Translations under genes and position numbers: made by a program
Shown here: piece by piece, positions 1 through 64,000 of the stretch
Layout of the letters: the number at the start of each line of letters is the position of its first letter
Position numbering within the stretch: position 1 is the stretch's first letter
Source: Bacteroidota bacterium
GTDB taxonomy: Bacteria > Bacteroidota > Bacteroidia > Flavobacteriales > Schleiferiaceae
DNA length: 64,000 bases
Direction of reading: 5' to 3'
Assembly: GCA_024742495.1 (NCBI GenBank)
Contig: JANSYJ010000002.1
Location: 310,001 to 374,000, forward strand
Notes under the pieces: generated by a model
What the model saw: only the letters and a program-made list of their open reading frames with translations
Told to the model about the DNA's origin: nothing
Databases searched by the model: none

Positions 1-102
1 AAGTTCTATTCATCCCTATATCTGCACGAAAATAGCGCAAGGATTTTAATTGCCCTATTATTCGGCTACAATGCTTGAAATAATTCTTTGTCTGAGAAAC
101 GA

Positions 103-139
103 AAAAACCCCGAAGCCTTAGGAAGACTGCGGGGTTTTT
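103..139 (-). terminator. Rho-independent terminator of pckA
   Basis: A 10-bp stem (AAAAACCCCG at 103-112 pairing with CGGGGTTTTT at 130-139) with a 17-nt loop lies 19 bases beyond the pckA stop codon. On the minus strand the stem ends in a T run. The A and T tracts on both sides would let it stop transcription in either direction. Confidence 0.85.
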
Positions 140-157
140 AAAATATAATTAGCGGAC

Positions 158-1774
158 TTAACCTACTTTTTCAGAAACCTTAGGGGCTCCAGCCATAATA
201 TCCTCACTAGCATAGTCTGAGAACTTCTCAAAGTTGCTTAGGAATTTCTTGGCCAATTCATTTGCCGTGCGATCGTAATCGTTGGTATCCTCCCAGGTAT
301 TTCTTGGGAATAAAATTTCATCGGGCACATCGGGGCAAGATGTTGGCATTGCTAAACCAAATACCTCGTGGGTTTTAAATTCAGCATTGTCAAATTTACC
401 TTCTAAAGCCGCGGTGATCATAGCTCTGGTATAGCTCAGTTTCATGCGATTACCAACACCATAACCGCCACCAGACCAGCCCGTATTTACTAACCATACA
501 TTTGCGCCAGAGCTTTTCATTTTGGCACTTAGCATATCAGCATACTTGGTAGGATGTAGGGGCATAAATGGAGCGCCAAAACAAGCTGAAAAGGCTACTT
601 GAGGCTCGGTTACACCTTCTTCCGTACCAGCTACTTTGGCCGTGTATCCACTAATAAAATGGAAGGCTGCTTGCCCAGGAGTAAGTTTAGAGATAGGAGG
701 CAGAACACCATAGGCGTCACAAGTTAAAAAGAACACATTTTTAGGATTCTCGCCCATTGATGGAACTTGAATATTATCAATGTGATCAATAGGATAGCTA
801 ACGCGGGTGTTTTCAGTTTTACTGCTATCGTGGTAATCCACTTCATTAGTTCCTTCTTTGAAAATGATATTTTCAAGCAAGGCACCTTTCTTTACAGCAC
901 GGAAGATGTCTGGTTCTTTTTCGGCACTTAGGTCGATAGCCTTAGCGTAGCAGCCACCTTCAAAATTAAATATCACGTGGTCCTCTGTCCAACCATGCTC
1001 ATCATCACCAATTAATTTGCGATTAGGATCCGCACTTAAAGTGGTTTTACCCGTACCGGAAAGGCCAAAGAAAAGAGCGCTATCTCCATCCTCACCAACA
1101 TTGGCGGAACAGTGCATGCTCAATACGTTTTTTTGATGAGGTAGGATGAAATTCAAGGCGGAGAAGATTCCCTTCTTGATTTCACCGGTGTATCCCGTTC
1201 CCCCAACTACCGCCATCTGATCGGTAAAATTTAGGATCGCGAAATTGGATTGACGTGTATGGTCCACTTCAGGATCGGCCATAAAACCTGGTGCGTTTAG
1301 AACTACCCAGTCTGGTTCGAAATCTTTTAGCTCCTCTTCAGTTGGACGAAGGAACATGTTATTAGCAAAGATATTGGACCATGGTAATTCGGTGATCACA
1401 CGGATTTTTAGGCGGTAACGTTCATCAGCAACAGCAAATACATCGCGTACATAAACTTCTTTACCACTTAGGTAACCTGAAACTTTATCTTTTAGGCTTG
1501 AGTAATGATCGGTTTCGAAAGGGATGTTAATATTTCCCCACCACACGGCATCTTCAGTAATGGCGTCTTTTACAATAAATCGGTCCTTTGGGGAACGGCC
1601 TTTGAATTTTCCGGTATCGATCGACAGGGCTCCAGAATCTGCTAGTTCTCCCATTCCTTTTTCAAGGGTGATTTTTTCTAGATCATTGGGGGAGAGGTTC
1701 CATTTGGCGTTGGCTTCTTTAATTCCGTAACGCTCTAAGGAATCTTGAGCTGGTCTCACTTCTTTGAAACTCAT
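158..1774 (-). CDS. pckA: Phosphoenolpyruvate carboxykinase (ATP)
   Basis: This cytosolic enzyme converts oxaloacetate and ATP to phosphoenolpyruvate, ADP and CO2, the entry step of gluconeogenesis. The 538-aa product has the usual length for the ATP-dependent family. Visible signatures are the N-terminal GKFKGRSPKDRF block (about residues 55-68), the P-loop GLSGTGKTT (about 236-244) and the metal/nucleotide block LIGDDEHGW just after it. The gene is monocistronic: it has its own terminator downstream and a TAATTTTG -7 box 34 bases upstream of the ATG. A weak match to the alpha-glucan operator motif lies further upstream (1870-1888), which may link it to carbohydrate control. Nothing is odd in the protein itself. 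Confidence 0.97.
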   Translation of the reverse strand: MSFKEVRPAQDSLERYGIKEANAKWNLSPNDLEKITLEKGMGELADSGALSIDTGKFKGRSPKDRFIVKDAITEDAVWWGNINIPFETDHYSSLKDKVSGYLSGKEVYVRDVFAVADERYRLKIRVITELPWSNIFANNMFLRPTEEELKDFEPDWVVLNAPGFMADPEVDHTRQSNFAILNFTDQMAVVGGTGYTGEIKKGIFSALNFILPHQKNVLSMHCSANVGEDGDSALFFGLSGTGKTTLSADPNRKLIGDDEHGWTEDHVIFNFEGGCYAKAIDLSAEKEPDIFRAVKKGALLENIIFKEGTNEVDYHDSSKTENTRVSYPIDHIDNIQVPSMGENPKNVFFLTCDAYGVLPPISKLTPGQAAFHFISGYTAKVAGTEEGVTEPQVAFSACFGAPFMPLHPTKYADMLSAKMKSSGANVWLVNTGWSGGGYGVGNRMKLSYTRAMITAALEGKFDNAEFKTHEVFGLAMPTSCPDVPDEILFPRNTWEDTNDYDRTANELAKKFLSNFEKFSDYASEDIMAGAPKVSEKVG

Positions 1775-1807
1775 AGTGCTTGTTTTTGATCAGCAATTAT
1801 TAGACTG

Positions 1808-1815
1808 CAAAATTA
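1808..1815 (-). promoter_or_regulatory. Bacteroidota -7 box of pckA
   Basis: On the minus strand this reads TAATTTTG, a match to the Bacteroidota consensus TAnnTTTG. It predicts a short leader of roughly 25-30 nt. No clear TTG -33 element is seen at the expected distance, so the promoter may need an activator. Confidence 0.6.
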
Positions 1816-1869
1816 AAACTTCTGGGCGGTCTGATTCCGATTTTTAGCATTAAATAATTGAAATACAAA

Positions 1870-1888
1870 GCGTAAAAAATACACTTAG
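1870..1888. promoter_or_regulatory. Weak candidate copy of the alpha-glucan operator motif
   Basis: GCGTAAAAAATACACTTAG resembles the 15-bp palindrome plus TTAG extension found upstream of the GH31, glgE and amylase genes, with three mismatches to GTGTAAANTTTACAC. It is 96 bp upstream of the pckA start codon and about 55 bp upstream of its -7 box, a position that would suit an activator. It is the weakest member of the set. Confidence 0.35.
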
Positions 1889-1891
1889 CTT

Positions 1892-2278
1892 TTATTCTTT
1901 AATTTTTAGAGCGCTAACAATCAGCATAATCCAAGCTACAATTAGAGCCAAACCACCCAATGGAGTAATGGGTCCTAAGAAGGATAAATTTACATTCATG
2001 AGCTCATCGATACTCAATAAATAAATACTTCCAGAGAAAAGAAGGACACCGAACAGCCAAAGTCGCGCTATATTTTTAAGCTGCTTAATTTTAACTGGAC
2101 TCGCCGCTAAAGCCAATAGAGCTAAGGCATGCCACATTTGATAACGCACCGCCGTGTTAAAGCTATTGAGGGAATCAGGATCTAAGGCTTCCTTTAGAGC
2201 ATGGGCGCCAAAGGCTCCGAATACAACCGCCGTTCCGCCCAATATTCCCGCCGTGATTAATAAGCTTCTTGCATTCAT
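1892..2278 (-). CDS. DUF423 (YgdD/TMEM256-like) membrane protein
   Basis: A 128-aa inner-membrane protein with four predicted hydrophobic segments. The N-terminal pattern FGAFGAHALKEALD followed by the YQMWHALALL helix is typical of the DUF423 family, whose function is not established. Its ATG (2278-2276) shares a base with the TAA stop (2280-2278) of the gene before it, giving a TAATG overlap that implies translational coupling with the DUF4476 protein. The two are probably co-transcribed from the promoter at 3407-3414. Confidence 0.85.
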   Translation of the reverse strand: MNARSLLITAGILGGTAVVFGAFGAHALKEALDPDSLNSFNTAVRYQMWHALALLALAASPVKIKQLKNIARLWLFGVLLFSGSIYLLSIDELMNVNLSFLGPITPLGGLALIVAWIMLIVSALKIKE

Positions 2279-3390
2279 TAGTCAAATAGTTTTTCCGCTT
2301 GTTGCTTGCTTAAATCATAATCTAAACAACTTAATAGCTCTTCCTTATTTGCTTTTAATGCTGCTTGAGAATTGAGACTGAAATTCAATAAGTCTAATCG
2401 ACTTTGATCATATTTTAAGTTTTTTAATACTTCAATCAATTCTTCCTTTTTCCATTCATGCTCTTGGGCATAAGCCTTAGCCATTTGCAGTTTGTCGAAT
2501 TCAAAAGTGCTTTTTAAATAACTACTGCTAAATTTAAGATAGGGGTCAACTTCTGCCGCAGCATTGGGCTTTTCAGCCACAGCGGATTGTTCTGCTGTAG
2601 CAAGAAGGAGACTGTCGCCTGGCTTGGAAACTAATGGCTTTTGGACGCTGTCGGGCTTTAGCGCCGCTTCTGTAATAGGCTTAAGACTGGCAAGGCTCGA
2701 ATCGACGGCAATTACCTTTACCAAATTTGAGGAATCTTGCGGGCTAATTTGAGCCGGACTTAGCACTACATTACTATCACCCTTTTCAACTATTTCTGGC
2801 TTTTGACTTTGCAGCTCAAGACTGGCCTCTACAATAGTTTTGGTTTTGGGAGGACCCTGGGTATTAGTGTCTAGGGCCGCAACAATGGGTTCCGCATCGC
2901 TGCTTGTAACAGCAGCACTTGTTAATTTATTTAAACTGTCTTTTAAGGCATTCTGTTTTTTCCAGCTTTCGAATTGTGAACTGGTATCGCGCTCCGCCAC
3001 AAGAATTGGTAATCCATCCTGCCAAGGCAGCTCTTCCTTATAATCGAACATCAAGGCCGATTGACTTAATTGATCGTGTATGCCTCGATAGCGCATCCGC
3101 GTTTTTCCGCTGTAATCGCGATAGATAACGTATTTGTGTATGCCCTCTTTAAACTGAGGGAGCTTCCTTTTTAATTGCTGACCATCATTTAAGAGAATCA
3201 ATATTTCATTTTCTTTTGCGGGAAATTTCTGCAAATTCAGCTTGGGCAGGGCGGTTTCATTTTGGATGAAAGTGTTCATCACCAATTTAAAACCAGTCTC
3301 CGTTTGATCTTCAATCATCAGAATAGACTGAGCCACCGCTATTTGCTGCAGAAAAAGAAGAAGGAATAAGCTCTTTCGCCAAAAGGGCAT
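2278..3390 (-). CDS. Secreted DUF4476-domain protein
   Basis: A 370-aa exported protein. The start is set at the ATG at 3390; a GTG directly before it is less likely. The first 20 or so residues (MPFWRKSLFLLLFLQQIAVAQ) form a signal peptide. A Ser/Ala/Pro-rich low-complexity middle (about residues 130-270) links an N-terminal domain to a C-terminal DUF4476 domain (about 285-365) recognisable by repeated short helices with the pattern FDKLQMAKAYA and LKNLKYDQSRLDLL. DUF4476 proteins are common in Bacteroidota and have no assigned role. The gene heads a two-gene operon with the DUF423 protein and is divergent from the saccharopine dehydrogenase-like gene. Confidence 0.8.
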   Translation of the reverse strand: MPFWRKSLFLLLFLQQIAVAQSILMIEDQTETGFKLVMNTFIQNETALPKLNLQKFPAKENEILILLNDGQQLKRKLPQFKEGIHKYVIYRDYSGKTRMRYRGIHDQLSQSALMFDYKEELPWQDGLPILVAERDTSSQFESWKKQNALKDSLNKLTSAAVTSSDAEPIVAALDTNTQGPPKTKTIVEASLELQSQKPEIVEKGDSNVVLSPAQISPQDSSNLVKVIAVDSSLASLKPITEAALKPDSVQKPLVSKPGDSLLLATAEQSAVAEKPNAAAEVDPYLKFSSSYLKSTFEFDKLQMAKAYAQEHEWKKEELIEVLKNLKYDQSRLDLLNFSLNSQAALKANKEELLSCLDYDLSKQQAEKLFD

Positions 3391-3406
3391 CACAATAAAT
3401 TTTAAT

Positions 3407-3414
3407 CAAAGGTA
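3407..3414 (-). promoter_or_regulatory. -7 box for the DUF4476-DUF423 operon
   Basis: On the minus strand this reads TACCTTTG, matching TAnnTTTG, 16 bases upstream of the ATG at 3390. It implies a very short leader. Confidence 0.5.
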
Positions 3415-3433
3415 CTGCGCTACTTGATAATTT

Positions 3434-3441
3434 TAAATTTG
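3434..3441 (+). promoter_or_regulatory. -7 box for the saccharopine dehydrogenase-like gene
   Basis: TAAATTTG matches TAnnTTTG and lies 17 bases before the ATG at 3459. Together with the box at 3407-3414 it makes a compact divergent promoter region. Confidence 0.55.
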
Positions 3442-3458
3442 TCGGGCAAAATCAGTAC

Positions 3459-4805
3459 ATGCAAAATATTCTTCTCATCGGCGCAGGCCGTTCCACCTAC
3501 TCTTTTGTAGAATATATCAAAGCTCATAGTGAATCTGAAAATTGGTTTTTAACCATAGCAGATCAAAATTTAGAACTGGCAGAAGAAAAGGCGGCTAAGC
3601 ATCCGAGGATGAAAGCTATTAGCCTTGATGTTCAGGACGAAATCCAAAGGGTACATGCGATCTCTAAGGCGGATGTAGTGGTAAGCATGCTTCCCGCACA
3701 CATGCATATTCCCGTTGCCACGGATTGCATTGCATTGGGTAAGCACATGTTAACGGCCTCATACATCAGCAAAGAGATGCGGGCCTTAGATGAACGCGCC
3801 AAAGAGGCGGGAGTCGTGCTCATTAATGAAATTGGCGTTGATCCAGGGATCGACCATTTAAGTGCGATGAAAGTGCTGGATGAGATTCGCGATGCCGGGG
3901 GTGAAGTGAAGCTTTTTGAAAGCTTTACCGGTGGACTGGTTGCCCCGGAATACGATGATAACCCTTGGAATTATAAATTCACCTGGAATCCTCGTAATGT
4001 GGTCTTGGCAGGATCGGCAGGCGCGGTAAAGTTTATTCAAGAAGGGAAGTATAAGTACATTCCCTACCATCAGTTATTTCGCCGAACGGAAATTGTAAGT
4101 ATTGATGGATATGGCAAATTTGAAGGCTATGCCAACCGTGACTCCTTATCCTACCGAGAGGTTTATGGCCTGCATGATATTCCAACCATTTATAGAGGCA
4201 CTTTCCGCAGACCGGGTTTTTGCAGAGCTTGGGATGTTTTTGTGAAGCTAGGGATGACGGACGATTCCTATCAAATAGAGGTGGACCCGGAAATGACTTA
4301 TCGCGATTTCACCAATCTCTTCTTAGCCTATAATCCGAATGATTCGGTGGAGCTAAAGCTGATGCATTATTTGAATATCCCCCAAGATTCTGAATTAATG
4401 CACAAGTTAGAATGGCTGGGATTATTTAGCGATGCTAAGATTAACATGACCAAGCCCAGTCCGGCGCAGGTACTGCAGAAAATACTTGAGGAGAAATGGA
4501 CCTTAGGTGAGGATGAAAAAGATATGATTGTGATGTTCCATAAGTTCGGTTACGAGCTTAAGGGTGAGAAACGCATGATTGAATCCTCCATGGTTACCAT
4601 CGGTAAAAACAGCAAAGAAACCGCCATGGCCCTTACCGTAGGACTGCCATTGGCCATCGCTGCTCGGCATATATTAAATGGGAATATTTCAACTCCCGGC
4701 GTGCAAATACCAATTAGCAAGGAAATCTATTTACCGATGCTCGAAGAGCTTAAGGAAAACGGAATATCCTTTACCGAGCGGGAAGTGGACTATAAGGGTT
4801 ATTAG
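3459..4805 (+). CDS. Saccharopine dehydrogenase family protein
   Basis: A 448-aa NAD(P)-dependent oxidoreductase. The N-terminus is a Rossmann fold (ILLIGAGRSTYSFVEYI, residues 4-20) and a conserved block EIGVDPGIDHLSAM (about 123-136) marks the saccharopine dehydrogenase C-terminal fold. In Bacteroidota this family is usually assigned to lysine catabolism (saccharopine to glutamate and aminoadipate semialdehyde), but related proteins act on other imine-linked amino acids, so the substrate is inferred. The length fits the single-domain bacterial form. The gene ends one base before the convergent PLDc_N gene. Confidence 0.85.
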   Translation: MQNILLIGAGRSTYSFVEYIKAHSESENWFLTIADQNLELAEEKAAKHPRMKAISLDVQDEIQRVHAISKADVVVSMLPAHMHIPVATDCIALGKHMLTASYISKEMRALDERAKEAGVVLINEIGVDPGIDHLSAMKVLDEIRDAGGEVKLFESFTGGLVAPEYDDNPWNYKFTWNPRNVVLAGSAGAVKFIQEGKYKYIPYHQLFRRTEIVSIDGYGKFEGYANRDSLSYREVYGLHDIPTIYRGTFRRPGFCRAWDVFVKLGMTDDSYQIEVDPEMTYRDFTNLFLAYNPNDSVELKLMHYLNIPQDSELMHKLEWLGLFSDAKINMTKPSPAQVLQKILEEKWTLGEDEKDMIVMFHKFGYELKGEKRMIESSMVTIGKNSKETAMALTVGLPLAIAARHILNGNISTPGVQIPISKEIYLPMLEELKENGISFTEREVDYKGY

Positions 4806-4806
4806 T

Positions 4807-5004
4807 CTAGTTCTTCTTTCGTGGACCAATAAGTCCGTAAATGACTGCTCCTAGAAATAGAAAGAGTACAATAAAAAGTATCCAGTTTCTTTTGACCTTG
4901 GGAGGGAGATCCCTTTTCTGAATATCAATTAAGGCCAAAACTACCGGGCTGATAATTAGAAAGGCGAAAATTAGTATTTCAAACGGTTCAAGAATTTCAG
5001 ACAT
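4807..5004 (-). CDS. Small PLDc_N-type membrane protein
   Basis: A 65-aa protein with two hydrophobic helices separated by the polar loop DIQKRDLPPKVKRN. This is the pattern of the cardiolipin synthase N-terminal (PLDc_N) domain occurring as a stand-alone protein. No catalytic phospholipase domain is present. Function is unknown; many Bacteroidota encode such proteins. It follows trmN on the same strand with a 21-bp gap and may be the last gene of the rpsP-rimM-trmN operon. Confidence 0.7.
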   Translation of the reverse strand: MSEILEPFEILIFAFLIISPVVLALIDIQKRDLPPKVKRNWILFIVLFLFLGAVIYGLIGPRKKN

Positions 5005-5025
5005 GAAGGACCTTTGGTGGTAAAA

Positions 5026-5751
5026 TTAGGGGAGGAGTAATAAATCAGCAACTAGTTTTTGGTGGGCAGGCGTTCGCCGATGACTTTTCGGTCCTTCGTA
5101 GAGGCATAAGCTGCTCTCCTCGGTTTCTTGCTTTTTAAAGCTTAACTCAACCAGAATTCTGCTGTAATTAGCGCCCTCATGGTGATTGATCCAACATATC
5201 TTTTGGGGAAATAATCCGATTTCCGCGAAGGCTACTTGCTGATTCTCCCAATTATGAGAAGGTAAAATGAGCGCTAGGCTTCCTCTATTAGTAAGGAGGC
5301 TTTTTAGTTTTTCCATCCAGGCCATAAAGGTCTTTTCACTGGCACTTCTAGCTTGGGCCCTTCTTTTATCTGGTGCCAAGCTTTGCGCTGAGAAGTAGGG
5401 GGGATTACTAACTATTAGGTCGAATAGATGCGGGCTGTCCCAATCTAAAAGATCCCCTTGGTGAAATTTCACTTGGTCTTTAAAAGGATTGTTAAGCCGA
5501 TTTTCTTCCGCTTCTAGCCAAGAGTCATGATCAATTTCTATTCCCTCTATGGCGGCCTCCTTAAAACCTTGAGCCAGGATGAAACTGATTACACCGCTTC
5601 CGCTGCCAAAGTCAAATATCCGCTTCGGGGCCTCCATCGGCTTTAGCCATGCCGCTAGTAAAACCGCATCGGTGCCAATTTTGTGGGCGGAGCGCTTATG
5701 CTCAAGTTTAAATTCTTGAAAGTGAAAGGGGCCTAGCGGTTTTTTAGGCAT
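5026..5751 (-). CDS. trmN: tRNA1(Val) (adenine(37)-N6)-methyltransferase
   Basis: A 241-aa SAM-dependent N6-adenine methyltransferase expected to modify A37 of tRNA1(Val). The SAM-binding loop FDFGSGSGVISFILA is followed by the catalytic NPPY motif (Asn116) within DLIVSNPPYFSAQ. These are characteristic of the YfiC/TrmN6 family and the length agrees. The start overlaps the end of rimM by 8 bp, consistent with a translation-related operon. Confidence 0.85.
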   Translation of the reverse strand: MPKKPLGPFHFQEFKLEHKRSAHKIGTDAVLLAAWLKPMEAPKRIFDFGSGSGVISFILAQGFKEAAIEGIEIDHDSWLEAEENRLNNPFKDQVKFHQGDLLDWDSPHLFDLIVSNPPYFSAQSLAPDKRRAQARSASEKTFMAWMEKLKSLLTNRGSLALILPSHNWENQQVAFAEIGLFPQKICWINHHEGANYSRILVELSFKKQETEESSLCLYEGPKSHRRTPAHQKLVADLLLLP

Positions 5752-6280
5752 CTCCTTTTTGATAGAGCTCTAAAAGGCCATCGGGTACAGCCAGTTCAAT
5801 TTGCTGATTTTCACGATTGATACTGAGTATAAAATCGTCCACCGCAGGAATTAGAATTTCCTGCTCCTTAGCATCAATGGCTTTAAAGATAGGTTGAGCG
5901 CTATTCTCAATTACTTCCACCACTTCGCCAATATCTTGTCCATCGCTCATCAGGCGAAAGCCAATAACTTCATGGAAGTAAAAACTTTTCCCCTCTAATG
6001 GAGGCAATACACTAAGAGGTAAGAATAACTCCTTACCGATCATTTTGCGGGCGGTGGCTTCGTCTTCAACTTCTTCTAACCGTAGGATAAAATGGCCCTT
6101 AGAATTGCGCGCTAGGGATTCAATAAAAAAAGGAATCAGTTCCCCTCGATCTTCGAGAAAAACTGATTCCAATGTTTCGTAGGCTTCTGGTCGATCCGTA
6201 TCAAATACGGCTACCACTTCACCTTTAAAGCTATGCAGTCGGCTGATGTGCCCTAATTGAAAACAATCTTCAATGCGCAT
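5744..6280 (-). CDS. rimM: Ribosome maturation factor RimM
   Basis: A 178-aa protein that binds ribosomal protein S19 and assists maturation of the 30S head. The N-terminal RimM beta-barrel starts with the family signature FQLGHISRLHSFKGEV (about residues 7-22) and the C-terminal PRC-barrel begins near FYFHEVIGFRLMS. It lies 11 bp downstream of rpsP and overlaps trmN, the conserved S16-RimM-tRNA methyltransferase arrangement, although the methyltransferase here is TrmN rather than TrmD. Confidence 0.95.
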   Translation of the reverse strand: MRIEDCFQLGHISRLHSFKGEVVAVFDTDRPEAYETLESVFLEDRGELIPFFIESLARNSKGHFILRLEEVEDEATARKMIGKELFLPLSVLPPLEGKSFYFHEVIGFRLMSDGQDIGEVVEVIENSAQPIFKAIDAKEQEILIPAVDDFILSINRENQQIELAVPDGLLELYQKGDA

Positions 6281-6291
6281 CAGCTTTAACT

Positions 6292-6828
6292 CTAGCCTTC
6301 TTTTTCCTCGGTCGCCTCTTCAGCAGGGGCTTCTTCGGTAGTTTCTTCAGCTTTAGCTTCCGCTTCTTCAGCCGCAGCTGCTTCCACTTCACTAGCTTTA
6401 CGAGCTTCATTTACAGCGCGTTCTGCTTCAAGCGCTTTGGCTCTTGCTTCTTCCTCCGCCTTAGTGAGGCCTTCTTTTTTAGCGTTGATTTTGTTGGCTT
6501 TATCTTCCATCCAAGCATCAAAACGCTTTTCTGCTTCTGCTTCGTCAAAGGCTCCTTTGCGCACCCCGTCTAAAAGGTGTTTTTTCATCATCACACCTTT
6601 GTAGCGTAAAATAGCACGGGCAGTATCACTTGGTTGAGCACCTTTCATAACCCAATCTACAGCGCTATCGAAGTTTAATTCGATGGTTGCAGGGTTGGTG
6701 TTAGGATTGTACTGACCAAGACGCTCGATGTACTTTCCATCACGCTTCACACGTGAGTCAGCTACTACAATGGTAAAGATTGGACGACCTTTGCGGCCAT
6801 GACGTTGCAAACGAATTCTTGTTGCCAT
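6292..6828 (-). CDS. rpsP: 30S ribosomal protein S16 with acidic C-terminal tail
   Basis: Residues 1 to about 80 form the normal S16 fold ([20 protein letters not shown], then [11 protein letters not shown]). The usual S16 is about 80-90 residues; here it continues to 178 aa with a helical region and then an Ala/Glu-rich acidic tail (from about residue 120). Long tails on S16 occur in Bacteroidota and are probably exposed on the ribosome surface; their role is unknown. It is the first gene of the operon with rimM and trmN. Confidence 0.96.
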
Positions 6829-6880
6829 ATTAATTGATAAAGGGTTCCCGACCCGGTTAATTAATTATAAAAAAGGGGCG

Positions 6881-6888
6881 CAAAGATA
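6881..6888 (-). promoter_or_regulatory. -7 box of the rpsP operon
   Basis: On the minus strand this reads TATCTTTG, a full match to TAnnTTTG, 53 bases upstream of the rpsP start. The leader is longer than at neighbouring genes and contains a GGGTTCCCGACCC-like stem, which could be a regulatory hairpin. Confidence 0.55.
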
Positions 6889-7086
6889 GTGCTTTATCTA
6901 ATTGATTAGCACCATTCTTTATTCGAATTTCAAAAAAAGCGCTGTCGCAGATGGATGGCTTTTCCCAAGAACAATATTTAGCGCAAAAATAGGGCTTACC
7001 ATTTGACTATGAATGCTTACCACTTATCGAATTTAGATAATAGGTCTGCTTACTTATTCTAAGTTTTGACGATCAACTCCAGGCTT

Positions 7087-10000
7087 ATGAAACGCATTGC
7101 ATTCTTATTCCTCATCATTTCGCTGCTAAGCGGCACTTCCCTAACAGCTCAAATTAACTTTAGCTCCACGGGTTTAAATGGCGTATCCATCACCAATCCT
7201 ACCTCATTGGATTTTGGTCCAGATGGTCGCTTATATGTTTCGGTACAAAGCGGAGAGATTTATGCTTACACGGTACAACGTCAAAGTGCAAACTCCTATA
7301 CCGTAGTGGCTACAGAAACAATCTTGGCTATCAAGCAAATTCAAAATCACGATGATGATGGGGCTTTACACAACGTGGTGAAACGTCAAATTACCGGCAT
7401 CTTAGCAGATGGTACCGCCGTGAATCCGGTTTTATATGTGAGTTCTAGCGACTACCGTATTGGAGGCGGAGGTGGCGGTTCAGACAAGAACCTCGACTCT
7501 AACTCTGGCATAGTATCTAAATTAGTTTGGGATGGTAGTCAGTGGGTGAAAGTAGATTTAGTGCGAGGCTTACCGCGTTCGGAGGAAAATCACGCTACCA
7601 ATGGCATGCAATTGGATGCCAGTACCAATACCTTATACCTGGCCGTAGGTGGTAATACCAATGCCGGATCGCCTTCCAACAACTTTGCTTTTTTAACGGA
7701 GTATGCCCTGTCAGCGGCCATAGTTTCAATTGATTTAAGCGACCTTGATTCACGTCCCATATTAACCGATGCCCAAGGGGCAAAATACGTTTATGACCTC
7801 CCAACTTTGGATGATCCAAGTCGTCCTAATGCCAATGGGATTTCGGATCCTAGTACGGCGGGCTACGATGGTATTGATATAAATGATCCCTTTGGTGGGA
7901 ATGATGGATTAAATCAGGCCAAGTGGACGGTTAATAGTCCGGTTCAGGTTTATGCCTCTGGTTTTAGAAATGCCTACGATTTAGTATTAACCGACGATGG
8001 TCGGATGTACACCTGGGATAATGGAGCTAATCAAGGTTGGGGAGGCCATCCTGCCAATGAAGGTGTGGGAACAGCTACCAATGATTGGGTTCCTGGTGAA
8101 CCTGGTTCTACCGGACCTGGCCCCAATGATGCCAAAGTGAATAATAAAGATGGCTTGCATTTTATAAGTGGTCCCGGTTATTATGGAGGACATCCTAATC
8201 CATTGCGAGCGAATCCTAGTGGCGCGGGTTTATTTACCCACGATCACGCCAATGGATCGGGCGGATTTAATGGCGTTTGGCGCAATAGTATTACTTCAAA
8301 CACAAGCACTACTTTGCCTGTAGACTGGCCGCCAGTAGATTTAGCACTTGCCCATCCGGTGGAGGGAGATTTCCAAAATGCCGGGGTTGATGATCTGTCA
8401 ATTTATACCATAACTGCCTCCACCAATGGTATGGCAGAATATAAAGCCAGCAACTTTAATAATACTATGAATGGCGATTTGTTGGCTGCGAGTTTCAATG
8501 GAAACATTTATCGCGTTAGCCTAAATGCCCAAGGTAGTATCAATAGCGCCGCTGATGTAACGGTTCTTGCCACAGGATTTGGAGCGGTTCCGCTAGACGT
8601 AACTAGTCAGAATGATGCGGAAATTTTCCCGGGAACAATTTGGGCGGCTACTTATGGCTCCAATGCCATTACCATTTTCGAACCTCAAGATTTTGCCAAT
8701 TGCAGCGGGACTTATGATCCCAATATTGATGAAGACAACGATGGCTATACGAATGCCGATGAAATAGATAATCAAACCAATCCTTGCAGTGGCGCAAGCT
8801 TCCCCAGTGACTTTGATCAAAGTCTTATCAATGGTTTTAAAGTTAGTGACCTAAACGACCCTGATGATGATGACGATGGTTTAGCAGATAGCCTTGATGC
8901 TTTTGCTTTAGATCCGGCCAATGGCTCCAACCTCAGTTTAGTTTTTGATTACCCATTGTTAAATGGAGATCCAGGGTTCGGCTTATATGGTCTAGGTTTT
9001 ACCGGGTTTATGAGCAATGGCTCAGATGATTATCTAGATCTTTATTATACCGAGGACAATAGCACGGTTGAAATCATAGCCGGGGGAGCAGTGGGTCTTT
9101 TGTCTTTTAATGATGCACCTTCCGGTTCGCCCTTTAATGCGGCTAATGATTTAAAAAATGGTTTTCAATTTGGACTAAATGTAAACGCCAATACCTTGCC
9201 TTTTGAAATTGAAGCGGCCTTGGTAGGTCCTTTAATGCAGTCCAATCCTCAAGGCGATCAGTTTCACGCTTTTTATATCGGAAAAGGTGATCAAGACAAT
9301 TTTTTCATGTTTGGCGCAAATGCTAATCAGGGCAACCTGGTGCTAAGTATTTGGATAGAAGAGAATGGTAGTTTAAGCCAAACTAATTATACTATTCCAG
9401 GCTTGGGTGCTGCCTCTGAACTTAGTCTGTTCCTAGAAATAAATCCTTTAAATCAGAGCATTCAAGCAAAGATTGATATAGGAAATGGTTTGCAAAATGT
9501 GGGAAGCAGTTTTGCCTTTCCAGCTTTTATGGCCAATATCTTTAATGGAAATGAAGCTTTAGCTCTAGGGGTAGCGGCTGGTAAGGATGCTGCTGACCCG
9601 AGCTTTAATGCCACCTATGATTATATCAAGGCCACTTACATTCCTAATAATTTAAGTGGTAATTGGACTTATTTGCACGATGGCACTAATTGCAGTTCAA
9701 GTGGAAATCAGAGCTCATGTCCACAAGGCCGCCATGAAGCAGCCTATGTAGAGGTGGGTGACAAATTTGTATTAATAGGAGGGAAGGAGCATGGTTCTAA
9801 TGCGAATATATACGATCCTAATACCGGTATTTGGACCCTTGGCGCTGCGGCTCCAATCGACTTACATCATTTCCAAGCTATAGAGTATAATGGTCTTGTT
9901 TATGCCCTTATGGGAATGACTGGTGCTTTCCCCAATGAAACACCAGTGGAACATATTTACATTTACGATCCGCTTATTGACCAATGGTTTGAAGGGCCAG

Positions 10001-13000
10001 AAATACCAGCTAGTCGCCGTCGTGGCAGCGCTGGCGCCATTAAGTATAATAACAAGATTTATTTAGTAGGAGGAATTCAAAATGGTCATACTAGTGGTTG
10101 GGTGCCATGGATGGATGAATTTGATCCTCGCACAAATACTTGGAGTCAATTGCCTGATGCCCCTAGACCTAGAGATCATTTTCACGCTATAGAAAGCAAT
10201 GCTAAACTTTATGCGGCTGGCGGTAGAAATTCGGGTGCAAGTGGTTTTTTCGGAGCTACAATTGGTGAAGTAGATGTATTTGATTTTGCCTCAAATACCT
10301 GGAGCACCTTAGCGAATAATGTACCGATAAAAGTAGCAGATGCCGCTGTAGCGCATATTGGAGATGAATTAATCCTAATTGGCGGTGAAAACTCATTGAA
10401 CTCTGCCAGTAACTTAAGTCAAGCTTTGAATCTTAGTCAAGGAACTTGGCGAAACTTAGACAGCTTAAATACAGGACGTCATGGCACGCAGGCCATTGTG
10501 AATAATCAGGCTATATACCTGGCCAGTGGAAGCGATGTTCAAGGAGCTGCTACTTTGTTAAGTCAGGAGGTGTTTTCCTTTGGCAATCCGCAGGCACCTA
10601 TCTTAAATCCCAGCATTAAAGGCAGTTTAGCCGGTCCCGCCCTTATAGATTTTGGAAGCTTGGGCAGTCAACAGAGCGCTCAAAAAACTATTTATCTTAA
10701 AAACGCTAATGGTAATCAAGGCTTTCTTATTGATACCGTTTATTTTAAAAATGGCAGTGCCGGATTAAATTTCAATGGCTTAGCGGCATATCCCGCTTTA
10801 TTGACCGCCGGCGATAGTCTTGCCCTTAATATATTGTTTGCAGGTTCTAGCAATTTGGAAGATACCTTAGTGCTAATCAGCTCGGCCTTAAATCAAAACT
10901 TGCAAATCCCGGTGAATGCGGAGGTTTTAATAGCCGATGCCATTCGAATTAATTGCGGTGGACCAAGCTATGTGGCTCAAGATGGAGCCGAGTATGATGC
11001 CGATCAGTTTTTCCTAAATGGCAGTACTTACAGCAAAGTAATTGGCATTTCCAATACCAGTGATCCCGCTATTTATCACACCGAAAGGTGGGCTGAGAAT
11101 CTTGCCTATTCCATTCCGGTAGATGCAAATGGTAGCTATCAGGTAGATCTTCATTTTGCTGAGATTTACAGTCCAAACTTTGTTAGTGGCGCTCGTATAA
11201 TGGACATTAGTATGGAGGGGCAGTTGCTGCAGTCGGCACTGGATATATACGACACCGTGGGTGGCTATGCGGCTTTGGTAAAATCGTTTACTGTAAATAT
11301 TACTGATGGAAGTTTAGACTTAAACATTGCTGGTGTTGTAGAGAATGCCAAGCTTTCCGCGATTAGCATTAGCCCTAGTGGCGGCGGCCTGCAGTTTAAT
11401 CCTGCCAATCATCACTTTCAAGCTACTGCCTTGGGGATTAGCGATAGCGTTAATGTTAGCCTAGTTAATAGCAGCACAAGCCTAATCAGTATCGATTCTG
11501 TTCAAATCATTGGCGCCCAAAAGGCCGATTTTAGTCATAATTTAAATCCTGGAACTGCAATTCCTGCTGCTTACAGCTTGGCGCTGAATATGTACTTTAA
11601 TCCTGTTTCCAACACGCCGGTAGTGCGAACTGCTCAAGTACAGGTTTACTATGATGGCCGCACTTTGCCACTGGTTTTTAATATTTCAGGGGAAGCCGCT
11701 TGTCCAATTGCGGGAAGCTTCTGCGATGATGGTGATCCCAATACTCAGAATGATATTAATGATGGAAACTGCAATTGTTCAGGAACGCCAATTAGCAACC
11801 CATCTTACAGTTTATACATCAATGCTGGTGGAGCAGAATATACTGCCGCCGATGGAAAGACCTTTATCGCTGATCAGTATTTCCTTAACGGAAAAACATC
11901 GGGAGCGCCTCAAAGTATTGCCAATACCCTGGATGATGAGTTATTTAGCAGTGAGCGTTGGGCAGCCGATTTGGCTTATGCCATTCCCTTACCGCAAGCT
12001 GGAACTTATCAGGTAAGTCTTTACTTCGCCGAAATTTGGTCGGGAGCCTTTGGTAACGGCAAGCGAGAGTTTAGCATGTGGCTGGAGGATTCAATGGTAA
12101 TTGAAGATCTCGATATCCATGCAGTGGCTGGCCCACAAACGGCCCATATATTAAGCTTTATAATTTCTGCAGATGATACCCTTAATTTAAGTAGCCTGGC
12201 CTCCATTAATAATGCGAAGCTGGCGGCGATAGGTTTAGAGTACATCCCATCGGGAACAGCCCTGCAAGGCCCCATGCTTAGTGTGTCCAATTTAAGTTTC
12301 CCTGCTCGCAGTTCTCAAAACTTAGATAGTCTTTCCGTTTACGTGTTGAATCCCGATACGCTAGCTTATAGCTTAGACTCGGTTCAATTTATAGGAAGCG
12401 CTTCAAATGTATTTACTGCCTCAGGAGCCAACCTTATTCCTGCTCAGGATAGCAGTCTGTTTTGGCTTTACTTCAATCCGCAGGCTCAGGCTCCGGCAAA
12501 CTTTGTAGCTACTGCTAAGTTTCACTTTGCTAATGCCGATACGGTTTTAACCTTAGCGATTGATGCTGTTTTAACTTGCCCTGCCGCTGGTACCGCTTGT
12601 GATGATGGAGATTCTACTACCCTTAATGATCAAGAGGACGGTTCTTGCAATTGCCTCGGAACGCCTATTCCCAGCCCTAATTTTAGTCTGAATATCAATT
12701 GTGGTGGTCCAGCCTATACAAGCGCTGTTAGTGGAAAGGAATATTTAGCCGATCAATACAATATCGGTGGCTATACTCATAGCTATTCGGGCAGCATAGT
12801 AAATGCCAGCGATTCAACGATTTACAGTACCTGCCGCATCGGACGTAATATGTCTTATGCTATTCCATTAGATGTGGCGACCACCTATGAGGTAACATTA
12901 CACTTTGCCGAAGTGCAAAATTGGTTGATGCATCCGAACAAGCGAGTTTTTGACATTTCCGCGGAAGGACAATTGGTGATTGATGATTTAGATTTAGTGA

Positions 13001-15174
13001 GCGAAACTGGTTCTGGAGCTTCGGCTTATTCTAAAACTTTTAGGCTTGAGGTGCTTGATGGCATCCTTAACTTAAACACCGCCGCAAGCAAGGATAATAG
13101 TATTTTAATGGCCATTGAAATTAGCGATGTTCTAAGTGCTCCCGAAAGTATTTTACTTGACAAAGAGCAAATTACTTTTAGCACATTTGTTGGCCAACAA
13201 GATTCTGCAAGCTTTTATTTTATGAGTCAAGACAGTGTAGTTCGCAGCATCGATTCCTTGCAAATTACTGGAACAGGGGCCCAATATGTACAAAATAGCC
13301 TAGTGATTGGCAGCAGCTTAAATCCTGCGGATTCATTATTAACTTGGTTGCATTATTCAGCTCCATCAAGTCCCATCAGCAATCAACAAGTGGACTTTAT
13401 ATATTTCAGTAATGGCGATACTTTAATTCAAACGCTTAATATTAGCGCCCTTTGTAAGCCGGCTGGTACCGCTTGTGATGATGGCGATGCGAACACCGTG
13501 AATGATATTGAAGATGGTCAGTGTAATTGTGCTGGAACTTCCATTAATAGTCCTAGTCCCGCTTTTAGCTTGAACATCAATTGTGGAGGTTCTGCTTTGA
13601 TTAGTCCAATTAGCGGTAAAAGCTATGTGGCCGATCAATACAATATTGGAGGTTATACGCATGGCTATTCCGATGGGGTGGCTAATACCTTGGATTCTTC
13701 TTTGTATAGCACCGCTAGGATTGGCCGTAATATGTCATATAATATTCCAATTCCCAATGCTGGCGATTACACCATCACCTTGCATTTTGCCGAACTTCAA
13801 TCTTGGCTTATGGGCCCCAACCGCCGCGTATTTGATATTTCCGTTGAGGGCCAATTAATCCTCGATGATTTGGATATTTTCAGTCAGAGTGGAGCCGGAG
13901 CAAGTGCCTATCAGTATCAATTTCAAACCCAGGTAATTGATGGTGAGCTAAATATTAATACTGCTGCAAGTATTGATAATAGTCTTCTGGTGGCCATAGA
14001 AATTGAATCCATAGATCCCGGAACGGCGGACGGATTGTATTTAAGTTCGAGCAGCATCCAAATTATTGCGCCGGTAAATCAGCAGCAAAGTGAGGGCTTT
14101 TTCCTTATTAATGGCGATAGCATCGATCGTGAAATTGATTCTATTCAGTTTCAGGGCTTTGCTCAAAGTTATATTCAATCGAGCTTGCAATCTGGCGACC
14201 TCTTGAATCCCGATGATTCCTTATGGGTGCAAATTGATTTTACCGCTCCAAACAGTGCTTTAAACAATGCCTTGGTTGAAGTTTATTATTTCAGTAATCA
14301 AGACACCTTAGTACAGGAACTAGTGTTAACTAGTACTTGTCCTATTGCAGGCAGTACTTGTGATGATGGCGATCCCAATACTATTAATGATGTAGAGGAT
14401 GGAAATTGCAATTGCGCAGGTAGTGCTGCGAATGCCAACTTCAGTTTAAACGTGAACTGCGGCGGCCCGGCTTATATCAGTCCGTTTACGGGGATTTCCT
14501 ATGTGGCGGATCAATACAATATCGGCGGTTATACCCACAGCTATGCGAATGGAGTGGATAATACCAGCGACTCGGTACTATACAGTACTTGCCGCATTGG
14601 AAAAAACATGTCCTATCATATAGCAGTGCCAGCTGAAGGTATTTACGAGGTTAAGCTTCATTTTGCCGAATTACAAGGTTGGCTCATGGGTCCTAATCGC
14701 AGGGTTTTTGATATTTCCGCAGAAGGACAATTGGTATTGGATGATATCGATATTTACACTTTAAGTGGTGATGGTGCTTCGGCTTATAGCGAAACCTTTA
14801 ACGTAGAAGTGTTAGATGGAGAGTTGGATTTAAATACTGCGGCAAGTAAAGACAATAGCCTTTTAGTGGCCATAGAGGTAAAACAGTTGAGTACTAATTC
14901 CAAGCGATTAAGCCAGCAGGAAGAATTGACATTAAAGGGATGGGAGATTTTCCCAAATCCGCTAAATTCCGGTCAAGACTTAAATCTGCATCTTGAAACA
15001 AGTTCAGCCAGCACTTTGAGGATTATCAATCAATTCGGTGCTATTATAGCTGAGCAGAATCTGCCAGAAGGCGGAAAGCACCACTTAAGTGCTTTAAAAT
15101 TGAATCCAGGAGTTTACTTAGTAGAACTCTTTCAGAACGGGAAGCATCAGTATAAGAAGTTGTTAGTGAACTAG
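7087..15174 (+). CDS. Giant secreted multidomain protein: beta-propeller, Kelch, five malectin-like domains, T9SS tail
   Basis: The start is placed at the ATG at 7087, which opens a clear signal peptide (MKRIAFLFLIISLLSGTSLTAQ); an in-frame TTG 21 bases upstream is less likely. The 2695-aa product contains, in order: a sugar dehydrogenase-like six-bladed beta-propeller (about residues 22-538), an Asp-rich calcium-binding TSP3-like stretch (about 547-610), a LamG-like sandwich (about 618-855), Kelch repeats (about 857-1168), a HYDIN/ASPM-like beta-sandwich (about 1172-1283), then five malectin-like carbohydrate-binding domains starting near 1286, 1574, 1867, 2159 and 2452. Malectins 2-5 are each preceded by a Cys-rich linker with CDDGD and CNC. 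The last 77 residues (from GWEIFPNP) are a type A T9SS sorting domain, so the protein is exported and probably cell-surface anchored. It is likely an adhesin or polysaccharide-binding protein; any enzymatic activity of the propeller is uncertain. Confidence 0.85.
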   Translation: MKRIAFLFLIISLLSGTSLTAQINFSSTGLNGVSITNPTSLDFGPDGRLYVSVQSGEIYAYTVQRQSANSYTVVATETILAIKQIQNHDDDGALHNVVKRQITGILADGTAVNPVLYVSSSDYRIGGGGGGSDKNLDSNSGIVSKLVWDGSQWVKVDLVRGLPRSEENHATNGMQLDASTNTLYLAVGGNTNAGSPSNNFAFLTEYALSAAIVSIDLSDLDSRPILTDAQGAKYVYDLPTLDDPSRPNANGISDPSTAGYDGIDINDPFGGNDGLNQAKWTVNSPVQVYASGFRNAYDLVLTDDGRMYTWDNGANQGWGGHPANEGVGTATNDWVPGEPGSTGPGPNDAKVNNKDGLHFISGPGYYGGHPNPLRANPSGAGLFTHDHANGSGGFNGVWRNSITSNTSTTLPVDWPPVDLALAHPVEGDFQNAGVDDLSIYTITASTNGMAEYKASNFNNTMNGDLLAASFNGNIYRVSLNAQGSINSAADVTVLATGFGAVPLDVTSQNDAEIFPGTIWAATYGSNAITIFEPQDFANCSGTYDPNIDEDNDGYTNADEIDNQTNPCSGASFPSDFDQSLINGFKVSDLNDPDDDDDGLADSLDAFALDPANGSNLSLVFDYPLLNGDPGFGLYGLGFTGFMSNGSDDYLDLYYTEDNSTVEIIAGGAVGLLSFNDAPSGSPFNAANDLKNGFQFGLNVNANTLPFEIEAALVGPLMQSNPQGDQFHAFYIGKGDQDNFFMFGANANQGNLVLSIWIEENGSLSQTNYTIPGLGAASELSLFLEINPLNQSIQAKIDIGNGLQNVGSSFAFPAFMANIFNGNEALALGVAAGKDAADPSFNATYDYIKATYIPNNLSGNWTYLHDGTNCSSSGNQSSCPQGRHEAAYVEVGDKFVLIGGKEHGSNANIYDPNTGIWTLGAAAPIDLHHFQAIEYNGLVYALMGMTGAFPNETPVEHIYIYDPLIDQWFEGPEIPASRRRGSAGAIKYNNKIYLVGGIQNGHTSGWVPWMDEFDPRTNTWSQLPDAPRPRDHFHAIESNAKLYAAGGRNSGASGFFGATIGEVDVFDFASNTWSTLANNVPIKVADAAVAHIGDELILIGGENSLNSASNLSQALNLSQGTWRNLDSLNTGRHGTQAIVNNQAIYLASGSDVQGAATLLSQEVFSFGNPQAPILNPSIKGSLAGPALIDFGSLGSQQSAQKTIYLKNANGNQGFLIDTVYFKNGSAGLNFNGLAAYPALLTAGDSLALNILFAGSSNLEDTLVLISSALNQNLQIPVNAEVLIADAIRINCGGPSYVAQDGAEYDADQFFLNGSTYSKVIGISNTSDPAIYHTERWAENLAYSIPVDANGSYQVDLHFAEIYSPNFVSGARIMDISMEGQLLQSALDIYDTVGGYAALVKSFTVNITDGSLDLNIAGVVENAKLSAISISPSGGGLQFNPANHHFQATALGISDSVNVSLVNSSTSLISIDSVQIIGAQKADFSHNLNPGTAIPAAYSLALNMYFNPVSNTPVVRTAQVQVYYDGRTLPLVFNISGEAACPIAGSFCDDGDPNTQNDINDGNCNCSGTPISNPSYSLYINAGGAEYTAADGKTFIADQYFLNGKTSGAPQSIANTLDDELFSSERWAADLAYAIPLPQAGTYQVSLYFAEIWSGAFGNGKREFSMWLEDSMVIEDLDIHAVAGPQTAHILSFIISADDTLNLSSLASINNAKLAAIGLEYIPSGTALQGPMLSVSNLSFPARSSQNLDSLSVYVLNPDTLAYSLDSVQFIGSASNVFTASGANLIPAQDSSLFWLYFNPQAQAPANFVATAKFHFANADTVLTLAIDAVLTCPAAGTACDDGDSTTLNDQEDGSCNCLGTPIPSPNFSLNINCGGPAYTSAVSGKEYLADQYNIGGYTHSYSGSIVNASDSTIYSTCRIGRNMSYAIPLDVATTYEVTLHFAEVQNWLMHPNKRVFDISAEGQLVIDDLDLVSETGSGASAYSKTFRLEVLDGILNLNTAASKDNSILMAIEISDVLSAPESILLDKEQITFSTFVGQQDSASFYFMSQDSVVRSIDSLQITGTGAQYVQNSLVIGSSLNPADSLLTWLHYSAPSSPISNQQVDFIYFSNGDTLIQTLNISALCKPAGTACDDGDANTVNDIEDGQCNCAGTSINSPSPAFSLNINCGGSALISPISGKSYVADQYNIGGYTHGYSDGVANTLDSSLYSTARIGRNMSYNIPIPNAGDYTITLHFAELQSWLMGPNRRVFDISVEGQLILDDLDIFSQSGAGASAYQYQFQTQVIDGELNINTAASIDNSLLVAIEIESIDPGTADGLYLSSSSIQIIAPVNQQQSEGFFLINGDSIDREIDSIQFQGFAQSYIQSSLQSGDLLNPDDSLWVQIDFTAPNSALNNALVEVYYFSNQDTLVQELVLTSTCPIAGSTCDDGDPNTINDVEDGNCNCAGSAANANFSLNVNCGGPAYISPFTGISYVADQYNIGGYTHSYANGVDNTSDSVLYSTCRIGKNMSYHIAVPAEGIYEVKLHFAELQGWLMGPNRRVFDISAEGQLVLDDIDIYTLSGDGASAYSETFNVEVLDGELDLNTAASKDNSLLVAIEVKQLSTNSKRLSQQEELTLKGWEIFPNPLNSGQDLNLHLETSSASTLRIINQFGAIIAEQNLPEGGKHHLSALKLNPGVYLVELFQNGKHQYKKLLVN
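11701..14890 (+). repeat. Four tandem linker-malectin coding units
   Basis: Units of about 875-885 bp begin at roughly 11701, 12580, 13453 and 14339. Each encodes a linker with the pattern C-x-x-AG-x-x-CDDGD-x-x-T-x-ND and CNC, then a malectin-like domain, then a short beta-sandwich in all but the last. The last three units are the most alike, sharing LADQYNIGGYTH-type and CRIGRNMSY-type blocks. This points to recent intragenic duplication. Confidence 0.85.
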
Positions 15175-15181
15175 GCGTCTG

Positions 15182-15203
15182 GGGCCCTTTTTTTAAAGGG
15201 CCC
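15182..15203. terminator. Bidirectional terminator between convergent genes
   Basis: A perfect 9-bp stem, GGGCCCTTT (15182-15190) and AAAGGGCCC (15195-15203), with a 4-T loop lies between the giant secreted protein gene and the patatin gene. No long U tract follows on either strand, so its strength is uncertain. Confidence 0.65.
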
Positions 15204-15207
15204 TAGA

Positions 15208-16089
15208 TTAATAGTTTTGGGCATCCCAACTTTCTTCAACTTGCTTTTCATAGGCCTTTCGTCCAACTTCAATTAAGTCGGAGCTAAGGTGGAAATCAAA
15301 TACACCACAGGTGCTGCGCGGTATGCGAATCAAGTAGTCTGGACTGTGTTTTTCCAGACTTTCTTTAATAATTTGATTTTGCATATGCTCATAGCTAGCC
15401 TGCATTATATCCATCAAGCCTGGGTCTTGATTGCTTGGCTCGGATTTAAAAAAGTTGAGGTTTAAGTTTAACCAGCCACGATCCGAATTGGATTCTTCCT
15501 TTTTTAGGATTTCAGGTTTTTCGCCCGTAGCATTAATGTCTACTGCTACAACGATGTGGCCTTCTTCGCTGTGAATGTGGTTTAGCGGTAAGGGGTTTAT
15601 CACTCCACCATCTACAAGCCAAAGGTCAGGTTTATCATCATGTTGAACCGGCGTGAAGATTCCGGGTATGGAAACAGAGGCCCGCATGGCTTGATAGAGG
15701 TCGCCTTCTTTGAAGGATATTTCTTCGCCGGATTTTAGGTCGGTCGCTACAGCTGTAAAAGGGATATTAAGGTTTTCAATCTGCTGCGGGCCAATAAAAT
15801 CCATAATAGTGCTAAAGATCTTTTCACCCTTCACAAAGCCATGACGCGCAAGGGTGAAATCCATTTGCCTAAATACATCCGAACGTTTTAAGGCCTTTAG
15901 CCATTCGCTGTATTCCTTCAGTTTTCCCGCTGCGTATAAACCACCAACTACTGCACCCATGGAGCAGCCTGCAATTTCCACTATTTCGCATCCTGCCTCT
16001 TCCAGCTTCTCAATTACGCCAATATGGGCAATACCGCGAGCACCGCCTGATGCTAATACTAAATGGACCTTTTTATTTTCTATTTTCAT
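15208..16089 (-). CDS. Patatin-like phospholipase (RssA type)
   Basis: A 293-aa cytoplasmic serine lipase-like protein. It shows the oxyanion loop SGGARGIAHIG (about residues 14-24), the nucleophile elbow GCSMG with Ser43, and the catalytic Asp160 in the DGGV motif, giving an intact Ser-Asp dyad. Patatins hydrolyse acyl esters of phospholipids; the physiological substrate here is not known. There is no signal peptide or T9SS/Omp85 domain, unlike the larger surface patatins of Bacteroidota. It is monocistronic. Confidence 0.88.
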   Translation of the reverse strand: MKIENKKVHLVLASGGARGIAHIGVIEKLEEAGCEIVEIAGCSMGAVVGGLYAAGKLKEYSEWLKALKRSDVFRQMDFTLARHGFVKGEKIFSTIMDFIGPQQIENLNIPFTAVATDLKSGEEISFKEGDLYQAMRASVSIPGIFTPVQHDDKPDLWLVDGGVINPLPLNHIHSEEGHIVVAVDINATGEKPEILKKEESNSDRGWLNLNLNFFKSEPSNQDPGLMDIMQASYEHMQNQIIKESLEKHSPDYLIRIPRSTCGVFDFHLSSDLIEVGRKAYEKQVEESWDAQNY

Positions 16090-16222
16090 GATGTTTAGCT
16101 AGAATTTGCAAGTTAATTCTTGTTCAAAGATGAGCTTTATTAAACCCTACAATTTATGTAGCTTCCCGATTATTTTTAGAAAACTATTTCTTGATCTGAA
16201 TTAAGAATTAGATTGAGCTTTA

Positions 16223-18106
16223 TTGAATTACGTTATCACTAATTTATCTAAAATAGGACTGGCCATTTTTATCGGCCTATTGCTTTGCCTCGGGCCTGAG
16301 GCGAGTGCAAAAAAGCCCCGTTTAACGAAGGCACAGTCTAAGCAGAGAAGGATTTTAAAGGATTTAAAAAGCGGCGCCGAGTTAAAGGAATTCAATCGGG
16401 CCATCAATCATGCTACAAATATTGGTGCCTATTTGGTTGCTGACTCCTTGATTGACCGCAGCCGTCCTATTTTAAGACGCACCGATGATTCCCTGCAATA
16501 TTATGAGCACCTTAGGCTGAAAGCTAGGCTCTACACTATTTTAAATCGCTACCCGGAAGCTTTGGACTATTTCAAACAGAGCTTATTGTACTATCAAGGC
16601 GTGGGAAGATGGCAGGAAGAGGGGCAGGTGGCCGTGAACTTGGTGGAATTTTACCGCAGCTCGGGCTTGTTTAAGGAGGGTATAGATGAGGCGAAATACC
16701 TGATAAATCATCCTAGTTTTGAAGATCTAAGTTCTGGAGTAAAGGCCACTGTCTATCATCGATTGGCGGCCATTATGAATGAAGGTCCTCATAATTTGGA
16801 TAGTGTCATAATCTTATCGGAGAAATCCCTGAGCTATTCGGAGCCCGACTCGATTTTAGGGGCTATGGGAACCTCCTATTTGGAAGTGGGTTACGCTTAT
16901 GCTCAAAAGAAGGAGAGCAGGGCGGTATTTTATTTTCAAAAGGCCTTTGCCGTTTTTAAAGAACAGGGTCGTGTGCACTATATGTGTAATGCTTTACTTC
17001 ATATTGCATCCTACTTAATGCGAGTGGAAAACAATCAACAAGCATTAAGCTATATCGATTCAGCCATTTCTATGGCAAAACCCTATTATTTACCTGGCTT
17101 TTATCCGGTGGCATTAGAAAAGAAAGCCAAGCTTTACAATCGTTTAGGTCGGCATGCCGAAGCTTATTACTATCGCGATTCTGCCGCGGTTTTGTTTAGG
17201 GATGATGCCTTGCGGCGATTTACCGATAAGCTCGCGATTCAATCTCGGCGCTTTCAAACGGAAATTTCCGAATCCAGATTGAAGGCCTTAGAAAGTGAAC
17301 GCAACCAAGTATTGGAAGAGAGTCGAAATCAAAGTCTAATCCAAAAGGTGATTTTCAGTTCATTGATTCTTTCGGTCATCTTATTTGTGGGCTTGTATTA
17401 CTTCTTCTCTCGCTTAAAGCGAAGTCGTGATAATTTGGAGATTTCGGAAAAGGCCTTGCATGGGGCTAATCAAGAACTCATAAATACCTTGGATGAAAAG
17501 GACGGTCTTATTGAGGAGGTGCATCATAGGGTGAAAAACAATTTGCAGCTCATCACTTCATTGATAAAGGTTCAGCAGTTTCAGCAGAAAGACAATATGA
17601 GTGAACAATCGCAGCAGGTGGTGGGAGATATTCTCAGTCGGGTTTCTGCAATGGCGGTGGTTCATGAAAAGTTATATTCGCAGGAGAATGTATCGCAGCT
17701 GCAGGCCAAGGAGTATTTTTCGGAACTTATTTCGGAATTAAAGACCATTGGTGGTTTAAATACCCAGCGTATAAAAATTGAAATTGAGGCTTCTAATGTT
17801 GCTTTAGAGGCCTCGGATGGTATCGCCTTGGGAATGATATGCACAGAATTGGTGGCCAATTCTTTAAAGTATGCATTTGATGAGGTTGAGAAACCACTGA
17901 TAAATATTGCTATTGAAAAGATCTCGGAAGGGGATAGCAATCGTGTTTTTTTTACTTACCGTGATAACGGAAATGGTTTTAGGGAAGGTAGCGAAATGGG
18001 CATGGGCAATCGCCTAATTATCCTGTTTAGCCGTCAACTGGAGGGGGAATACCAGTTCGAAACCGAGGGTAGGTTTTACTTTAATTTAAACTATTTGGAA
18101 GACTAA
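16223..18106 (+). CDS. TPR-containing sensor histidine kinase (HisKA_2 type)
   Basis: The only usable start is the TTG at 16223: an in-frame TGA lies at 16214-16216 and there is no nearby ATG or GTG. The start leads into a signal/anchor segment (IGLAIFIGLLLCL). The 627-aa protein then has a periplasmic TPR region (about residues 85-330), a short coiled coil, a membrane helix (about 376-396), a HisKA_2 dimerisation domain with the phospho-acceptor His435 in HHRVKNNLQ, and an HATPase domain with the N box (around 537-550) and DNGNGF G1 box (about 582). It is 7 bp from the LytTR regulator and surely forms a two-component system with it. The signal sensed is unknown. Confidence 0.9.
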   Translation: MNYVITNLSKIGLAIFIGLLLCLGPEASAKKPRLTKAQSKQRRILKDLKSGAELKEFNRAINHATNIGAYLVADSLIDRSRPILRRTDDSLQYYEHLRLKARLYTILNRYPEALDYFKQSLLYYQGVGRWQEEGQVAVNLVEFYRSSGLFKEGIDEAKYLINHPSFEDLSSGVKATVYHRLAAIMNEGPHNLDSVIILSEKSLSYSEPDSILGAMGTSYLEVGYAYAQKKESRAVFYFQKAFAVFKEQGRVHYMCNALLHIASYLMRVENNQQALSYIDSAISMAKPYYLPGFYPVALEKKAKLYNRLGRHAEAYYYRDSAAVLFRDDALRRFTDKLAIQSRRFQTEISESRLKALESERNQVLEESRNQSLIQKVIFSSLILSVILFVGLYYFFSRLKRSRDNLEISEKALHGANQELINTLDEKDGLIEEVHHRVKNNLQLITSLIKVQQFQQKDNMSEQSQQVVGDILSRVSAMAVVHEKLYSQENVSQLQAKEYFSELISELKTIGGLNTQRIKIEIEASNVALEASDGIALGMICTELVANSLKYAFDEVEKPLINIAIEKISEGDSNRVFFTYRDNGNGFREGSEMGMGNRLIILFSRQLEGEYQFETEGRFYFNLNYLED

Positions 18107-18113
18107 AAAGGGT

Positions 18114-18794
18114 ATGAAAAGGGTATTAATTGTGGAGGACGAAGGTCTCATTGCGGAGCACCTTGGTTTAATTTTGGAAAAGGACTTAGGGGTTGAGCCC
18201 GATATCGTTTACCGGGCAAAAACAGCACTTGAGTTTCTTGAGGAAAAGACATATGATCTTATCCTGCTCGATATAAACTTGGAAAATGAAAGAAGCGGTT
18301 TGGAACTGGCCGCATTGATTGAGGAAAATAATTGGGGGGAGTACATGTTTTTAACCGCCCAAACCGATCGTCGGGTTTTGGAAGAAGCGCGTAAGTTAAG
18401 TCCAAAGGCTTATCTGGTAAAGCCCTTTAATGATGTTGAGATTTCGATGGCAGTTGGATTGGCGCTAAAGGGCAGCGAGGATGACCTTGGTGATTTGGTT
18501 TTTAAAGATGGTTGGACGACAGTGAAATTGCCAATTAGCTCAATTCGCTATGTGGAGGCCGATGGCAATTATATAAAAGTAATTAGCAGCGAACGCAATT
18601 ATTTAATACGCTATTCATTAAGCTGGTTTTTCGATCAGGTTTTGGATAAGGGCTTTTTAAAGGTGCATCGAGCTAGGGTGGTGAATTCGCGACTTATTAA
18701 GCGATACAACCGTAGCGTTGTGGAAATTGATGAGGTAGAATTACCAGTTTCCAAAAGCGGTTATCAAGAATTGGTGCAGCATTTCGAAGATTAA
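18114..18794 (+). CDS. LytTR-family response regulator
   Basis: A 226-aa response regulator. The receiver domain (1 to about 120) has the acidic pocket near VEDEG, the phosphorylated Asp53 in LILLDINLE, and the conserved Lys in YLVKPF. The C-terminal LytTR DNA-binding domain (about 130-226) shows the typical IRYVEADGNYIKV and FLKVHRARVVN blocks. It is the cognate partner of the kinase directly upstream. Targets are not evident; LytTR regulators often bind direct repeats near their own operon. Confidence 0.93.
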   Translation: MKRVLIVEDEGLIAEHLGLILEKDLGVEPDIVYRAKTALEFLEEKTYDLILLDINLENERSGLELAALIEENNWGEYMFLTAQTDRRVLEEARKLSPKAYLVKPFNDVEISMAVGLALKGSEDDLGDLVFKDGWTTVKLPISSIRYVEADGNYIKVISSERNYLIRYSLSWFFDQVLDKGFLKVHRARVVNSRLIKRYNRSVVEIDEVELPVSKSGYQELVQHFED

Positions 18795-18801
18795 AAAAAA
18801 A

Positions 18802-18825
18802 AGCCGGTCCCCGAAGGAACCGGCT
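18802..18825 (-). terminator. Terminator of the GH31 gene
   Basis: An AGCCGGT stem (18802-18808) pairs with ACCGGCT (18819-18825). Read on the minus strand, it is followed by a run of T residues (the A tract at 18793-18801), so it mainly serves the GH31 gene, but it also lies just past the end of the convergent regulator gene. Confidence 0.8.
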
Positions 18826-18850
18826 CTCACCTCTCAAAAAAGCGCGCTAT

Positions 18851-21232
18851 TTAACCCCAGCGCAGGGTTATTTCTTTAAAGTCTTCAGGTACCGGGAACT
18901 TGAAGCTATTTTCGCTCATCTCAATTTTAGCATCATAGGCTTCACCATCTACATCTACCGAGCTAGGGGCCTTTTCAAAGCCGTGATATACCATGGTAAA
19001 CTCGCCAAAAGGACTTGGCATGCGCCCTTCCTTATGTTGGGTTATCCGGTACTTCTCATCGGTTGGTAAAACGCTGAAATTGCGATTGATATAAAAACCT
19101 TGCTTATGATTATAGCCATCACCTGGATCGTCATATAACATGCTGTCAACGCTCTCAAAGCCTTGGTACACGTGTAATTCCTGATCGTGACTTTCACTTT
19201 CCACATATTGACTAACAGGCCCCATTGGGATAATGGCACCGGCCTTAACCAAGACGGGAATTTGATTCATTGGGGTTTCCAAAAACACTTCTTTACCACC
19301 TTCAATCATTTCATTAGTGAAGAAGTGGTACCATTTGCCTTTGGGCACATAAAGGCGGCGACCTTGTCGATCGGGACCCAATACTGGGCAAACGAGAAGG
19401 TGATCTCCAAAAACAAATTCATCTTGGCGATACCAAGTTTGTGGATCTTTATCATCAAAGAAAGAAAGCGGACGAATCATCGGCTTGCCATCCTTTACAT
19501 ACTGGTAGAAATTGGTATAATGATAGGGAAGGAGTTTATACCTCAATTCGATAGCTTCACGCACTAAGTCGGTGGCTTCGTCGCCAAAACTCCAAGGTTC
19601 CTGCTCGCCATGATCTCCCGAAGAATGATTGCGCATCAAAGGATGGAATACCGCTAATTGCATCCAACGAACAAATAGTTCCATGGTTGGATGTTCTGTG
19701 AATCCGCCAATATCGGTTCCAACAAATGAAAATCCACTAATACTTAAACGCTGGGTTTGCACATTAGCCACCCATAAATGCTCCCAGCTGGCAATATTAT
19801 CGCCCGTCCAAACGGAGCTATAACGCTGACCACCCGAATAGGTACTGCGGGTAATAATGAAGGGACGATTTGGGAATGCCGATTTTTTAACGCCCTCATA
19901 TGTAGCACGACTCATTTGCATGCCATATACATTGTGGGCTTTACGGTGACTACAAGGGTTGCCGTCAAAATCGTGACGAATATCCAGGGGGAATGTCTTT
20001 GTAGGGACATCCATAATGGCTGGTTCGTTCATATCGTTCCAAACCCCTGCCAAACCTACATCTTCAATAAGGCCCTTAAAAAGTCCTGTCCACCATTCCC
20101 GAACTTCAGGATTGGTGAAATCTGGAAAGTAGCAATCGCCTGGCCATACCTTCCCTTTGTATAGTGGTCCATCGGCATGCTTGCAGAAATAGTCCTTTTC
20201 AAAACCTTCCTTACACACCCAATAGTCCATGTCAATCTTGATACCGGGGTCAATAATCGCCACGGTTTTAAAGCCCATGTCTTTTAGCTTTTTCACCATT
20301 CCCTTGGGGTCAGGAAAATTCTCCTTGTTCCAAGTGAAGCAGCGAAAGCCGTCCATATAGTCGATGTCTAGGTAAATCGCATCGCTCGGTATTTTTAAAT
20401 CTCGAAGCTTGGTAGCGATTTCCATTACCTCTTTTTCTGAGGAATAGCTCCACTTACATTGATGATAACCCAAGCTCCATTTTGGTGGCATTTCGGGCTT
20501 TCCTGTTAAGCGGGTATAGCGTTGCGCTACATTCATCAGGCTCGAGCCTGCAATAAAGTAATAGTTAATTTCTCCGCCTTCCGCCCAAAAGCTGGTAACA
20601 TTTTTCCGCTCCTTAGCGAAGTCGAAAAAGGTGCGATAAGTATTGTCGAAGAAAATCCCATAACAGCCTTCTTTGTGAAGACCATAGTAAAATGGAATAT
20701 TTCGGTAAAGGGGATCGCGATCTTTGGCGAAACCGTATTCATCGGTGCCCCAATTTTGAAAGCGATGATCGCGCATGTTAAGATTACTGGCTTTATCGCC
20801 TAATCCAAAGTAATGCTCACCATTAAGGGAGCGCTTACTCATCTTAACAATATTGTCGCCACGCTGCGAGTCTTCCTCCCAATGGAAGCCTTTTTCATCC
20901 TCATTTAGCAAATTGCCTAGGGAATCATAAAGGCTTACTTTAAGGCTATCCTTTAACACAACACAAGTTACCTTGGGCGTTTTAAGTTCATAGCAATTGT
21001 CCTTCTCCTCAATCTTAAAATAGCTAAAGCCACTGCGGTGGTCTTCATCCATAGCATAAGAAAAGTCGGGGGAAAAGTAACCTTTCGCCGTGTAGCGAAA
21101 GCGTAAAACGTGATTGGTTACCGCTTCCACAATTAGCATTACACCATTGTGGGCGTGGAATATTATAGAAGATCCACGCTCCTCTACTTTGAGAAGGCGA
21201 TCTGGAAAATGTTCATTAATAAGAGTCTGCAT
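18851..21232 (-). CDS. GH31 alpha-glucosidase
   Basis: A 793-aa glycoside hydrolase family 31 enzyme without a signal peptide, so probably cytoplasmic. Catalytic features are intact: the nucleophile Asp400 in WNDMNEP and the acid/base Asp478 in SVWTGDN, with the substrate-pocket blocks YLDIDYMDG and SGFSFVGTDIGGF. GH31 alpha-glucosidases release glucose from alpha-1,4 or alpha-1,6 linked oligosaccharides. The gene is divergent from the glycogen-binding domain gene and shares a control region holding two copies of the GTGTAAANTTTACAC motif. With glgB and the glgE homologue it forms an alpha-glucan turnover cluster. Confidence 0.93.
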   Translation of the reverse strand: MQTLINEHFPDRLLKVEERGSSIIFHAHNGVMLIVEAVTNHVLRFRYTAKGYFSPDFSYAMDEDHRSGFSYFKIEEKDNCYELKTPKVTCVVLKDSLKVSLYDSLGNLLNEDEKGFHWEEDSQRGDNIVKMSKRSLNGEHYFGLGDKASNLNMRDHRFQNWGTDEYGFAKDRDPLYRNIPFYYGLHKEGCYGIFFDNTYRTFFDFAKERKNVTSFWAEGGEINYYFIAGSSLMNVAQRYTRLTGKPEMPPKWSLGYHQCKWSYSSEKEVMEIATKLRDLKIPSDAIYLDIDYMDGFRCFTWNKENFPDPKGMVKKLKDMGFKTVAIIDPGIKIDMDYWVCKEGFEKDYFCKHADGPLYKGKVWPGDCYFPDFTNPEVREWWTGLFKGLIEDVGLAGVWNDMNEPAIMDVPTKTFPLDIRHDFDGNPCSHRKAHNVYGMQMSRATYEGVKKSAFPNRPFIITRSTYSGGQRYSSVWTGDNIASWEHLWVANVQTQRLSISGFSFVGTDIGGFTEHPTMELFVRWMQLAVFHPLMRNHSSGDHGEQEPWSFGDEATDLVREAIELRYKLLPYHYTNFYQYVKDGKPMIRPLSFFDDKDPQTWYRQDEFVFGDHLLVCPVLGPDRQGRRLYVPKGKWYHFFTNEMIEGGKEVFLETPMNQIPVLVKAGAIIPMGPVSQYVESESHDQELHVYQGFESVDSMLYDDPGDGYNHKQGFYINRNFSVLPTDEKYRITQHKEGRMPSPFGEFTMVYHGFEKAPSSVDVDGEAYDAKIEMSENSFKFPVPEDFKEITLRWG

Positions 21233-21279
21233 CTAAGACCTTTGATTTGGGTGGAACGAAATTAGTAATAAAATGCTTC

Positions 21280-21298
21280 GTGTAAACTTTACACTTAG
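21280..21298. promoter_or_regulatory. Candidate operator of the GH31 gene
   Basis: GTGTAAACTTTACACTTAG contains a perfect 15-bp palindrome (GTGTAAA-C-TTTACAC, 21280-21294). Its centre is 55 bp upstream of the GH31 start. It is the best copy of a motif that recurs upstream of other alpha-glucan genes in this window. A TAATTTCG near-match to the -7 box lies at 21257-21264 on the minus strand. Confidence 0.65.
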
Positions 21299-21370
21299 AT
21301 TTTTTGAGAATATTTTATAAGTGTCATGATGACAACTAATTGATAATGAAAACTTAACCAAAGAATATAG

Positions 21371-21397
21371 CTTAGTGTAAATTCTACACTATATTTG
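21371..21397 (+). promoter_or_regulatory. Operator and -7 box of the glycogen-binding gene
   Basis: The operator copy GTGTAAATTCTACAC (21375-21389) directly abuts a perfect -7 box TATATTTG (21390-21397). The box places transcription start near 21404, about 12 nt before the ATG at 21416. A bound regulator would cover the -33/-7 spacer. Confidence 0.65.
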
Positions 21398-21415
21398 TGG
21401 GCTCAAACTATAATT

Positions 21416-21718
21416 ATGGCAATTCGTAAAAAATTCCTCAAGTCGAAACCGCTTTGTAAAGTAAGTTTTGATTTTAGTGCCAACCGCATTGCTGGTGAGG
21501 CAAAGAAAGTTGAAGTACTCGGTGATTTTAATGACTGGTCACCAATTCCATTACGTAAGGTAAAGGGTGATTTTACCCGAACCGTGGATTTAGAAACCGG
21601 AAAAGAGTATCAATTCCGCTATCGCATTAATGGCGACCTCTGGGAAAATGATGAGGCAGCTGATGCTTATGTTAATAATGGCATCTCTGGTGATAATTCA
21701 GTGATTAGGCTGAATTAA
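21416..21718 (+). CDS. Stand-alone glycogen-binding (CBM48-like) domain protein
   Basis: The ATG at 21416 is preferred; an in-frame TTG at 21395 falls inside the -7 box and cannot be the start. The 100-aa protein begins MAIRKKFLKSK and consists of one early-set sandwich with VEVLGDFNDWSP and YQFRYRINGDLWENDEAADAY, the hallmark of CBM48/AMPK-type glycogen-binding modules. No catalytic domain is attached. It may recruit enzymes to glycogen or act as a regulatory subunit. Its stop codon interlocks with that of glgB (TAA at 21716-21718 on plus, 21715-21717 on minus). Confidence 0.85.
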   Translation: MAIRKKFLKSKPLCKVSFDFSANRIAGEAKKVEVLGDFNDWSPIPLRKVKGDFTRTVDLETGKEYQFRYRINGDLWENDEAADAYVNNGISGDNSVIRLN

Positions 21719-23622
21719 TTCTTCAGTTTATAAATCACGGCTCCAAGTGGTGGGAGTTCAAGAACTAAGGAGTTTTGGCGACCATGCCAAGGCTCCTTTT
21801 CGCTTTTCACTTGTTTGGCAATAGCGTAGTCGCTGCCCCAAAAAGCAATTTCATCACTATTGTAAATTAGCTGGTATTGCCCAATCTCAGGAGCTCCAAC
21901 TCTATAATTATTGCGAGGTAGTGGCGTGAAATTTAAGACACAAACCAAAGTCTCGGTTTCACCTTTTCGGATGAAGCTAATTACCGAATTTTCATGGTCA
22001 TTTAATTCCAACCATTCAAAACTGTGGTAGTCGTAATTTAATTCGTGTAATGCCTTCTCACTGCGGTAAAGGCCATTCAAGGATTTTATGGTTTTAAAGA
22101 TTCCCTGATGTGCTTCAGTTTCGGCTTCCCACCAATTCAATTGGTTTTCGAATTGCCATTCCTCTCTTTGTCCAAATTCGCCACCCATAAAAATGAGTTT
22201 CGCTCCAGGATGAAGGTACATCCAGCTGAATAGTAAACGAAGGTTGGCAAATTGCTGCCAAGAATCGCCCGGCATTTTTTCCAATAATGACTTTTTACCA
22301 TAAACCACTTCATCATGCGAAAGCGGAAGCATAAAGTGTTCGGTAAAGGTATAGGCTAAACTGAAGGTTAGTTCATTATGGTGATGGCGTCGGTAAACCG
22401 GATCGCGTTTAAAGTAGTTTAAGTTGTCGTTCATCCATCCCATCATCCATTTTAGTCCAAAACCTAATCCTCCTTCATGGGTAGGGAAGCTAACTCTATT
22501 ATAAGAGGTGGATTCTTCGGCTATGGTTTGCACATCAGGGTAATGAGCATAAACCGCTTCATTGAATTGTTTGAGGAATTCAATCGCATCTAAGTTCTCA
22601 TTGCCGCCAAATTGATTCGGTTCCCACTGCCCATCTTCACGCGAGTAATCCAAATAAAGCATGGAGGCTACAGCATCAACCCTAAGGGCATCTACATGAA
22701 ATTGGTCGAGCCAGAAAAGCGCATTGGAAATAAGAAAAGATCGTACTTCTGAACGACCGTAATTGAAAATCAAACTCTTCCAATCGGGATGGTAGCCCTT
22801 GCGAGGATCCGGGTGCTCGTAAACACTGGAGCCATCGAAATTCCCTAAACCATGCAGGTCATTGGGGAAATGAGAGGGTACCCAATCGAAAATCACTCCG
22901 ATTCCCGCGCTATGAAAAGCGTCAATAAGGTATTTAAGATCTTCGGCTGGTCCGAAACGACTGCTGGCTGCAAAGTATCCCGTAATTTGATAACCCCAAC
23001 TTGGCTCATAGGGGTATTCCATTACCGGCATAAACTCAATATGCGTAAAACCAGCATCTTGAACATAGGGAACTAGCTCGTCCGCCAATTCACGGTAGCC
23101 CAGCACATCTCCGTTTTCTTTGCGTTTCCAAGAAGCTAAATGCACTTCGTAAACGCTCATGGGGGCCTGTAAGCTGTTTTTAGCTTTACGGCTTTGCATC
23201 CACTTTTTATCCTGCCAGCCATGTGCTCCACTTTGGCAAACCAGCGAGGCGGTGCGCGGAGGATGTTCAGCTTGTTTAGCAAAGGGATCAGCCTTTTCTA
23301 GCACCTCTTGGCTGTCGCTATTTTTAATTCGAAATTTATAGGCGTCACCAACTTTTGCACCGGCAATAAAGCCCTCCCAAATTCCCGAGCTGTCCCAGCG
23401 CACTTGCAAAGGATGAGCTTCGCCATTCCAATGATTAAAGGAACCAATTACTTGAACCTCATCTGCCGCCGGAGCGAAAACTGCAAAGTACACGCCTTCT
23501 TGGTTCTCGACCTTTAAGGGATGGGCGCCAAAATGCTGGTATAATCGATAATGGCGACCTTCTTTAAAAAGGTGTACATCTTGATCGCTAAAAAGGGAGT
23601 GGGCAATTGTTTGATTGGACAT
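21715..23622 (-). CDS. glgB: 1,4-alpha-glucan branching enzyme
   Basis: A 635-aa GH13 family 9 enzyme that forms alpha-1,6 branches in glycogen. An N-terminal CBM48 (about residues 30-110, with VQVIGSFNHWNGE) precedes the catalytic barrel. Region I is DWVPSHF, the nucleophile is Asp316 in LRVDAVASM, the acid/base is Glu369 in AEES, and the third acid is Asp437 in LSHDEVV, so it should be active. It lacks the extra N1 domain of the longer E. coli form. It starts 6 bp after the glgE homologue and is probably co-transcribed from the promoter at 25562-25591. Confidence 0.95.
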   Translation of the reverse strand: MSNQTIAHSLFSDQDVHLFKEGRHYRLYQHFGAHPLKVENQEGVYFAVFAPAADEVQVIGSFNHWNGEAHPLQVRWDSSGIWEGFIAGAKVGDAYKFRIKNSDSQEVLEKADPFAKQAEHPPRTASLVCQSGAHGWQDKKWMQSRKAKNSLQAPMSVYEVHLASWKRKENGDVLGYRELADELVPYVQDAGFTHIEFMPVMEYPYEPSWGYQITGYFAASSRFGPAEDLKYLIDAFHSAGIGVIFDWVPSHFPNDLHGLGNFDGSSVYEHPDPRKGYHPDWKSLIFNYGRSEVRSFLISNALFWLDQFHVDALRVDAVASMLYLDYSREDGQWEPNQFGGNENLDAIEFLKQFNEAVYAHYPDVQTIAEESTSYNRVSFPTHEGGLGFGLKWMMGWMNDNLNYFKRDPVYRRHHHNELTFSLAYTFTEHFMLPLSHDEVVYGKKSLLEKMPGDSWQQFANLRLLFSWMYLHPGAKLIFMGGEFGQREEWQFENQLNWWEAETEAHQGIFKTIKSLNGLYRSEKALHELNYDYHSFEWLELNDHENSVISFIRKGETETLVCVLNFTPLPRNNYRVGAPEIGQYQLIYNSDEIAFWGSDYAIAKQVKSEKEPWHGRQNSLVLELPPLGAVIYKLKN

Positions 23623-23628
23623 AAGTAA

Positions 23629-25548
23629 TTAGTCAATGACTTTGAATAAATGAACGGGTCGGGCAGGATCGAGGCGAACGTAGTTCCACTCTTCCCGCCA
23701 AGGATAATCGGCTCCCGAAATATAGTCATGCATCCTATAACCTTTATCGTTTAGGGGCATTAAATCTTCCGGAAGTTGCAGCCAGCCTTCCTGGGCATTA
23801 TAAGGGTCTAAGTTTGTAACACAGACCACCCGGTCTTGATCATCCCATTTAATAAAGCCAATTAAAGCTTGATTTTCAATTTCTAAAAATCGGAAATTTC
23901 GATTTTGCTGCAAGGGGCTAAGCTCCTTACGGGCCGCGTTTAATGTGCGCATTAGCCAGGTGACCTTATTTTCGGTATCCCAATGGTGTTGCTTTATTTC
24001 GTATTTCTCCGAATCACGATATTCTTCGGTTCCGGGCAGGGCTTCATTTTCTAGGTTTTCGAAAACCGGACCATAAATCCCATAATTAGCGCTTAAGGTT
24101 CCGGCTAAAAATAGGCGCGCCATAAAAGCAGAGGCATTCCCACTTTGCAGTATCAATGGCAAGTGATCGTGACTATTGGGCCAAAAGGAAGGCCTTAAGA
24201 AATCAATATAGGGTTCGGAGAATAGTTCTTCGCAATAGTCGATGAGCTCATGACGGAAATTCTTCCAAATAAAAGCCGATCCCATTTGGGCAAATCCCAA
24301 CTTTGAAAGCTCCAGGAAGAAACCTTCATTACTTTGGGCATTAGTCTGAAAGAGTACTTCCGGGTATTCCGATTGCACTTCATCAATAAGCCAGCTCCAA
24401 AAGTGATAAGGCTTAGTATGGGCATTATCGGCTCTAAATATTTTCACCCCTTTTTTAATCCAAAAAACCACAACCTCCTTTAGGGCCAGCCATAGTTCTT
24501 CCCATTCCTCGCATTCAAAATCAAAGGGATAAATATCTTCATATTTAAAGGGCGGGTTTTCGGCATATTGCAAATTACCGTCAGATCTATTTTTAAACCA
24601 TTCGGGATGCTCTTTTATCCAGGGATGATCGGGCGATACATGAAAGGATAAATCGAGGGCTAGCTCTAGGTGCTGTTCTTTTAATTTGTTAATCAGCTGA
24701 CTGAATTCCTTATCGGTTCCTAAATCGGGATGGATGCTGCAATGTCCTCCATCTTTGGAACCAATTCCCCAGGGGGATCCAACATCTCCTTTTTGAGCTG
24801 CGGTGCTGTTATTTTTGCCTTTCCGATGTTTTTCACCGATTGGGTGTATCGGTGGAAAAAGTACGGTGTCGAAGCCCAAATCGGCAATTCGCGGAATTAG
24901 AGCCTCCACATCTTTAAAACGGCCCGCCTTGGCCTTGCCACTGCTGCGCGGAAATAGCTCATAAGTGGCGGAAAAGCCAGCTTTCTTGCGATCGCAATAA
25001 GCCTTATGCGTATCTGATTCGCTGATAACATCCATTATCGGATGGGCGGTGAAAGCATTCCTTACCTCCTCCTCTTGAAGGATTTCAGCGGCATTTAAAT
25101 AGTTTTCTTCACAAGCCTTTAACCATGATTTGGCCTTTGGATGCTTGGCTTTTATTAAGGCCTCTAAATAAGGTCGACCATCATTAATTAAAACTTCTAA
25201 ATCCTTGTCATGTGCAAATTCAAGCGCAAGTCGCTCCAACCAAGTTAAACCATGGTCTACCCAAGCTTGCACCTTATACTCAAAGGCGCCAATTTCATTG
25301 AAATGTATTGTGGCTGAGAAGGCATCCTCCTCACCCTCTACTAAATCTGTATGCTGCCAAGTCTGTTGATCGCTATGCTTCCAAAGCACACGCCCTCTTA
25401 TAACATCATGCCCATCTGCATATAGCAGGCAATTTAAATCGACTGCTTCTCCAAGTACCCGCTTTAAAGCGTATTGGCCATTATTGATGGAAGGAGAAAT
25501 CGTACTTATTATTACGCGATGGCGTCCTTTGTTTAGCATTTTACTCAT
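23629..25548 (-). CDS. glgE: GlgE-like maltosyltransferase homologue with altered active site
   Basis: A 639-aa protein aligned by eye with alpha-1,4-glucan:maltose-1-phosphate maltosyltransferase. It shares the N-terminal RVIISTISPSINNGQYALKR block, FPPIHPIGEKHRKGKNN, the SPDHPW motif and FRADNAHTKP, where Asp374 is the nucleophile. The C-terminal part with TSANYGIYG-like and DSEKYEIK blocks also fits. However, 29 residues after the nucleophile, where characterised GlgE enzymes have the general acid/base Glu in F-L-(A/S)-E-A-F-T, this protein has Asn403 in FQTNAQS. The codon is AAT at 24340-24342. The third acid (in NSHDHL) remains. It could be a diverged transferase, a phosphate-binding or regulatory homologue, or use Glu407. 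TreS and Mak partners are not in the window. It is the first gene of a glgE-glgB operon. Confidence 0.85.
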   Translation of the reverse strand: MSKMLNKGRHRVIISTISPSINNGQYALKRVLGEAVDLNCLLYADGHDVIRGRVLWKHSDQQTWQHTDLVEGEEDAFSATIHFNEIGAFEYKVQAWVDHGLTWLERLALEFAHDKDLEVLINDGRPYLEALIKAKHPKAKSWLKACEENYLNAAEILQEEEVRNAFTAHPIMDVISESDTHKAYCDRKKAGFSATYELFPRSSGKAKAGRFKDVEALIPRIADLGFDTVLFPPIHPIGEKHRKGKNNSTAAQKGDVGSPWGIGSKDGGHCSIHPDLGTDKEFSQLINKLKEQHLELALDLSFHVSPDHPWIKEHPEWFKNRSDGNLQYAENPPFKYEDIYPFDFECEEWEELWLALKEVVVFWIKKGVKIFRADNAHTKPYHFWSWLIDEVQSEYPEVLFQTNAQSNEGFFLELSKLGFAQMGSAFIWKNFRHELIDYCEELFSEPYIDFLRPSFWPNSHDHLPLILQSGNASAFMARLFLAGTLSANYGIYGPVFENLENEALPGTEEYRDSEKYEIKQHHWDTENKVTWLMRTLNAARKELSPLQQNRNFRFLEIENQALIGFIKWDDQDRVVCVTNLDPYNAQEGWLQLPEDLMPLNDKGYRMHDYISGADYPWREEWNYVRLDPARPVHLFKVID

Positions 25549-25561
25549 AATCAGAATAGGC

Positions 25562-25591
25562 CAAATGTACTAAGTGTAAATAACACACCAA
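25562..25591 (-). promoter_or_regulatory. Promoter with internal operator for glgE-glgB
   Basis: On the minus strand a TTG -33 element (25591-25589) and a TACATTTG -7 box (25569-25562) are separated by exactly 19 bp, the Bacteroidota optimum. The spacer is almost filled by GTGTGTTATTTACACTTAG (25588-25570), a degenerate copy of the operator motif. The overlap predicts direct control of polymerase binding. Confidence 0.7.
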
Positions 25592-25789
25592 GCTTAGAAT
25601 TATTTTCAAGCCCCTAAATATAAACATCAGCTTGAATGTCAAAGGCTTTGCTAAGTGTTTTTCTGATTTTGAATTTGCCATTGAGCGAATGAATAGACTT
25701 TTCCAATCTTATAAACATCATGGCCGTCGCGTCGCTAGCCTTCTTAAATTTAAAGTTCCAAAACGTAAACTCTAATTTTCTAGCCGCCA

Positions 25790-28700
25790 GTGTTTTTAAT
25801 CTTTGATACCGAAACAACCGGTCTTCCCATTCGGGATGATGCGCCATTAAGTGATTTTGATAATTGGCCCAGGGCAGTCCAAATAGCTTGGCAACTCCAT
25901 GATGAGAAAGGCCAACTTGTAGAAGCCAAGGATTTCGTTATCAAGCCAGAAGGATTTGATATTCCCTTTAATGCCGCCAAGGTTCATGGGATTACCACCG
26001 CTGTTGCGGAAGAATATGGTATCGCACTAGAGGAGGCCATGGCCGAATTTAGCAAGGCGGTTGAGAAGACTACTTTTTTAGTAGGGCACAATGTGCAGTT
26101 CGACAACAATGTACTAGGCTGTGAGTATTTAAGATTAGAGCAAAAGAATTTATTAGAAGGCAAGAAGGTTTTAGATACGGGTGAAGAAACCCGAGAGTAT
26201 TGTCAGTTACCAGGCGGTAGAGGTGGCCAGTTTAAAATGCCAAAGCTGGAGGAGCTCTATGAAAAGCTTTTTGGCCATAAATTCGCTGAAGCCCATAATG
26301 CGGCTGCGGATGTGGAAGCCACCGCCCGAAGTTTTTTTGAGGCCCTTCGTTTAGGGATTTACAGCAATTCCCGTTTAGAGTGGACTGATGGTCAGCGTGA
26401 GGATTTCGATTCGGCTAATCCTACTACCATTGCACCCATCGGACTTAAAGTCCGAAGTTTTAAAAAGCTGGCCCAAGAATTAGAAGCAAAACAAGCTGTT
26501 GCCGGTGGAGTAGGAGTTGAGGGGCAGGTGAGCTTAGATGAGGATTTAAAATTCACCCATCTTCACGTTCATACCCAATATTCCATTTTACAAGCTACCT
26601 GCGATATAAACGCCTTAATAAACAAGGCTAAGGAAGATGGCATGCCAGCGGTGGCGATGACGGATATTGCCAACCTCTACGGCGCATTTAAATTTGTTTC
26701 GGCGGCTAGAGCGGCGGGCTTAAAGCCCATCGTGGGAGTGGAGTTTTATTTGTGCCGCAACCATAAAGATCGCTCGGTTAAAGACAATGGTTATCAAATT
26801 GTTGCAATCGCCAAAAACAAAGCGGGTTATCACAGTCTGGCCAAATTATCCTCTCATGCATTTGTAGATGGCTATTATTATGTGCCTAGGATAGACAAGG
26901 AGCTGCTGCTGCAATACAAAGAAAACCTCATTATTACCACGGGAGGTTTAAGTGGCGAAATTCCGCGTTTAATCCTGAATGTTGGAGAGAAGCAGGCAGA
27001 GGAATCCTTTGAATGGTACTACAATCAATTCGGCGACGATTTTTATGTCGAATTGGTGGATCATGGCCTGGAAGAAAATAAAGTAGTAAACCAAACCTTA
27101 ATTCGTTTCGCCCGCAAATATGGAGTGAAGTTCTTCGCCAGTAATGATGCTTATTATCTCAATGAGGGGGACGCCAATGCCCATGACATCCTACTCTGTG
27201 TAAAGGAGGGTGAATACCAAAGCACCCCAATAGGGCGTGGCCGCGGATACCGTTATGGTTTCCCCAATGATCAGTTTTACTTTAAAACTGATGCGGAGAT
27301 GAAAAGGCTATTCGCAAGTATACCGGAGGCCATAGCCAATACCCAGGAAATAGTCGATAAGGTGGAATCCTACGATTTAGCACGGGATGTGCTTTTACCG
27401 GCCTTCGACATTCCGGAAGACTTTGTTGACCCCTTAGATGAAGAAGATGGTGGGAAAAGAGGTGAAAACAATTACCTAAAACATCTTACCTACGTTGGAG
27501 CCGAAAAGCGCTACGGAACAATAAGCGAGGATGTCAAGTCTCGTCTCGATTTTGAGCTTGAAACTATTGCAAACACTGGCTATCCAGGCTATTTCTTAAT
27601 TGTACAAGATTTTACTTCTCAGGCGCGAAAAATGGGAGTAAGCGTTGGGCCAGGTCGTGGTTCAGCGGCAGGATCTGCCGTAGCCTATTGCATCGGTATT
27701 ACCAATGTGGATCCCATTAAATACGATCTCCTGTTTGAGAGATTCTTGAATCCAGATCGAGTGTCTCTTCCCGATATTGATATTGATTTTGATGATGAAG
27801 GTCGCGGGAAAATCATTGATTGGGTGGTAAACAAATACGGTCAAAATCAAGTGGCCCAAATTATCACCTATGGAACAATGGCTGGTAAATCAGCTATTCG
27901 CGATGCCGGTAGAGTGTTGCAGTTGCCGCTATCAGAAACCGACCGCGTAGCCAAATTGGTTCCCGATACTAAGCTAAATAAGCTCTTTAGTTGGACCGAT
28001 AAGGAAATGGGTGAGAAGCTCAATGGCGATCTCTTCCAATTGGGTAAGCAACTAAAAGAATTGGCCCAGCAAGAAGACCGGCTGGAAGCGCAGGTAGTCA
28101 ATCAAGCGCGAATCCTGGAAGGCTCGGTTCGCAATACCGGCATTCACGCCTGTGGGGTTATTATCACCCCCGACGATATCACCAAGTTTGTTCCTGTTTC
28201 GGTAGCCAAGGATTCGGATTTATACGTTACTCAATTCGACAATTCGGTGGTTGAAAGTGCCGGGATGTTGAAAATGGACTTCTTGGGTTTAAAGACCCTG
28301 AGTATCATTAAGGATGCTATTAAAATTGTGAAGGACCGTCATGATGTGTCGATTGACCCTGATGAGATTCCCCTTGATGATCTTAAAACCTTCGAGCTCT
28401 ATCAAAGCGGTCAAACCAATGGTACCTTCCAGTTTGAGAGCCCGGGAATGCAAAAGCATCTTAAGGCTTTAAAGCCTGATAAGTTTGCGGACCTTATTGC
28501 CATGAACGCCCTGTATAGGCCGGGCCCCTTGGAGTATATCCCGAATTTTATTGCCCGTAAAAATGGACAGGAGGAGATCAGTTACGATCTCCCAGACATG
28601 GAGGAATACCTGGCTGAAACCTACGGTATTACGGTTTATCAAGAGCAAGTGATGCTTTTATCCCAGAAATTGGCTGGCTTTACCAAAGGTGAAGCGGATG

Positions 28701-30097
28701 TGCTCCGAAAAGCCATGGGAAAGAAGAAGCGCGATGTCCTCGATAAAATGAAGCCTCAATTTATTGAGCAGGGAAAAGAGCGCGGACATGATGAGGAGAA
28801 ACTCAATAAAATTTGGAAAGACTGGGAGGCCTTTGCAGCCTATGCATTTAATAAATCCCATTCTACTTGTTATTCAGTAGTAGCCTTTCATACAGGCTAT
28901 CTTAAAGCAAATTATCCGGCGGAGTATATGGCTTCGGTGCTCACCCATAACATGAATGATATAAAGAAGGTTACCTTTTTTATGGAAGAGTGTAAGCGGA
29001 TGGAAATCCCCGTTTTGGGTCCGGATGTAAATGAATCGCAATTTAAATTTACCGTAAATGAGAAAGGAGCAATTCGCTTTGGACTAGGCGGAATGAAGGG
29101 CGTTGGTGAAAATGCGGTTTTGGCCATTGTGGATGAAAGGCTTGAAAATGGAGCCTATCCTAGTTTCTTTGATTTATTAAAGCGCATCGATCTCCGGGCG
29201 GTAAATAAGAAAACCTTGGAAAGCCTGGCTCTTGGCGGGGCATTTGATGATTTCCCAAAAGTTCATCGGGCCACCTTTTTTAATGAAGGCCAGGATGGAA
29301 AGTCCTTTTTAGAAAGAGCCCTTCGATATGCTCAAATGCACAAGGCTCAAGAAGAATCTGCCCAGGTATCCCTTTTTGGAGAAAGTCAGGAAGTAGATAT
29401 GCCCGAACCGGAAGTGCCGGTGGTGCAAGCTTGGCCTCGAATGTTTTTATTGGGCAAGGAGAAGGAGGTAAACGGACTCTATCTAAGCTCTCATCCCTTA
29501 GATGATTTTCGTTATGAGATGGAGCTAGTGGTGAGCAATAAGCTTTCGGAGTTCCAGTATATCGAGCGCATGAACGATTTTACGGTAGCGGGTATTATTT
29601 CCGATGCCTTGCATTTAACTGCGCGTAGTGGTAAGCCCTTTGGTCGATTTACTATTGAAGATTACAGCGGTAAGCATGAATTTGCTTTATTCGGAGATGA
29701 ATACCTAAAGTTCAAGTCTTATATCGAAACCAATCTTTTGGTACTCATTCGCGGTAAGGTATCGCGCTACACGCCTAGGTGGGAAGGTGCAACGGAAAGG
29801 ATTGAAGCCAAGATTACGCAGATTAGCCTCATTCAAGATGCATTAGATCGTCATGCGCGAGGAATTGAATTGCAGTTGGCGGTTCAGGATGTTTCTCCCG
29901 AAAATATAGAAAGCATTGATAGACTTATCAATGAATATCAAGGAGAGAAGGCGATGAATTTAGTGGTTTTTGATGCGGATAATCCCAAGATAAACCTCCG
30001 AATGCCGCGTCGCTCCAAGGCTGGCGTAAGTTTAACTAAGGATAGTTTAGACGCCTTTAAGCAATTGCCCTTTGCTCGTATGCAATTGAAAACCTAG
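25790..30097 (+). CDS. dnaE: DNA polymerase III alpha subunit with N-terminal proofreading exonuclease
   Basis: A 1435-aa replicative polymerase starting at GTG. Residues 1 to about 185 are a DnaQ-like 3'-5' exonuclease (FDTETTG, then GHNVQFDNNVL and HNAAADVEATA). A PHP domain starts near residue 255 (FTHLHVHTQYS). The polymerase palm carries the catalytic acids in PDIDIDFDDEG (about residue 661), followed by the fingers, beta-binding region and an OB domain near 1190-1290. The fused exonuclease is the arrangement found in many Bacteroidota, so a separate epsilon subunit is not needed for proofreading. This is the main DnaE; a second alpha-type polymerase starts at the right end of the window. 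Confidence 0.96.
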   Translation: MFLIFDTETTGLPIRDDAPLSDFDNWPRAVQIAWQLHDEKGQLVEAKDFVIKPEGFDIPFNAAKVHGITTAVAEEYGIALEEAMAEFSKAVEKTTFLVGHNVQFDNNVLGCEYLRLEQKNLLEGKKVLDTGEETREYCQLPGGRGGQFKMPKLEELYEKLFGHKFAEAHNAAADVEATARSFFEALRLGIYSNSRLEWTDGQREDFDSANPTTIAPIGLKVRSFKKLAQELEAKQAVAGGVGVEGQVSLDEDLKFTHLHVHTQYSILQATCDINALINKAKEDGMPAVAMTDIANLYGAFKFVSAARAAGLKPIVGVEFYLCRNHKDRSVKDNGYQIVAIAKNKAGYHSLAKLSSHAFVDGYYYVPRIDKELLLQYKENLIITTGGLSGEIPRLILNVGEKQAEESFEWYYNQFGDDFYVELVDHGLEENKVVNQTLIRFARKYGVKFFASNDAYYLNEGDANAHDILLCVKEGEYQSTPIGRGRGYRYGFPNDQFYFKTDAEMKRLFASIPEAIANTQEIVDKVESYDLARDVLLPAFDIPEDFVDPLDEEDGGKRGENNYLKHLTYVGAEKRYGTISEDVKSRLDFELETIANTGYPGYFLIVQDFTSQARKMGVSVGPGRGSAAGSAVAYCIGITNVDPIKYDLLFERFLNPDRVSLPDIDIDFDDEGRGKIIDWVVNKYGQNQVAQIITYGTMAGKSAIRDAGRVLQLPLSETDRVAKLVPDTKLNKLFSWTDKEMGEKLNGDLFQLGKQLKELAQQEDRLEAQVVNQARILEGSVRNTGIHACGVIITPDDITKFVPVSVAKDSDLYVTQFDNSVVESAGMLKMDFLGLKTLSIIKDAIKIVKDRHDVSIDPDEIPLDDLKTFELYQSGQTNGTFQFESPGMQKHLKALKPDKFADLIAMNALYRPGPLEYIPNFIARKNGQEEISYDLPDMEEYLAETYGITVYQEQVMLLSQKLAGFTKGEADVLRKAMGKKKRDVLDKMKPQFIEQGKERGHDEEKLNKIWKDWEAFAAYAFNKSHSTCYSVVAFHTGYLKANYPAEYMASVLTHNMNDIKKVTFFMEECKRMEIPVLGPDVNESQFKFTVNEKGAIRFGLGGMKGVGENAVLAIVDERLENGAYPSFFDLLKRIDLRAVNKKTLESLALGGAFDDFPKVHRATFFNEGQDGKSFLERALRYAQMHKAQEESAQVSLFGESQEVDMPEPEVPVVQAWPRMFLLGKEKEVNGLYLSSHPLDDFRYEMELVVSNKLSEFQYIERMNDFTVAGIISDALHLTARSGKPFGRFTIEDYSGKHEFALFGDEYLKFKSYIETNLLVLIRGKVSRYTPRWEGATERIEAKITQISLIQDALDRHARGIELQLAVQDVSPENIESIDRLINEYQGEKAMNLVVFDADNPKINLRMPRRSKAGVSLTKDSLDAFKQLPFARMQLKT

Positions 30098-30137
30098 TCA
30101 GGATTCAATAGGCATTTCGATATACTAATGGAAAGAC

Positions 30138-30145
30138 TAATTTTG
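30138..30145 (+). promoter_or_regulatory. -7 box of trxA
   Basis: TAATTTTG matches TAnnTTTG and lies 23 bases before the trxA ATG. No strong TTG is seen at -33. Confidence 0.55.
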
Positions 30146-30168
30146 TAAACCTAAATAAAGAAAGAAAA

Positions 30169-30486
30169 ATGGCACAAGAATTTACCGAGTCCAATTTTGA
30201 AGAATTGGTACTAAAATCTGACAAACCTGTATTAGTTGACTTTTGGGCAGAATGGTGTGGACCATGTCGCATGGTTGGCCCAATCGTAGACGAGTTGTCT
30301 CAAGAGTATGATGGTAAAGCAGTAATAGGAAAGGTAAATGTTGATGAGCATGGCGAGATCAGCATGAAATATGGCATCCGCAATATCCCAACCTTACTTG
30401 TTTTTAAAAATGGTGAGGTTGTAGACAAGCAAGTAGGTGTAGCTCCAAAAACGGCCTTGGCGGCCAAGCTGGATGCTCAAATGTAA
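30169..30486 (+). CDS. trxA: Thioredoxin
   Basis: A 105-aa cytosolic thiol-disulfide reductant of standard length. The redox site is WCGPC with Cys30 and Cys33, preceded by the buried Asp in LVDFWAEW, and the cis-Pro loop is present in [10 protein letters not shown]. It is monocistronic, with its own promoter and terminator. Nothing unusual is visible. Confidence 0.97.
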
Positions 30487-30504
30487 TTGCGGCTTATAAA
30501 TTTT

Positions 30505-30538
30505 AAAAAACCCGTTCATGAAAATGAGCGGGTTTTTT
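30505..30538 (+). terminator. Terminator of trxA
   Basis: AAAAAACCCG pairs with CGGGTTTTTT, with a further TCAT/ATGA pairing inside the loop, followed by the T run. It lies 19 bases after the trxA stop codon. Confidence 0.88.
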
Positions 30539-30592
30539 TAGGTCTTTTAAGTCCGTTTCTTTATTATTGTTTAAATCCATTAAAGCTAAAAT

Positions 30593-31531
30593 GTGTCTGA
30601 TAATCAAGCTCTAGAGCCTTATAACTATCGAGATTTTGAGCATCTTGAGCTTTTAGCACGACAGGTTGTGGAGGGCTTTATTACCGGGCTTCATAAAAGT
30701 CCCTTTCACGGTTTCTCAGTGGAGTTTTCAGAGCATCGTATTTACAATCCTGGTGAATCTATACGAAATATTGATTGGAAGCTTTTTGCCCGCACTGATC
30801 GCTTATATACCAAGCGCTATGAGGAGGAAACAAATTTGCGTTGTCGCTTTCTTTTAGATACTTCCGGCAGCATGTTCTATCCGCAGGAGCGGATGCGAAA
30901 TTTCCAGTATCCTTCAAAATTTCTTTTTGGAGCCACTAGCATATTAGCACTTATGAATTTGCTCAAGCGTCAGAGAGATGCGGTGGCTTTAAGCTTATTC
31001 GGGAGATCCGACTTTCACAGTCAATCCGGTTCTACCTATCAGCATCATAAAGCTATTGCCACTAAGCTTTATCAAGTGCTGGAGCAAAATCAACTCCAAG
31101 CAAAGGAGGAGGTTAGTTTAAGTGAGCAATTGCACTTAATGGCCGAACGTACTGCTCGTCGTTCCATGGTTATTGTTTTTAGCGACCTATTAGATGTTCA
31201 AGATGATCCTGAAGCGTTTTTAAATGCCCTGCAACATTTGAAGCATGGTAAGCATGAAATCGTTTTATTTTGGACCATCGATCAAAGCACTGAATCCAAT
31301 TTTAATTTCGACTCGGGTCCACATCGATTCGTGGATCTAGAAACGGGCTTGGAATTAAAGTTGAACCCCGCCGAAATCAAGGACAGCTATCAGCGGAAAA
31401 TGGAGGGTTTCAGGAAGCTAATTACCGAGAAGTGCCTGCAATATCAAATCGATCTTCATGAAGTGGATGTCGCTCAAGGCTATCAAAGAATTTTACAATC
31501 CTATTTAATAAAACGAAAAAAGCTGTTTTAA
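30593..31531 (+). CDS. DUF58 domain protein
   Basis: A 312-aa protein starting at GTG 30593; an ATG two bases upstream is out of frame and meets a stop. The N-terminal block HRIYNPGESIRNIDWKLFAR followed by FLLDTSGSM (a vWA-like MIDAS) identifies the DUF58 family. DUF58 proteins usually pair with a MoxR-type AAA ATPase, which is not next to this gene. Here the next gene, an alkaline phosphatase, overlaps the stop by one base (TAATG), so the two are translationally coupled. Function is unknown beyond the family association with chaperone-like complexes. Confidence 0.88.
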   Translation: MSDNQALEPYNYRDFEHLELLARQVVEGFITGLHKSPFHGFSVEFSEHRIYNPGESIRNIDWKLFARTDRLYTKRYEEETNLRCRFLLDTSGSMFYPQERMRNFQYPSKFLFGATSILALMNLLKRQRDAVALSLFGRSDFHSQSGSTYQHHKAIATKLYQVLEQNQLQAKEEVSLSEQLHLMAERTARRSMVIVFSDLLDVQDDPEAFLNALQHLKHGKHEIVLFWTIDQSTESNFNFDSGPHRFVDLETGLELKLNPAEIKDSYQRKMEGFRKLITEKCLQYQIDLHEVDVAQGYQRILQSYLIKRKKLF

Positions 31532-32655
31532 TGAATTTTAGTGTTCTTATTCTCAGTGTGTTTCTAAGCCTGATGCCAGGTCAAGCAGATGAAAGCCCAA
31601 AAGCTCCAATCAAGGCTCCTAAAAAAGCGCCTAATATCATTTTATTGATTGGTGACGGAATGGGCCATAGCCAATTGTCTTCGGCTTTATTTTATGGAGA
31701 AGGCGAGCCTAATTATGTGCGTTTTCCCATTGTTGGCTTGAGTAGAACCTCCAGCAGCAGTCATAAAATTACCGATTCCGCAGCGGGCGCTACCGCCTTT
31801 AGTTGCGGGATTAAAACTTATAATGGTTCCATTGGCATGGCTGCCGATACAAGCGCGGTTGAAACCATTTTAGAGTATTTAGCAGATCGGGAGTGCAAGA
31901 CCGGTGTAATATCTACTTCCTCCATTACCCATGCAACTCCCGCTTCTTTTTATGCGCATGTTCCCCTTCGGAAACAGGAGTTTGAAATTGCCGAACAGTT
32001 AATTGCCTCCAAGGTAGATTTTGCCGCTGGTGGTGGTAAGCGATTCTTTTTTAATCGCCTAGATGAAAGGAATCTGTTTCCGGAATTTGCCAAAGCGGGT
32101 ATTGTGGTCGATACCAATGCCTTAATCGCCAAGGAATGGGAGTCTGATCAGCGCTATGCCTACTTATTGGCCGATGGCGGCATGACACCCGTTTACAAAG
32201 GTCGAGATGAGTTTTTGCCCAATGCAACCGCCATGGCTCTGGATTACTTTGATAAAACCGATCCTGAGGCTCCATTTTTTATGATGGTTGAGGGATCCCA
32301 AATTGATTGGGGTGGTCATGCCAATAACGGAGAGTATCTGGTTGAGGAAATGTTAGATTTTGACAAGGCGATTGGAGTGGCCTTAGATTATGCCGAGGCT
32401 GACGGCAATACCTTGGTTATTGTTACTGCCGATCACGAATGTGGTGCCTTTGCCTTGGTGAGCACAAAGGTGCAGGTTCCTTTTCAAGGCATGCAAAGCG
32501 ATTACGATTCCCTAAGTTTTAGTTTTGGTAGTGGAGGCCATTCTGCGGCAATGGTGCCAGTTTTAGCATTTGGCCCCGGGGCGGAGGCTTTTAGCGGGAT
32601 TTATCAAAACAATAGCATTTATGCCAAAATGATGGCCTGCTTAGAAGAGAACTAA
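31531..32655 (+). CDS. Alkaline phosphatase
   Basis: A 374-aa periplasmic or secreted phosphomonoesterase. A signal peptide covers about the first 20 residues. The metal and nucleophile motifs are intact: IGDGMGHSQL near the N-terminus, the catalytic Ser83 in ITDSAAGATA, and the C-terminal metal ligands in VTADHECGAF and SGGHS. It releases inorganic phosphate from organic esters. It overlaps the DUF58 gene by one base and is followed by a strong hairpin. Confidence 0.93.
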   Translation: MNFSVLILSVFLSLMPGQADESPKAPIKAPKKAPNIILLIGDGMGHSQLSSALFYGEGEPNYVRFPIVGLSRTSSSSHKITDSAAGATAFSCGIKTYNGSIGMAADTSAVETILEYLADRECKTGVISTSSITHATPASFYAHVPLRKQEFEIAEQLIASKVDFAAGGGKRFFFNRLDERNLFPEFAKAGIVVDTNALIAKEWESDQRYAYLLADGGMTPVYKGRDEFLPNATAMALDYFDKTDPEAPFFMMVEGSQIDWGGHANNGEYLVEEMLDFDKAIGVALDYAEADGNTLVIVTADHECGAFALVSTKVQVPFQGMQSDYDSLSFSFGSGGHSAAMVPVLAFGPGAEAFSGIYQNNSIYAKMMACLEEN

Positions 32656-32660
32656 AAAAA

Positions 32661-32686
32661 AACGCGCTAGAATGAACTAGCGCGTT
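32661..32686. terminator. Bidirectional terminator after alkaline phosphatase
   Basis: AACGCGCTAG (32661-32670) pairs perfectly with CTAGCGCGTT (32677-32686) around a 6-nt loop. A flanking A tract on the left favours termination of minus-strand transcripts; the plus-strand T run is short. Confidence 0.8.
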
Positions 32687-32788
32687 TATTGAGTATACCC
32701 CCTCGAATGTTTTCGTATTGGCCTATCTATTACCCACTAAGAAAAAGACCGAAAATGCATTCACAGGTATTACTGCAGAATAAAATTC

Positions 32789-33136
32789 TTATACCGCAGG
32801 TCGCAGCAGGATGCGATTCATAGAATCCAATGCCATTTGAACCTGAAACTTTAATTCCAAATCCGGCAATTCTATATCAAGTCTGTTATACAGGGGTTCG
32901 TTTTCCGAAACACTGTACTCAAAATGATGATCACCGCTCCTAAATTCTCTTAAGCGAACAATTAACTCATAGTTGCGATCGCCCTTCCGGTCTTTGATGT
33001 GATAAAACGAAGTTCTCGGTATTTTACCTAAACTCGTTTCAAAATCTTTTTCCGAACGTGAAAGCTTTGGTATGGCTTGCACCCGATCGAATCTAGCGGT
33101 TAATAGTTCTAAAGCTTCTTCTTTAGCTATTACCAT
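32789..33136 (-). CDS. Conserved small protein of unknown function
   Basis: A 115-aa protein, MVIAKEEALELLT onward. The ATG at 33136 is chosen because a complete promoter (33159-33190) lies just upstream; a longer reading from 33190 would start inside that promoter. No membrane segment, signal or known motif is seen; the mix of charged helix and beta strands suggests a small soluble domain. It is convergent with the alkaline phosphatase gene. I do not recognise the family. Confidence 0.65.
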   Translation of the reverse strand: MVIAKEEALELLTARFDRVQAIPKLSRSEKDFETSLGKIPRTSFYHIKDRKGDRNYELIVRLREFRSGDHHFEYSVSENEPLYNRLDIELPDLELKFQVQMALDSMNRILLRPAV

Positions 33137-33158
33137 AATAAATCCCTCTATACGGCCA

Positions 33159-33190
33159 CAAATATATGAATTTCGTCCACAAATTATCAA
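33159..33190 (-). promoter_or_regulatory. Promoter of the 115-aa protein gene
   Basis: On the minus strand a TTG (33190-33188) and a TATATTTG -7 box (33166-33159) are separated by 21 bp, matching the Bacteroidota pattern. It decides the downstream start codon at 33136. Confidence 0.6.
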
Positions 33191-33351
33191 GAATCAGGTG
33201 CTTAGGTTGCATGAAATTCCATCAATTATTAGGTAAGTGCTTGTAATACAGCTATGTATATTGTCTGTTTTTTCGACAATATGGTAGAATTTGCCCCTTG
33301 GATTTTACACTTTTATCACTTAAAAGCAAGAAATTATTGATTTTCAATAGC

Positions 33352-36135
33352 TTAGTTTAAAACCACGGTTTCATGCATAAACTGACCATCGCGTTCTACC
33401 ATTAATTGGTAAATGCCTCGGTCAAAGTCGGCTGCCGAAATCTCCAGATAAGCACCACTATTGTGTTCTTCCATACTAGAGCTATAAACCAGTCTTCCGC
33501 TCATATCGCGCAAGCTTAATTTCGCTGAGGAGCGACCTTTACCTAGCAATTCAACCCTAATGAAACTGTTGCTCGGATTAGGATAAACCATTAGTTCATT
33601 TTTAAATAGCGGGTTTTCGCCAACTGAAATAATGCCTTGAACTTCCACTTTCTTAGATGTGTATAAACGGTATTCACCCGCCTGAAGATTAATTAGGGCA
33701 TTTACGGAGCTAACATTAATGCTATCGCCACTAAAGTATTCATACCACCAACCGGTACTTTGGAAGGCAGGATTAACATCATTGCTGCTCACGCCAAAGT
33801 TGCCAAGTACCACAGCGTCAAAGTCGGGGTGATCCAAATTAATACGCTTAGTGATATTACTCAGTGAGTAGCGAAAATTGTCACTATTAAAAGTGGGGTT
33901 TTGCACGCGTAGGCGGATGAGCTCCGAGGTAATCCCATACAAGCGCGCCCGATTGGAGTTTTGCTGGTAATTCCATAAAATGGGCTTATTGCAAATTCTG
34001 CAAGGGTCATTGATGCCAATATCATAACCAAGCTCACCAAATTGCCACAGCATTTTTGGACCAGGAGCTAGGTAGAGGAATAGGGAGCTAAGCTCTTTAC
34101 GCAATAAGGCGGTGGCCAAATCCTGCGTATTATAAGAGCCTTGAGAATTTCCGAAATTCTGAAGTTTATAAAGGATGCGTTCCTCATCATGACTTTCTTG
34201 GTAGCCTATTAAATACTTATTATTCCAGCCTCGGTTACTGTGGAGAATACCACTGAAATTGGAAGCAAAGCCCATGGCGCCTTCGGTATATTCATGATTC
34301 ATATTTCCCCATAAAAGAAAACCTTGGTCGGAGAGTGCTTTCTCCTCGGCATTATCGGCGAAATGTTCTAGGATCATATAAGTGCCAGGCTTGGCAGCTT
34401 CCATCTTGGTCTTAAGACGATTTAGAATGTCAATTCTACTTTGGTCATATTGGCCCCAAGCAGCTACATTACCCAAGGTATTATTCTGGGTAAAGCCTTT
34501 GGATAAATCCATGCGGTAACCATCCACATTGTATTCAGAAACCCAATACTCCATAACCTTATCGGCAAAAACAGCGGTTGCGGCCGATTCATGGTTAAAG
34601 TCAAAGCCTACATTAAAGTCATGCTTGGGATCTTGATTTAACCAAGGGTTTTGAGCAGACGGCTTCCCAAATTGCCCAGCACCGGGATCGAAATACAATT
34701 GCACAAAGGGGCTCAGACCAAAAGCATGATTGAGCACCACATCGATGAAAACGGCAATACCTCGTCCGTGACATTCATCTACAAAGGCTTTGAATTTTTC
34801 GGGACTGCCATAATACTTATCCAGTGCAAGGTGGAAGCTTGGATTGTAACCCCAGCTTTCATTGCCTTCAAATTCATTAACCGGCATCAGCTCTATGGCA
34901 TTAATGCCGAGGCGCTGCAAATAGTCAAGAGTATCAATTAAAGTTTGATAGTTATGCGCGGCTATAAAATCGCGAATAAGCAATTCGTAAATGATTAGAT
35001 CTTCCTTGGCGGGAGGAGTGAAATTTGGATTCTGCCAAGTATAAGTAGGAGCATCCATTTGTACGAGGCTTGCAATACCATTAGTCTTGCCTGTAGGATA
35101 GGCCGGTAAGTTCGGCCAGGTATTAGCACCAATGAAGCCATCATTCCAAGGATCTAATACTAATTCGGAATAAGGGTCGGCAATTTTAATAGCACCATCT
35201 ACCCAATATTGAAAAGCATAGTAATCACCGGGATTAAGGCTATCAATGCTTAACCACCAATCTTCCCCATTGGGATCTTTTTTCATGAAGTAATCTGGAT
35301 GCGGTTGCCAATCGTTGAAATCGCCAATTACATAAACGTAATTCTTAAAGGGGGCATGCAGCTTTAAGCTGATGGAGCTAGCACTAATATGATTAATTCC
35401 GTATTCCAAGCCACTGGGAACCGCTTGCGTTTGAACGGGATTATTAACCACATAGTAAACTGTATCTCTTACCACGGTGGTGCCATCGTCGGCAACAAAT
35501 TCAACTAAATGCAGTCCGGGGGCTCCGGCATTATAAGACAAATTATAAGTTCGAGTATTTGTGGCTGAGCCCATCAATACGCCATTGTCGTAAAAATCTA
35601 AATCGGCATCTAAGCTACTCGCTCCCTTAAAGTTGAGGTTTTGCCCTGCATTAACAATTTGGGTGGTACTGGGGCTAATAATCGTGGCGAGTAAACCAGC
35701 ATTCGCTGGATAAATGGGATAAAAGATATCGCTGCCATCGGCTGCTCGACCAACAACATTTCCTGAAGCATCACGAAAAACAAATGCTAATCCATTAACC
35801 GTAGTGCCAGAATTAACACCGTAAAAAGTAGGTATGTGGTAAGTAATACTATGCTTGTTATTTCCAATGGAAGTCATAAGCACATTAGGGTCAGAGGTGC
35901 CCCAATTACCTTGAACGTTTTGCCAACTTCCAGCGCCACCGCTTTGAGTGATAATTCCAGTGTGTGCGTAAATGGGAACAAATCCACTTAAGGCGCCATT
36001 ACCCTCAGTAGCATCAAAAGTTATGGTAACGGTATCGTTTTGGGTGGGAAAGGCTGGATCCACCGTAATTACTTGCGCGAAAAAGTATAGAGGGCAAAAA
36101 AGTAAGATCCAAAGTCGATTTATCTTCAAAGTCAT
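33352..36135 (-). CDS. Secreted GH13 alpha-amylase with T9SS sorting domain
   Basis: Start set at the ATG at 36135, which begins a signal peptide (MTLKINRLWILLFCPLYFFAQ); an in-frame TTG at 36156 is less likely. The 927-aa protein has an N-terminal beta-sandwich (about 20-140), a short Ig-like region, a CBM48-like early-set domain (about 245-335, with VYVIGDFNDWQP), a GH13 catalytic barrel and a C-terminal type A T9SS domain (from VYPNPSNS). Region I is IDVVLNH, the nucleophile is Asp543 in YRMDLSKG, the acid/base is Glu590 in MILEHF, and the third acid is Asp650 in SHDEER. It should cleave alpha-1,4-glucan outside the cell and feed the intracellular GH31, GlgB and GlgE-like enzymes. An operator-like palindrome sits upstream. 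Confidence 0.93.
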   Translation of the reverse strand: MTLKINRLWILLFCPLYFFAQVITVDPAFPTQNDTVTITFDATEGNGALSGFVPIYAHTGIITQSGGAGSWQNVQGNWGTSDPNVLMTSIGNNKHSITYHIPTFYGVNSGTTVNGLAFVFRDASGNVVGRAADGSDIFYPIYPANAGLLATIISPSTTQIVNAGQNLNFKGASSLDADLDFYDNGVLMGSATNTRTYNLSYNAGAPGLHLVEFVADDGTTVVRDTVYYVVNNPVQTQAVPSGLEYGINHISASSISLKLHAPFKNYVYVIGDFNDWQPHPDYFMKKDPNGEDWWLSIDSLNPGDYYAFQYWVDGAIKIADPYSELVLDPWNDGFIGANTWPNLPAYPTGKTNGIASLVQMDAPTYTWQNPNFTPPAKEDLIIYELLIRDFIAAHNYQTLIDTLDYLQRLGINAIELMPVNEFEGNESWGYNPSFHLALDKYYGSPEKFKAFVDECHGRGIAVFIDVVLNHAFGLSPFVQLYFDPGAGQFGKPSAQNPWLNQDPKHDFNVGFDFNHESAATAVFADKVMEYWVSEYNVDGYRMDLSKGFTQNNTLGNVAAWGQYDQSRIDILNRLKTKMEAAKPGTYMILEHFADNAEEKALSDQGFLLWGNMNHEYTEGAMGFASNFSGILHSNRGWNNKYLIGYQESHDEERILYKLQNFGNSQGSYNTQDLATALLRKELSSLFLYLAPGPKMLWQFGELGYDIGINDPCRICNKPILWNYQQNSNRARLYGITSELIRLRVQNPTFNSDNFRYSLSNITKRINLDHPDFDAVVLGNFGVSSNDVNPAFQSTGWWYEYFSGDSINVSSVNALINLQAGEYRLYTSKKVEVQGIISVGENPLFKNELMVYPNPSNSFIRVELLGKGRSSAKLSLRDMSGRLVYSSSMEEHNSGAYLEISAADFDRGIYQLMVERDGQFMHETVVLN

Positions 36136-36219
36136 CAGAGTAAATATTTGTCGCAATTTAAGAAAAAAACGAATGCTAAAAATTGACCTTCGTTCTGTAT
36201 CCCTTTGTGGCTCTATTTT

Positions 36220-36238
36220 GTGTCAATTGTACACTTAA
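36220..36238. promoter_or_regulatory. Candidate operator of the secreted amylase gene
   Basis: GTGTCAATTGTACACTTAA contains a 15-bp near-palindrome (36220-36234) matching GTGTAAANTTTACAC at all but two positions. It lies 85 bp upstream of the amylase start codon. rdgB diverges to the right, but housekeeping control there is less likely. Confidence 0.55.
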
Positions 36239-36374
36239 GCCTTTATCCATAGGAGATTCCGCAAGTCCTTGGTGTGAAGCTCCATTATAGTTGGCGGAGA
36301 AAATGCCAATCTCAAAAATTAAAGAAGAGCCCAGTTTTGGCGTATTTCATTTCTTTGCCGAAATAATTTTTGCC

Positions 36375-36959
36375 ATGGACTTGATTTTCGCATCCCATAA
36401 TGATCATAAATGCCGTGAGATTAGAGCGCTTTTACCTGATGCTCATGTATCAAGTCTTAAGGATCTTAATTTTACCGATGAAATCCCGGAAACGGGAACT
36501 ACCCTTGAAGCCAATGCCGCTATTAAAGCCCAGCGAATTTATGATGAGTTTGGCAAGGCGGTTTTCGCGGATGATACGGGATTAATTGTCCCCAGCTTAA
36601 ATAATGAACCAGGGGTTTATTCGGCTCGTTATGCGGGTGAAAATGCCAATGCCGAATCGAATATGGCGAAGCTCCTCGCTAATTTGGAACAGCAGGCAGA
36701 TCGCAGCGCTTATTTCGAAACAGTGATTTGTTTTATAAATGCAAAAGGCGAGCAGCATTTTTTTAGAGGTCGCGTGGATGGCGAAATCTTAATGCATAAA
36801 CACGGGGAAGAGGGCTTTGGTTATGATCCGATCTTTAAACCGAAGGAAGGAAATCGCAGTTTTGCTCAAATGAGCTCAATCGAAAAGAATCGCATAAGTC
36901 ATCGTGGAAGAGCCCTCGCCGCATTTATTCAGTTTCTTCAGTCCACTGAAAAAAACTAA
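36375..36959 (+). CDS. rdgB: Non-canonical purine NTP pyrophosphatase
   Basis: A 194-aa cytosolic enzyme of the RdgB/HAM1 family that hydrolyses ITP, dITP and XTP to monophosphates, removing damaged nucleotides. The start is the ATG at 36375 (MDLIFASHNDHKCREI), where the family N-terminus begins; upstream in-frame codons do not resemble it. Conserved blocks include ADDTGLIVPSLNNEPGVYSARYAG and GFGYDPIF. The 3' end overlaps the convergent rsmD gene by 35 bp. Confidence 0.95.
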   Translation: MDLIFASHNDHKCREIRALLPDAHVSSLKDLNFTDEIPETGTTLEANAAIKAQRIYDEFGKAVFADDTGLIVPSLNNEPGVYSARYAGENANAESNMAKLLANLEQQADRSAYFETVICFINAKGEQHFFRGRVDGEILMHKHGEEGFGYDPIFKPKEGNRSFAQMSSIEKNRISHRGRALAAFIQFLQSTEKN

Positions 36960-37470
36960 AAGCCACTTTACCATATTTCCGCATCTCGTAAAAGTGCTCT
37001 ACTTCAGAAAGGTCTGTTTCTCTATCGTGCTCGATAACAAGAAAGCCTTCTTCCTGAATTAGCTTCTTGAAAAAAACCTGATCTACTAATGCGGTATAGT
37101 CGGTGTAATCGTAAGGTGGATCGGCGATAATGAGATCATAAACCTTGTAATCGCGCTTCACATATTCCAAGGCATCACTGCGATGAACTTCAATGTCGAA
37201 CTGTAAACTTTCGGAAGTCTTACTTATAAATTGACAACATTTTGGGTTTTGATCTACTGCAGTAATGGAAGAACATCCTCTACTGGCAAACTCATAACTC
37301 AAGTTGCCAGTACCCGCGAATAAATCCAGCACGCTGATTTCATCCAAATAAAAATGATTATTCAGAATATTGAAAAGGGCCTCCTTGGCAAAATCTGTGG
37401 TGGGCCGAACGGGAAGGGCTGGCGCCTTAATTATTTTCCCTCGAAACTTACCGCTAATGATTCGGGTCAT
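36925..37470 (-). CDS. rsmD: 16S rRNA (guanine(966)-N2)-methyltransferase
   Basis: A 181-aa SAM-dependent methyltransferase. It starts with the family signature RIISGKFRGKIIKAP and RPTTDFAKEALFNIL, has the SAM loop LDLFAGTGNLSYE, and the catalytic motif ADPPYDY. Its start overlaps the DUF3822 gene by 4 bp (ATGA), so the two are translationally coupled; this pairing is usual in Flavobacteriia. Confidence 0.95.
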   Translation of the reverse strand: MTRIISGKFRGKIIKAPALPVRPTTDFAKEALFNILNNHFYLDEISVLDLFAGTGNLSYEFASRGCSSITAVDQNPKCCQFISKTSESLQFDIEVHRSDALEYVKRDYKVYDLIIADPPYDYTDYTALVDQVFFKKLIQEEGFLVIEHDRETDLSEVEHFYEMRKYGKVAFSFFQWTEETE

Positions 37471-38324
37471 AAAATTCCCAATAAATTGATGTTTTCCCTA
37501 AGCTCTTTCTCGCTTATCATGGGTGAAAGTCGATAGGCACTAGGAACATGTAAATCTTTAACTTCTGAGATATAGCGTTCAAGCAGCACTCTTAGTTTAT
37601 CGCCTTTAAGGCTTAAACCACCCACATTTAATTGAAGCTCCGTGGGGAGAAATTTATTTTGCTCCAAACAGTATAAAATGAAATACAGAAGATCCTCCTC
37701 GGTTTGGTATTCGAATTTATTATACCACTGCAGTTTATCCTTATTGGTAAGGTAAAAATCCGCCTCATTAGGACTCACGTATAGTATGCCGAAAAAATCG
37801 CTCTTTGGATAAAACTGATACAAGCGATCTATGGCAGTGGCTTCGTGGTATAAATTAGCTTGACCAAAGCGCTTATTAATCCACTCACTAATTTCCTCAG
37901 GAATAGCATGAACCATAATCGCTTGGCTATTCGGCCAATGGTCGGTATAAATGCGATCACCCTTTTGAAGTTTAGCAGTATAGGAAAGGATTTTTTGGCC
38001 CTTGCCTTTTTGGTAATAGTCTTCGGGTACTAGGCTGAATTTTTGAAAATTCACCAAACATTGAACGCTGGCTGAATGATCTGGGCTTATCGGTAATTCA
38101 TACAAGCAGCGTTCGAACTCCTCGATAAGTCTTCTATTATCCTTCATCGCCGGCCAATAGGCGTGGGCGCTTAGTAAGATTTTGCGTTTTTCGGAGCCGC
38201 TAACAATAATGGATAAGCCTGTCTTAGACAGGCTTATTACAGTATGACAATCCTTCATACGATCGCGATCTAAACCGCTATCGATTTTTAAAGAAAGGAT
38301 TTTTGTGTTATCTCCAGTTGCCAC
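37467..38324 (-). CDS. DUF3822 family protein
   Basis: A 285-aa soluble protein. The duplicated actin-like ribonuclease H fold pattern (LSLSKTGLSIIVSG near the N-terminus and FFGILYVSPNEADFYLT in the middle) and its location directly before rsmD match DUF3822, a Bacteroidota family of unknown function. It overlaps both neighbours (17 bp with the upstream gene, 4 bp with rsmD), so a single operon is likely. Confidence 0.8.
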   Translation of the reverse strand: MATGDNTKILSLKIDSGLDRDRMKDCHTVISLSKTGLSIIVSGSEKRKILLSAHAYWPAMKDNRRLIEEFERCLYELPISPDHSASVQCLVNFQKFSLVPEDYYQKGKGQKILSYTAKLQKGDRIYTDHWPNSQAIMVHAIPEEISEWINKRFGQANLYHEATAIDRLYQFYPKSDFFGILYVSPNEADFYLTNKDKLQWYNKFEYQTEEDLLYFILYCLEQNKFLPTELQLNVGGLSLKGDKLRVLLERYISEVKDLHVPSAYRLSPMISEKELRENINLLGIL

Positions 38325-38916
38325 TTAATGTTGGTTCATTCAGATCACCTACCTGAAGGGCGTAATCTTCATCGATATATTGCTTGTACTTTTTAAGAAC
38401 ATCGTGGAAGATGGCTTTATTTGAAGCGCGGGCCTCAAAAACAGGCACAATAACATCGTTCACATCTAACTTTCCAGCTTCCAATTCAAACTCCGAATTA
38501 TCGCTAAAAGGAATATATCTTAAACTTTCTGGATCGAAATCAGCACCAAAGAGCTTATCCTTTACAGACTCATATCCAAGAATTGTGGTGATAATAGTAT
38601 CCTTTTCCATGTCGGTTTGATACACCTCATTATAATACATGAAAGAAGAATCTTTTCGCTCGATAATAGCGGAGCGACCCGTGTCCACAAAAGCAATCAC
38701 CGCATTTAAGTCAGGGGCAAAAGCGCGGTATTCCGTACGATAAGCCTTTTGGACATCCCGTATTTGCTCTAGCTTTTCCTTAACCGCGTCGTAACGGCGC
38801 TCTTCCAATTTCTCATAGTTAATTGGATCTAAGATAATGGAGTACAGGCGGTAGCCTAAGAATATAATTATTAAGAATAAGACCGCCTTGATGATCGTTG
38901 AAGTGGTTGAATTCAT
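38308..38916 (-). CDS. Membrane-anchored protein of unknown function
   Basis: A 202-aa protein with one N-terminal membrane helix (STIIKAVLFLIIIFLGYRLYSII, about residues 5-28), followed by a helical stretch (YEKLEERRYDAVKEKLEQIRDVQKAY) and a mixed periplasmic domain. The architecture resembles pilin-like or pseudopilin-like proteins, but no prepilin cleavage site is seen, so that is only a resemblance. It is the first gene of the operon with DUF3822 and rsmD and has a good promoter. Confidence 0.65.
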   Translation of the reverse strand: MNSTTSTIIKAVLFLIIIFLGYRLYSIILDPINYEKLEERRYDAVKEKLEQIRDVQKAYRTEYRAFAPDLNAVIAFVDTGRSAIIERKDSSFMYYNEVYQTDMEKDTIITTILGYESVKDKLFGADFDPESLRYIPFSDNSEFELEAGKLDVNDVIVPVFEARASNKAIFHDVLKKYKQYIDEDYALQVGDLNEPTLSGNWR

Positions 38917-38950
38917 TCTGTTTACGGACGTTTGGTGTTCGTGTTTGCGA

Positions 38951-39003
38951 CAAATCTACAATTTTTTTCAGTTGGCAAACTCCTTTTTTCCGCCCTACTT
39001 TTG
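38951..39003. promoter_or_regulatory. Divergent promoters
   Basis: Plus strand: TTG at 38972-38974, a 21-bp spacer, and TACTTTTG at 38996-39003, 5 bp before the helicase ATG, which implies a nearly leaderless transcript. Minus strand: TAGATTTG (38958-38951) for the membrane protein operon, with a possible TTG 17 bp upstream. Both fit TAnnTTTG. Confidence 0.6.
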
Positions 39004-39007
39004 AAGG

Positions 39008-40435
39008 ATGGATAAGGAATGGAAAAGAGCCTTTTATTATAGTCTAAAAAGGGCTTTTCCGCATCAGCCAACCCAAGGCCAATTGGAAGCTTTTAAGCAA
39101 CTAACGCTTTTTATGGCAGAAGCGCGTGCGGATTTGGTCTTTCTTTTGCGCGGATATGCTGGAACGGGAAAAACAAGTCTCATTGAAAGCACAGTGGAAA
39201 GTTTAAAGCTTTTTGAAAGAAAGGCGGTGCTAATGGCACCCACTGGAAGAGCCGCTAAAGTGATGAGCAATTACGCCAAAAGACCAGCCTTTACCATACA
39301 CAAATACATTTACCGCCTACAAACCGATAAAAGGGGAAATTCCATTTTTCAATTGAGACCGAATAAATCACGTCACACGGTTTTTATTGTGGATGAAGCG
39401 TCTATGATAAATGATGATCATTCGGACTGGTCCAGTTCCTTGCTATCAGATTTACTCGATTTTGTAAAAAGCGGCCATCAGTGCAAACTCCTTTTGGTTG
39501 GCGATACCGCTCAGTTACCACCGGTAGGAAGTTTGGAAAGCCCCGCTTTGGATGGCGATTACCTTGCTCGTCATTATAGTTTGGATCACTATGGCGTAGA
39601 GATGAAGGAGGTAATGCGACAAATGAGGGAATCGCAGCTACTAGCGAATGCTACCGACCTTCGTAATATTCAGCAAGAGCTGCCTTACCGACAGCCTCAA
39701 TTTAATTTAGGTCCAGATTTTATAAGGCTGCAAGAAGGATTTGAAGTAGAGGATGCTTTAAATCAAGCCCTATCGGAAGTAGGGAAGGAGGAGATGTGCA
39801 TTATAGTGCGCTCCAACAAAAGAGCCAACCTCTACAATAAACAAATCCGAGGGCGCATCCTTTGGCAAGAGGATGAAGTCTCTACTGGCGATTACCTGAT
39901 GGTGGTGAAAAACAATTATCACTGGTTACCGGACAATCACAAGGCTAGTTTTATTGCCAATGGGGATATCTTAGAACTCCTCGAGATTTATCAATTCATG
40001 GACCTCTATGACAAACGCTTCGCTCGGGTGAAATTGCGATTTACCGATTACCAGGATGCGGAGCCCTTCGAAACCATAATCCTATTAGACACCCTCGACC
40101 ATTCTGGGCCTTCCCTAAGTTGGGATGAGATGCGAGCTTTTACCGAAGAAGTGGCCTTGGATTATCAGGATATGCCCTCCAAAGCGGCCATGCTAAAAGA
40201 GCTGAAGGATAATCCCTATTTAAATGCTTTGCAAGTGAAGTTTGCTTATGCAATTACCGGGCATAAGGCCCAAGGTGGACAGTGGCAAAGGGTATTTGTA
40301 GAGCACCCCTGGCGACCAGATGACACTTTGGATCTCGACTTTTTACGCTGGCTCTATACCGCCATTACCCGAGCCAGGGAACGGGTGTATTTACTGGGCT
40401 TCCCCAATGATTTCTTTCCGTCTCAAATGATTTGA
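39008..40435 (+). CDS. RecD-like superfamily 1 DNA helicase
   Basis: A 475-aa ATP-dependent helicase. Walker A is GYAGTGKTS (about residues 50-58), Walker B is VFIVDEAS (about 125-132), and the C-terminal UvrD_C_2 part has AITGHKAQGGQW (about 415-426) and YTAITRARE. It lacks the long N-terminal region of full RecD2 and is the short form common in Bacteroidota. No RecB or RecC partner is nearby; a role in repair or replication restart is inferred. Confidence 0.88.
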   Translation: MDKEWKRAFYYSLKRAFPHQPTQGQLEAFKQLTLFMAEARADLVFLLRGYAGTGKTSLIESTVESLKLFERKAVLMAPTGRAAKVMSNYAKRPAFTIHKYIYRLQTDKRGNSIFQLRPNKSRHTVFIVDEASMINDDHSDWSSSLLSDLLDFVKSGHQCKLLLVGDTAQLPPVGSLESPALDGDYLARHYSLDHYGVEMKEVMRQMRESQLLANATDLRNIQQELPYRQPQFNLGPDFIRLQEGFEVEDALNQALSEVGKEEMCIIVRSNKRANLYNKQIRGRILWQEDEVSTGDYLMVVKNNYHWLPDNHKASFIANGDILELLEIYQFMDLYDKRFARVKLRFTDYQDAEPFETIILLDTLDHSGPSLSWDEMRAFTEEVALDYQDMPSKAAMLKELKDNPYLNALQVKFAYAITGHKAQGGQWQRVFVEHPWRPDDTLDLDFLRWLYTAITRARERVYLLGFPNDFFPSQMI

Positions 40436-40509
40436 GAGGTCTCATTTTACAATTTGAAACTTCCGCTGTACGACTTTGTTATTGTTTTGAGCTCAAATTC
40501 AAAAACACG

Positions 40510-40893
40510 ATGAAGAAATCAGTATTTACTTTCACCCTTTTAGGAATCCTTAGCTCATGTGCCTTTTTAAATTTAGGAGTCTTTCGCTCTGGTGTTCAAA
40601 TTCCACCGGGAGAAGAATTCTTATTAGGCGAAGGAACAAAGGGAGCATTTGACTTAGAGCTAGAGAACACCTGTTACTGCGATATTCCTGTAGAAACAAG
40701 AAATGCCAAGGGCGAACGAACCAGTAGTTTTGGTTTGGCCCAAAGAGGAACGGTGAAATTAACCGTTAGAGCGGGCGATCATGCGGTATTGCAAAACCCT
40801 TATAAAAATACCGTAGCCGTAAATGCCACCATGAAGGAACAGGTTTATGGCATGCGATATCAAGCTTTAAGCGACTCGGTACAAGTTGAGTAA
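40510..40893 (+). CDS. Small lipoprotein of unknown function
   Basis: A 127-aa protein starting at ATG 40510 with a lipoprotein signal peptide: a hydrophobic stretch followed by LSSC, with Cys17 as the lipidated residue. The mature part is beta-rich. It includes a CYCDIPVETRNAKGE segment and no recognised domain. Its 3' end overlaps the convergent gluQ gene by 27 bp. Confidence 0.7.
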   Translation: MKKSVFTFTLLGILSSCAFLNLGVFRSGVQIPPGEEFLLGEGTKGAFDLELENTCYCDIPVETRNAKGERTSSFGLAQRGTVKLTVRAGDHAVLQNPYKNTVAVNATMKEQVYGMRYQALSDSVQVE

Positions 40894-41739
40894 TTCCGAT
40901 AAATTTTGAGCACCTAGCGGTAAATTCAAGTGTTGGGCAAGCTCATTCAATAAGCTCATTCGGGCGGCTTCATTGCGGTACACTTCTGCTGCTGGAGCTG
41001 CCTGACTTTTTGAAATCTTTTGCTTTTCACCATTGAGAAGCAAGGGATGATGATGGAAATTCACCATTGGAAAATTGGACCATTGGTATTTTTGAGCCAG
41101 GGCTATTTGCACCAAACTCGAGTGCCATAAATCCTGGCCGCGCACAATATGACTGACCTTAAAATGAAGATCATCAATTAGGCTGCAAATTTGATAAGCA
41201 GGCTTAGCCGATTTAGTCCTTAAAACCAAATGCTGCATTTCGAGGGGATATGGGAAAGTGTCTTTCTCGCCCATCCAGTTCTTAAGACTAAGCTCCAGAT
41301 TGCAATGCTGCCAGCGCCAGGCATGGGAATCTTCATCTAAGCTTAGGCCTTTAGATCGGCAAGTTCCCGGGTATAGGCCATCAGGATTTAGCCTTAGTAT
41401 TTCCTTACGAGAACAGGAACAGGCAAAGAGATCTCCCTTCAAACGAATTTCGTTCAAGGCCTCATGGTAAAGATCCATTCGCTTTAATTGACTCCAGTTT
41501 TTTTCAAAATCGTCCACAGCTTGTGGGCCTTCATCATAGTCGATGCCCAAGGCCTCCAAGCTCAGGAATATATCTTCTAAATAGGAGCGGCGATATCGAT
41601 TTCGATCCATATCGTCTATGCGCAGTAAAATTTCAAGGCCATCCTTCCTCGCCATCAGCCAAGTAAGAGCAAAGGAAAATAGGTTTCCCTGATGAAGATA
41701 TCCGGAAGGAGTAGGCGCAAGTCGGGTTTTTCCGATCAT
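40867..41739 (-). CDS. gluQ: Glutamyl-Q tRNA(Asp) synthetase
   Basis: A 290-aa enzyme that attaches glutamate to queuosine in tRNA(Asp). It has the class I aminoacyl-tRNA synthetase HIGH-like motif PTPSGYLHQGN (about residues 9-19), a zinc site (CSCSRKE and a later TCRSKG) and the KISKS motif near the C-terminus. It lacks the anticodon-binding domain of GluRS, and the length fits the GluQ-RS family. Confidence 0.92.
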   Translation of the reverse strand: MIGKTRLAPTPSGYLHQGNLFSFALTWLMARKDGLEILLRIDDMDRNRYRRSYLEDIFLSLEALGIDYDEGPQAVDDFEKNWSQLKRMDLYHEALNEIRLKGDLFACSCSRKEILRLNPDGLYPGTCRSKGLSLDEDSHAWRWQHCNLELSLKNWMGEKDTFPYPLEMQHLVLRTKSAKPAYQICSLIDDLHFKVSHIVRGQDLWHSSLVQIALAQKYQWSNFPMVNFHHHPLLLNGEKQKISKSQAAPAAEVYRNEAARMSLLNELAQHLNLPLGAQNLSELLNLYRVA

Positions 41740-41778
41740 GCTTCAAATAAATGGAATTTGAGACTAAGTTTTATACCC

Positions 41779-41786
41779 TAATTTTG
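41779..41786 (+). promoter_or_regulatory. -7 box of the acyltransferase gene
   Basis: TAATTTTG ends 4 bases before the ATG at 41791, again implying a nearly leaderless transcript. Confidence 0.5.
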
Positions 41787-41790
41787 AAGC

Positions 41791-42342
41791 ATGAAAAATG
41801 CCCTAGGTCAATTATTCTTTAAAATCGCGGGTTGGAAGCTTAAAGCGAACATATCGGAAGAAGTGAAGCATTCGGTTATGGTGGCGGCGCCCCATACTTC
41901 TAACTGGGATTTCCCCTTCGCTTTAGCGGCATTTTGGATGATGGGTCTGGACTTAAAGTATTTCATTAAGCACTTTTATACTCAGGGTTTGCACGGCTTT
42001 TTCTTTCGTTGGACTGGCGCTATCGGCGTGAATCAAAAGAAGCATGGAAACCTTAGTGACTATGCCATACAGCTTTTAAAGGAGCGTAAAATGGTCGTCT
42101 TAGTTCCCGCTGAGGGAACTCGTAAAAGAGTGGAGAAATGGCGTACTGGCTTTTACCGAATTGCTATTGAAGCTCAGGTGCCCATTAGTTTAGGCTATCT
42201 GGATTACCCTAAGAAAGAAGCCGGAATTCTAGGTGTCTTTCAGCCCAGTGGCGATTTCGAAAAGGACATGGCCTACATTCAGGAGCAATACCGGAATATA
42301 GGACCACGTCATCCTGATAATTACAATCCTCAAATTTACTAG
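41791..42342 (+). CDS. PlsC-like acyltransferase
   Basis: A 183-aa glycerophospholipid acyltransferase-like protein. The catalytic H(x)4D motif is HTSNWD (His35, Asp40), the second block is VPAEGTRKRVEKW, in place of the common PEGTR, and the FYRIAIEAQVPI block follows. This is the short PlsC form typical of Bacteroidota and could acylate lysophosphatidate or another lyso-lipid. Its stop codon interlocks with that of the convergent SDR gene (4-bp overlap). Confidence 0.85.
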   Translation: MKNALGQLFFKIAGWKLKANISEEVKHSVMVAAPHTSNWDFPFALAAFWMMGLDLKYFIKHFYTQGLHGFFFRWTGAIGVNQKKHGNLSDYAIQLLKERKMVVLVPAEGTRKRVEKWRTGFYRIAIEAQVPISLGYLDYPKKEAGILGVFQPSGDFEKDMAYIQEQYRNIGPRHPDNYNPQIY

Positions 42343-43058
42343 GAGCCCGGAGGCCTGCTTGGTCTTACCTCTACTTTACTGGGCAAGGTGCGCGGATGAA
42401 TCTCCAAGAGGTTTACAATCATTTGCCCCAAATCTTCCGGTTGAATTTTCCAAGCATCAGCATCGGAAGGTTCATGGCCATTGAAATAGCTGCTTACAGA
42501 ACCGGGCATTATGGTGGTCACTTTTACGTCAAAAGGCCTAAAGTCGAGCATGGCGGCTTGACTCATACCAGTTACGGCAAATTTACTGGCATTGTAAGCG
42601 GCGCCCTTGCCGAAGAAATTTGTCCCGGCGAGACTGCTTATGGTAAAGATGTAGCCCTTGGTCTTTTTTAAAGCTTCGGCACAAGCCTTAATGCTGTAAA
42701 ATACGCCGTTGACATTGGTTGCAATTACCGCATCCCAGTCTTTTACCTCCATCTCGTCTATGGAAGCAAAATGACCAATACCGGCATTGGCAACCAATAC
42801 GTCGAGTTGACCAAAGCGAGCGATAATATTTCCACAGGCGGCCAATTGTTGATCGTAATTGCGCACGTCCATCGATAGTCCAAGTACTTCTCCGCCAGTA
42901 GCATCTTCTAAGTCTTGAGCGGCGGTTTCGGCAGCGGCTAAACTTCTTGAGCTGATGGCTACTTTCATTCCTTGTTGGAGCAGCGACTTTGCAATCCCGA
43001 AGCCAATTCCCTTATTGCCTCCGCTTACAAAGGCTACTTTATTTTTTAAATCTGTCAT
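42339..43058 (-). CDS. Short-chain dehydrogenase/reductase
   Basis: A 239-aa classical SDR. The cofactor loop is SGGNKGIGFGIA (about residues 12-23), NAGIG follows near 90, and the catalytic Ser and Tyr-x3-Lys lie in ISSLAG and YNASK. An Arg/Ser pair after the second strand (SSRS) suggests NADPH preference. The substrate cannot be inferred; 3-oxoacyl-ACP reductase-like activity is possible. It is 17 bp from the SRAP gene. Confidence 0.88.
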   Translation of the reverse strand: MTDLKNKVAFVSGGNKGIGFGIAKSLLQQGMKVAISSRSLAAAETAAQDLEDATGGEVLGLSMDVRNYDQQLAACGNIIARFGQLDVLVANAGIGHFASIDEMEVKDWDAVIATNVNGVFYSIKACAEALKKTKGYIFTISSLAGTNFFGKGAAYNASKFAVTGMSQAAMLDFRPFDVKVTTIMPGSVSSYFNGHEPSDADAWKIQPEDLGQMIVNLLEIHPRTLPSKVEVRPSRPPGS

Positions 43059-43075
43059 AATTTTTTTAGGCCTTT

Positions 43076-43882
43076 TTAGAATAACTCTATTTGCCCACTT
43101 TCGTTCGATGCATCTGCTGCTAATTCAGAATAAGTTTCCTCGATTATGGCTTCGGGAACATTACCCAAGGCCTTTTTGCCGCGAATGGCATGTACGGTAT
43201 GCGCTTTTAAATCATCCTCCGCATAGGGTTGGCAAAGGGTTTTAATTCGTTCCTCAGGATCCAAGTCCCATTCCTCAAGCCAATGCTTCTGGCTTTCGCG
43301 ATTTAAAATTACCGGCATGCGGGCTTCTTTCATTTTCGGATTGTTATGAATCTCTTTTAAAAGCTCATTCCCAACCGTAGTTACTATGGTAAAGCTGCGC
43401 CAGATATTTCCCGTTTCAGGTTCGGTCCATTCTTCCTTAAGGCCCGCCATGATCATTGGTTCTTCGTTTTTATGGCGTACGATATAGGGGAAGCTTTTCC
43501 CATTTTTATGATGATGTTCGTAAAAGCCATCAGTAACAACTAAGCAACGCCCACGTTTGGCAGCAGCGCGAAAGGAGGGTTTATCCAATAGGGTTTCACT
43601 GCGGGCATTAAGGGTGCGGTTCCAAATACTGGTGGCTTGTTCTCGGTCTTTCACCCAAGAAGGAACCAAGCCCCAAAGATGTCCTTTAACGCTTAAATCT
43701 TCTAAATCATCAATAATTGGGAAGCTGGGATGGGCATAGCCACTGGCGTGAAAAATGGGCCCTTGAGTTTCCTTAATTCTCAAAAACTGTTCTTCCAGTT
43801 CCTGGATTGTTTCTTGACTATAACCAATGCGTTGGGCATAGTCCAAAGCACGTTTGGTTAGTGAAAGTGAATCGTAGCACAT
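43076..43882 (-). CDS. SRAP (YedK/HMCES-like) abasic-site protein
   Basis: A 268-aa protein of the SOS response-associated peptidase family, which crosslinks to abasic sites in single-stranded DNA through Cys2. Cys2 is present (MCYDS), as is the catalytic Glu in TDGFYEH and the conserved RMPVIL block. The His that normally lies close before RMP appears slightly further upstream (EIHNNP), with a short insertion between. It is co-oriented with the SDR gene. Confidence 0.9.
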   Translation of the reverse strand: MCYDSLSLTKRALDYAQRIGYSQETIQELEEQFLRIKETQGPIFHASGYAHPSFPIIDDLEDLSVKGHLWGLVPSWVKDREQATSIWNRTLNARSETLLDKPSFRAAAKRGRCLVVTDGFYEHHHKNGKSFPYIVRHKNEEPMIMAGLKEEWTEPETGNIWRSFTIVTTVGNELLKEIHNNPKMKEARMPVILNRESQKHWLEEWDLDPEERIKTLCQPYAEDDLKAHTVHAIRGKKALGNVPEAIIEETYSELAADASNESGQIELF

Positions 43883-43954
43883 GCCTTAAAACTATGAAAT
43901 TGTCATTAAGAATAGCTTAGTTCACCTGCACGATTAAACTTCCAAAGCGGTGTT

Positions 43955-44275
43955 TTAGTCCTTTCCTTGATCCATAGCTTTTAAAATCTTGCTATCCACA
44001 TAAAAACAGCCAAAGGGAATAAAGCTGGCAATGAGGATCACCATGGCGGTAGTGCCAATTGACCACTTTTTGGAAAAAGCCTCCCACAGGGCCATTACTA
44101 CAAAGAGCACAAAAAGTCCTCCATGCACCGGGCCAATGCTTTTCACCCAAGAATCATCTCCGAAATAGTATTTCAGTGGAACCGCAATTAAGACCAATAA
44201 AATTAAAGATAGGCCTTCGATAAGGGAGATTAAACGCAAGCGGGCAATGGAGCTGGTGCGGAAATTTTTAAGCAT
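43955..44275 (-). CDS. DUF3817 membrane protein
   Basis: A 106-aa inner-membrane protein with three hydrophobic helices. The segment IEGLSLILLVLIAVPLKY followed by the short polar stretch and GPVHGGLFVLFV is the signature of DUF3817, a family of unknown function. It has its own probable promoter at 44300-44307. Confidence 0.88.
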   Translation of the reverse strand: MLKNFRTSSIARLRLISLIEGLSLILLVLIAVPLKYYFGDDSWVKSIGPVHGGLFVLFVVMALWEAFSKKWSIGTTAMVILIASFIPFGCFYVDSKILKAMDQGKD

Positions 44276-44299
44276 TAGCTTGTACTAATTTGTTCGCGG

Positions 44300-44307
44300 C
44301 AAAAGTA
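44300..44307 (-). promoter_or_regulatory. -7 box of the DUF3817 gene
   Basis: On the minus strand this reads TACTTTTG, 24 bases upstream of the start codon at 44275. Confidence 0.45.
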
Positions 44308-44361
44308 AAGGTCAGGATTGGTAGGGCTCTAAAAGGCGACTGATTTAATTTAAGGATGCGC

Positions 44362-44826
44362 TTATTTGAAATGCAATTTTAAGCCTTCGTGACTAGCGCT
44401 AAAACCTAGTGCTAAATAGAATTTTAAAGCTTCCGGTCTTTTTTTATCGGTAGTTAATTGAATCAAATGAGCGCCTTTGGCCTGCGCCCTTTCAAGGGCC
44501 CATTGGAAGAGTTTTTTCCCAAGTCCTTCACCTCGTTTATCGGCACGAACTCGAACCGCTTCTATTTGAGCACGAATGCCACCTTGGTAGGTTAGGTAGG
44601 GGATGAAGCTCAATTGAAAAGTGCCTACCACCGAATTCTCATCTTCCACAGCTACCATTAAGTCCTGATTAGAATCGGCTTGTATCCGCTGAAAAGCATC
44701 AAGATAGGATTGGACAATGGGACTAGTGAACTCTTCTCTGGTTTTACCCAAATCGTCTTGTGCTAAGAGCGCAATTATTTGAGGAAGGTCGGCTTTGGTA
44801 GCGGCTCGTATTTGCATGGCTTGCAT
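44362..44826 (-). CDS. GNAT family N-acetyltransferase
   Basis: A 154-aa acetyltransferase-like protein. The acetyl-CoA binding motif VRADKRGEGLGKKLF (about 92-106) is clear, followed by the C-terminal ALKFYLALGFSAS block. Either ATG at 44826 or 44817 could be the start; the second gives the more typical MQIRAATK. The substrate is unknown. It is 25 bp downstream of another GNAT gene. Confidence 0.85.
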   Translation of the reverse strand: MQAMQIRAATKADLPQIIALLAQDDLGKTREEFTSPIVQSYLDAFQRIQADSNQDLMVAVEDENSVVGTFQLSFIPYLTYQGGIRAQIEAVRVRADKRGEGLGKKLFQWALERAQAKGAHLIQLTTDKKRPEALKFYLALGFSASHEGLKLHFK

Positions 44827-44851
44827 TAATGGTACTTAAATGGGATAGAGG

Positions 44852-45295
44852 CTAGTTTAAACTCTTTATCATTTTAACATGCGGTATACCATCTTCATCA
44901 AAATAGTCTCCTTCTTCACGATAATTGTTTTTTCGGTAAAAGCGAACCGCTGAATCTCGGGCATGGCAATAGATCATTTCGTAAGCTTTGTCTCGGGCAA
45001 TCCCTTCACAAAATTGCATCAATTGGCTACCGATATTTTTATTGCGTAAGTTTTCGTCAACCGCCACGCGCTGCATTTTCATTTGAGATCCTTCGGGTAC
45101 TAAAACCGCACAAGCGCAAATAGTAGAATTTTGCTCCGCTACAATTTGTAGATGTTCAGATTCTTCCGCTAACTCCTTAGTGCTAAAGCGACTGCCTAAG
45201 GGAATGCGCAGCACTTTTTCGCGTAAGCTTACTGCCTCCTGCCAAGCTTTACTACCGTGATTAATTTGCTTGAAAATTAGAGATGCTTTTGCCAT
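44852..45295 (-). CDS. GNAT family N-acetyltransferase (ElaA/YjcF-like)
   Basis: A 147-aa acetyltransferase-like protein with the acetyl-CoA loop VDENLRNKNIGSQLM (about 78-92) and a C-terminal AVRFYRKNNYREEGDYF block. The early LREKVLRIPLG motif is typical of the ElaA/YjcF-like subgroup. It lies 12 bp after the preceding gene and probably shares its transcript. The substrate is unknown. Confidence 0.85.
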   Translation of the reverse strand: MAKASLIFKQINHGSKAWQEAVSLREKVLRIPLGSRFSTKELAEESEHLQIVAEQNSTICACAVLVPEGSQMKMQRVAVDENLRNKNIGSQLMQFCEGIARDKAYEMIYCHARDSAVRFYRKNNYREEGDYFDEDGIPHVKMIKSLN

Positions 45296-45307
45296 TGATC
45301 TTATTTT

Positions 45308-45937
45308 CTAGGAGGGACTATCCTTTTCATGAAAAGCATCTACATAGGCTGCAAGGTCGATTAAGGGCTTTAATTCCTTTAATTCTTCCGGATCTTCAGG
45401 CATGGCATGAAAATCATAGCCTCGCACTTTATGTACACAGTCGTATTCACCTAAAATGTTATCTGCCAGTAGCAAGCAAGCGTAGCCTAGCGACTGTTGA
45501 TTATAGGGGTTAAGGCCACTCACGTAAATGATGACATCCAGATGTTCGCCTTCCACAATCGGGAAGAAACGCTTATCCTTCAACTGTAAATCTTCTTCTG
45601 GTCCCTTCAGTTTTAAGCTTTCTAATTTCTCTAATGGCGCTCTTTGCCTAAAGGCGATGAATTGCCAGCCTGGAATATCGGGTGCTTGAGCTACAATTTC
45701 TTGTACCGAAGGGAAAAGTTCCACGTCGCCATCGGCGGAAATGGTCATCTTTATGAGGCCTTCTTGGGGCGGCTCCAATTCAACCGCCAGGCCAGGGCTT
45801 ATTTTTCGAATTTGCTTGATGATTTCCCTTAAATAGAAATCCGGGGCCTTTTGAAAGTCTTTGAATTCGTCTGCCTGAAATTCGTACCAGGACCAGAATT
45901 TTTCAATGGGATTGGATTTTTTGAAGAATTTAAACAT
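45308..45937 (-). CDS. Cytoplasmic protein of unknown function
   Basis: A 209-aa soluble protein starting at ATG 45937 (MFKFFKKSNPIEKFWSWY). A longer reading from 45991 would overlap the small zinc-ribbon gene upstream. It contains the motif FWSWYEFQADEFKDFQ near the N-terminus and a mixed alpha/beta body. I recognise no assigned domain. It lies in a run with the zinc-ribbon and DUF2007 genes upstream and two GNAT genes downstream. Confidence 0.65.
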   Translation of the reverse strand: MFKFFKKSNPIEKFWSWYEFQADEFKDFQKAPDFYLREIIKQIRKISPGLAVELEPPQEGLIKMTISADGDVELFPSVQEIVAQAPDIPGWQFIAFRQRAPLEKLESLKLKGPEEDLQLKDKRFFPIVEGEHLDVIIYVSGLNPYNQQSLGYACLLLADNILGEYDCVHKVRGYDFHAMPEDPEELKELKPLIDLAAYVDAFHEKDSPS

Positions 45938-45953
45938 TGGCTGCTGGGAGAGA

Positions 45954-46127
45954 TTAGGATGATTGAATCTTATGCTTTTGAGAACAATCAAAACAATGAG
46001 ATTCCTTATTCAGGAAAAATAAGGGGAATCCGAAAAGTAGTATAGAAATGGCAAATCCTCTACTGCTAAATTTTGGTTTAGAGACTTCTGTAGAACCGCA
46101 ATTTGGGCATACTCTAGACTTTTCCAT
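45954..46127 (-). CDS. 57-aa zinc-ribbon membrane protein
   Basis: A short gene, MEKSRVCPNCGSTEVSKP to SQKHKIQSS. It has a CPNC pair near residue 7, a CFDC pair near residue 45, and a hydrophobic helix (FAISILLFGFPLFFL) between them. The two Cys pairs suggest a split zinc ribbon on the cytoplasmic face. It is 16 bp upstream of the 209-aa gene and 23 bp downstream of the DUF2007 gene, another protein type often linked with zinc ribbons. Function is unknown. Confidence 0.7.
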   Translation of the reverse strand: MEKSRVCPNCGSTEVSKPKFSSRGFAISILLFGFPLFFLNKESHCFDCSQKHKIQSS

Positions 46128-46150
46128 TTATGTGAAGCAGGATTTTTTCT

Positions 46151-46516
46151 TTATTGCTTAGATAGGTTCAGCGCAAGGTAAATAATAACGTAGAGGCTCA
46201 AAGCAGTGAGGATGATTAAGGTCCAATTAAAGATGGTCTTAAAGCTTTTTTGACTAATTAGTTTTTCAAATCCCGATAAGGAATCGGAATGCTCTTTTAG
46301 GAAACCACCTTCAATTAGGATAGCACGTGCCTCGAGATAATCGCTTTCCGAAACGAATAGCTTTATGCCGCCTATGGCATTAGAAAGGAAGTTGTAGGAC
46401 TGAATGGTTAACTCATCTTGAACCAAGGTTTCAATGCCTTCGGATTCCAGTTTGCCTTTGGCGATTACAAATTCACTTTGACTTTGAAAAGTGCTAAGCA
46501 TTATTCGGTTTTTCAT
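46151..46516 (-). CDS. DUF2007 domain protein with C-terminal membrane helix
   Basis: A 121-aa protein. The N-terminal 70 residues fit DUF2007 (putative signal-transducing domain): VIAKGKLESEGIETLVQDE and GGIKLFVSESDYLEARAIL. A C-terminal helix (IFNWTLIILTALSLYVIIYLAL) anchors it in the membrane. It is the first gene of a probable operon with the 57-aa zinc-ribbon protein and the 209-aa protein. Confidence 0.85.
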   Translation of the reverse strand: MKNRIMLSTFQSQSEFVIAKGKLESEGIETLVQDELTIQSYNFLSNAIGGIKLFVSESDYLEARAILIEGGFLKEHSDSLSGFEKLISQKSFKTIFNWTLIILTALSLYVIIYLALNLSKQ

Positions 46517-46613
46517 GCGGTTTTATTGAAAGTTATAGCGCGCTCATCGCTACTCTAAATGTAGTAATTTAGGAGCTTGAAGAGAATTATTGATTGCAAA
46601 ATCCCCATTTAAA

Positions 46614-47963
46614 ATGTATCCTAGAATGCAAGGACCCAGCCTAATTTCAACGAGGTTCAATTTAACCTTTGTCCTATTACTGAGCATAGTTGGAGCCTTA
46701 GCTTCTTGTCAAAACTCAAATACACCTAAAAGTTCCGAGCGAATTACAAAGTCTGAAATTAGACTTACGGATGAGGGCTACCGACTGTTTTTGAATGACA
46801 CCGTCTTTTATGTAAAAGGGGCGGGGCTCGGCAATGATAAACTCGAAGATTTAAAAGCGCATGGCGCCAATGCTTTTCGGACCTGGAGTGCGAGTAGCGG
46901 TACTTATTCCGGTTTGGAGGTGCTAGATAAGGCGGCGGAAAATGACTTGAAAGTGGCCATGGGCCTTGGATTGGGTTTAGAGAGACATGGTTTTGATTAC
47001 GATGATGGCGCAGCGGTTAAAAAACAAAAGGAGCGTATTCGCCAGCAAGTTTTAAAACTAAAGGACCATCCCGCATTGATGATTTGGGTGCTCGGAAATG
47101 AGTTAAACCACCATTCAGAAAACCCTAAAGTTTGGGATGCGCTGAATGATATCGTGCGGATGATTCATGAAATTGACAGCAATCACCTTTGCACCACTCC
47201 ACTGGCGGGAATGAAAGCGGAGGATGTAAAGCTCGTTCAGGAACGTTGTCCGGATTTGGATTTCTTGAGTGTTCAGCTTTATGGTGAAATTGAGATTTTA
47301 CCAGAACTTATTGCTGAAGCGGCTTATGAAGGCCCCTTGATGATAACCGAATGGGGCGCAACGGGATATTGGGAAGTAGAAAAAACCAAATGGGGAGCGC
47401 CCATTGAAAACCATAGTTCTTTAAAAGCTGACTTTTATGGCAGCCGCTATAAAACCGCCATCGCCTCACAATCGCAACAGGTAATGGGGTCCTTTGTGTT
47501 TTTTTGGGGACAAAAGCAGGAACGTACGCCAACTTGGTTTGGGATGTATTTGGCGAATGGACAAGAAACGGAAGCCATTGATGTAATGCATCATATTTGG
47601 ACCGGTGCTTGGCCCGAAAATCGCAGTCCGCGTTTGGAAGATTTTAGTTTAGAAGGACACTATCCTGCCGATAATATTCGACTGAAGACAGGAGCGATTT
47701 ATCAAGCTCAGGCTAGCGCTAGCGACCCCGATCAGGATTCATTGCAATATCGTTGGCTTATAATGCGCGAAAGTGAATCCACCGCTACTGGCGGCGATCG
47801 TGAGGAAATTCCAGAAAGCCTTGATTTATTTACGGGCTCAGTCGATCATAGAGCTGAATTTAAAGCCCCTAGCGATACGGGCGCCTACCGACTATTTGTT
47901 TATGTGGAGGACGGTCAAAATCACAGCGCCCATGCCAATATTCCTTTTTGGGTCTATGACTAG
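46614..47963 (+). CDS. Lipoprotein glycoside hydrolase (GH2/GH5-like TIM barrel)
   Basis: A 449-aa surface or periplasmic lipoprotein. The start is set at ATG 46614, with 46626 also possible; the signal peptide ends LASC with Cys32. The TIM barrel carries the two clan GH-A acids: acid/base Glu163 in VLGNELN and nucleophile Glu246 in ITEWG. A C-terminal beta-sandwich (about 350-449, with ASDPDQDSLQYRW) resembles a bacterial Ig-like domain. The substrate is not clear; a beta-linked glucan or galactan is more likely than starch. It is a single gene with no operator motif upstream. Confidence 0.82.
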   Translation: MYPRMQGPSLISTRFNLTFVLLLSIVGALASCQNSNTPKSSERITKSEIRLTDEGYRLFLNDTVFYVKGAGLGNDKLEDLKAHGANAFRTWSASSGTYSGLEVLDKAAENDLKVAMGLGLGLERHGFDYDDGAAVKKQKERIRQQVLKLKDHPALMIWVLGNELNHHSENPKVWDALNDIVRMIHEIDSNHLCTTPLAGMKAEDVKLVQERCPDLDFLSVQLYGEIEILPELIAEAAYEGPLMITEWGATGYWEVEKTKWGAPIENHSSLKADFYGSRYKTAIASQSQQVMGSFVFFWGQKQERTPTWFGMYLANGQETEAIDVMHHIWTGAWPENRSPRLEDFSLEGHYPADNIRLKTGAIYQAQASASDPDQDSLQYRWLIMRESESTATGGDREEIPESLDLFTGSVDHRAEFKAPSDTGAYRLFVYVEDGQNHSAHANIPFWVYD

Positions 47964-47998
47964 AAGATTTTAGTTTTTGGAGGCTAAGGACAATACTT

Positions 47999-48373
47999 TT
48001 AATCAGAAGCTTTCTTTGTGCTAGCATCTTTTGAAAGGATCAGTATAAGTCCCGCGATAAAGATGGCGATCAAATAACTGAGGGGCAGGGAGCTGCTAAA
48101 TCCAATGCTGAGGGCAAAGCTAATGAGGGCCAAAACCATAGTCAGGAGCACAATGATGATCTGAGCCGATTGTACTTTATTAGTCTTGAGGAATAAGCGA
48201 GATACGAGCAGGCAAATTAGCAGGCTTGGGATGGAAAAGAAAAGGGCCAAAAGGATTAATCCGGGAACAATACTTAGGATTTCCTTTAAAGCCCAATCTG
48301 GATTTAAAAAGGGAAAGGTAAAAGGAGCAATGGCCAGGGATAGAAGCCAAAGCTTAAAGCAGTATTTAGTCAT
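47999..48373 (-). CDS. Small multi-span membrane protein
   Basis: A 124-aa protein starting at ATG 48373 with three or four hydrophobic helices and few charged residues between them. No family is recognised. Its start overlaps the end of the 48-codon gene by 8 bp, so it is probably coupled to it. Confidence 0.6.
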   Translation of the reverse strand: MTKYCFKLWLLSLAIAPFTFPFLNPDWALKEILSIVPGLILLALFFSIPSLLICLLVSRLFLKTNKVQSAQIIIVLLTMVLALISFALSIGFSSSLPLSYLIAIFIAGLILILSKDASTKKASD

Positions 48374-48512
48374 TTTCAATCTGCGTCATCCATTCTACTA
48401 AGGCATTGTACTGCGATTCCATATTGTCGGATTCAAGCTTTTTAGTGCTGGTCAAGCTATCCACGCCCAAGTTATTTATGCTTTTTAGATAATGGAATTT
48501 CTGTTTAGTCAT
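48366..48512 (-). CDS. Short 48-aa protein
   Basis: A small reading frame, MTKQKFHYLKSINNLGV to VEWMTQIEND. Its ATG directly follows the TAA of the hydrolase gene (48515-48513) with no gap, and its 3' end overlaps the membrane protein gene. The tight packing on both sides supports translation. The sequence is polar and helical, without known motifs. Confidence 0.5.
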   Translation of the reverse strand: MTKQKFHYLKSINNLGVDSLTSTKKLESDNMESQYNALVEWMTQIEND

Positions 48513-49163
48513 TTATTTGAATTTATAATTCCCCTTAGCCCATTCTTTACAGGGCTCCAACCAGGCTGCTAAAGCTTTAAATAGAAAGCCATGTTTTAGG
48601 CCAGTGTTTAATTCTAAATCGCGAAAGTGGCTTATCTCGCAAGTGGCGGTATTAATTCTTGGCTGCATGGATTCCCCAAAGGGATCGGAAGCTTCATAAA
48701 TGTTTAAAATGCGGCCACAGAGGCTGAGGTCAGGGATGTTTTGCAGATCGCTTTGCCGGAAGGAGGCGATAAAGACAAAATTCAATTCGGGGTTTTGCGC
48801 TAAGTGGGAAACGTATTGCGCAATATAACCGCCTTTGGAAGTGCCAATCACGGTTATTTTAGGAGCTTTAACTCCCAGATGGATTAAGCTGTCGATTTGT
48901 TGAAGCACTTTTTGGGCATAGACTTGGGCATTGATGTTCCCTTTTCTGATGGCACTAATGGTGGTAAATCCCCCTTTTTCAAAATCCGCTAAAATTTCCC
49001 GGTATTCTACTTTGCCGTATTGGGGATGCGCCTCACTGAGTGGATGGTTTTCTAAGAAGCGATTGTGGAGGAAGAAGATATAGGGTTCATCTACTTTTTG
49101 GGAAAAGGCTGAAGATAGATTTAAGCAAAGGCAAACGGCGCTTAGAAAAATTCTAGAAAGCAT
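48513..49163 (-). CDS. Exported alpha/beta-hydrolase-like protein
   Basis: A 216-aa protein with a signal peptide (MLSRIFLSAVCLCLNLSSAFSQ). The nucleophile elbow GTSKGG (about residues 110-115) sits after a buried strand (KITVIG) as in alpha/beta hydrolases; a late Asp (ASDPFG) and His (GLKHGF) could complete the triad. The protein is shorter than most lipases. The substrate is unknown. It heads a small operon with the 48-aa and membrane protein genes and is the last gene before the accessory island. Confidence 0.75.
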   Translation of the reverse strand: MLSRIFLSAVCLCLNLSSAFSQKVDEPYIFFLHNRFLENHPLSEAHPQYGKVEYREILADFEKGGFTTISAIRKGNINAQVYAQKVLQQIDSLIHLGVKAPKITVIGTSKGGYIAQYVSHLAQNPELNFVFIASFRQSDLQNIPDLSLCGRILNIYEASDPFGESMQPRINTATCEISHFRDLELNTGLKHGFLFKALAAWLEPCKEWAKGNYKFK

Positions 49164-49186
49164 GGATAGGCGATATCGGTGTTTTT

Positions 49187-49250
49187 GTAAACTCCCTCGA
49201 AATTCGCCTTTTTAAAATTAGAATGCAATAAGCGGTTTGATGGGGATGGG
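49187..49250. repeat. Left copy of 64-bp direct repeat
   Basis: This segment matches 52940-53003 without gaps, about 45 of 64 positions by hand count, including the shared cores CGAAATTCG and ATTAGAATGCAA. The two copies bracket the AbiE-type pair and two orphan genes. It lies at the left edge of the AT-richer island. Confidence 0.6.
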
Positions 49251-49417
49251 CGACGTCAGAATGTCTCGGTTTCCGAAGCTCGCTTATGTTTCGAATAGAT
49301 GGAAGCTCTAGGCCTTTGGTATTAGGAAGGAGTGTGGTCGGCTTAGACTGGGTGTTGAGAGAGATGTGGCCGGCTCTAATCAATGAGAGGGCGGTCTGTA
49401 CAATTGCGCTTCCGATT

Positions 49418-50404
49418 TTATTTAATCTCCAATTTAATATTCCAAGAAATAGATGATATTCTTTTTTGAATGGAGATTAAAGTATTCAATAATTCTTTTT
49501 CATTTGGGAAAGAACCATAAACCAAGAATTTAAAGTCGGAGTCATAGGCAAGCTTTAAATCGCTCCACACTTTTTCAGGGTTCTTAAAAATCAGTGAATC
49601 AAGCGGATGATATTTCAACCATTCATTATTGTTTTTAAAACTTTCCACATCCTCTTGAGCAACTTTTAATAGCATAATTTCAAATTCCTTTGATTTAAAA
49701 AAGGTGAATAGTTCTTTTACAGATAGCAGTTTGTTTAAATCATATACATGCCTGATTTTATTCTTTAAATCTGTAATTGGCCTTTCTCCATATGAGAATC
49801 GAACTAAACTCATAATCTTTTCACAAATCGTTCTAATTGGTTCTAAAACAAGTACATTGAATGGTAATAAACCTTGCTCTTTCGCGATTTCACTTTGTTT
49901 ATTGTTCATCATCATTTCACCTACAAAAGAGCAAATACTTTTAGTTGTATAGGGTTCATAGTATCCAAGCCAAGTAGCTTCCACCACAATGGCATCTCTT
50001 ACTTGACCAAAATCTCCTTTAAATTCTTTGTTGTATGAGTGTGCTGTTTTACGATTCATTCCCATCTTGTGAGTTAAACCCGCTATTTCTATTTCTGGCA
50101 ATGCCTTGCTCACTACGCTACTAATCGTTCTTATTTTAGAAGTAAGTTCATTATTTGATTCACCCTCTCTTCTAAGGACTACTAGGTCAATGTCTTCCGA
50201 AAATCTTTCAATTATATTGTAACACTTAGATAATGCTGTTCCGCCTTTGAAAACTGCTTCACTACCAATTTTGTCATTAAATATTGTAAAGAGTGCATAT
50301 GTAAGCCAATAGTCTTTTTCTACAAATATTGCAGGTATTTGCATTTGGTCTGAGGTAAACTGCACAGCTTGCCTAAATAACTTCTTGTCTAGATGAAGTT
50401 TCAT
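49418..50404 (-). CDS. AbiEii/AbiGii-type nucleotidyltransferase toxin
   Basis: A 328-aa protein of the AbiEii toxin family, which blocks growth by nucleotide transfer in type IV-like abortive infection systems. The start is ATG 50404, forming an ATGA overlap with the antitoxin stop. The nucleotidyltransferase core is intact: GGT at residues 54-56 (FKGGTALSK) and the paired acids Asp71 and Asp73 in RFSEDIDLV. It is co-transcribed with the upstream regulator-like gene. Base composition is clearly AT-richer than in the core genes to its right-hand side neighbours at 45-49 kb. Confidence 0.9.
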   Translation of the reverse strand: MKLHLDKKLFRQAVQFTSDQMQIPAIFVEKDYWLTYALFTIFNDKIGSEAVFKGGTALSKCYNIIERFSEDIDLVVLRREGESNNELTSKIRTISSVVSKALPEIEIAGLTHKMGMNRKTAHSYNKEFKGDFGQVRDAIVVEATWLGYYEPYTTKSICSFVGEMMMNNKQSEIAKEQGLLPFNVLVLEPIRTICEKIMSLVRFSYGERPITDLKNKIRHVYDLNKLLSVKELFTFFKSKEFEIMLLKVAQEDVESFKNNNEWLKYHPLDSLIFKNPEKVWSDLKLAYDSDFKFLVYGSFPNEKELLNTLISIQKRISSISWNIKLEIK

Positions 50405-51144
50405 GTAATGTTCCAATTTGAAGCCTTAGATAAAGCTTTTTGTGCACCAGGGATCTGATATTTAGAAATTGGATTTAGAGATTCTTTCAAACTTATTGTT
50501 ATTGATTTATTTTGAGTTTCATCTAATAAGGCACCTAGTAAAGCTCTTGTAGATGGCGGATAATTCAAAGCTAGTCGTATTAACTCTTTTTTATTGTCTA
50601 AACTTAAGTCTTTAATTATCAGCATTAACCTTAAACAAGATGCTTTTATGGTAGTGTCCGGTATTTTTTTCACATACTTAATTGAGTCTAGAATCTGTAG
50701 CAGAGGTATGTTTTTTTTGGTAATTGTGTTTTTTTGTTTAATAAAGGATATGGTGTAACGCTCTCGTTTGAATTTAGGGCGAATTTGATTTTTCCCGATT
50801 TGTATTCTGCTACTAACTTGAGTTGTTAATCCTAGCATATTGTATATGCTATATCCAGTTAGATACCCAATTACTTTACCGTCTTCATTTAGTAAGTCTT
50901 TAACTATTTGTTCTTGACTAGGTTGAAGGGTCCCGAATGGGGTTTTTTCAGGCTTAAAGTACTTTCCTTTTGATAGTTTTTCAATTTTACCTGAATTGGC
51001 CATGCGGTTCAAGGCTTTGATGATGGCTTCTCTTTTATTCACATCAATATCAAAGTCTTCATAGGTGAAAATATATCCTTTTGGAAGGCGGTCTATCATA
51101 TTTCTTATGTAATCAGTTACTTTCAAGTGTTTAGCTTTGGTCAA
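50401..51144 (-). CDS. AbiEi-like (DUF6088) antitoxin/regulator
   Basis: A 247-aa protein with an N-terminal winged-helix (IDRLPKGYIFTYEDF, then REAIIKALNRMANSGKIEKLSKGKYF), the DUF6088/AbiEi pattern. The second half (about 90-247) is a helical domain. The start appears to be TTG at 51144, with another TTG six codons downstream as an alternative; no suitable ATG lies nearby. AbiEi proteins repress their own promoter by binding inverted repeats, and a perfect 11-bp inverted repeat sits 12 bp upstream. It is coupled to the toxin gene by a 4-bp overlap. Confidence 0.85.
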   Translation of the reverse strand: MTKAKHLKVTDYIRNMIDRLPKGYIFTYEDFDIDVNKREAIIKALNRMANSGKIEKLSKGKYFKPEKTPFGTLQPSQEQIVKDLLNEDGKVIGYLTGYSIYNMLGLTTQVSSRIQIGKNQIRPKFKRERYTISFIKQKNTITKKNIPLLQILDSIKYVKKIPDTTIKASCLRLMLIIKDLSLDNKKELIRLALNYPPSTRALLGALLDETQNKSITISLKESLNPISKYQIPGAQKALSKASNWNIT

Positions 51145-51155
51145 ATGTAGGGGAA

Positions 51156-51187
51156 TTGTCCAGTTTTTTAACTAATAAACTGGACAA
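51156..51187. promoter_or_regulatory. Inverted repeat upstream of the AbiE-type pair
   Basis: TTGTCCAGTTT (51156-51166) and AAACTGGACAA (51177-51187) form a perfect 11-bp inverted repeat with a 10-bp centre. It is the only such structure in this intergenic region and probably the autoregulatory operator of the AbiEi-like protein. It lacks a terminator-like T run. Confidence 0.6.
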
Positions 51188-51540
51188 AAAGAATAATTGG
51201 TTTGGAATGTGTCAAACCCTTCTATCTTAATTTTTGAACTCCAGAGTACTATTTTAGATGTAGAACAATGCTTTGTTCCTGAAGCGCGGCTACCGAATGG
51301 GAGCTGGGATTTCAGATACATGGTGTATGCTCCGCATGGGCAGAGCTGTTAATGCAAAGTAGGCAAGTTTTTAAATTATCCAGATGGTGAAAGACCCGAA
51401 TGAGTTTGTCCAGGTGTGAATGCCAGCTCCTCCGTAAATCACTCTTTATGAGAAACTATAAATTGACCAATTTCTGTCCTAAATAATTGAGTGAACTCAG
51501 GTTGTTATGTACCTCAGAGTGCTTTTGCATCTAGGTATTT
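51188..51540. other. Intergenic stretch without recognised features
   Basis: About 350 bp between the AbiE promoter region and the next gene. No convincing coding frame, hairpin or repeat was found. Some G+C-richer patches (around 51275-51345) could be remains of a lost gene or repeat. Confidence 0.5.
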
Positions 51541-52260
51541 TTAGCTGGCGAATATTTTTAATTCTATGACCAAGCGTCCGATGATTGAGAACAGCAAGAA
51601 GAAGATTAAATAGGATCCTCTCTTGACTTTTTTGTCAATTTGTTTACTCTTTTGAATTTCGAAAAAAGACCATAGAAAGCCAATGATGAGGATTGCCCCG
51701 CTTGGGATAATAATGGCTGGTTCTGTGGAAACGAAAAACACTAGCATTAGTCCGAGCGATGCTAGGCTTGCGATTAGGGTCATTATGCTTTTGTTTCCTG
51801 GCTGCTTGTTAATTTGTCCAAAGTCAGCAAGGGAGTTTAAAAGCTCCGCTCGGTCTTGAACAGACGAAGGAATGTTAATTATGTTTGTCCTTTGTCCTGT
51901 TTTCAGCAGGATGTCTCCTTGCCGCGTTTCAAGCATTTCTTGCAGGTCATTTTTGTCGATGGTAACGGTAGGTACATTGTTTTGTGTCCGTGTGATTGTT
52001 TCTCCGTCAATAGTTAATTCGTAGCTGAGCCACATGTCCTTTTGCCTTTTTAATCCTAGAAACAATCCGAAGCCAAGAATAAGCAGAGAAAATGGAATTA
52101 AGAATGCTAAGGTGTCAACGGTTGAGGTGTCGGTACTTTCATTAATAGATGAGATGTAAAGTCCGGCCAAAGCAGCAAGTAGAGTAATCGGAATTGCCCT
52201 TGTAAGTGCTTTTTGCTGATGTTCTTTGAAGCCCTCAGGCTTAAGTTTAAATGTTCTCAT
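51541..52260 (-). CDS. Membrane protein with possible PH-like domain
   Basis: A 239-aa protein starting at ATG 52260 (MRTFKLKPEGFKEHQQ). It has paired membrane helices near residues 22-70, a soluble middle (about 80-150) with the strand-rich WLSYELTIDGETITRTQ pattern seen in bacterial PH-like membrane domains, and two more helices plus a C-terminal helix. No function is assigned. It is 31 bp downstream of the exported 196-aa protein and may be co-transcribed with it. Confidence 0.6.
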   Translation of the reverse strand: MRTFKLKPEGFKEHQQKALTRAIPITLLAALAGLYISSINESTDTSTVDTLAFLIPFSLLILGFGLFLGLKRQKDMWLSYELTIDGETITRTQNNVPTVTIDKNDLQEMLETRQGDILLKTGQRTNIINIPSSVQDRAELLNSLADFGQINKQPGNKSIMTLIASLASLGLMLVFFVSTEPAIIIPSGAILIIGFLWSFFEIQKSKQIDKKVKRGSYLIFFLLFSIIGRLVIELKIFAS

Positions 52261-52291
52261 TGTTTTTTTTGTTGACAAACCCTGTAATAAT

Positions 52292-52882
52292 TTATTTCCA
52301 TTTAAAGGTAGCATACAATTTCTCCACATACCCGTTTAAATCGTAAATGGATTCGAATTCATAGGTGTCATCGAAGTATCGAAATGTAACGCTAAACACA
52401 TAAGCAATCTCGAGTTTTTCCGAATATGTTATTAAGTCGTAACGACTTTCGTTGAGCCTATCAGATTTTAAATAACGTCTAGTTTTAATTAGAACGGCCT
52501 TGGTATTGTCTTTTAGGATGAATGTTCGTTCAACAACATCACTTTCTAGCTTATACTCTTCGCTAGTGAAGGAATAGTAATTTCTGAATTTTGGCTTATT
52601 AGCTTCTTGAAGATAGGAATAGTCACTTTTCGCAAGGAACGCTGATACAAGGACAGGTCCACCATTGTAATATTTTGGTAATCCTTGACCAGTTGCGTCA
52701 AAGGCTTGTTCTGGTCCCTTTTTGCCACCAAGTGTATAATCTAGGTTTTGCCAAACTGTCGGAATTTGAAATTCATAATTGTCTGTCGAAATTGTATCGG
52801 TTTCATTCCATATTTCATTCTCTTTTTGTGAAAAGACCATGAAGGATGTTAGAAGTCCTATTGTTAAAATGAGGTGTTTCAT
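52292..52882 (-). CDS. Exported protein of unknown function
   Basis: A 196-aa protein starting at ATG 52882 with a signal peptide (MKHLILTIGLLTSFMVFSQ). The mature region is beta-strand rich with a YYSFTSEEYKLESDVVERTFIL stretch typical of small periplasmic beta proteins. I do not recognise the family. It precedes the membrane protein gene, and both lie inside the 64-bp direct repeats. Confidence 0.6.
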   Translation of the reverse strand: MKHLILTIGLLTSFMVFSQKENEIWNETDTISTDNYEFQIPTVWQNLDYTLGGKKGPEQAFDATGQGLPKYYNGGPVLVSAFLAKSDYSYLQEANKPKFRNYYSFTSEEYKLESDVVERTFILKDNTKAVLIKTRRYLKSDRLNESRYDLITYSEKLEIAYVFSVTFRYFDDTYEFESIYDLNGYVEKLYATFKWK

Positions 52883-52939
52883 TTTTATGTAAAATGCTTG
52901 CCTACGTTTAGTATATGAAAAGTAGGCGATTATGAAGTG

Positions 52940-53003
52940 TAAGCCTTCCCGAAATTCGAACATTTAGGATTAGAATGCAAGCATCAGCTCGATAGGAATG
53001 GGT
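52940..53003. repeat. Right copy of 64-bp direct repeat
   Basis: The partner of 49187-49250, in the same orientation. It lies between the exported protein gene and a probable group II intron remnant, so it marks a module boundary. Confidence 0.6.
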
Positions 53004-53097
53004 GGTGGCTTAAAGCCACATTTTGCGAACCATCATTACTGAGAAACGCTAAACTAAACGAGCTTACAGATTATGCTAGTTACTACCATAATTAAAG

Positions 53098-53195
53098 TTC
53101 TGATGTAACGAAGCGCCCTATACGAGACCCATATACGGTGGTGCGAGAGGCACACTCCCTTCCTATTTAGGGACGGAGCCGTCTACTCGATTAGG
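53098..53195 (+). mobile_element. Probable group II intron 3'-end remnant
   Basis: The segment contains a domain V-like hairpin with a CGC triad (GCGCCCTATACGAGACCC then ATATACGGTGGTGCGAGAGG) followed by a domain VI-like part ending CCGTCTACTCGAT, the usual 3' end of Bacteroidota group II introns. No reverse transcriptase gene remains. The assignment rests on pattern memory and hand folding. Confidence 0.45.
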
Positions 53196-53201
53196 CACTT
53201 T

Positions 53202-53921
53202 TTATGCTAGGCTTGAACTTGGTAAATTCGTGACAGACGACTCCAAACTAGGGTTCATTGCAATAATGTCATTTGTTTTTAGCAAATTGAAAATTTCCTT
53301 CGCATTAGTTATTTCTTCTATTAGCTCTTGCTGAGGAATATCTGTTCTTTCAAGTTGATATTTGTAAGCTTGTAAAAAGGTGTTAAACGAAATTTTGTCT
53401 ACATTGACACTTGACTTTACTGCTGTAAAAGCTAGTACTGATTCTATTTTATTGGTTATTCCTTGAACATTAATTTTTCTAATCCAAGATTTTACATCTA
53501 CTCGAATAATTGCTAGTCCTTCTACGGCAACAAAGTAGTCTTCTCTTTGAGATTGAATTCCTGTGCCAGTTCCTAGAAGTGCATTGACTCCTGTGCTTAA
53601 TAGTGACCCAATTCCATTAATAATATTATCTGAACCTCCTGAAACAAATTTCTTTATAGCATCTGTTGTTTCAGTAATAATTTTTGAATTATCATCGGAT
53701 ACATAAGCTCTAGTTTCTGAATGTGCTCCAAGAACTTGGGTAATTGGAATTGTTGGATTCTCTTCAGTTCCAGCAGTTCTTAGAGATTGTGCAATATCCT
53801 TTTTAAAAGCATCTGTTTTGGATTGAGCAAGATCGTACAGGAGATTCAATGCTAATTCAATTTCTTCTTTTTTTTCTGGTGCTGGGTCAAAAGCACTAAT
53901 TGCGTTTTTAAGTACCGACAT
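53202..53921 (-). CDS. Gly-rich protein of unknown function paired with putative peptidase
   Basis: A 239-aa protein without signal peptide. The N-terminal third is helical and charged (PAPEKKEEIELALNLLYDLA). Residues 94-122 form a Gly/Ser-rich amphipathic stretch (GGSDNIINGIGSLLSTGV and LLGTGTG) that could insert into or bind membranes. A strand-rich region (130-170) and a helical C-terminus with a Ser-rich tail follow. No family is recognised. It starts 18 bp after the peptidase-like gene, so they almost certainly work together. It may be a substrate or effector, but that is inference. Confidence 0.65.
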   Translation of the reverse strand: MSVLKNAISAFDPAPEKKEEIELALNLLYDLAQSKTDAFKKDIAQSLRTAGTEENPTIPITQVLGAHSETRAYVSDDNSKIITETTDAIKKFVSGGSDNIINGIGSLLSTGVNALLGTGTGIQSQREDYFVAVEGLAIIRVDVKSWIRKINVQGITNKIESVLAFTAVKSSVNVDKISFNTFLQAYKYQLERTDIPQQELIEEITNAKEIFNLLKTNDIIAMNPSLESSVTNLPSSSLA

Positions 53922-53939
53922 TTCTATTTGATTTTGTGA

Positions 53940-54518
53940 TTAATAATTTTGCTTTTCAGTTACCCTAAACCATTTGCTGAATCTTCTTTCGAAAATATTC
54001 AAGGGGTCAGGGCGTCCATAATTATCTTCTATACCTTCTGATGCAAAAAAGCAGTGTTTACTTGAAGCTCCAACGACTCCTTTATATTGCCAAATATATT
54101 TTCGTTTAATGTTTAAAATGTTGAATCTTAAACCTAGCCAATCCGCACCATGGGTGTACCACTCGCCATCATTAAGCGTTTCAATGGCTTGTTCGAATGT
54201 CAGGTTCTCAATGTCATCATTTTCCTCTACTTGTGCTCTCTTCGCCATTGCGGCAAAACATAGATTTGCGTAATCAAGGACTTCTTGATTCTCTAAAAGA
54301 ATAAATTTAGAACCTGAGGTAGCAACAGCCAACTCTTCCCTTGAGAATGACAATTCATATCCATCTCTCATAGTGATTTTACAAATGTCACCTTCCCAGT
54401 AATGATTAAAGATTTTATTCATTCCAAAAATTTGAATACCAGCTTTAATAATAGCAATAGACACACAGTTACCTGAACCACCTTGTTTAAAGGACTTAAT
54501 TAAATCTCTAGTTTCCAT
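53940..54518 (-). CDS. Putative papain-fold cysteine peptidase
   Basis: A 192-aa protein that I do not recognise by name. The N-terminus has QGGSGNCVSIA, in which Gln12 and Cys18 have exactly the spacing of the papain oxyanion Gln and nucleophile Cys, and the Gly-rich context resembles calpain. A candidate His155 occurs in SSKHCFFASEG, followed by Asp165-Asn166, which could complete the triad. The middle is helical (FAAMAKRAQ, FEQAIETLNDGEW). It has no export signal. It is the first gene of a two-gene unit with the Gly-rich protein and lies between an attC-like site and an intron remnant. The function is a prediction from motif spacing only. Confidence 0.6.
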   Translation of the reverse strand: METRDLIKSFKQGGSGNCVSIAIIKAGIQIFGMNKIFNHYWEGDICKITMRDGYELSFSREELAVATSGSKFILLENQEVLDYANLCFAAMAKRAQVEENDDIENLTFEQAIETLNDGEWYTHGADWLGLRFNILNIKRKYIWQYKGVVGASSKHCFFASEGIEDNYGRPDPLNIFERRFSKWFRVTEKQNY

Positions 54519-54547
54519 ATATTTATAATTTTGGTTTTACTAATTGG

Positions 54548-54613
54548 GCCTAACGTTTTTGCTATCAGCTGCAGCGTCCCGAAGGGGGCTATTGCTTACA
54601 GGTTTTGTTGGGC
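54548..54613 (-). other. attC-like recombination site
   Basis: Read on the minus strand, this 66-bp element begins GCCCAAC (fits RYYYAAC) and ends GTTAGGC (fits GTTRRRY), with an internal CCCTTCGGG hairpin. It sits directly after the AIPR stop codon and before the next gene, exactly where an integron cassette carries its attC. The internal L boxes are not well paired and no integron integrase is in the window. Confidence 0.45.
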
Positions 54614-54622
54614 ACAGTTTTT

Positions 54623-56404
54623 TTACTTAAAAATCAAATTCAATTTCTCTGACAACTTATCATACTCATAGTCATCAAGAATGAATTCAGTTTTAATTCG
54701 TTCGAGTATAATTGAGTGATACTTTTTATCTGTTTTAAAGAAATTCGTTACTGAAGTCTCCAAGTCTCCACGAGACTCATACAAAGTTGATAAAGTTCGA
54801 ATTACTTGATTAAATACTGAATTTAAAATCTTTTCAAAATCATCAGGTCGATCAGGTCGAAGAAGTTCTCTATCAATATTATCGGAAGTTACATCCGATA
54901 CCCAATCTTGAGTTGTAGAATCGAGATTGATATTAGTTAGTTTCCGTTTATTTTTTATGAGGAAGCAAATCACACCTAGAATTGCGAACTTTCCATTCTT
55001 AGAGACATTCGATAGTGTTTCACTAAAATTCGAACTACTGACAAACGTATCGTAAAGTGCAGATAGCTTTAATAAATCGACAATCGTTGATTTGTCTTGA
55101 GTTCTTTTGAAAACTCTATTGTAAGTCGATTTATCTGCGAAAATTTTACGCTTTGCACTTCTTGCAGTCCCTGGCTGTTGTAAGCAGCAAGCTAAAATCA
55201 ATTGCCCTAGTTGATCATTTTTAATTTTCTGCCAATTTTCTAGGTTTCGCTTTTTAAGAATGCCTTCACCACGCTTAATTTCAAGATAGATTTTTGGTTC
55301 ATCCTGTTTTAGCATTCTCTGGAGTGAGCGTTGTTCTGGAAGGTTGGATTTCAAATCACGATCTGATATAGGCTTTTGTGAGTTAGAAGCTTCAGCAATT
55401 TCAGATATGAACTGATTAAAATACTCTTCTCCTTCTCTGTCCGGTTTTACAATCTTACATGGAATCGGGAAATCAAGGTCTTCATTCCCGCCTTTGTAGC
55501 TCCCTATGATAGTTGTAGTTTGGCATCCATTGACAATAGAAAAGTCAGTCAATTTAATATTGTCTCCGTCACGGTCAAACTCTTTACAGCCAATAATGAT
55601 ACCATTATTCAGAAACCAAAATTTATCTCTCTTCTTTTTTAAAGATTCATTGATTTGATCGTCAATTTTCTTGTTTCTAATAAAGTACCTAAAATTCTGT
55701 TCAAATAGCCCGTCATCTTTGTACTTGTCATAGAGTTTACGCAAAGAAATTGCTGAAATGTTTACCAATAGCCCATTGTCTCCATTCTCAATCGCCCCGT
55801 GATCTTTGAAAATTTCAACTTTTCCATAATCAACAAATATTTGCTCTTCATCGTATGATTCAATTTGCTGAAGAATTTCGTTTTGGTAGAAAATAAGAAG
55901 TTCAAAATCTTGAAGAGACTCGACTTTATTTAAATGATTTTGAATTCTGTCCTTGTAATCTTGAGGTTTATCAAAACCTAGAAATAGGGCTAATTTGATT
56001 CCGAAGTTAGAATCATCACTAGCATCATCATATTTTTCACGGTAGATCCTTCTTAGCCTGTCGTTATAGTTTCCTACTTTTTCGTTCTTAAAGTCGCTGA
56101 CAGTTTGAGACATTTTTGTAAAAACATCTTTGATATCGTCCTTGGAATTTATGTCTTGAACGTTTTTAGACTGGATAAGAACCAAACTTTTGTCTAGATC
56201 ATTTTCTTCAACCGATATTAGGTCAATACCACCATCATTAGCTCCGTCTACATAAGAATTTTTAAAGTCGGCTTTGTCAAATATTCCATCATTGTAGAAA
56301 TATTTGTACGCAACAATACCATGAAGAAAATCATCTGTTAGTTTTTCTGTTTCAGGAACACTTGTTCGAATTTGATCTATAGCCCTTTTAATTATGTCGT
56401 TCAT
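54623..56404 (-). CDS. AIPR-family abortive infection protein
   Basis: A 593-aa protein. The AIPR domain is shown by FWFLNNGIIIGCKEF (about residues 265-280) and FSIVNGCQTTTIIGSY, the core motif of the family linked to phage resistance. The N-terminal 90 residues resemble a PD-(D/E)xK nuclease: Asp61 in DGGIDL and Gln78-x-Lys80 in VLIQSK, as in Mrr-like enzymes. No restriction-modification partner lies next to it. It is a single-gene module between the attC-like site and the degenerate duplicated region. Its defence role is inferred from the family and context. Confidence 0.85.
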   Translation of the reverse strand: MNDIIKRAIDQIRTSVPETEKLTDDFLHGIVAYKYFYNDGIFDKADFKNSYVDGANDGGIDLISVEENDLDKSLVLIQSKNVQDINSKDDIKDVFTKMSQTVSDFKNEKVGNYNDRLRRIYREKYDDASDDSNFGIKLALFLGFDKPQDYKDRIQNHLNKVESLQDFELLIFYQNEILQQIESYDEEQIFVDYGKVEIFKDHGAIENGDNGLLVNISAISLRKLYDKYKDDGLFEQNFRYFIRNKKIDDQINESLKKKRDKFWFLNNGIIIGCKEFDRDGDNIKLTDFSIVNGCQTTTIIGSYKGGNEDLDFPIPCKIVKPDREGEEYFNQFISEIAEASNSQKPISDRDLKSNLPEQRSLQRMLKQDEPKIYLEIKRGEGILKKRNLENWQKIKNDQLGQLILACCLQQPGTARSAKRKIFADKSTYNRVFKRTQDKSTIVDLLKLSALYDTFVSSSNFSETLSNVSKNGKFAILGVICFLIKNKRKLTNINLDSTTQDWVSDVTSDNIDRELLRPDRPDDFEKILNSVFNQVIRTLSTLYESRGDLETSVTNFFKTDKKYHSIILERIKTEFILDDYEYDKLSEKLNLIFK

Positions 56405-56507
56405 TTAGTTTCTTTTTTAATTGTGCCCAACCTAGGTTTATGGTCAATACCCTTTTCCCCTTTTAATACGCTTTTTATAGTTATTATCCCTTAACCTTCA
56501 CCAACCC

Positions 56508-56573
56508 TTAATTTGCCTCCTTCATAATTATTTTCTGACTGGTGCGGGTAGTACCATTTTCATAATAGCTCAC
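56508..56573 (-). pseudogene. Lipoprotein C-terminal fragment
   Basis: The last 21 codons of the 159-aa lipoprotein gene are kept in frame (VSYYENGTTRTSQKIIMKEAN and stop); only one residue differs from the intact copy (Gly to Ala). The rest of the gene is missing. Confidence 0.85.
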
Positions 56574-56805
56574 TTGATTCATCCCGCTATCGGGGGTGAA
56601 TCATGCCGGTATCACAGTTGAAATTTTTAGGGCAGGTGCTGAGAATCAGCGGAGCAATTTAAAAGGCAAATTGTTTCATTGGTTATCAGGTTAAAGCTTA
56701 GCGACCCGAATGTAGCAAAATTTCTTTATTCAGGCATCAAACAATCAGGGACTTATCCAATTAGCTTATGTAATTAGGCATTCAGCTCATCAGCTTATTC
56801 CCTTC

Positions 56806-56919
56806 TTAGGCATTCTCAAAATTCACATAGGGTAGGCGCTTCAGATAGCGGGCCTCTACACTCACAAAGTCGTATTCGCTAATAACAATTCCGCGGATGA
56901 GGTAAATCCCTTTTCCTTT
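56806..56919 (-). pseudogene. dnaE2 C-terminal fragment
   Basis: About 37 codons matching the dnaE2 C-terminus (GKGIYLIRGIVISEYDF and YVNFENA, then stop). The frame is intact with few substitutions. The match stops abruptly where the intron-like sequence begins. Confidence 0.85.
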
Positions 56920-57288
56920 GTAAAAGAGTCAGGAAGTCAGCCGAGGTCATAGTACCAACGGAACCAAGGGGAGAAGGCGAATGCCCTAAACCTAAGGTCT
57001 CACAGAAGAAGTGAAGGGCTGATCGTATTGTGAAGTGAAAATTCGATAAGGAGCCTTTGCGTAGCCTTATCTTAAGAGGTGTTGGAAAGCAGCCACTGGT
57101 GTAAAGAGCGGTGGATGTATGCTTTACGAACCGCCCTGTAAGCGAACCGCTTGGTTGATCCAGAGTTTACCGAAGGGCTGGGTGGTGTAAGCATGCATTA
57201 TTAATTTTTTAAGGAATGCTTGAGCTTGCTTTGCTCGGTTGAAAGGCGCACTCCGTTTCTAATCAGGGGCGGAGCCGTCTACTCGATT
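56920..57288 (+). mobile_element. Probable internally deleted group II intron
   Basis: The left part carries GTCAGGAAGTCAGCCGAGG and CATAGTACC, a block I associate with the region before the reverse transcriptase gene in Bacteroidota group II introns. The right part ends with GGCGCACTCCG and CGGAGCCGTCTACTCGATT, matching the remnant at 53098-53195. No reverse transcriptase is left. There is no convincing coding frame in this stretch. Confidence 0.4.
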
Positions 57289-57299
57289 GTGCCCAGTGC
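57289..57299. repeat. Left inverted flank of the SIR2-HerA module
   Basis: GTGCCCAGTGC is the inverse complement, with one mismatch, of GCATTGGGCAC at 60762-60772. The pair tightly brackets the two defence genes. Related GGGCAC/GTGCCC sequences flank the other modules of the island. Confidence 0.5.
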
Positions 57300-57300
57300 T

Positions 57301-59385
57301 TTATTCTTCTTCATCGATATTTTGCCAATCGTCTGCTAAATCTTTCCAATTTACATTTCGTTCAGATTGTCTAGTCCAAACATCCCAATAGTCTGGGTCT
57401 TCTGATTTCGGCCTATGTTCCTTCTTCAGATTATTCATTTCAACCAAAATTGGTATTGGTGTAGCCCAACCCAATAAAATTGCTTTCCTAGTTGGCAGAA
57501 TCGGCAACTCCTTCAGTAAACCACCAATATTATCAGGAACTAGTTTTTTTACTAATTCCTGGTCTCTGTCGTTTACAATTCTATGAAGTAAGAATGTGTT
57601 GCATTGAGATAGTACTGTAGGTGAAAGCTCAGATGGTCTCTGAGACGATAATGTCAAGCCTAGACCGAACTTTCTTCCCTCTCTAGCTATTTTCTCAAAT
57701 GATTCTGTACATAATTGAGAGGCAGTTATTTCATCTCCTCCCTCATAATATCTCTTGATAAAGTTATGGGCTTCTTCCATTACTATATTTGTTGGAAGTA
57801 GCTTTTTGGTAGTACGTCTATACCTCTGTAAAGACTCAAAGACTACTCTTGAAATTACCGAAACTACTAAGTGAGTGATATCAGAAGGAACTAGAGATAA
57901 ATCTATGATTGATATTCCATCTATATAATTTTCTAGCCAATTCTCTAGTGTAATTTCATCGCTTTCTACGACAATTGAATTCATCCTAGTCTCAGCCAAC
58001 ATTGTCCTCATTCTCATTACGAGGAAGTCAATAAACTGAATTACTCCAGCTTCTTGCCCTAAGTGTTCTATATGGTCAGGTAAATCATTAACATTAAATG
58101 GGACAGGCGTATCTTCATTTGGACCTGTATAAGCTAACACGCCACCAAGAGGTTCAAGTAGTTCTTCTAGTTCTTGAATAACCTCTTCTACGTCTGAAAC
58201 ATCAAAATCTTCGTAATATTCAATTGTCTCTCCTTGTTTGTTTACAAAACTTTTGAAATGACGGTTGATAATGGCTTCAAGGGTTTGAGAAGTATTCTCT
58301 AACACACCTTTTAATTCATCTTCTGCTTGATTGGATAAATGCAAAGCATCATTAGAAATACTCAGAATTTTCTTACCAAACTTTGTAGAATCAGTTTTGA
58401 ATGAAGTTGCTCCAATCTTTAAGTCAAGTTTTACCGTTATCAAACAGCTTGAGAAGTAACTTCTTATTTTGGTAATGAATTCATTGGTATCATCTGAGTG
58501 ACCGGAACGTAAGTCTCTAAGAGCTCTTTTTAAGATAGGTTTTTGTGTCCTACCACTTGCATTAGAGAATGAACTCCATTCATTACTGTTCCATAACCAA
58601 GCAGGTACTTTTAGACTTCTAAAAATTTCTTTCTCTTCTTCCGAAATTTCTACTTTGAACTTTTTTACTTCGGTATTTAAGTCATCAAAAGCATCTGTGT
58701 ATTCTCCATTTGGGTCAAGAATTATAAACCTAGTATTTAGGCTTTGACCAGCCTCTAATTTTTTCGATGCTTCTTCTAGAGACCATCTTATTACACCTGC
58801 AACACTACAGGACTTTCCGCTTCCTGTATTTCCCAATATTGCTATGTGCCTTCCAAATAATTTATCAGGATTGATTTTGACATTGGCATTGCCAGCAATT
58901 GGTGCAATACCGATTTTCACATTTGCATTTTTCTCTTTGTTTTCAACAATAGACTTTAGTTGAGAATCTGATGGCAAAATCACGCTATCACCTACAGATG
59001 GAAAACTGTAAACACCTCTTTCAAGCTGATACTCTTTCTTTTCAATTTTTCCAACTTGCTTTAAAGTACCCATTGGCGTAATAGACATTTTCCTCAATGG
59101 AAATGGCAAATCAATTAGGTCAAAATCTTTGTATCCTTTTCTTTTTGGATATTGACTATGCTCTACACCAAGCCAACTTATTAATCCAACCAATGCGCCA
59201 TTCTCATTCGGGATTAGAACAAACCCATTTATTCTTGGGAAAAGTGTTGGAACTCCTGTATTTAGAGCAGTATTTTGAGGTGCTGATAAATCTAATACAA
59301 CTCTAATTTCATTTGGTGAAACATAATCTACTGTACCAATTGTTAGGTTTCGAAGATGGTCAAAATCGAACTGTTGCATATTCAT
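57301..59385 (-). CDS. HerA-like ATPase of a SIR2-HerA defence system
   Basis: A 694-aa HerA/DUF87 ATPase. An N-terminal HAS-barrel (about 10-150) precedes the RecA-like core with Walker A GNTGSGKS (Lys191) and Walker B IVMEEAHNF (about 534-542), and the SSQRPSEL sensor region. The ATG overlaps the SIR2 stop by one base (TAATG), so the two are made together. SIR2-HerA pairs form large complexes that act against phage by NAD+ depletion and nuclease activity in studied cases; that role is inferred here. It is the second gene of the module. Confidence 0.93.
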   Translation of the reverse strand: MNMQQFDFDHLRNLTIGTVDYVSPNEIRVVLDLSAPQNTALNTGVPTLFPRINGFVLIPNENGALVGLISWLGVEHSQYPKRKGYKDFDLIDLPFPLRKMSITPMGTLKQVGKIEKKEYQLERGVYSFPSVGDSVILPSDSQLKSIVENKEKNANVKIGIAPIAGNANVKINPDKLFGRHIAILGNTGSGKSCSVAGVIRWSLEEASKKLEAGQSLNTRFIILDPNGEYTDAFDDLNTEVKKFKVEISEEEKEIFRSLKVPAWLWNSNEWSSFSNASGRTQKPILKRALRDLRSGHSDDTNEFITKIRSYFSSCLITVKLDLKIGATSFKTDSTKFGKKILSISNDALHLSNQAEDELKGVLENTSQTLEAIINRHFKSFVNKQGETIEYYEDFDVSDVEEVIQELEELLEPLGGVLAYTGPNEDTPVPFNVNDLPDHIEHLGQEAGVIQFIDFLVMRMRTMLAETRMNSIVVESDEITLENWLENYIDGISIIDLSLVPSDITHLVVSVISRVVFESLQRYRRTTKKLLPTNIVMEEAHNFIKRYYEGGDEITASQLCTESFEKIAREGRKFGLGLTLSSQRPSELSPTVLSQCNTFLLHRIVNDRDQELVKKLVPDNIGGLLKELPILPTRKAILLGWATPIPILVEMNNLKKEHRPKSEDPDYWDVWTRQSERNVNWKDLADDWQNIDEEE

Positions 59386-60722
59386 TAGGCTTCTGGTTTT
59401 TGTTCATTTTCACCTTCAACTTCTATTGTTTTATCTTGACCTCTATTGTCCTTTATCTTCTGCATTTTTACAGTAAGTCTATCAATAGCAGACTTTGGCA
59501 AATAGTGTTCCACCAGATTCTCCAAATCACCGAAATGTTCACCTATCAAAAGAGTACATTGTGCAGAGTTTTTATCATCTAAGAATTTAATGATTCTTTC
59601 TCTTCCTGAACCGTAATTCGCTTCTTCACCTTCTTTTGAATAATCTCTATCCCAAGCTACTATGACTAAATGAGTTGAAGGGATTGTCAGCATATCCTCA
59701 ATAACCCTGTTTATATGACTGTCTCCGAAACCATAGCCATAAGTAAGAATTACAGAGTTAGGTTGACATATTGAAGAAGAAAAATCTCGAAATAATTCAG
59801 CATAAGGATAAAAAGCTGTCTCTAAATCTTTGGATGAATTCGGATATATAACGACTTGATCTGTAATGTTTTCTGGTATAGATGGGTGATTGTCGTCTGC
59901 TCCAAAAGGCAATAATGTCTTAATGATTTTATCCTTTTGAAAACACCAGTCAATTGAACCGTGAAGTTTGGTTATTCTTGATACACCTTCAGCATATCTT
60001 GGTTCACCTCTAATACCAGGTGGATTGTAATGATAATCTAATTCAAGTCTTGTGTTCCTAAATATTGGTTGGATTTTTCCTTTGAACCTGTCAAGTAAAA
60101 GTACACCAGTTTCGTCACAAGCTAATTCAATAAACCTGTCGTAATTAGTTGTAAACAAGTTTAATCTTTCTCTTGAAGCAGAACGACTGGTGAAACTTAA
60201 AATGAAACTTTTTAAGAGATTAAATGCCTTAAGGGCTCCCTCTTCCTCTTTAGAGAGTTTTTCAAAAAATTCTTTTTCGGTTGATAGAATTGATGATATG
60301 AAGTCTTTAAGTTTAGAATTTAACTCAGTTCCTAGAGTTGCCGCTCTAGCATCGTTAATTATCTTTAGTCCATTTATCAGTTCAAGAGTTACCCTAATAT
60401 CATCTTCAATATTCGCTTCTCCACGGTTCATTTCTACCGCAGAATTATCCGCTTTCTCTTTTATCTTTTCATTTAAATCGTGGTCTAAAGTTAAACGCCA
60501 CATTTCTTGTGGTTTCACACCAGCCATAAATGACACGGAGCTTGTCAAGCCAGAACCAATCAAAACGGATAGGTGTTCACTTTGGAAAATTGCAGAGAGC
60601 CAAGGTTCAACTTCTTGACGCAATTCAGCAGGCTTTACTTCATTATCATCGGAAGTGCAGACAAGTTTAGTGTTGGTTTTGAGTATGTGTTTTTTTGTCC
60701 AATCTATTCCGAAAAATTCCAT
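59385..60722 (-). CDS. SIR2-family effector of a SIR2-HerA defence system
   Basis: A 445-aa protein with a SIR2-like NAD-binding core. Visible motifs are VLIGSGLTSS (about 52-61), LFTTNYDRFIE (about 195-205) containing the conserved Asn and Asp, and TKLHGSIDW (about 253-261) with the catalytic His. These are the residues needed for NADase activity in defence SIR2 proteins. There is a long helical insertion between the first two motifs. It is the first gene of the pair and is flanked by short inverted repeats and large direct repeats. Confidence 0.93.
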   Translation of the reverse strand: MEFFGIDWTKKHILKTNTKLVCTSDDNEVKPAELRQEVEPWLSAIFQSEHLSVLIGSGLTSSVSFMAGVKPQEMWRLTLDHDLNEKIKEKADNSAVEMNRGEANIEDDIRVTLELINGLKIINDARAATLGTELNSKLKDFISSILSTEKEFFEKLSKEEEGALKAFNLLKSFILSFTSRSASRERLNLFTTNYDRFIELACDETGVLLLDRFKGKIQPIFRNTRLELDYHYNPPGIRGEPRYAEGVSRITKLHGSIDWCFQKDKIIKTLLPFGADDNHPSIPENITDQVVIYPNSSKDLETAFYPYAELFRDFSSSICQPNSVILTYGYGFGDSHINRVIEDMLTIPSTHLVIVAWDRDYSKEGEEANYGSGRERIIKFLDDKNSAQCTLLIGEHFGDLENLVEHYLPKSAIDRLTVKMQKIKDNRGQDKTIEVEGENEQKPEA

Positions 60723-60761
60723 TCTATTAGTTTTTTGATTTTAAGCGTTAGAGTTGTTTTC

Positions 60762-60772
60762 GCATTGGGCAC
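60762..60772. repeat. Right inverted flank of the SIR2-HerA module
   Basis: GCATTGGGCAC, inverse complement of 57289-57299 with one mismatch. It abuts the exact left end (60773) of the intact copy of the large direct repeat, so it is probably the module junction. Confidence 0.5.
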
Positions 60773-61570
60773 AACGTAGGTTTATGGTCAATTCCCTTTC
60801 CCGCTTCAATACGCCCGTTTATAGTTATTTTCTCTTAACCTTCACCAACCTTTAATTTCCCTCCTTCATAATTATTTTCTGACTGGTGCGGGTAGTGCCA
60901 TTTTCATAGTAACTCACTGCTATCATTCCGCTATCGGGGGTGGACCATACCATTTGTGCATCTACGTTACCTCCGTTAATTGCATCAAACTTTTGATAGC
61001 CATAGTAGTAGGTGCTTATACTCCAGCCCACATTGTTTTCATAGACCCAGGGTCGACCGTATATGAGGTTCATTTCTACTTTTAAGGAGCTTCCATCTGG
61101 AATATTTGCTTTGAAAGAATTGCCACTACCCGTGATCACAAGGGTGTCGGTGCCGTGTAAGAGGTTTATTCCGTGGGAGCCTGTGGCAGGATAGGAGACA
61201 GTGCAGGGAGGACAGTCTCCACCGCAGTCTACTCCTACTTCATCTCCATCTTTTACTCCGTTGGCACAGTTAGAACTTTTACTGCAAGCGCCAAGCGCCA
61301 AGGCAGCAATTAGAATTGCAAATAGTTTCATTGGTTTTCAGGTTAAAGCTTAGCGACTCGAATGTAGCAAAATTTTGCTAGTCAGGCATCAAACAATCAG
61401 GGACTTATCTAAATAACTTATGCAATTAGGCATTCAGCTCATCAGCTTATTCTCTTATTAGGCATTCTCGAAATTCACATAGGGCAGGCGCTCCAAGTAG
61501 CGGGCCTCTACACTCACAAAGTCGTATTCGCAAATAACAATTCCTCGGATGAGGTAAATCCCTTTTCCTT
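60773..61570. repeat. Intact copy of the duplicated region
   Basis: This covers the whole lipoprotein gene and the last 113 bp of dnaE2, and is repeated in decayed form at 56430-56919. The intact gene structure shows it is the ancestral copy. Confidence 0.85.
60852..61331 (-). CDS. Small lipoprotein of unknown function
   Basis: A 159-aa lipoprotein with signal peptide ending LGAC (Cys16). A Cys-rich NGVKDGDEVGVDCGGDCPPC segment follows (about 24-43), as seen near the start of many Bacteroidota lipoproteins, and then a beta-rich domain. It is downstream of dnaE2 on the same strand. A fragment of its 3' end is found again at 56508-56573. Confidence 0.8.
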   Translation of the reverse strand: MKLFAILIAALALGACSKSSNCANGVKDGDEVGVDCGGDCPPCTVSYPATGSHGINLLHGTDTLVITGSGNSFKANIPDGSSLKVEMNLIYGRPWVYENNVGWSISTYYYGYQKFDAINGGNVDAQMVWSTPDSGMIAVSYYENGTTRTSQKIIMKEGN

Positions 61571-64000
61571 GGAAGGGATACTTTTCGGCCATGGGAGGGA
61601 AGTGTACCGTATCTACAAAGTGGCCGGCCTGATCGAGGAAGGTGCCAAACATCATGTGCCGAGCCTGCTTCCCTCGGGTGGTAACATGTTTTACGTGAAT
61701 AAGGTAAGCGCATAGTCGAACTTCTTTACCGATGTGCTGGTCGATGTCGGCGGCTTTAACGCAACCCTGAGGCAATTGCGGAACCAAGTGAAAGGGAGAG
61801 CTCAGCGGAAAACCCAGTAATTCAATTTCATCAACCGCCTGCTCAAAGTTGCCGCTTTCCAATTGCGGTAATTCTAATTTCTCGCGGGTATTGCGAAACA
61901 ACTCATTTACCGGTGCCGATTTCTTGGCATTACCCAAAATAAAATGAGCCTCCCAAAGCAGTTTCTTCTTATCCGCCTCAAGATCGCGGAAAGCATTGAT
62001 GCGAATAAGTATAATGCATTGCTCCAGGGAGATTTCCACTCTCTCCAAAAACTCATTTAAGCTTTTAAAAAGGCCGTTCATGTGACGTTCCCTAAGGATG
62101 TTCATGCTGGTTTTCTCTTCCAGCTCCTTTAGCATTTGCATACCTAAATAGATATGCTTGTTGATGAGGACGGCCTCCATTTCGGAGCGATTAATGCATG
62201 GCGCTTCTACTGTGCCGCCCTCCAAACGGGCCTCATTAAGGTAGGTTTCTACCGAGTAAAAGCCACCGCCATTATTAATGGTGGCAGTGAGGTATTCCAA
62301 AGGGTAGTAAGCCTTTAGGTATAAACTCTGATAACTCTCTACGGCATAACTGGCGGAATGCCCTTTGGCGAAAGCATAGTTTCCAAAGCTCTCAATTTGC
62401 CGCCACACTTCGCTAGTGATGCTCTCGCCATAGCCTCTTTCCAAACAGTTTTGAAAGAACTTGTCTTTAATGCTATCAAATTCATTGCGCTCGCGAAATT
62501 TCCAGCTCATGCCACGCCGCAGTACATCGGCCTCCTCCAGACTTAAGCCGGCAAAGTAATGCGCTACTTTAAGCACATCTTCCTGGTAAACCATCACCCC
62601 AAAGGTCTCTTTTAAAATTTCCCCAATCTTAGGATGGATGTATTTCCGACGCTCTGGCTCGCGGTAGCGCTTTATGTATTCCGCCATCATACCGCTAGCG
62701 GAAACACCCGGACGAATAATAGAACTGGCCGCCACCAAGCCTAAATAGGTATCGGCGCGAAGCTTGCGCAATAAGGCCCGCATCGCTGGCGATTCCACGT
62801 AAAAGCAGGCCATGGTTTGCCCTTTGCTAAGCATGCTTTTAATTTTTGGATCTTCATAAAAGGGCTTCACTTGGTGAATGTCGAGCTCTTTGGCTTCGGG
62901 CACCGTGGCTTTAACCATTTGCACGGCATCTTTAATTTTAGCTAAGCCGCGCTGACCAAGGATGTCGAATTTATGCAGGCCCACATCCTCGGCGGTGTAC
63001 ATATCGAAATGAGTGGTGGGAAAGCCTTTGGGAGGCAGAAAGGTACTGCCGTAGTTGGAGATGTCTTTCTCGGGAATTAGAATGCCACTGGAATGTACGG
63101 TGAGATGATGGGGGAAGTCTTCAATGCGTTTACCGTAGCGTAAAACCAGCTTTTGCATATCGTCCCAATCTTTTCCTCCCTGGCGACGGGCTCTGCTCAA
63201 TTCGTCAATATCGCGCCCGGGAAGCCCCAGCACCTTGCCCAGCTCGCGAACCACCGCCCGATATTTAAAGGTGGTATAGGAACCCAGTAAGCTGGCCTTG
63301 GGGAAGCGTTCAAAGATGTAGCGGGTAACATCGGCTCGGTCGCGCCATGAGAAATCAACATCAAAGTCGGGAGGCTGCCTTCGCGAAAGGTTTATAAAAC
63401 GTTCGAAGTAGAGGTCGAGCTTAATAGGGTCAACATCGGTAATGCGGAGGAGGTAGGCCACAAGACTATTAGCGCCACTTCCGCGGCCAACGTAGAAATA
63501 GTTTTTTCGACGAGCGTAGTTTACGATATCCCAGTTTATAAGGAAATAGCTGTAATAGCCTCGTTTTTCAATAACGTCTAGCTCTTTCTCGAGGCGCTCG
63601 TAAACCTCCTTATCGGCATTGGGATAGCGATACTCCAGGCCATTGTAACAGAGGGAGCGAATAATCTCTCGATCGCCGGTTAGGCTGTCGGTATAGTACT
63701 GTCGGTTAAGGCTTTTGGAATAATTTTTAAACTCGAATTCTAAATTGCAATCGGCTAAAATATGCTCGGTATTATTAATAATCTCGGGGTATTCACTAAA
63801 GAGCTCCTTTAACTTTCGGGAGTTCATCAGTCCCCATTGTGCGGGGGCTTGCCTTTCGGCTGATAGTTTGCTTAAGAGGCAGTTTTCACCGATAGAGCGC
63901 AGCAGTCGATGGGTATTGTAATCGCCCTTATGGCGAAAGCTGTTGGGATGCAGGATCACCATCTTCTGGGTTTGATTTTTCAATACCGAAAAGCGCAGTT
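61458..64000 (-). CDS. dnaE2: DnaE2-type DNA polymerase III alpha subunit (5' end outside the window)
   Basis: The reading frame is open to the right edge of the window, so the N-terminus (most of the PHP domain) is missing; 847 codons are visible. The polymerase palm is shown by YVGRGSGANSLVAYLL and the catalytic acids in PPDFDVDFSWRDR, followed by the fingers and KGHSASYAVESYQSLYLKAYYP. It lacks the N-terminal exonuclease of the main DnaE and matches the error-prone alpha family that works with ImuA/ImuB in damage tolerance. Its 3' end has been duplicated at 56806-56919. Confidence 0.9.
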   Translation of the reverse strand, partial: LRFSVLKNQTQKMVILHPNSFRHKGDYNTHRLLRSIGENCLLSKLSAERQAPAQWGLMNSRKLKELFSEYPEIINNTEHILADCNLEFEFKNYSKSLNRQYYTDSLTGDREIIRSLCYNGLEYRYPNADKEVYERLEKELDVIEKRGYYSYFLINWDIVNYARRKNYFYVGRGSGANSLVAYLLRITDVDPIKLDLYFERFINLSRRQPPDFDVDFSWRDRADVTRYIFERFPKASLLGSYTTFKYRAVVRELGKVLGLPGRDIDELSRARRQGGKDWDDMQKLVLRYGKRIEDFPHHLTVHSSGILIPEKDISNYGSTFLPPKGFPTTHFDMYTAEDVGLHKFDILGQRGLAKIKDAVQMVKATVPEAKELDIHQVKPFYEDPKIKSMLSKGQTMACFYVESPAMRALLRKLRADTYLGLVAASSIIRPGVSASGMMAEYIKRYREPERRKYIHPKIGEILKETFGVMVYQEDVLKVAHYFAGLSLEEADVLRRGMSWKFRERNEFDSIKDKFFQNCLERGYGESITSEVWRQIESFGNYAFAKGHSASYAVESYQSLYLKAYYPLEYLTATINNGGGFYSVETYLNEARLEGGTVEAPCINRSEMEAVLINKHIYLGMQMLKELEEKTSMNILRERHMNGLFKSLNEFLERVEISLEQCIILIRINAFRDLEADKKKLLWEAHFILGNAKKSAPVNELFRNTREKLELPQLESGNFEQAVDEIELLGFPLSSPFHLVPQLPQGCVKAADIDQHIGKEVRLCAYLIHVKHVTTRGKQARHMMFGTFLDQAGHFVDTVHFPPMAEKYPFQGKGIYLIRGIVICEYDFVSVEARYLERLPYVNFENA

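Follow-up and report, generated by a model that had tools for sequence, protein, structure and literature searches.

GlgE, the alpha-1,4-glucan:maltose-1-phosphate maltosyltransferase (EC 2.4.99.16, subfamily GH13_3), uses a nucleophile aspartate and an acid/base glutamate, numbered D394 and E423 in Streptomyces coelicolor (Sco) and D418 and E447 in Mycobacterium; excerpts of PMC4526890 confirm these numbers, which a sequence-only reading of the locus described here had given correctly. Lys355 makes an ionic contact to a mimic of the donor phosphate (same excerpts). Mutation of Glu423 leads to loss of activity in S. coelicolor GlgE, and its E423A variant binds malto-octaose from subsite -2 to +6 (excerpts of PMC5076824). 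Outside the actinomycetes, GlgE-pathway bacteria make the donor solely via TreS and maltokinase, according to the available part of a review (PMC11046441). In plants, ISA2 has been proposed as a non-catalytic helper of isoamylase (excerpt of PMC12510319). A literature search by titles and the starts of abstracts, with most subscription journals outside its coverage, found no natural inactive GlgE. In what follows, the roles of GlgE residues are taken from portions of PMC4526890, PMC8238978 and PMC5076824; residue numbers such as Glu423 and Lys355 are those of Sco GlgE, and Asn403 and Phe334 those of our protein.

We analysed a 64,000-nucleotide stretch of Bacteroidota DNA (the window), from a genome designated G000. 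Translation of positions 25548-23629 on its minus strand gives a 639-aa GlgE homologue with no internal stops, which we compared with 120 distinct canonical homologues and with a second altered homologue, L003, from genome G002; the window protein and L003 are called the altered pair. The features of the gene are as follows:

23629 to 25548, minus strand: GlgE-like protein of 639 aa without the acid/base residue (PF11896 and PF21702 above cut-offs; best PDB sequence matches are GlgE; the structure model aligns best to GlgE structures)
24859 to 24861, minus strand: Leu230, in the place of Tyr251 (Tyr in 120/120 canonical homologues, Leu in both altered proteins)
24640 to 24642, minus strand: His303, in the place of Gln324, which contacts O6 of the -1 sugar (canonical Gln in 117/120, Asn in 3/120; His in both altered proteins)
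24547 to 24549, minus strand: Phe334, in the place of the phosphate-binding Lys355 (Lys in 120/120 canonical homologues)
24427 to 24429, minus strand: Asp374, in the place of the nucleophile Asp394, retained (alignment to Sco GlgE; Asp in 120/120 canonical homologues)
24340 to 24342, minus strand: Asn403, codon AAT read 24342-24340, in the place of the acid/base Glu423 (Glu in 120/120 canonical homologues)
24169 to 24171, minus strand: His460, adjoining Asp461 (D480), where canonical GlgE has Pro (alignment of homologues)

The protein has the domains of GlgE, with PF11896 (126.4 bits), PF21702 (67.8) and PF00128 (25.2) all above their cut-offs, and domain N/S and the GlgE C-terminal domain accompany the GH13 barrel. 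Our AlphaFold2 model has a mean pLDDT of 89.9, with lower values in the blocks that hold the changed residues (68-77 at 231-270, 72 at 331-340 and 77 at 401-410). Compared with the PDB, it places eleven GlgE entries on top (Z 45.4-52.0 over 588-628 residues, rmsd 2.9-4.1), and the next entry follows at Z 36.6; the best row is the E423A form of S. coelicolor GlgE, tied with other GlgE rows. The genome (3.6 Mb, listed as 99.9% complete) has one PF11896 match, the window gene itself, so that the second, complete glgE that the sequence-only reading had proposed to look for was not found by a whole-genome search with this profile.

Translation bears out that reading's central observation, an Asn at residue 403 (AAT, 24342-24340). 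The phmmer alignment to S. coelicolor GlgE runs without a gap from Asp374 (D394) to Asn403 (E423), which makes both the 29-residue spacing and the pairing of Asn403 with Glu423 clear; Asp374 is kept, as claimed. The NPPFKYEDIYP block had also been read correctly, and its Phe334 occupies the place of Lys355. As a possible replacement acid/base residue, Glu407 had been named; the residue is in fact Glu408, and it is Gln in the altered relative and Pro in 86/87 others, and the gapless alignment lends such a role no support. A Glu at 425 was likewise rejected as a substitute, being present only in L003, and among the changed conserved columns no new Glu or Asp is common to both altered proteins.

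Beyond Glu423 to Asn and Lys355 to Phe, the altered pair carries Gln324 to His, Tyr251 to Leu and Arg449 to Lys, the last at a +4 contact that is also Lys in 2/120 canonical sequences. The pair retains every one of the six side chains listed as -2 contacts (K264, N268, S279, D359, K534 and Y535), together with D394, R392, N395, D480, N352, Y357 and the acceptor-site residues H397 and W448. The GlgE phosphate site of the window protein has thus lost K355 and holds N352, Y357 and N395. The new His303 and His460-Asp461 may resemble histidines of ordinary GH13 enzymes.

The changes are shared by a second species. L003, whose genome G002 is placed in the same genus, is 73% identical to the window protein and has the same Asn and the same Phe, so that the suggested search for other homologues with this substitution found one; its 6542-base contig is the public record CATMQD010000197.1 from an uncultured Flavobacteriales bacterium. 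A sequencing error at the Asn403 codon, put forward earlier as a way in which the observation might fail, is ruled out by this second genome with the same Asn and the same block of changes. The family contributes 8 sequences to the canonical set, genome_contigs 78 and a class-wide sample 34, after L070, L180 (the L153 gene), L032 (the L003 contig) and L001 and L002 (repeats of the window gene) had been set aside; the homologue sample retained 80 of 140 relatives, and G194 and G271, below the family cut-off, are uncounted. The equivalents of Lys355, Asp394 and Glu423 are present in 120/120. Family-wide, 10/88 genomes have a strong GlgE match, with the altered type only in G000 and G002.

The canonical set has 121 columns conserved at 95% or more, and 22 of them are changed in both altered proteins, 19 to an identical new residue; a further 3 are changed in just one. 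The control, the canonical relatives L004 and L005, has 0/117 conserved columns changed in both and 2 changed in one. Changes in both altered proteins fall in 18/59 conserved columns of the segments that we judged to line the active site versus 4/62 elsewhere (Fisher p 0.0007, for segments picked after the changes were known). The loss at the active site is part of a block of changes, not a point change.

Between G000 and G002, identity is 103/116 in the active-site segments and 355/510 elsewhere, and three canonical pairs give 107/116 and 386/510, 99/116 and 311/504, and 115/116 and 415/509; G000 against the canonical L004 gives 70/116 and 282/510. These values indicate that the rewriting of the pocket predates the separation of the two species and that the result has been held since, under a constraint about as tight as that seen in canonical pairs.

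In a phylogenetic tree (LG+G4), the altered pair branches by itself (support 100), and the pair with G003 and G005 is separated from G006, G015, G007 and G020 (support 98), a grouping which indicates that the gene was inherited. Both its position and the tree join the gene to the other GlgE of its genus, which rules out a foreign origin. On the stem of the pair, GlgE gathered 0.65 substitutions per site versus 0.069 for GlgB and 0.024 for DnaE, the trees including partial sequences for GlgB and DnaE of G002 and DnaE of G003. After the split, the GlgE distance is 0.445 within the altered pair (GlgB 0.277) and 0.32 between the canonical G003 and G005 (GlgB 0.40), suggesting that constraint came back, though somewhat weaker. 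Synonymous sites are saturated (YN00 failed for 17/18 pairs), and we therefore used codon-position differences in place of dN/dS: G000 and G002 differ at 24%, 15% and 55% of first, second and third positions, with no stops, which shows purifying selection.

A gene on its way out, under selection relaxed after the loss of the maltokinase gene (mak), would also evolve fast, as the stem does (0.65 against 0.069 for GlgB) and as the raised rate after the split continues to do, and another member of the genus, G004, has neither GlgE nor maltokinase. However, the 639-codon frame is intact in two species at 73% identity, the codon positions differ in the pattern of purifying selection, 19 new residues are the same in both, and the pocket segments are conserved as in canonical pairs; we regard decay as improbable. 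To judge by these patterns, natural selection is evidently still maintaining the window protein.

The surroundings of the gene are as follows:

18851 to 21232, minus strand: GH31 alpha-glucosidase-type protein, a flank common to relatives (PF01055, 421 bits; synteny)
21395 to 21718, plus strand: 107-aa protein with an AMPK1_CBM/CBM48 glycogen-binding module (PF16561 and PF02922 above cut-offs)
21715 to 23622, minus strand: glgB, 1,4-alpha-glucan branching enzyme (NCBIfam NF003811, 932.9 bits, cut-off 741)
23623 to 23628, no strand: 6-base gap between the glgE-like gene and glgB, the site of the maltokinase gene in relatives (gene order; PF18085 names the maltokinase in G003)
25790 to 30097, plus strand: 1435-aa gene, the other flank, common to relatives (synteny)

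The 1435-aa product is presumably DNA polymerase III alpha. In G003, G005, G006 and G015 the order is glgE-mak-glgB, the 540-aa gene of G003 being the maltokinase (PF18085), and in G001 mak lies between the C-terminal part of glgE and glgB on one contig, with the remaining glgE on another; these five genomes have flanks in common with the window, namely the GH31 gene and the 1435-aa gene. The glgB gene directly follows the glgE-like gene, after 6 bases in the window and 5 in G002. The earlier statement that fold and operon are conserved thus stands for the GlgE domains and fold and for the adjoining glgB, but not for the operon as a whole, since mak is missing from between them. In G007 and G020, canonical GlgE lies apart from glgB and mak. 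The 107-aa CBM48 protein may be a small partner that binds glycogen; its gene, on the strand opposite to glgB, stops where glgB stops, and a similar protein sits there in G005, G015 and G001. A gene of about 495 aa adjoins glgE in G003, G005 and G015 (L132:9588-11084 on the minus strand, and similarly placed in L133 and L134); that of G003 has no Pfam match at 1e-5, and the part of the window from glgE to the 1435-aa gene contains no gene of this kind.

The maltokinase profile PF18085 has no match in G000, in G002 or in the GlgE-less G004, and the G003 maltokinase protein as query has none in G000 or G002. The profile is present in 7/8 family genomes with canonical GlgE, the exception (G025) being 70% complete. 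A class-wide sample of 395 genomes has PF11896 above cut-off in 34 besides G000; GlgE is canonical in 34/34, PF18085 is found in 33 of these (marginally in G335), and the 34th, G441, has a maltokinase by protein search. The absence of a detectable maltokinase from G000 and G002 suggests that maltose 1-phosphate is not made there by the usual route.

The other supply gene is uninformative: TreS (TIGR02456) has no match over cut-off in the 11 genomes examined (G000-G007, G015, G020 and G025), all of which have weaker amylase-type matches, so that it fails to discriminate the altered from the canonical type. The check for donor supply that had been suggested therefore found neither a maltokinase in G000 nor a TreS over the cut-off in any of the 11. 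Seven of these 11 genomes have maltokinase. Similarly, GlgC is over its cut-off in 0/11 genomes, with weaker matches in 11/11. The protein could in principle still be an ordinary GlgE that tolerates Asn403 and receives maltose 1-phosphate from an undetected source: it has the domains and overall fold of GlgE, and the donor might come by a GlgM-type route. But that GlgC-GlgM route would need GlgC, the phosphate Lys is Phe, maltokinase was not found in these searches, and mutation of Glu423 leads to loss of activity in S. coelicolor GlgE (excerpt of PMC5076824), all of which makes the idea scarcely credible.

Glycogen can probably be made in G000 without GlgE, as the genome has a GT3 glycogen synthase (PF05693, 637 bits) encoded away from the glgE locus. 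GT3 occurs in 9/11 genomes examined, including G000 and the GlgE-less G004, with none in G015 or G025. The GT5/GlgA match of G000 (PF08323) is a 273-aa fragment, and retention of a GT5 fragment alongside GT3 is described for Bacteroidetes in the available part of PMC11046441. Elsewhere in the window, two proteins carry a Por secretion tail: one of 2702 aa with matches to malectin and Kelch (7066-15174, plus strand), and a 934-aa member of the alpha-amylase family with DUF4961 (33352-36156, minus strand).

That the window protein has lost ordinary GlgE chemistry is well supported: the acid/base Glu and the phosphate Lys are gone, and the searches found neither a maltokinase nor a second GlgE. 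The sequence-only reading had offered three options, a new donor, a changed mechanism or a role without catalysis, and the sequence does not separate them. The explanation that we favour, at about even chances, is that GlgE after the change no longer uses maltose 1-phosphate and has been kept because it binds glucan and assists glycogen synthesis, probably without catalysis. The window gene would descend, in its old position, from an ordinary glgE whose original task was lost and which was retained for a different one. Its old donor/acceptor groove may bind the non-reducing ends of alpha-glucan without cleavage or transfer, and the protein may hold chains or act as a scaffold both for the GT3 synthase and for GlgB, encoded only 6 bases away, in the way that ISA2 is proposed to serve plant isoamylase. 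We lean towards glucan binding without catalysis because most of the residues that contact sugar are still there, whereas those at the leaving group are lost. Several points go against it. The nucleophile Asp and its neighbours are kept, although a pure scaffold could strictly do without them; the changes at Tyr251, Gln324 and Arg449 may have altered glucan binding; and both the GlgE/GlgB rate after the split, above the canonical one (0.445/0.277 versus 0.32/0.40), and the lower model confidence in the pocket blocks weigh against this reading.

The retained nucleophile, with Arg392 and Asp480, would be expected of a new enzyme, in which Asp374 still forms a covalent sugar intermediate and either the donor's leaving group needs no acid or a new residue such as His460 or His303 acts as acid/base. 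Plant myrosinases, retaining enzymes without an acid/base Glu, are a precedent. Both histidines are new and identical in the two altered proteins, and the pocket is under constraint; however, no candidate donor is known, the changed conserved columns hold no new Glu or Asp common to both, and an acid/base histidine is proposed from position alone. We consider a new enzyme unlikely, yet a serious contender. The six kept -2 contacts and the adjoining glgB would also suit a sensor, which would bind maltose or the end of a chain in its pocket as a signal and regulate glycogen enzymes or other partners. The Pfam matches of the window protein include no regulatory domain, though, and no partner is known, which leaves a sensor very improbable.

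Catalytic residues are also missing from one GlgE homologue outside the altered pair. An uncultured Saprospiraceae genome (G111) carries on contig CALHBQ010000359.1, at L070:3145-4995 on the plus strand, a GlgE homologue with Leu, Ser and Gly at Lys355, Asp394 and Glu423; the contig stops inside the gene. This homologue also lacks -2 residues (K264 to Ile, N268 to Phe), N352, N395 and W448. The available sequence of G111 has one PF11896 match and no maltokinase match by protein search, which did match in the other Saprospiraceae tested (3/3, G112-G114). L070 is a separate loss, by a different path from that of the altered pair, and supports the idea that catalysis has been lost more than once but not that the new function is the same; as it also lacks -2 residues and Trp448, the kept-groove pattern is not repeated there. 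More broadly, it may be that within one genus GlgE acquired a new function that depends on its pocket (as a new transferase or as a dedicated subunit for glucan binding or sensing) with loss of the donor kinase, that L070 is a separate Saprospiraceae loss, and that catalytically dead GlgE is recurrent in glycogen metabolism. We put this forward tentatively and with more doubt than belief, a probability that we lowered because L070 has lost -2 residues and Trp448 and its contig ends inside the gene.

Domain-based annotation would call the window protein a maltosyltransferase and ascribe to the organism a GlgE pathway which it probably lacks. The gene whose active site changed alongside loss of the substrate supply is an orthologue rather than a spare copy, and relatives in the same genus hold the ancestral enzyme, which makes the genus a compact natural experiment in the passage from an enzyme to a non-enzyme or a new enzyme. 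It may also offer a bacterial parallel to plant ISA2, and with it a way to learn what a dead amylase-family protein does for glycogen.

Compared with known systems, the window protein is like GlgE in its domains, fold, gene position, nucleophile, -2 site and two acceptor-site residues, and unlike it in lacking the acid/base Glu and the phosphate Lys, in about 20 more changed conserved residues and in having no maltokinase detected in its genome. It is a GlgE homologue and positional orthologue that should not be filed as a GlgE maltosyltransferase, because three defining features (acid/base Glu, phosphate Lys and maltokinase supply) are absent; a fair label would be "GlgE-like protein, acid/base residue absent". 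Plant myrosinases (GH1) have likewise lost the acid/base Glu naturally and kept the nucleophile, but they belong to a different family and are active thanks to a good leaving group, and no donor with such a leaving group is known for the window protein. The laboratory E423A form of S. coelicolor GlgE shares the missing acid/base residue and the present nucleophile, and binds malto-octaose from -2 to +6 (excerpt of PMC5076824); unlike the window protein, it carries a single designed change, with the phosphate Lys and the remaining site intact. Plant ISOAMYLASE 2 (ISA2), the partner of ISA1, is alike as a GH13 protein of alpha-glucan synthesis that selection has preserved without a working catalytic site (excerpt of PMC12510319). 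It belongs to another GH13 subfamily and is a paralogue of its active partner, whereas the window protein is an orthologue with no active copy in its genome, and whose partner is only inferred.
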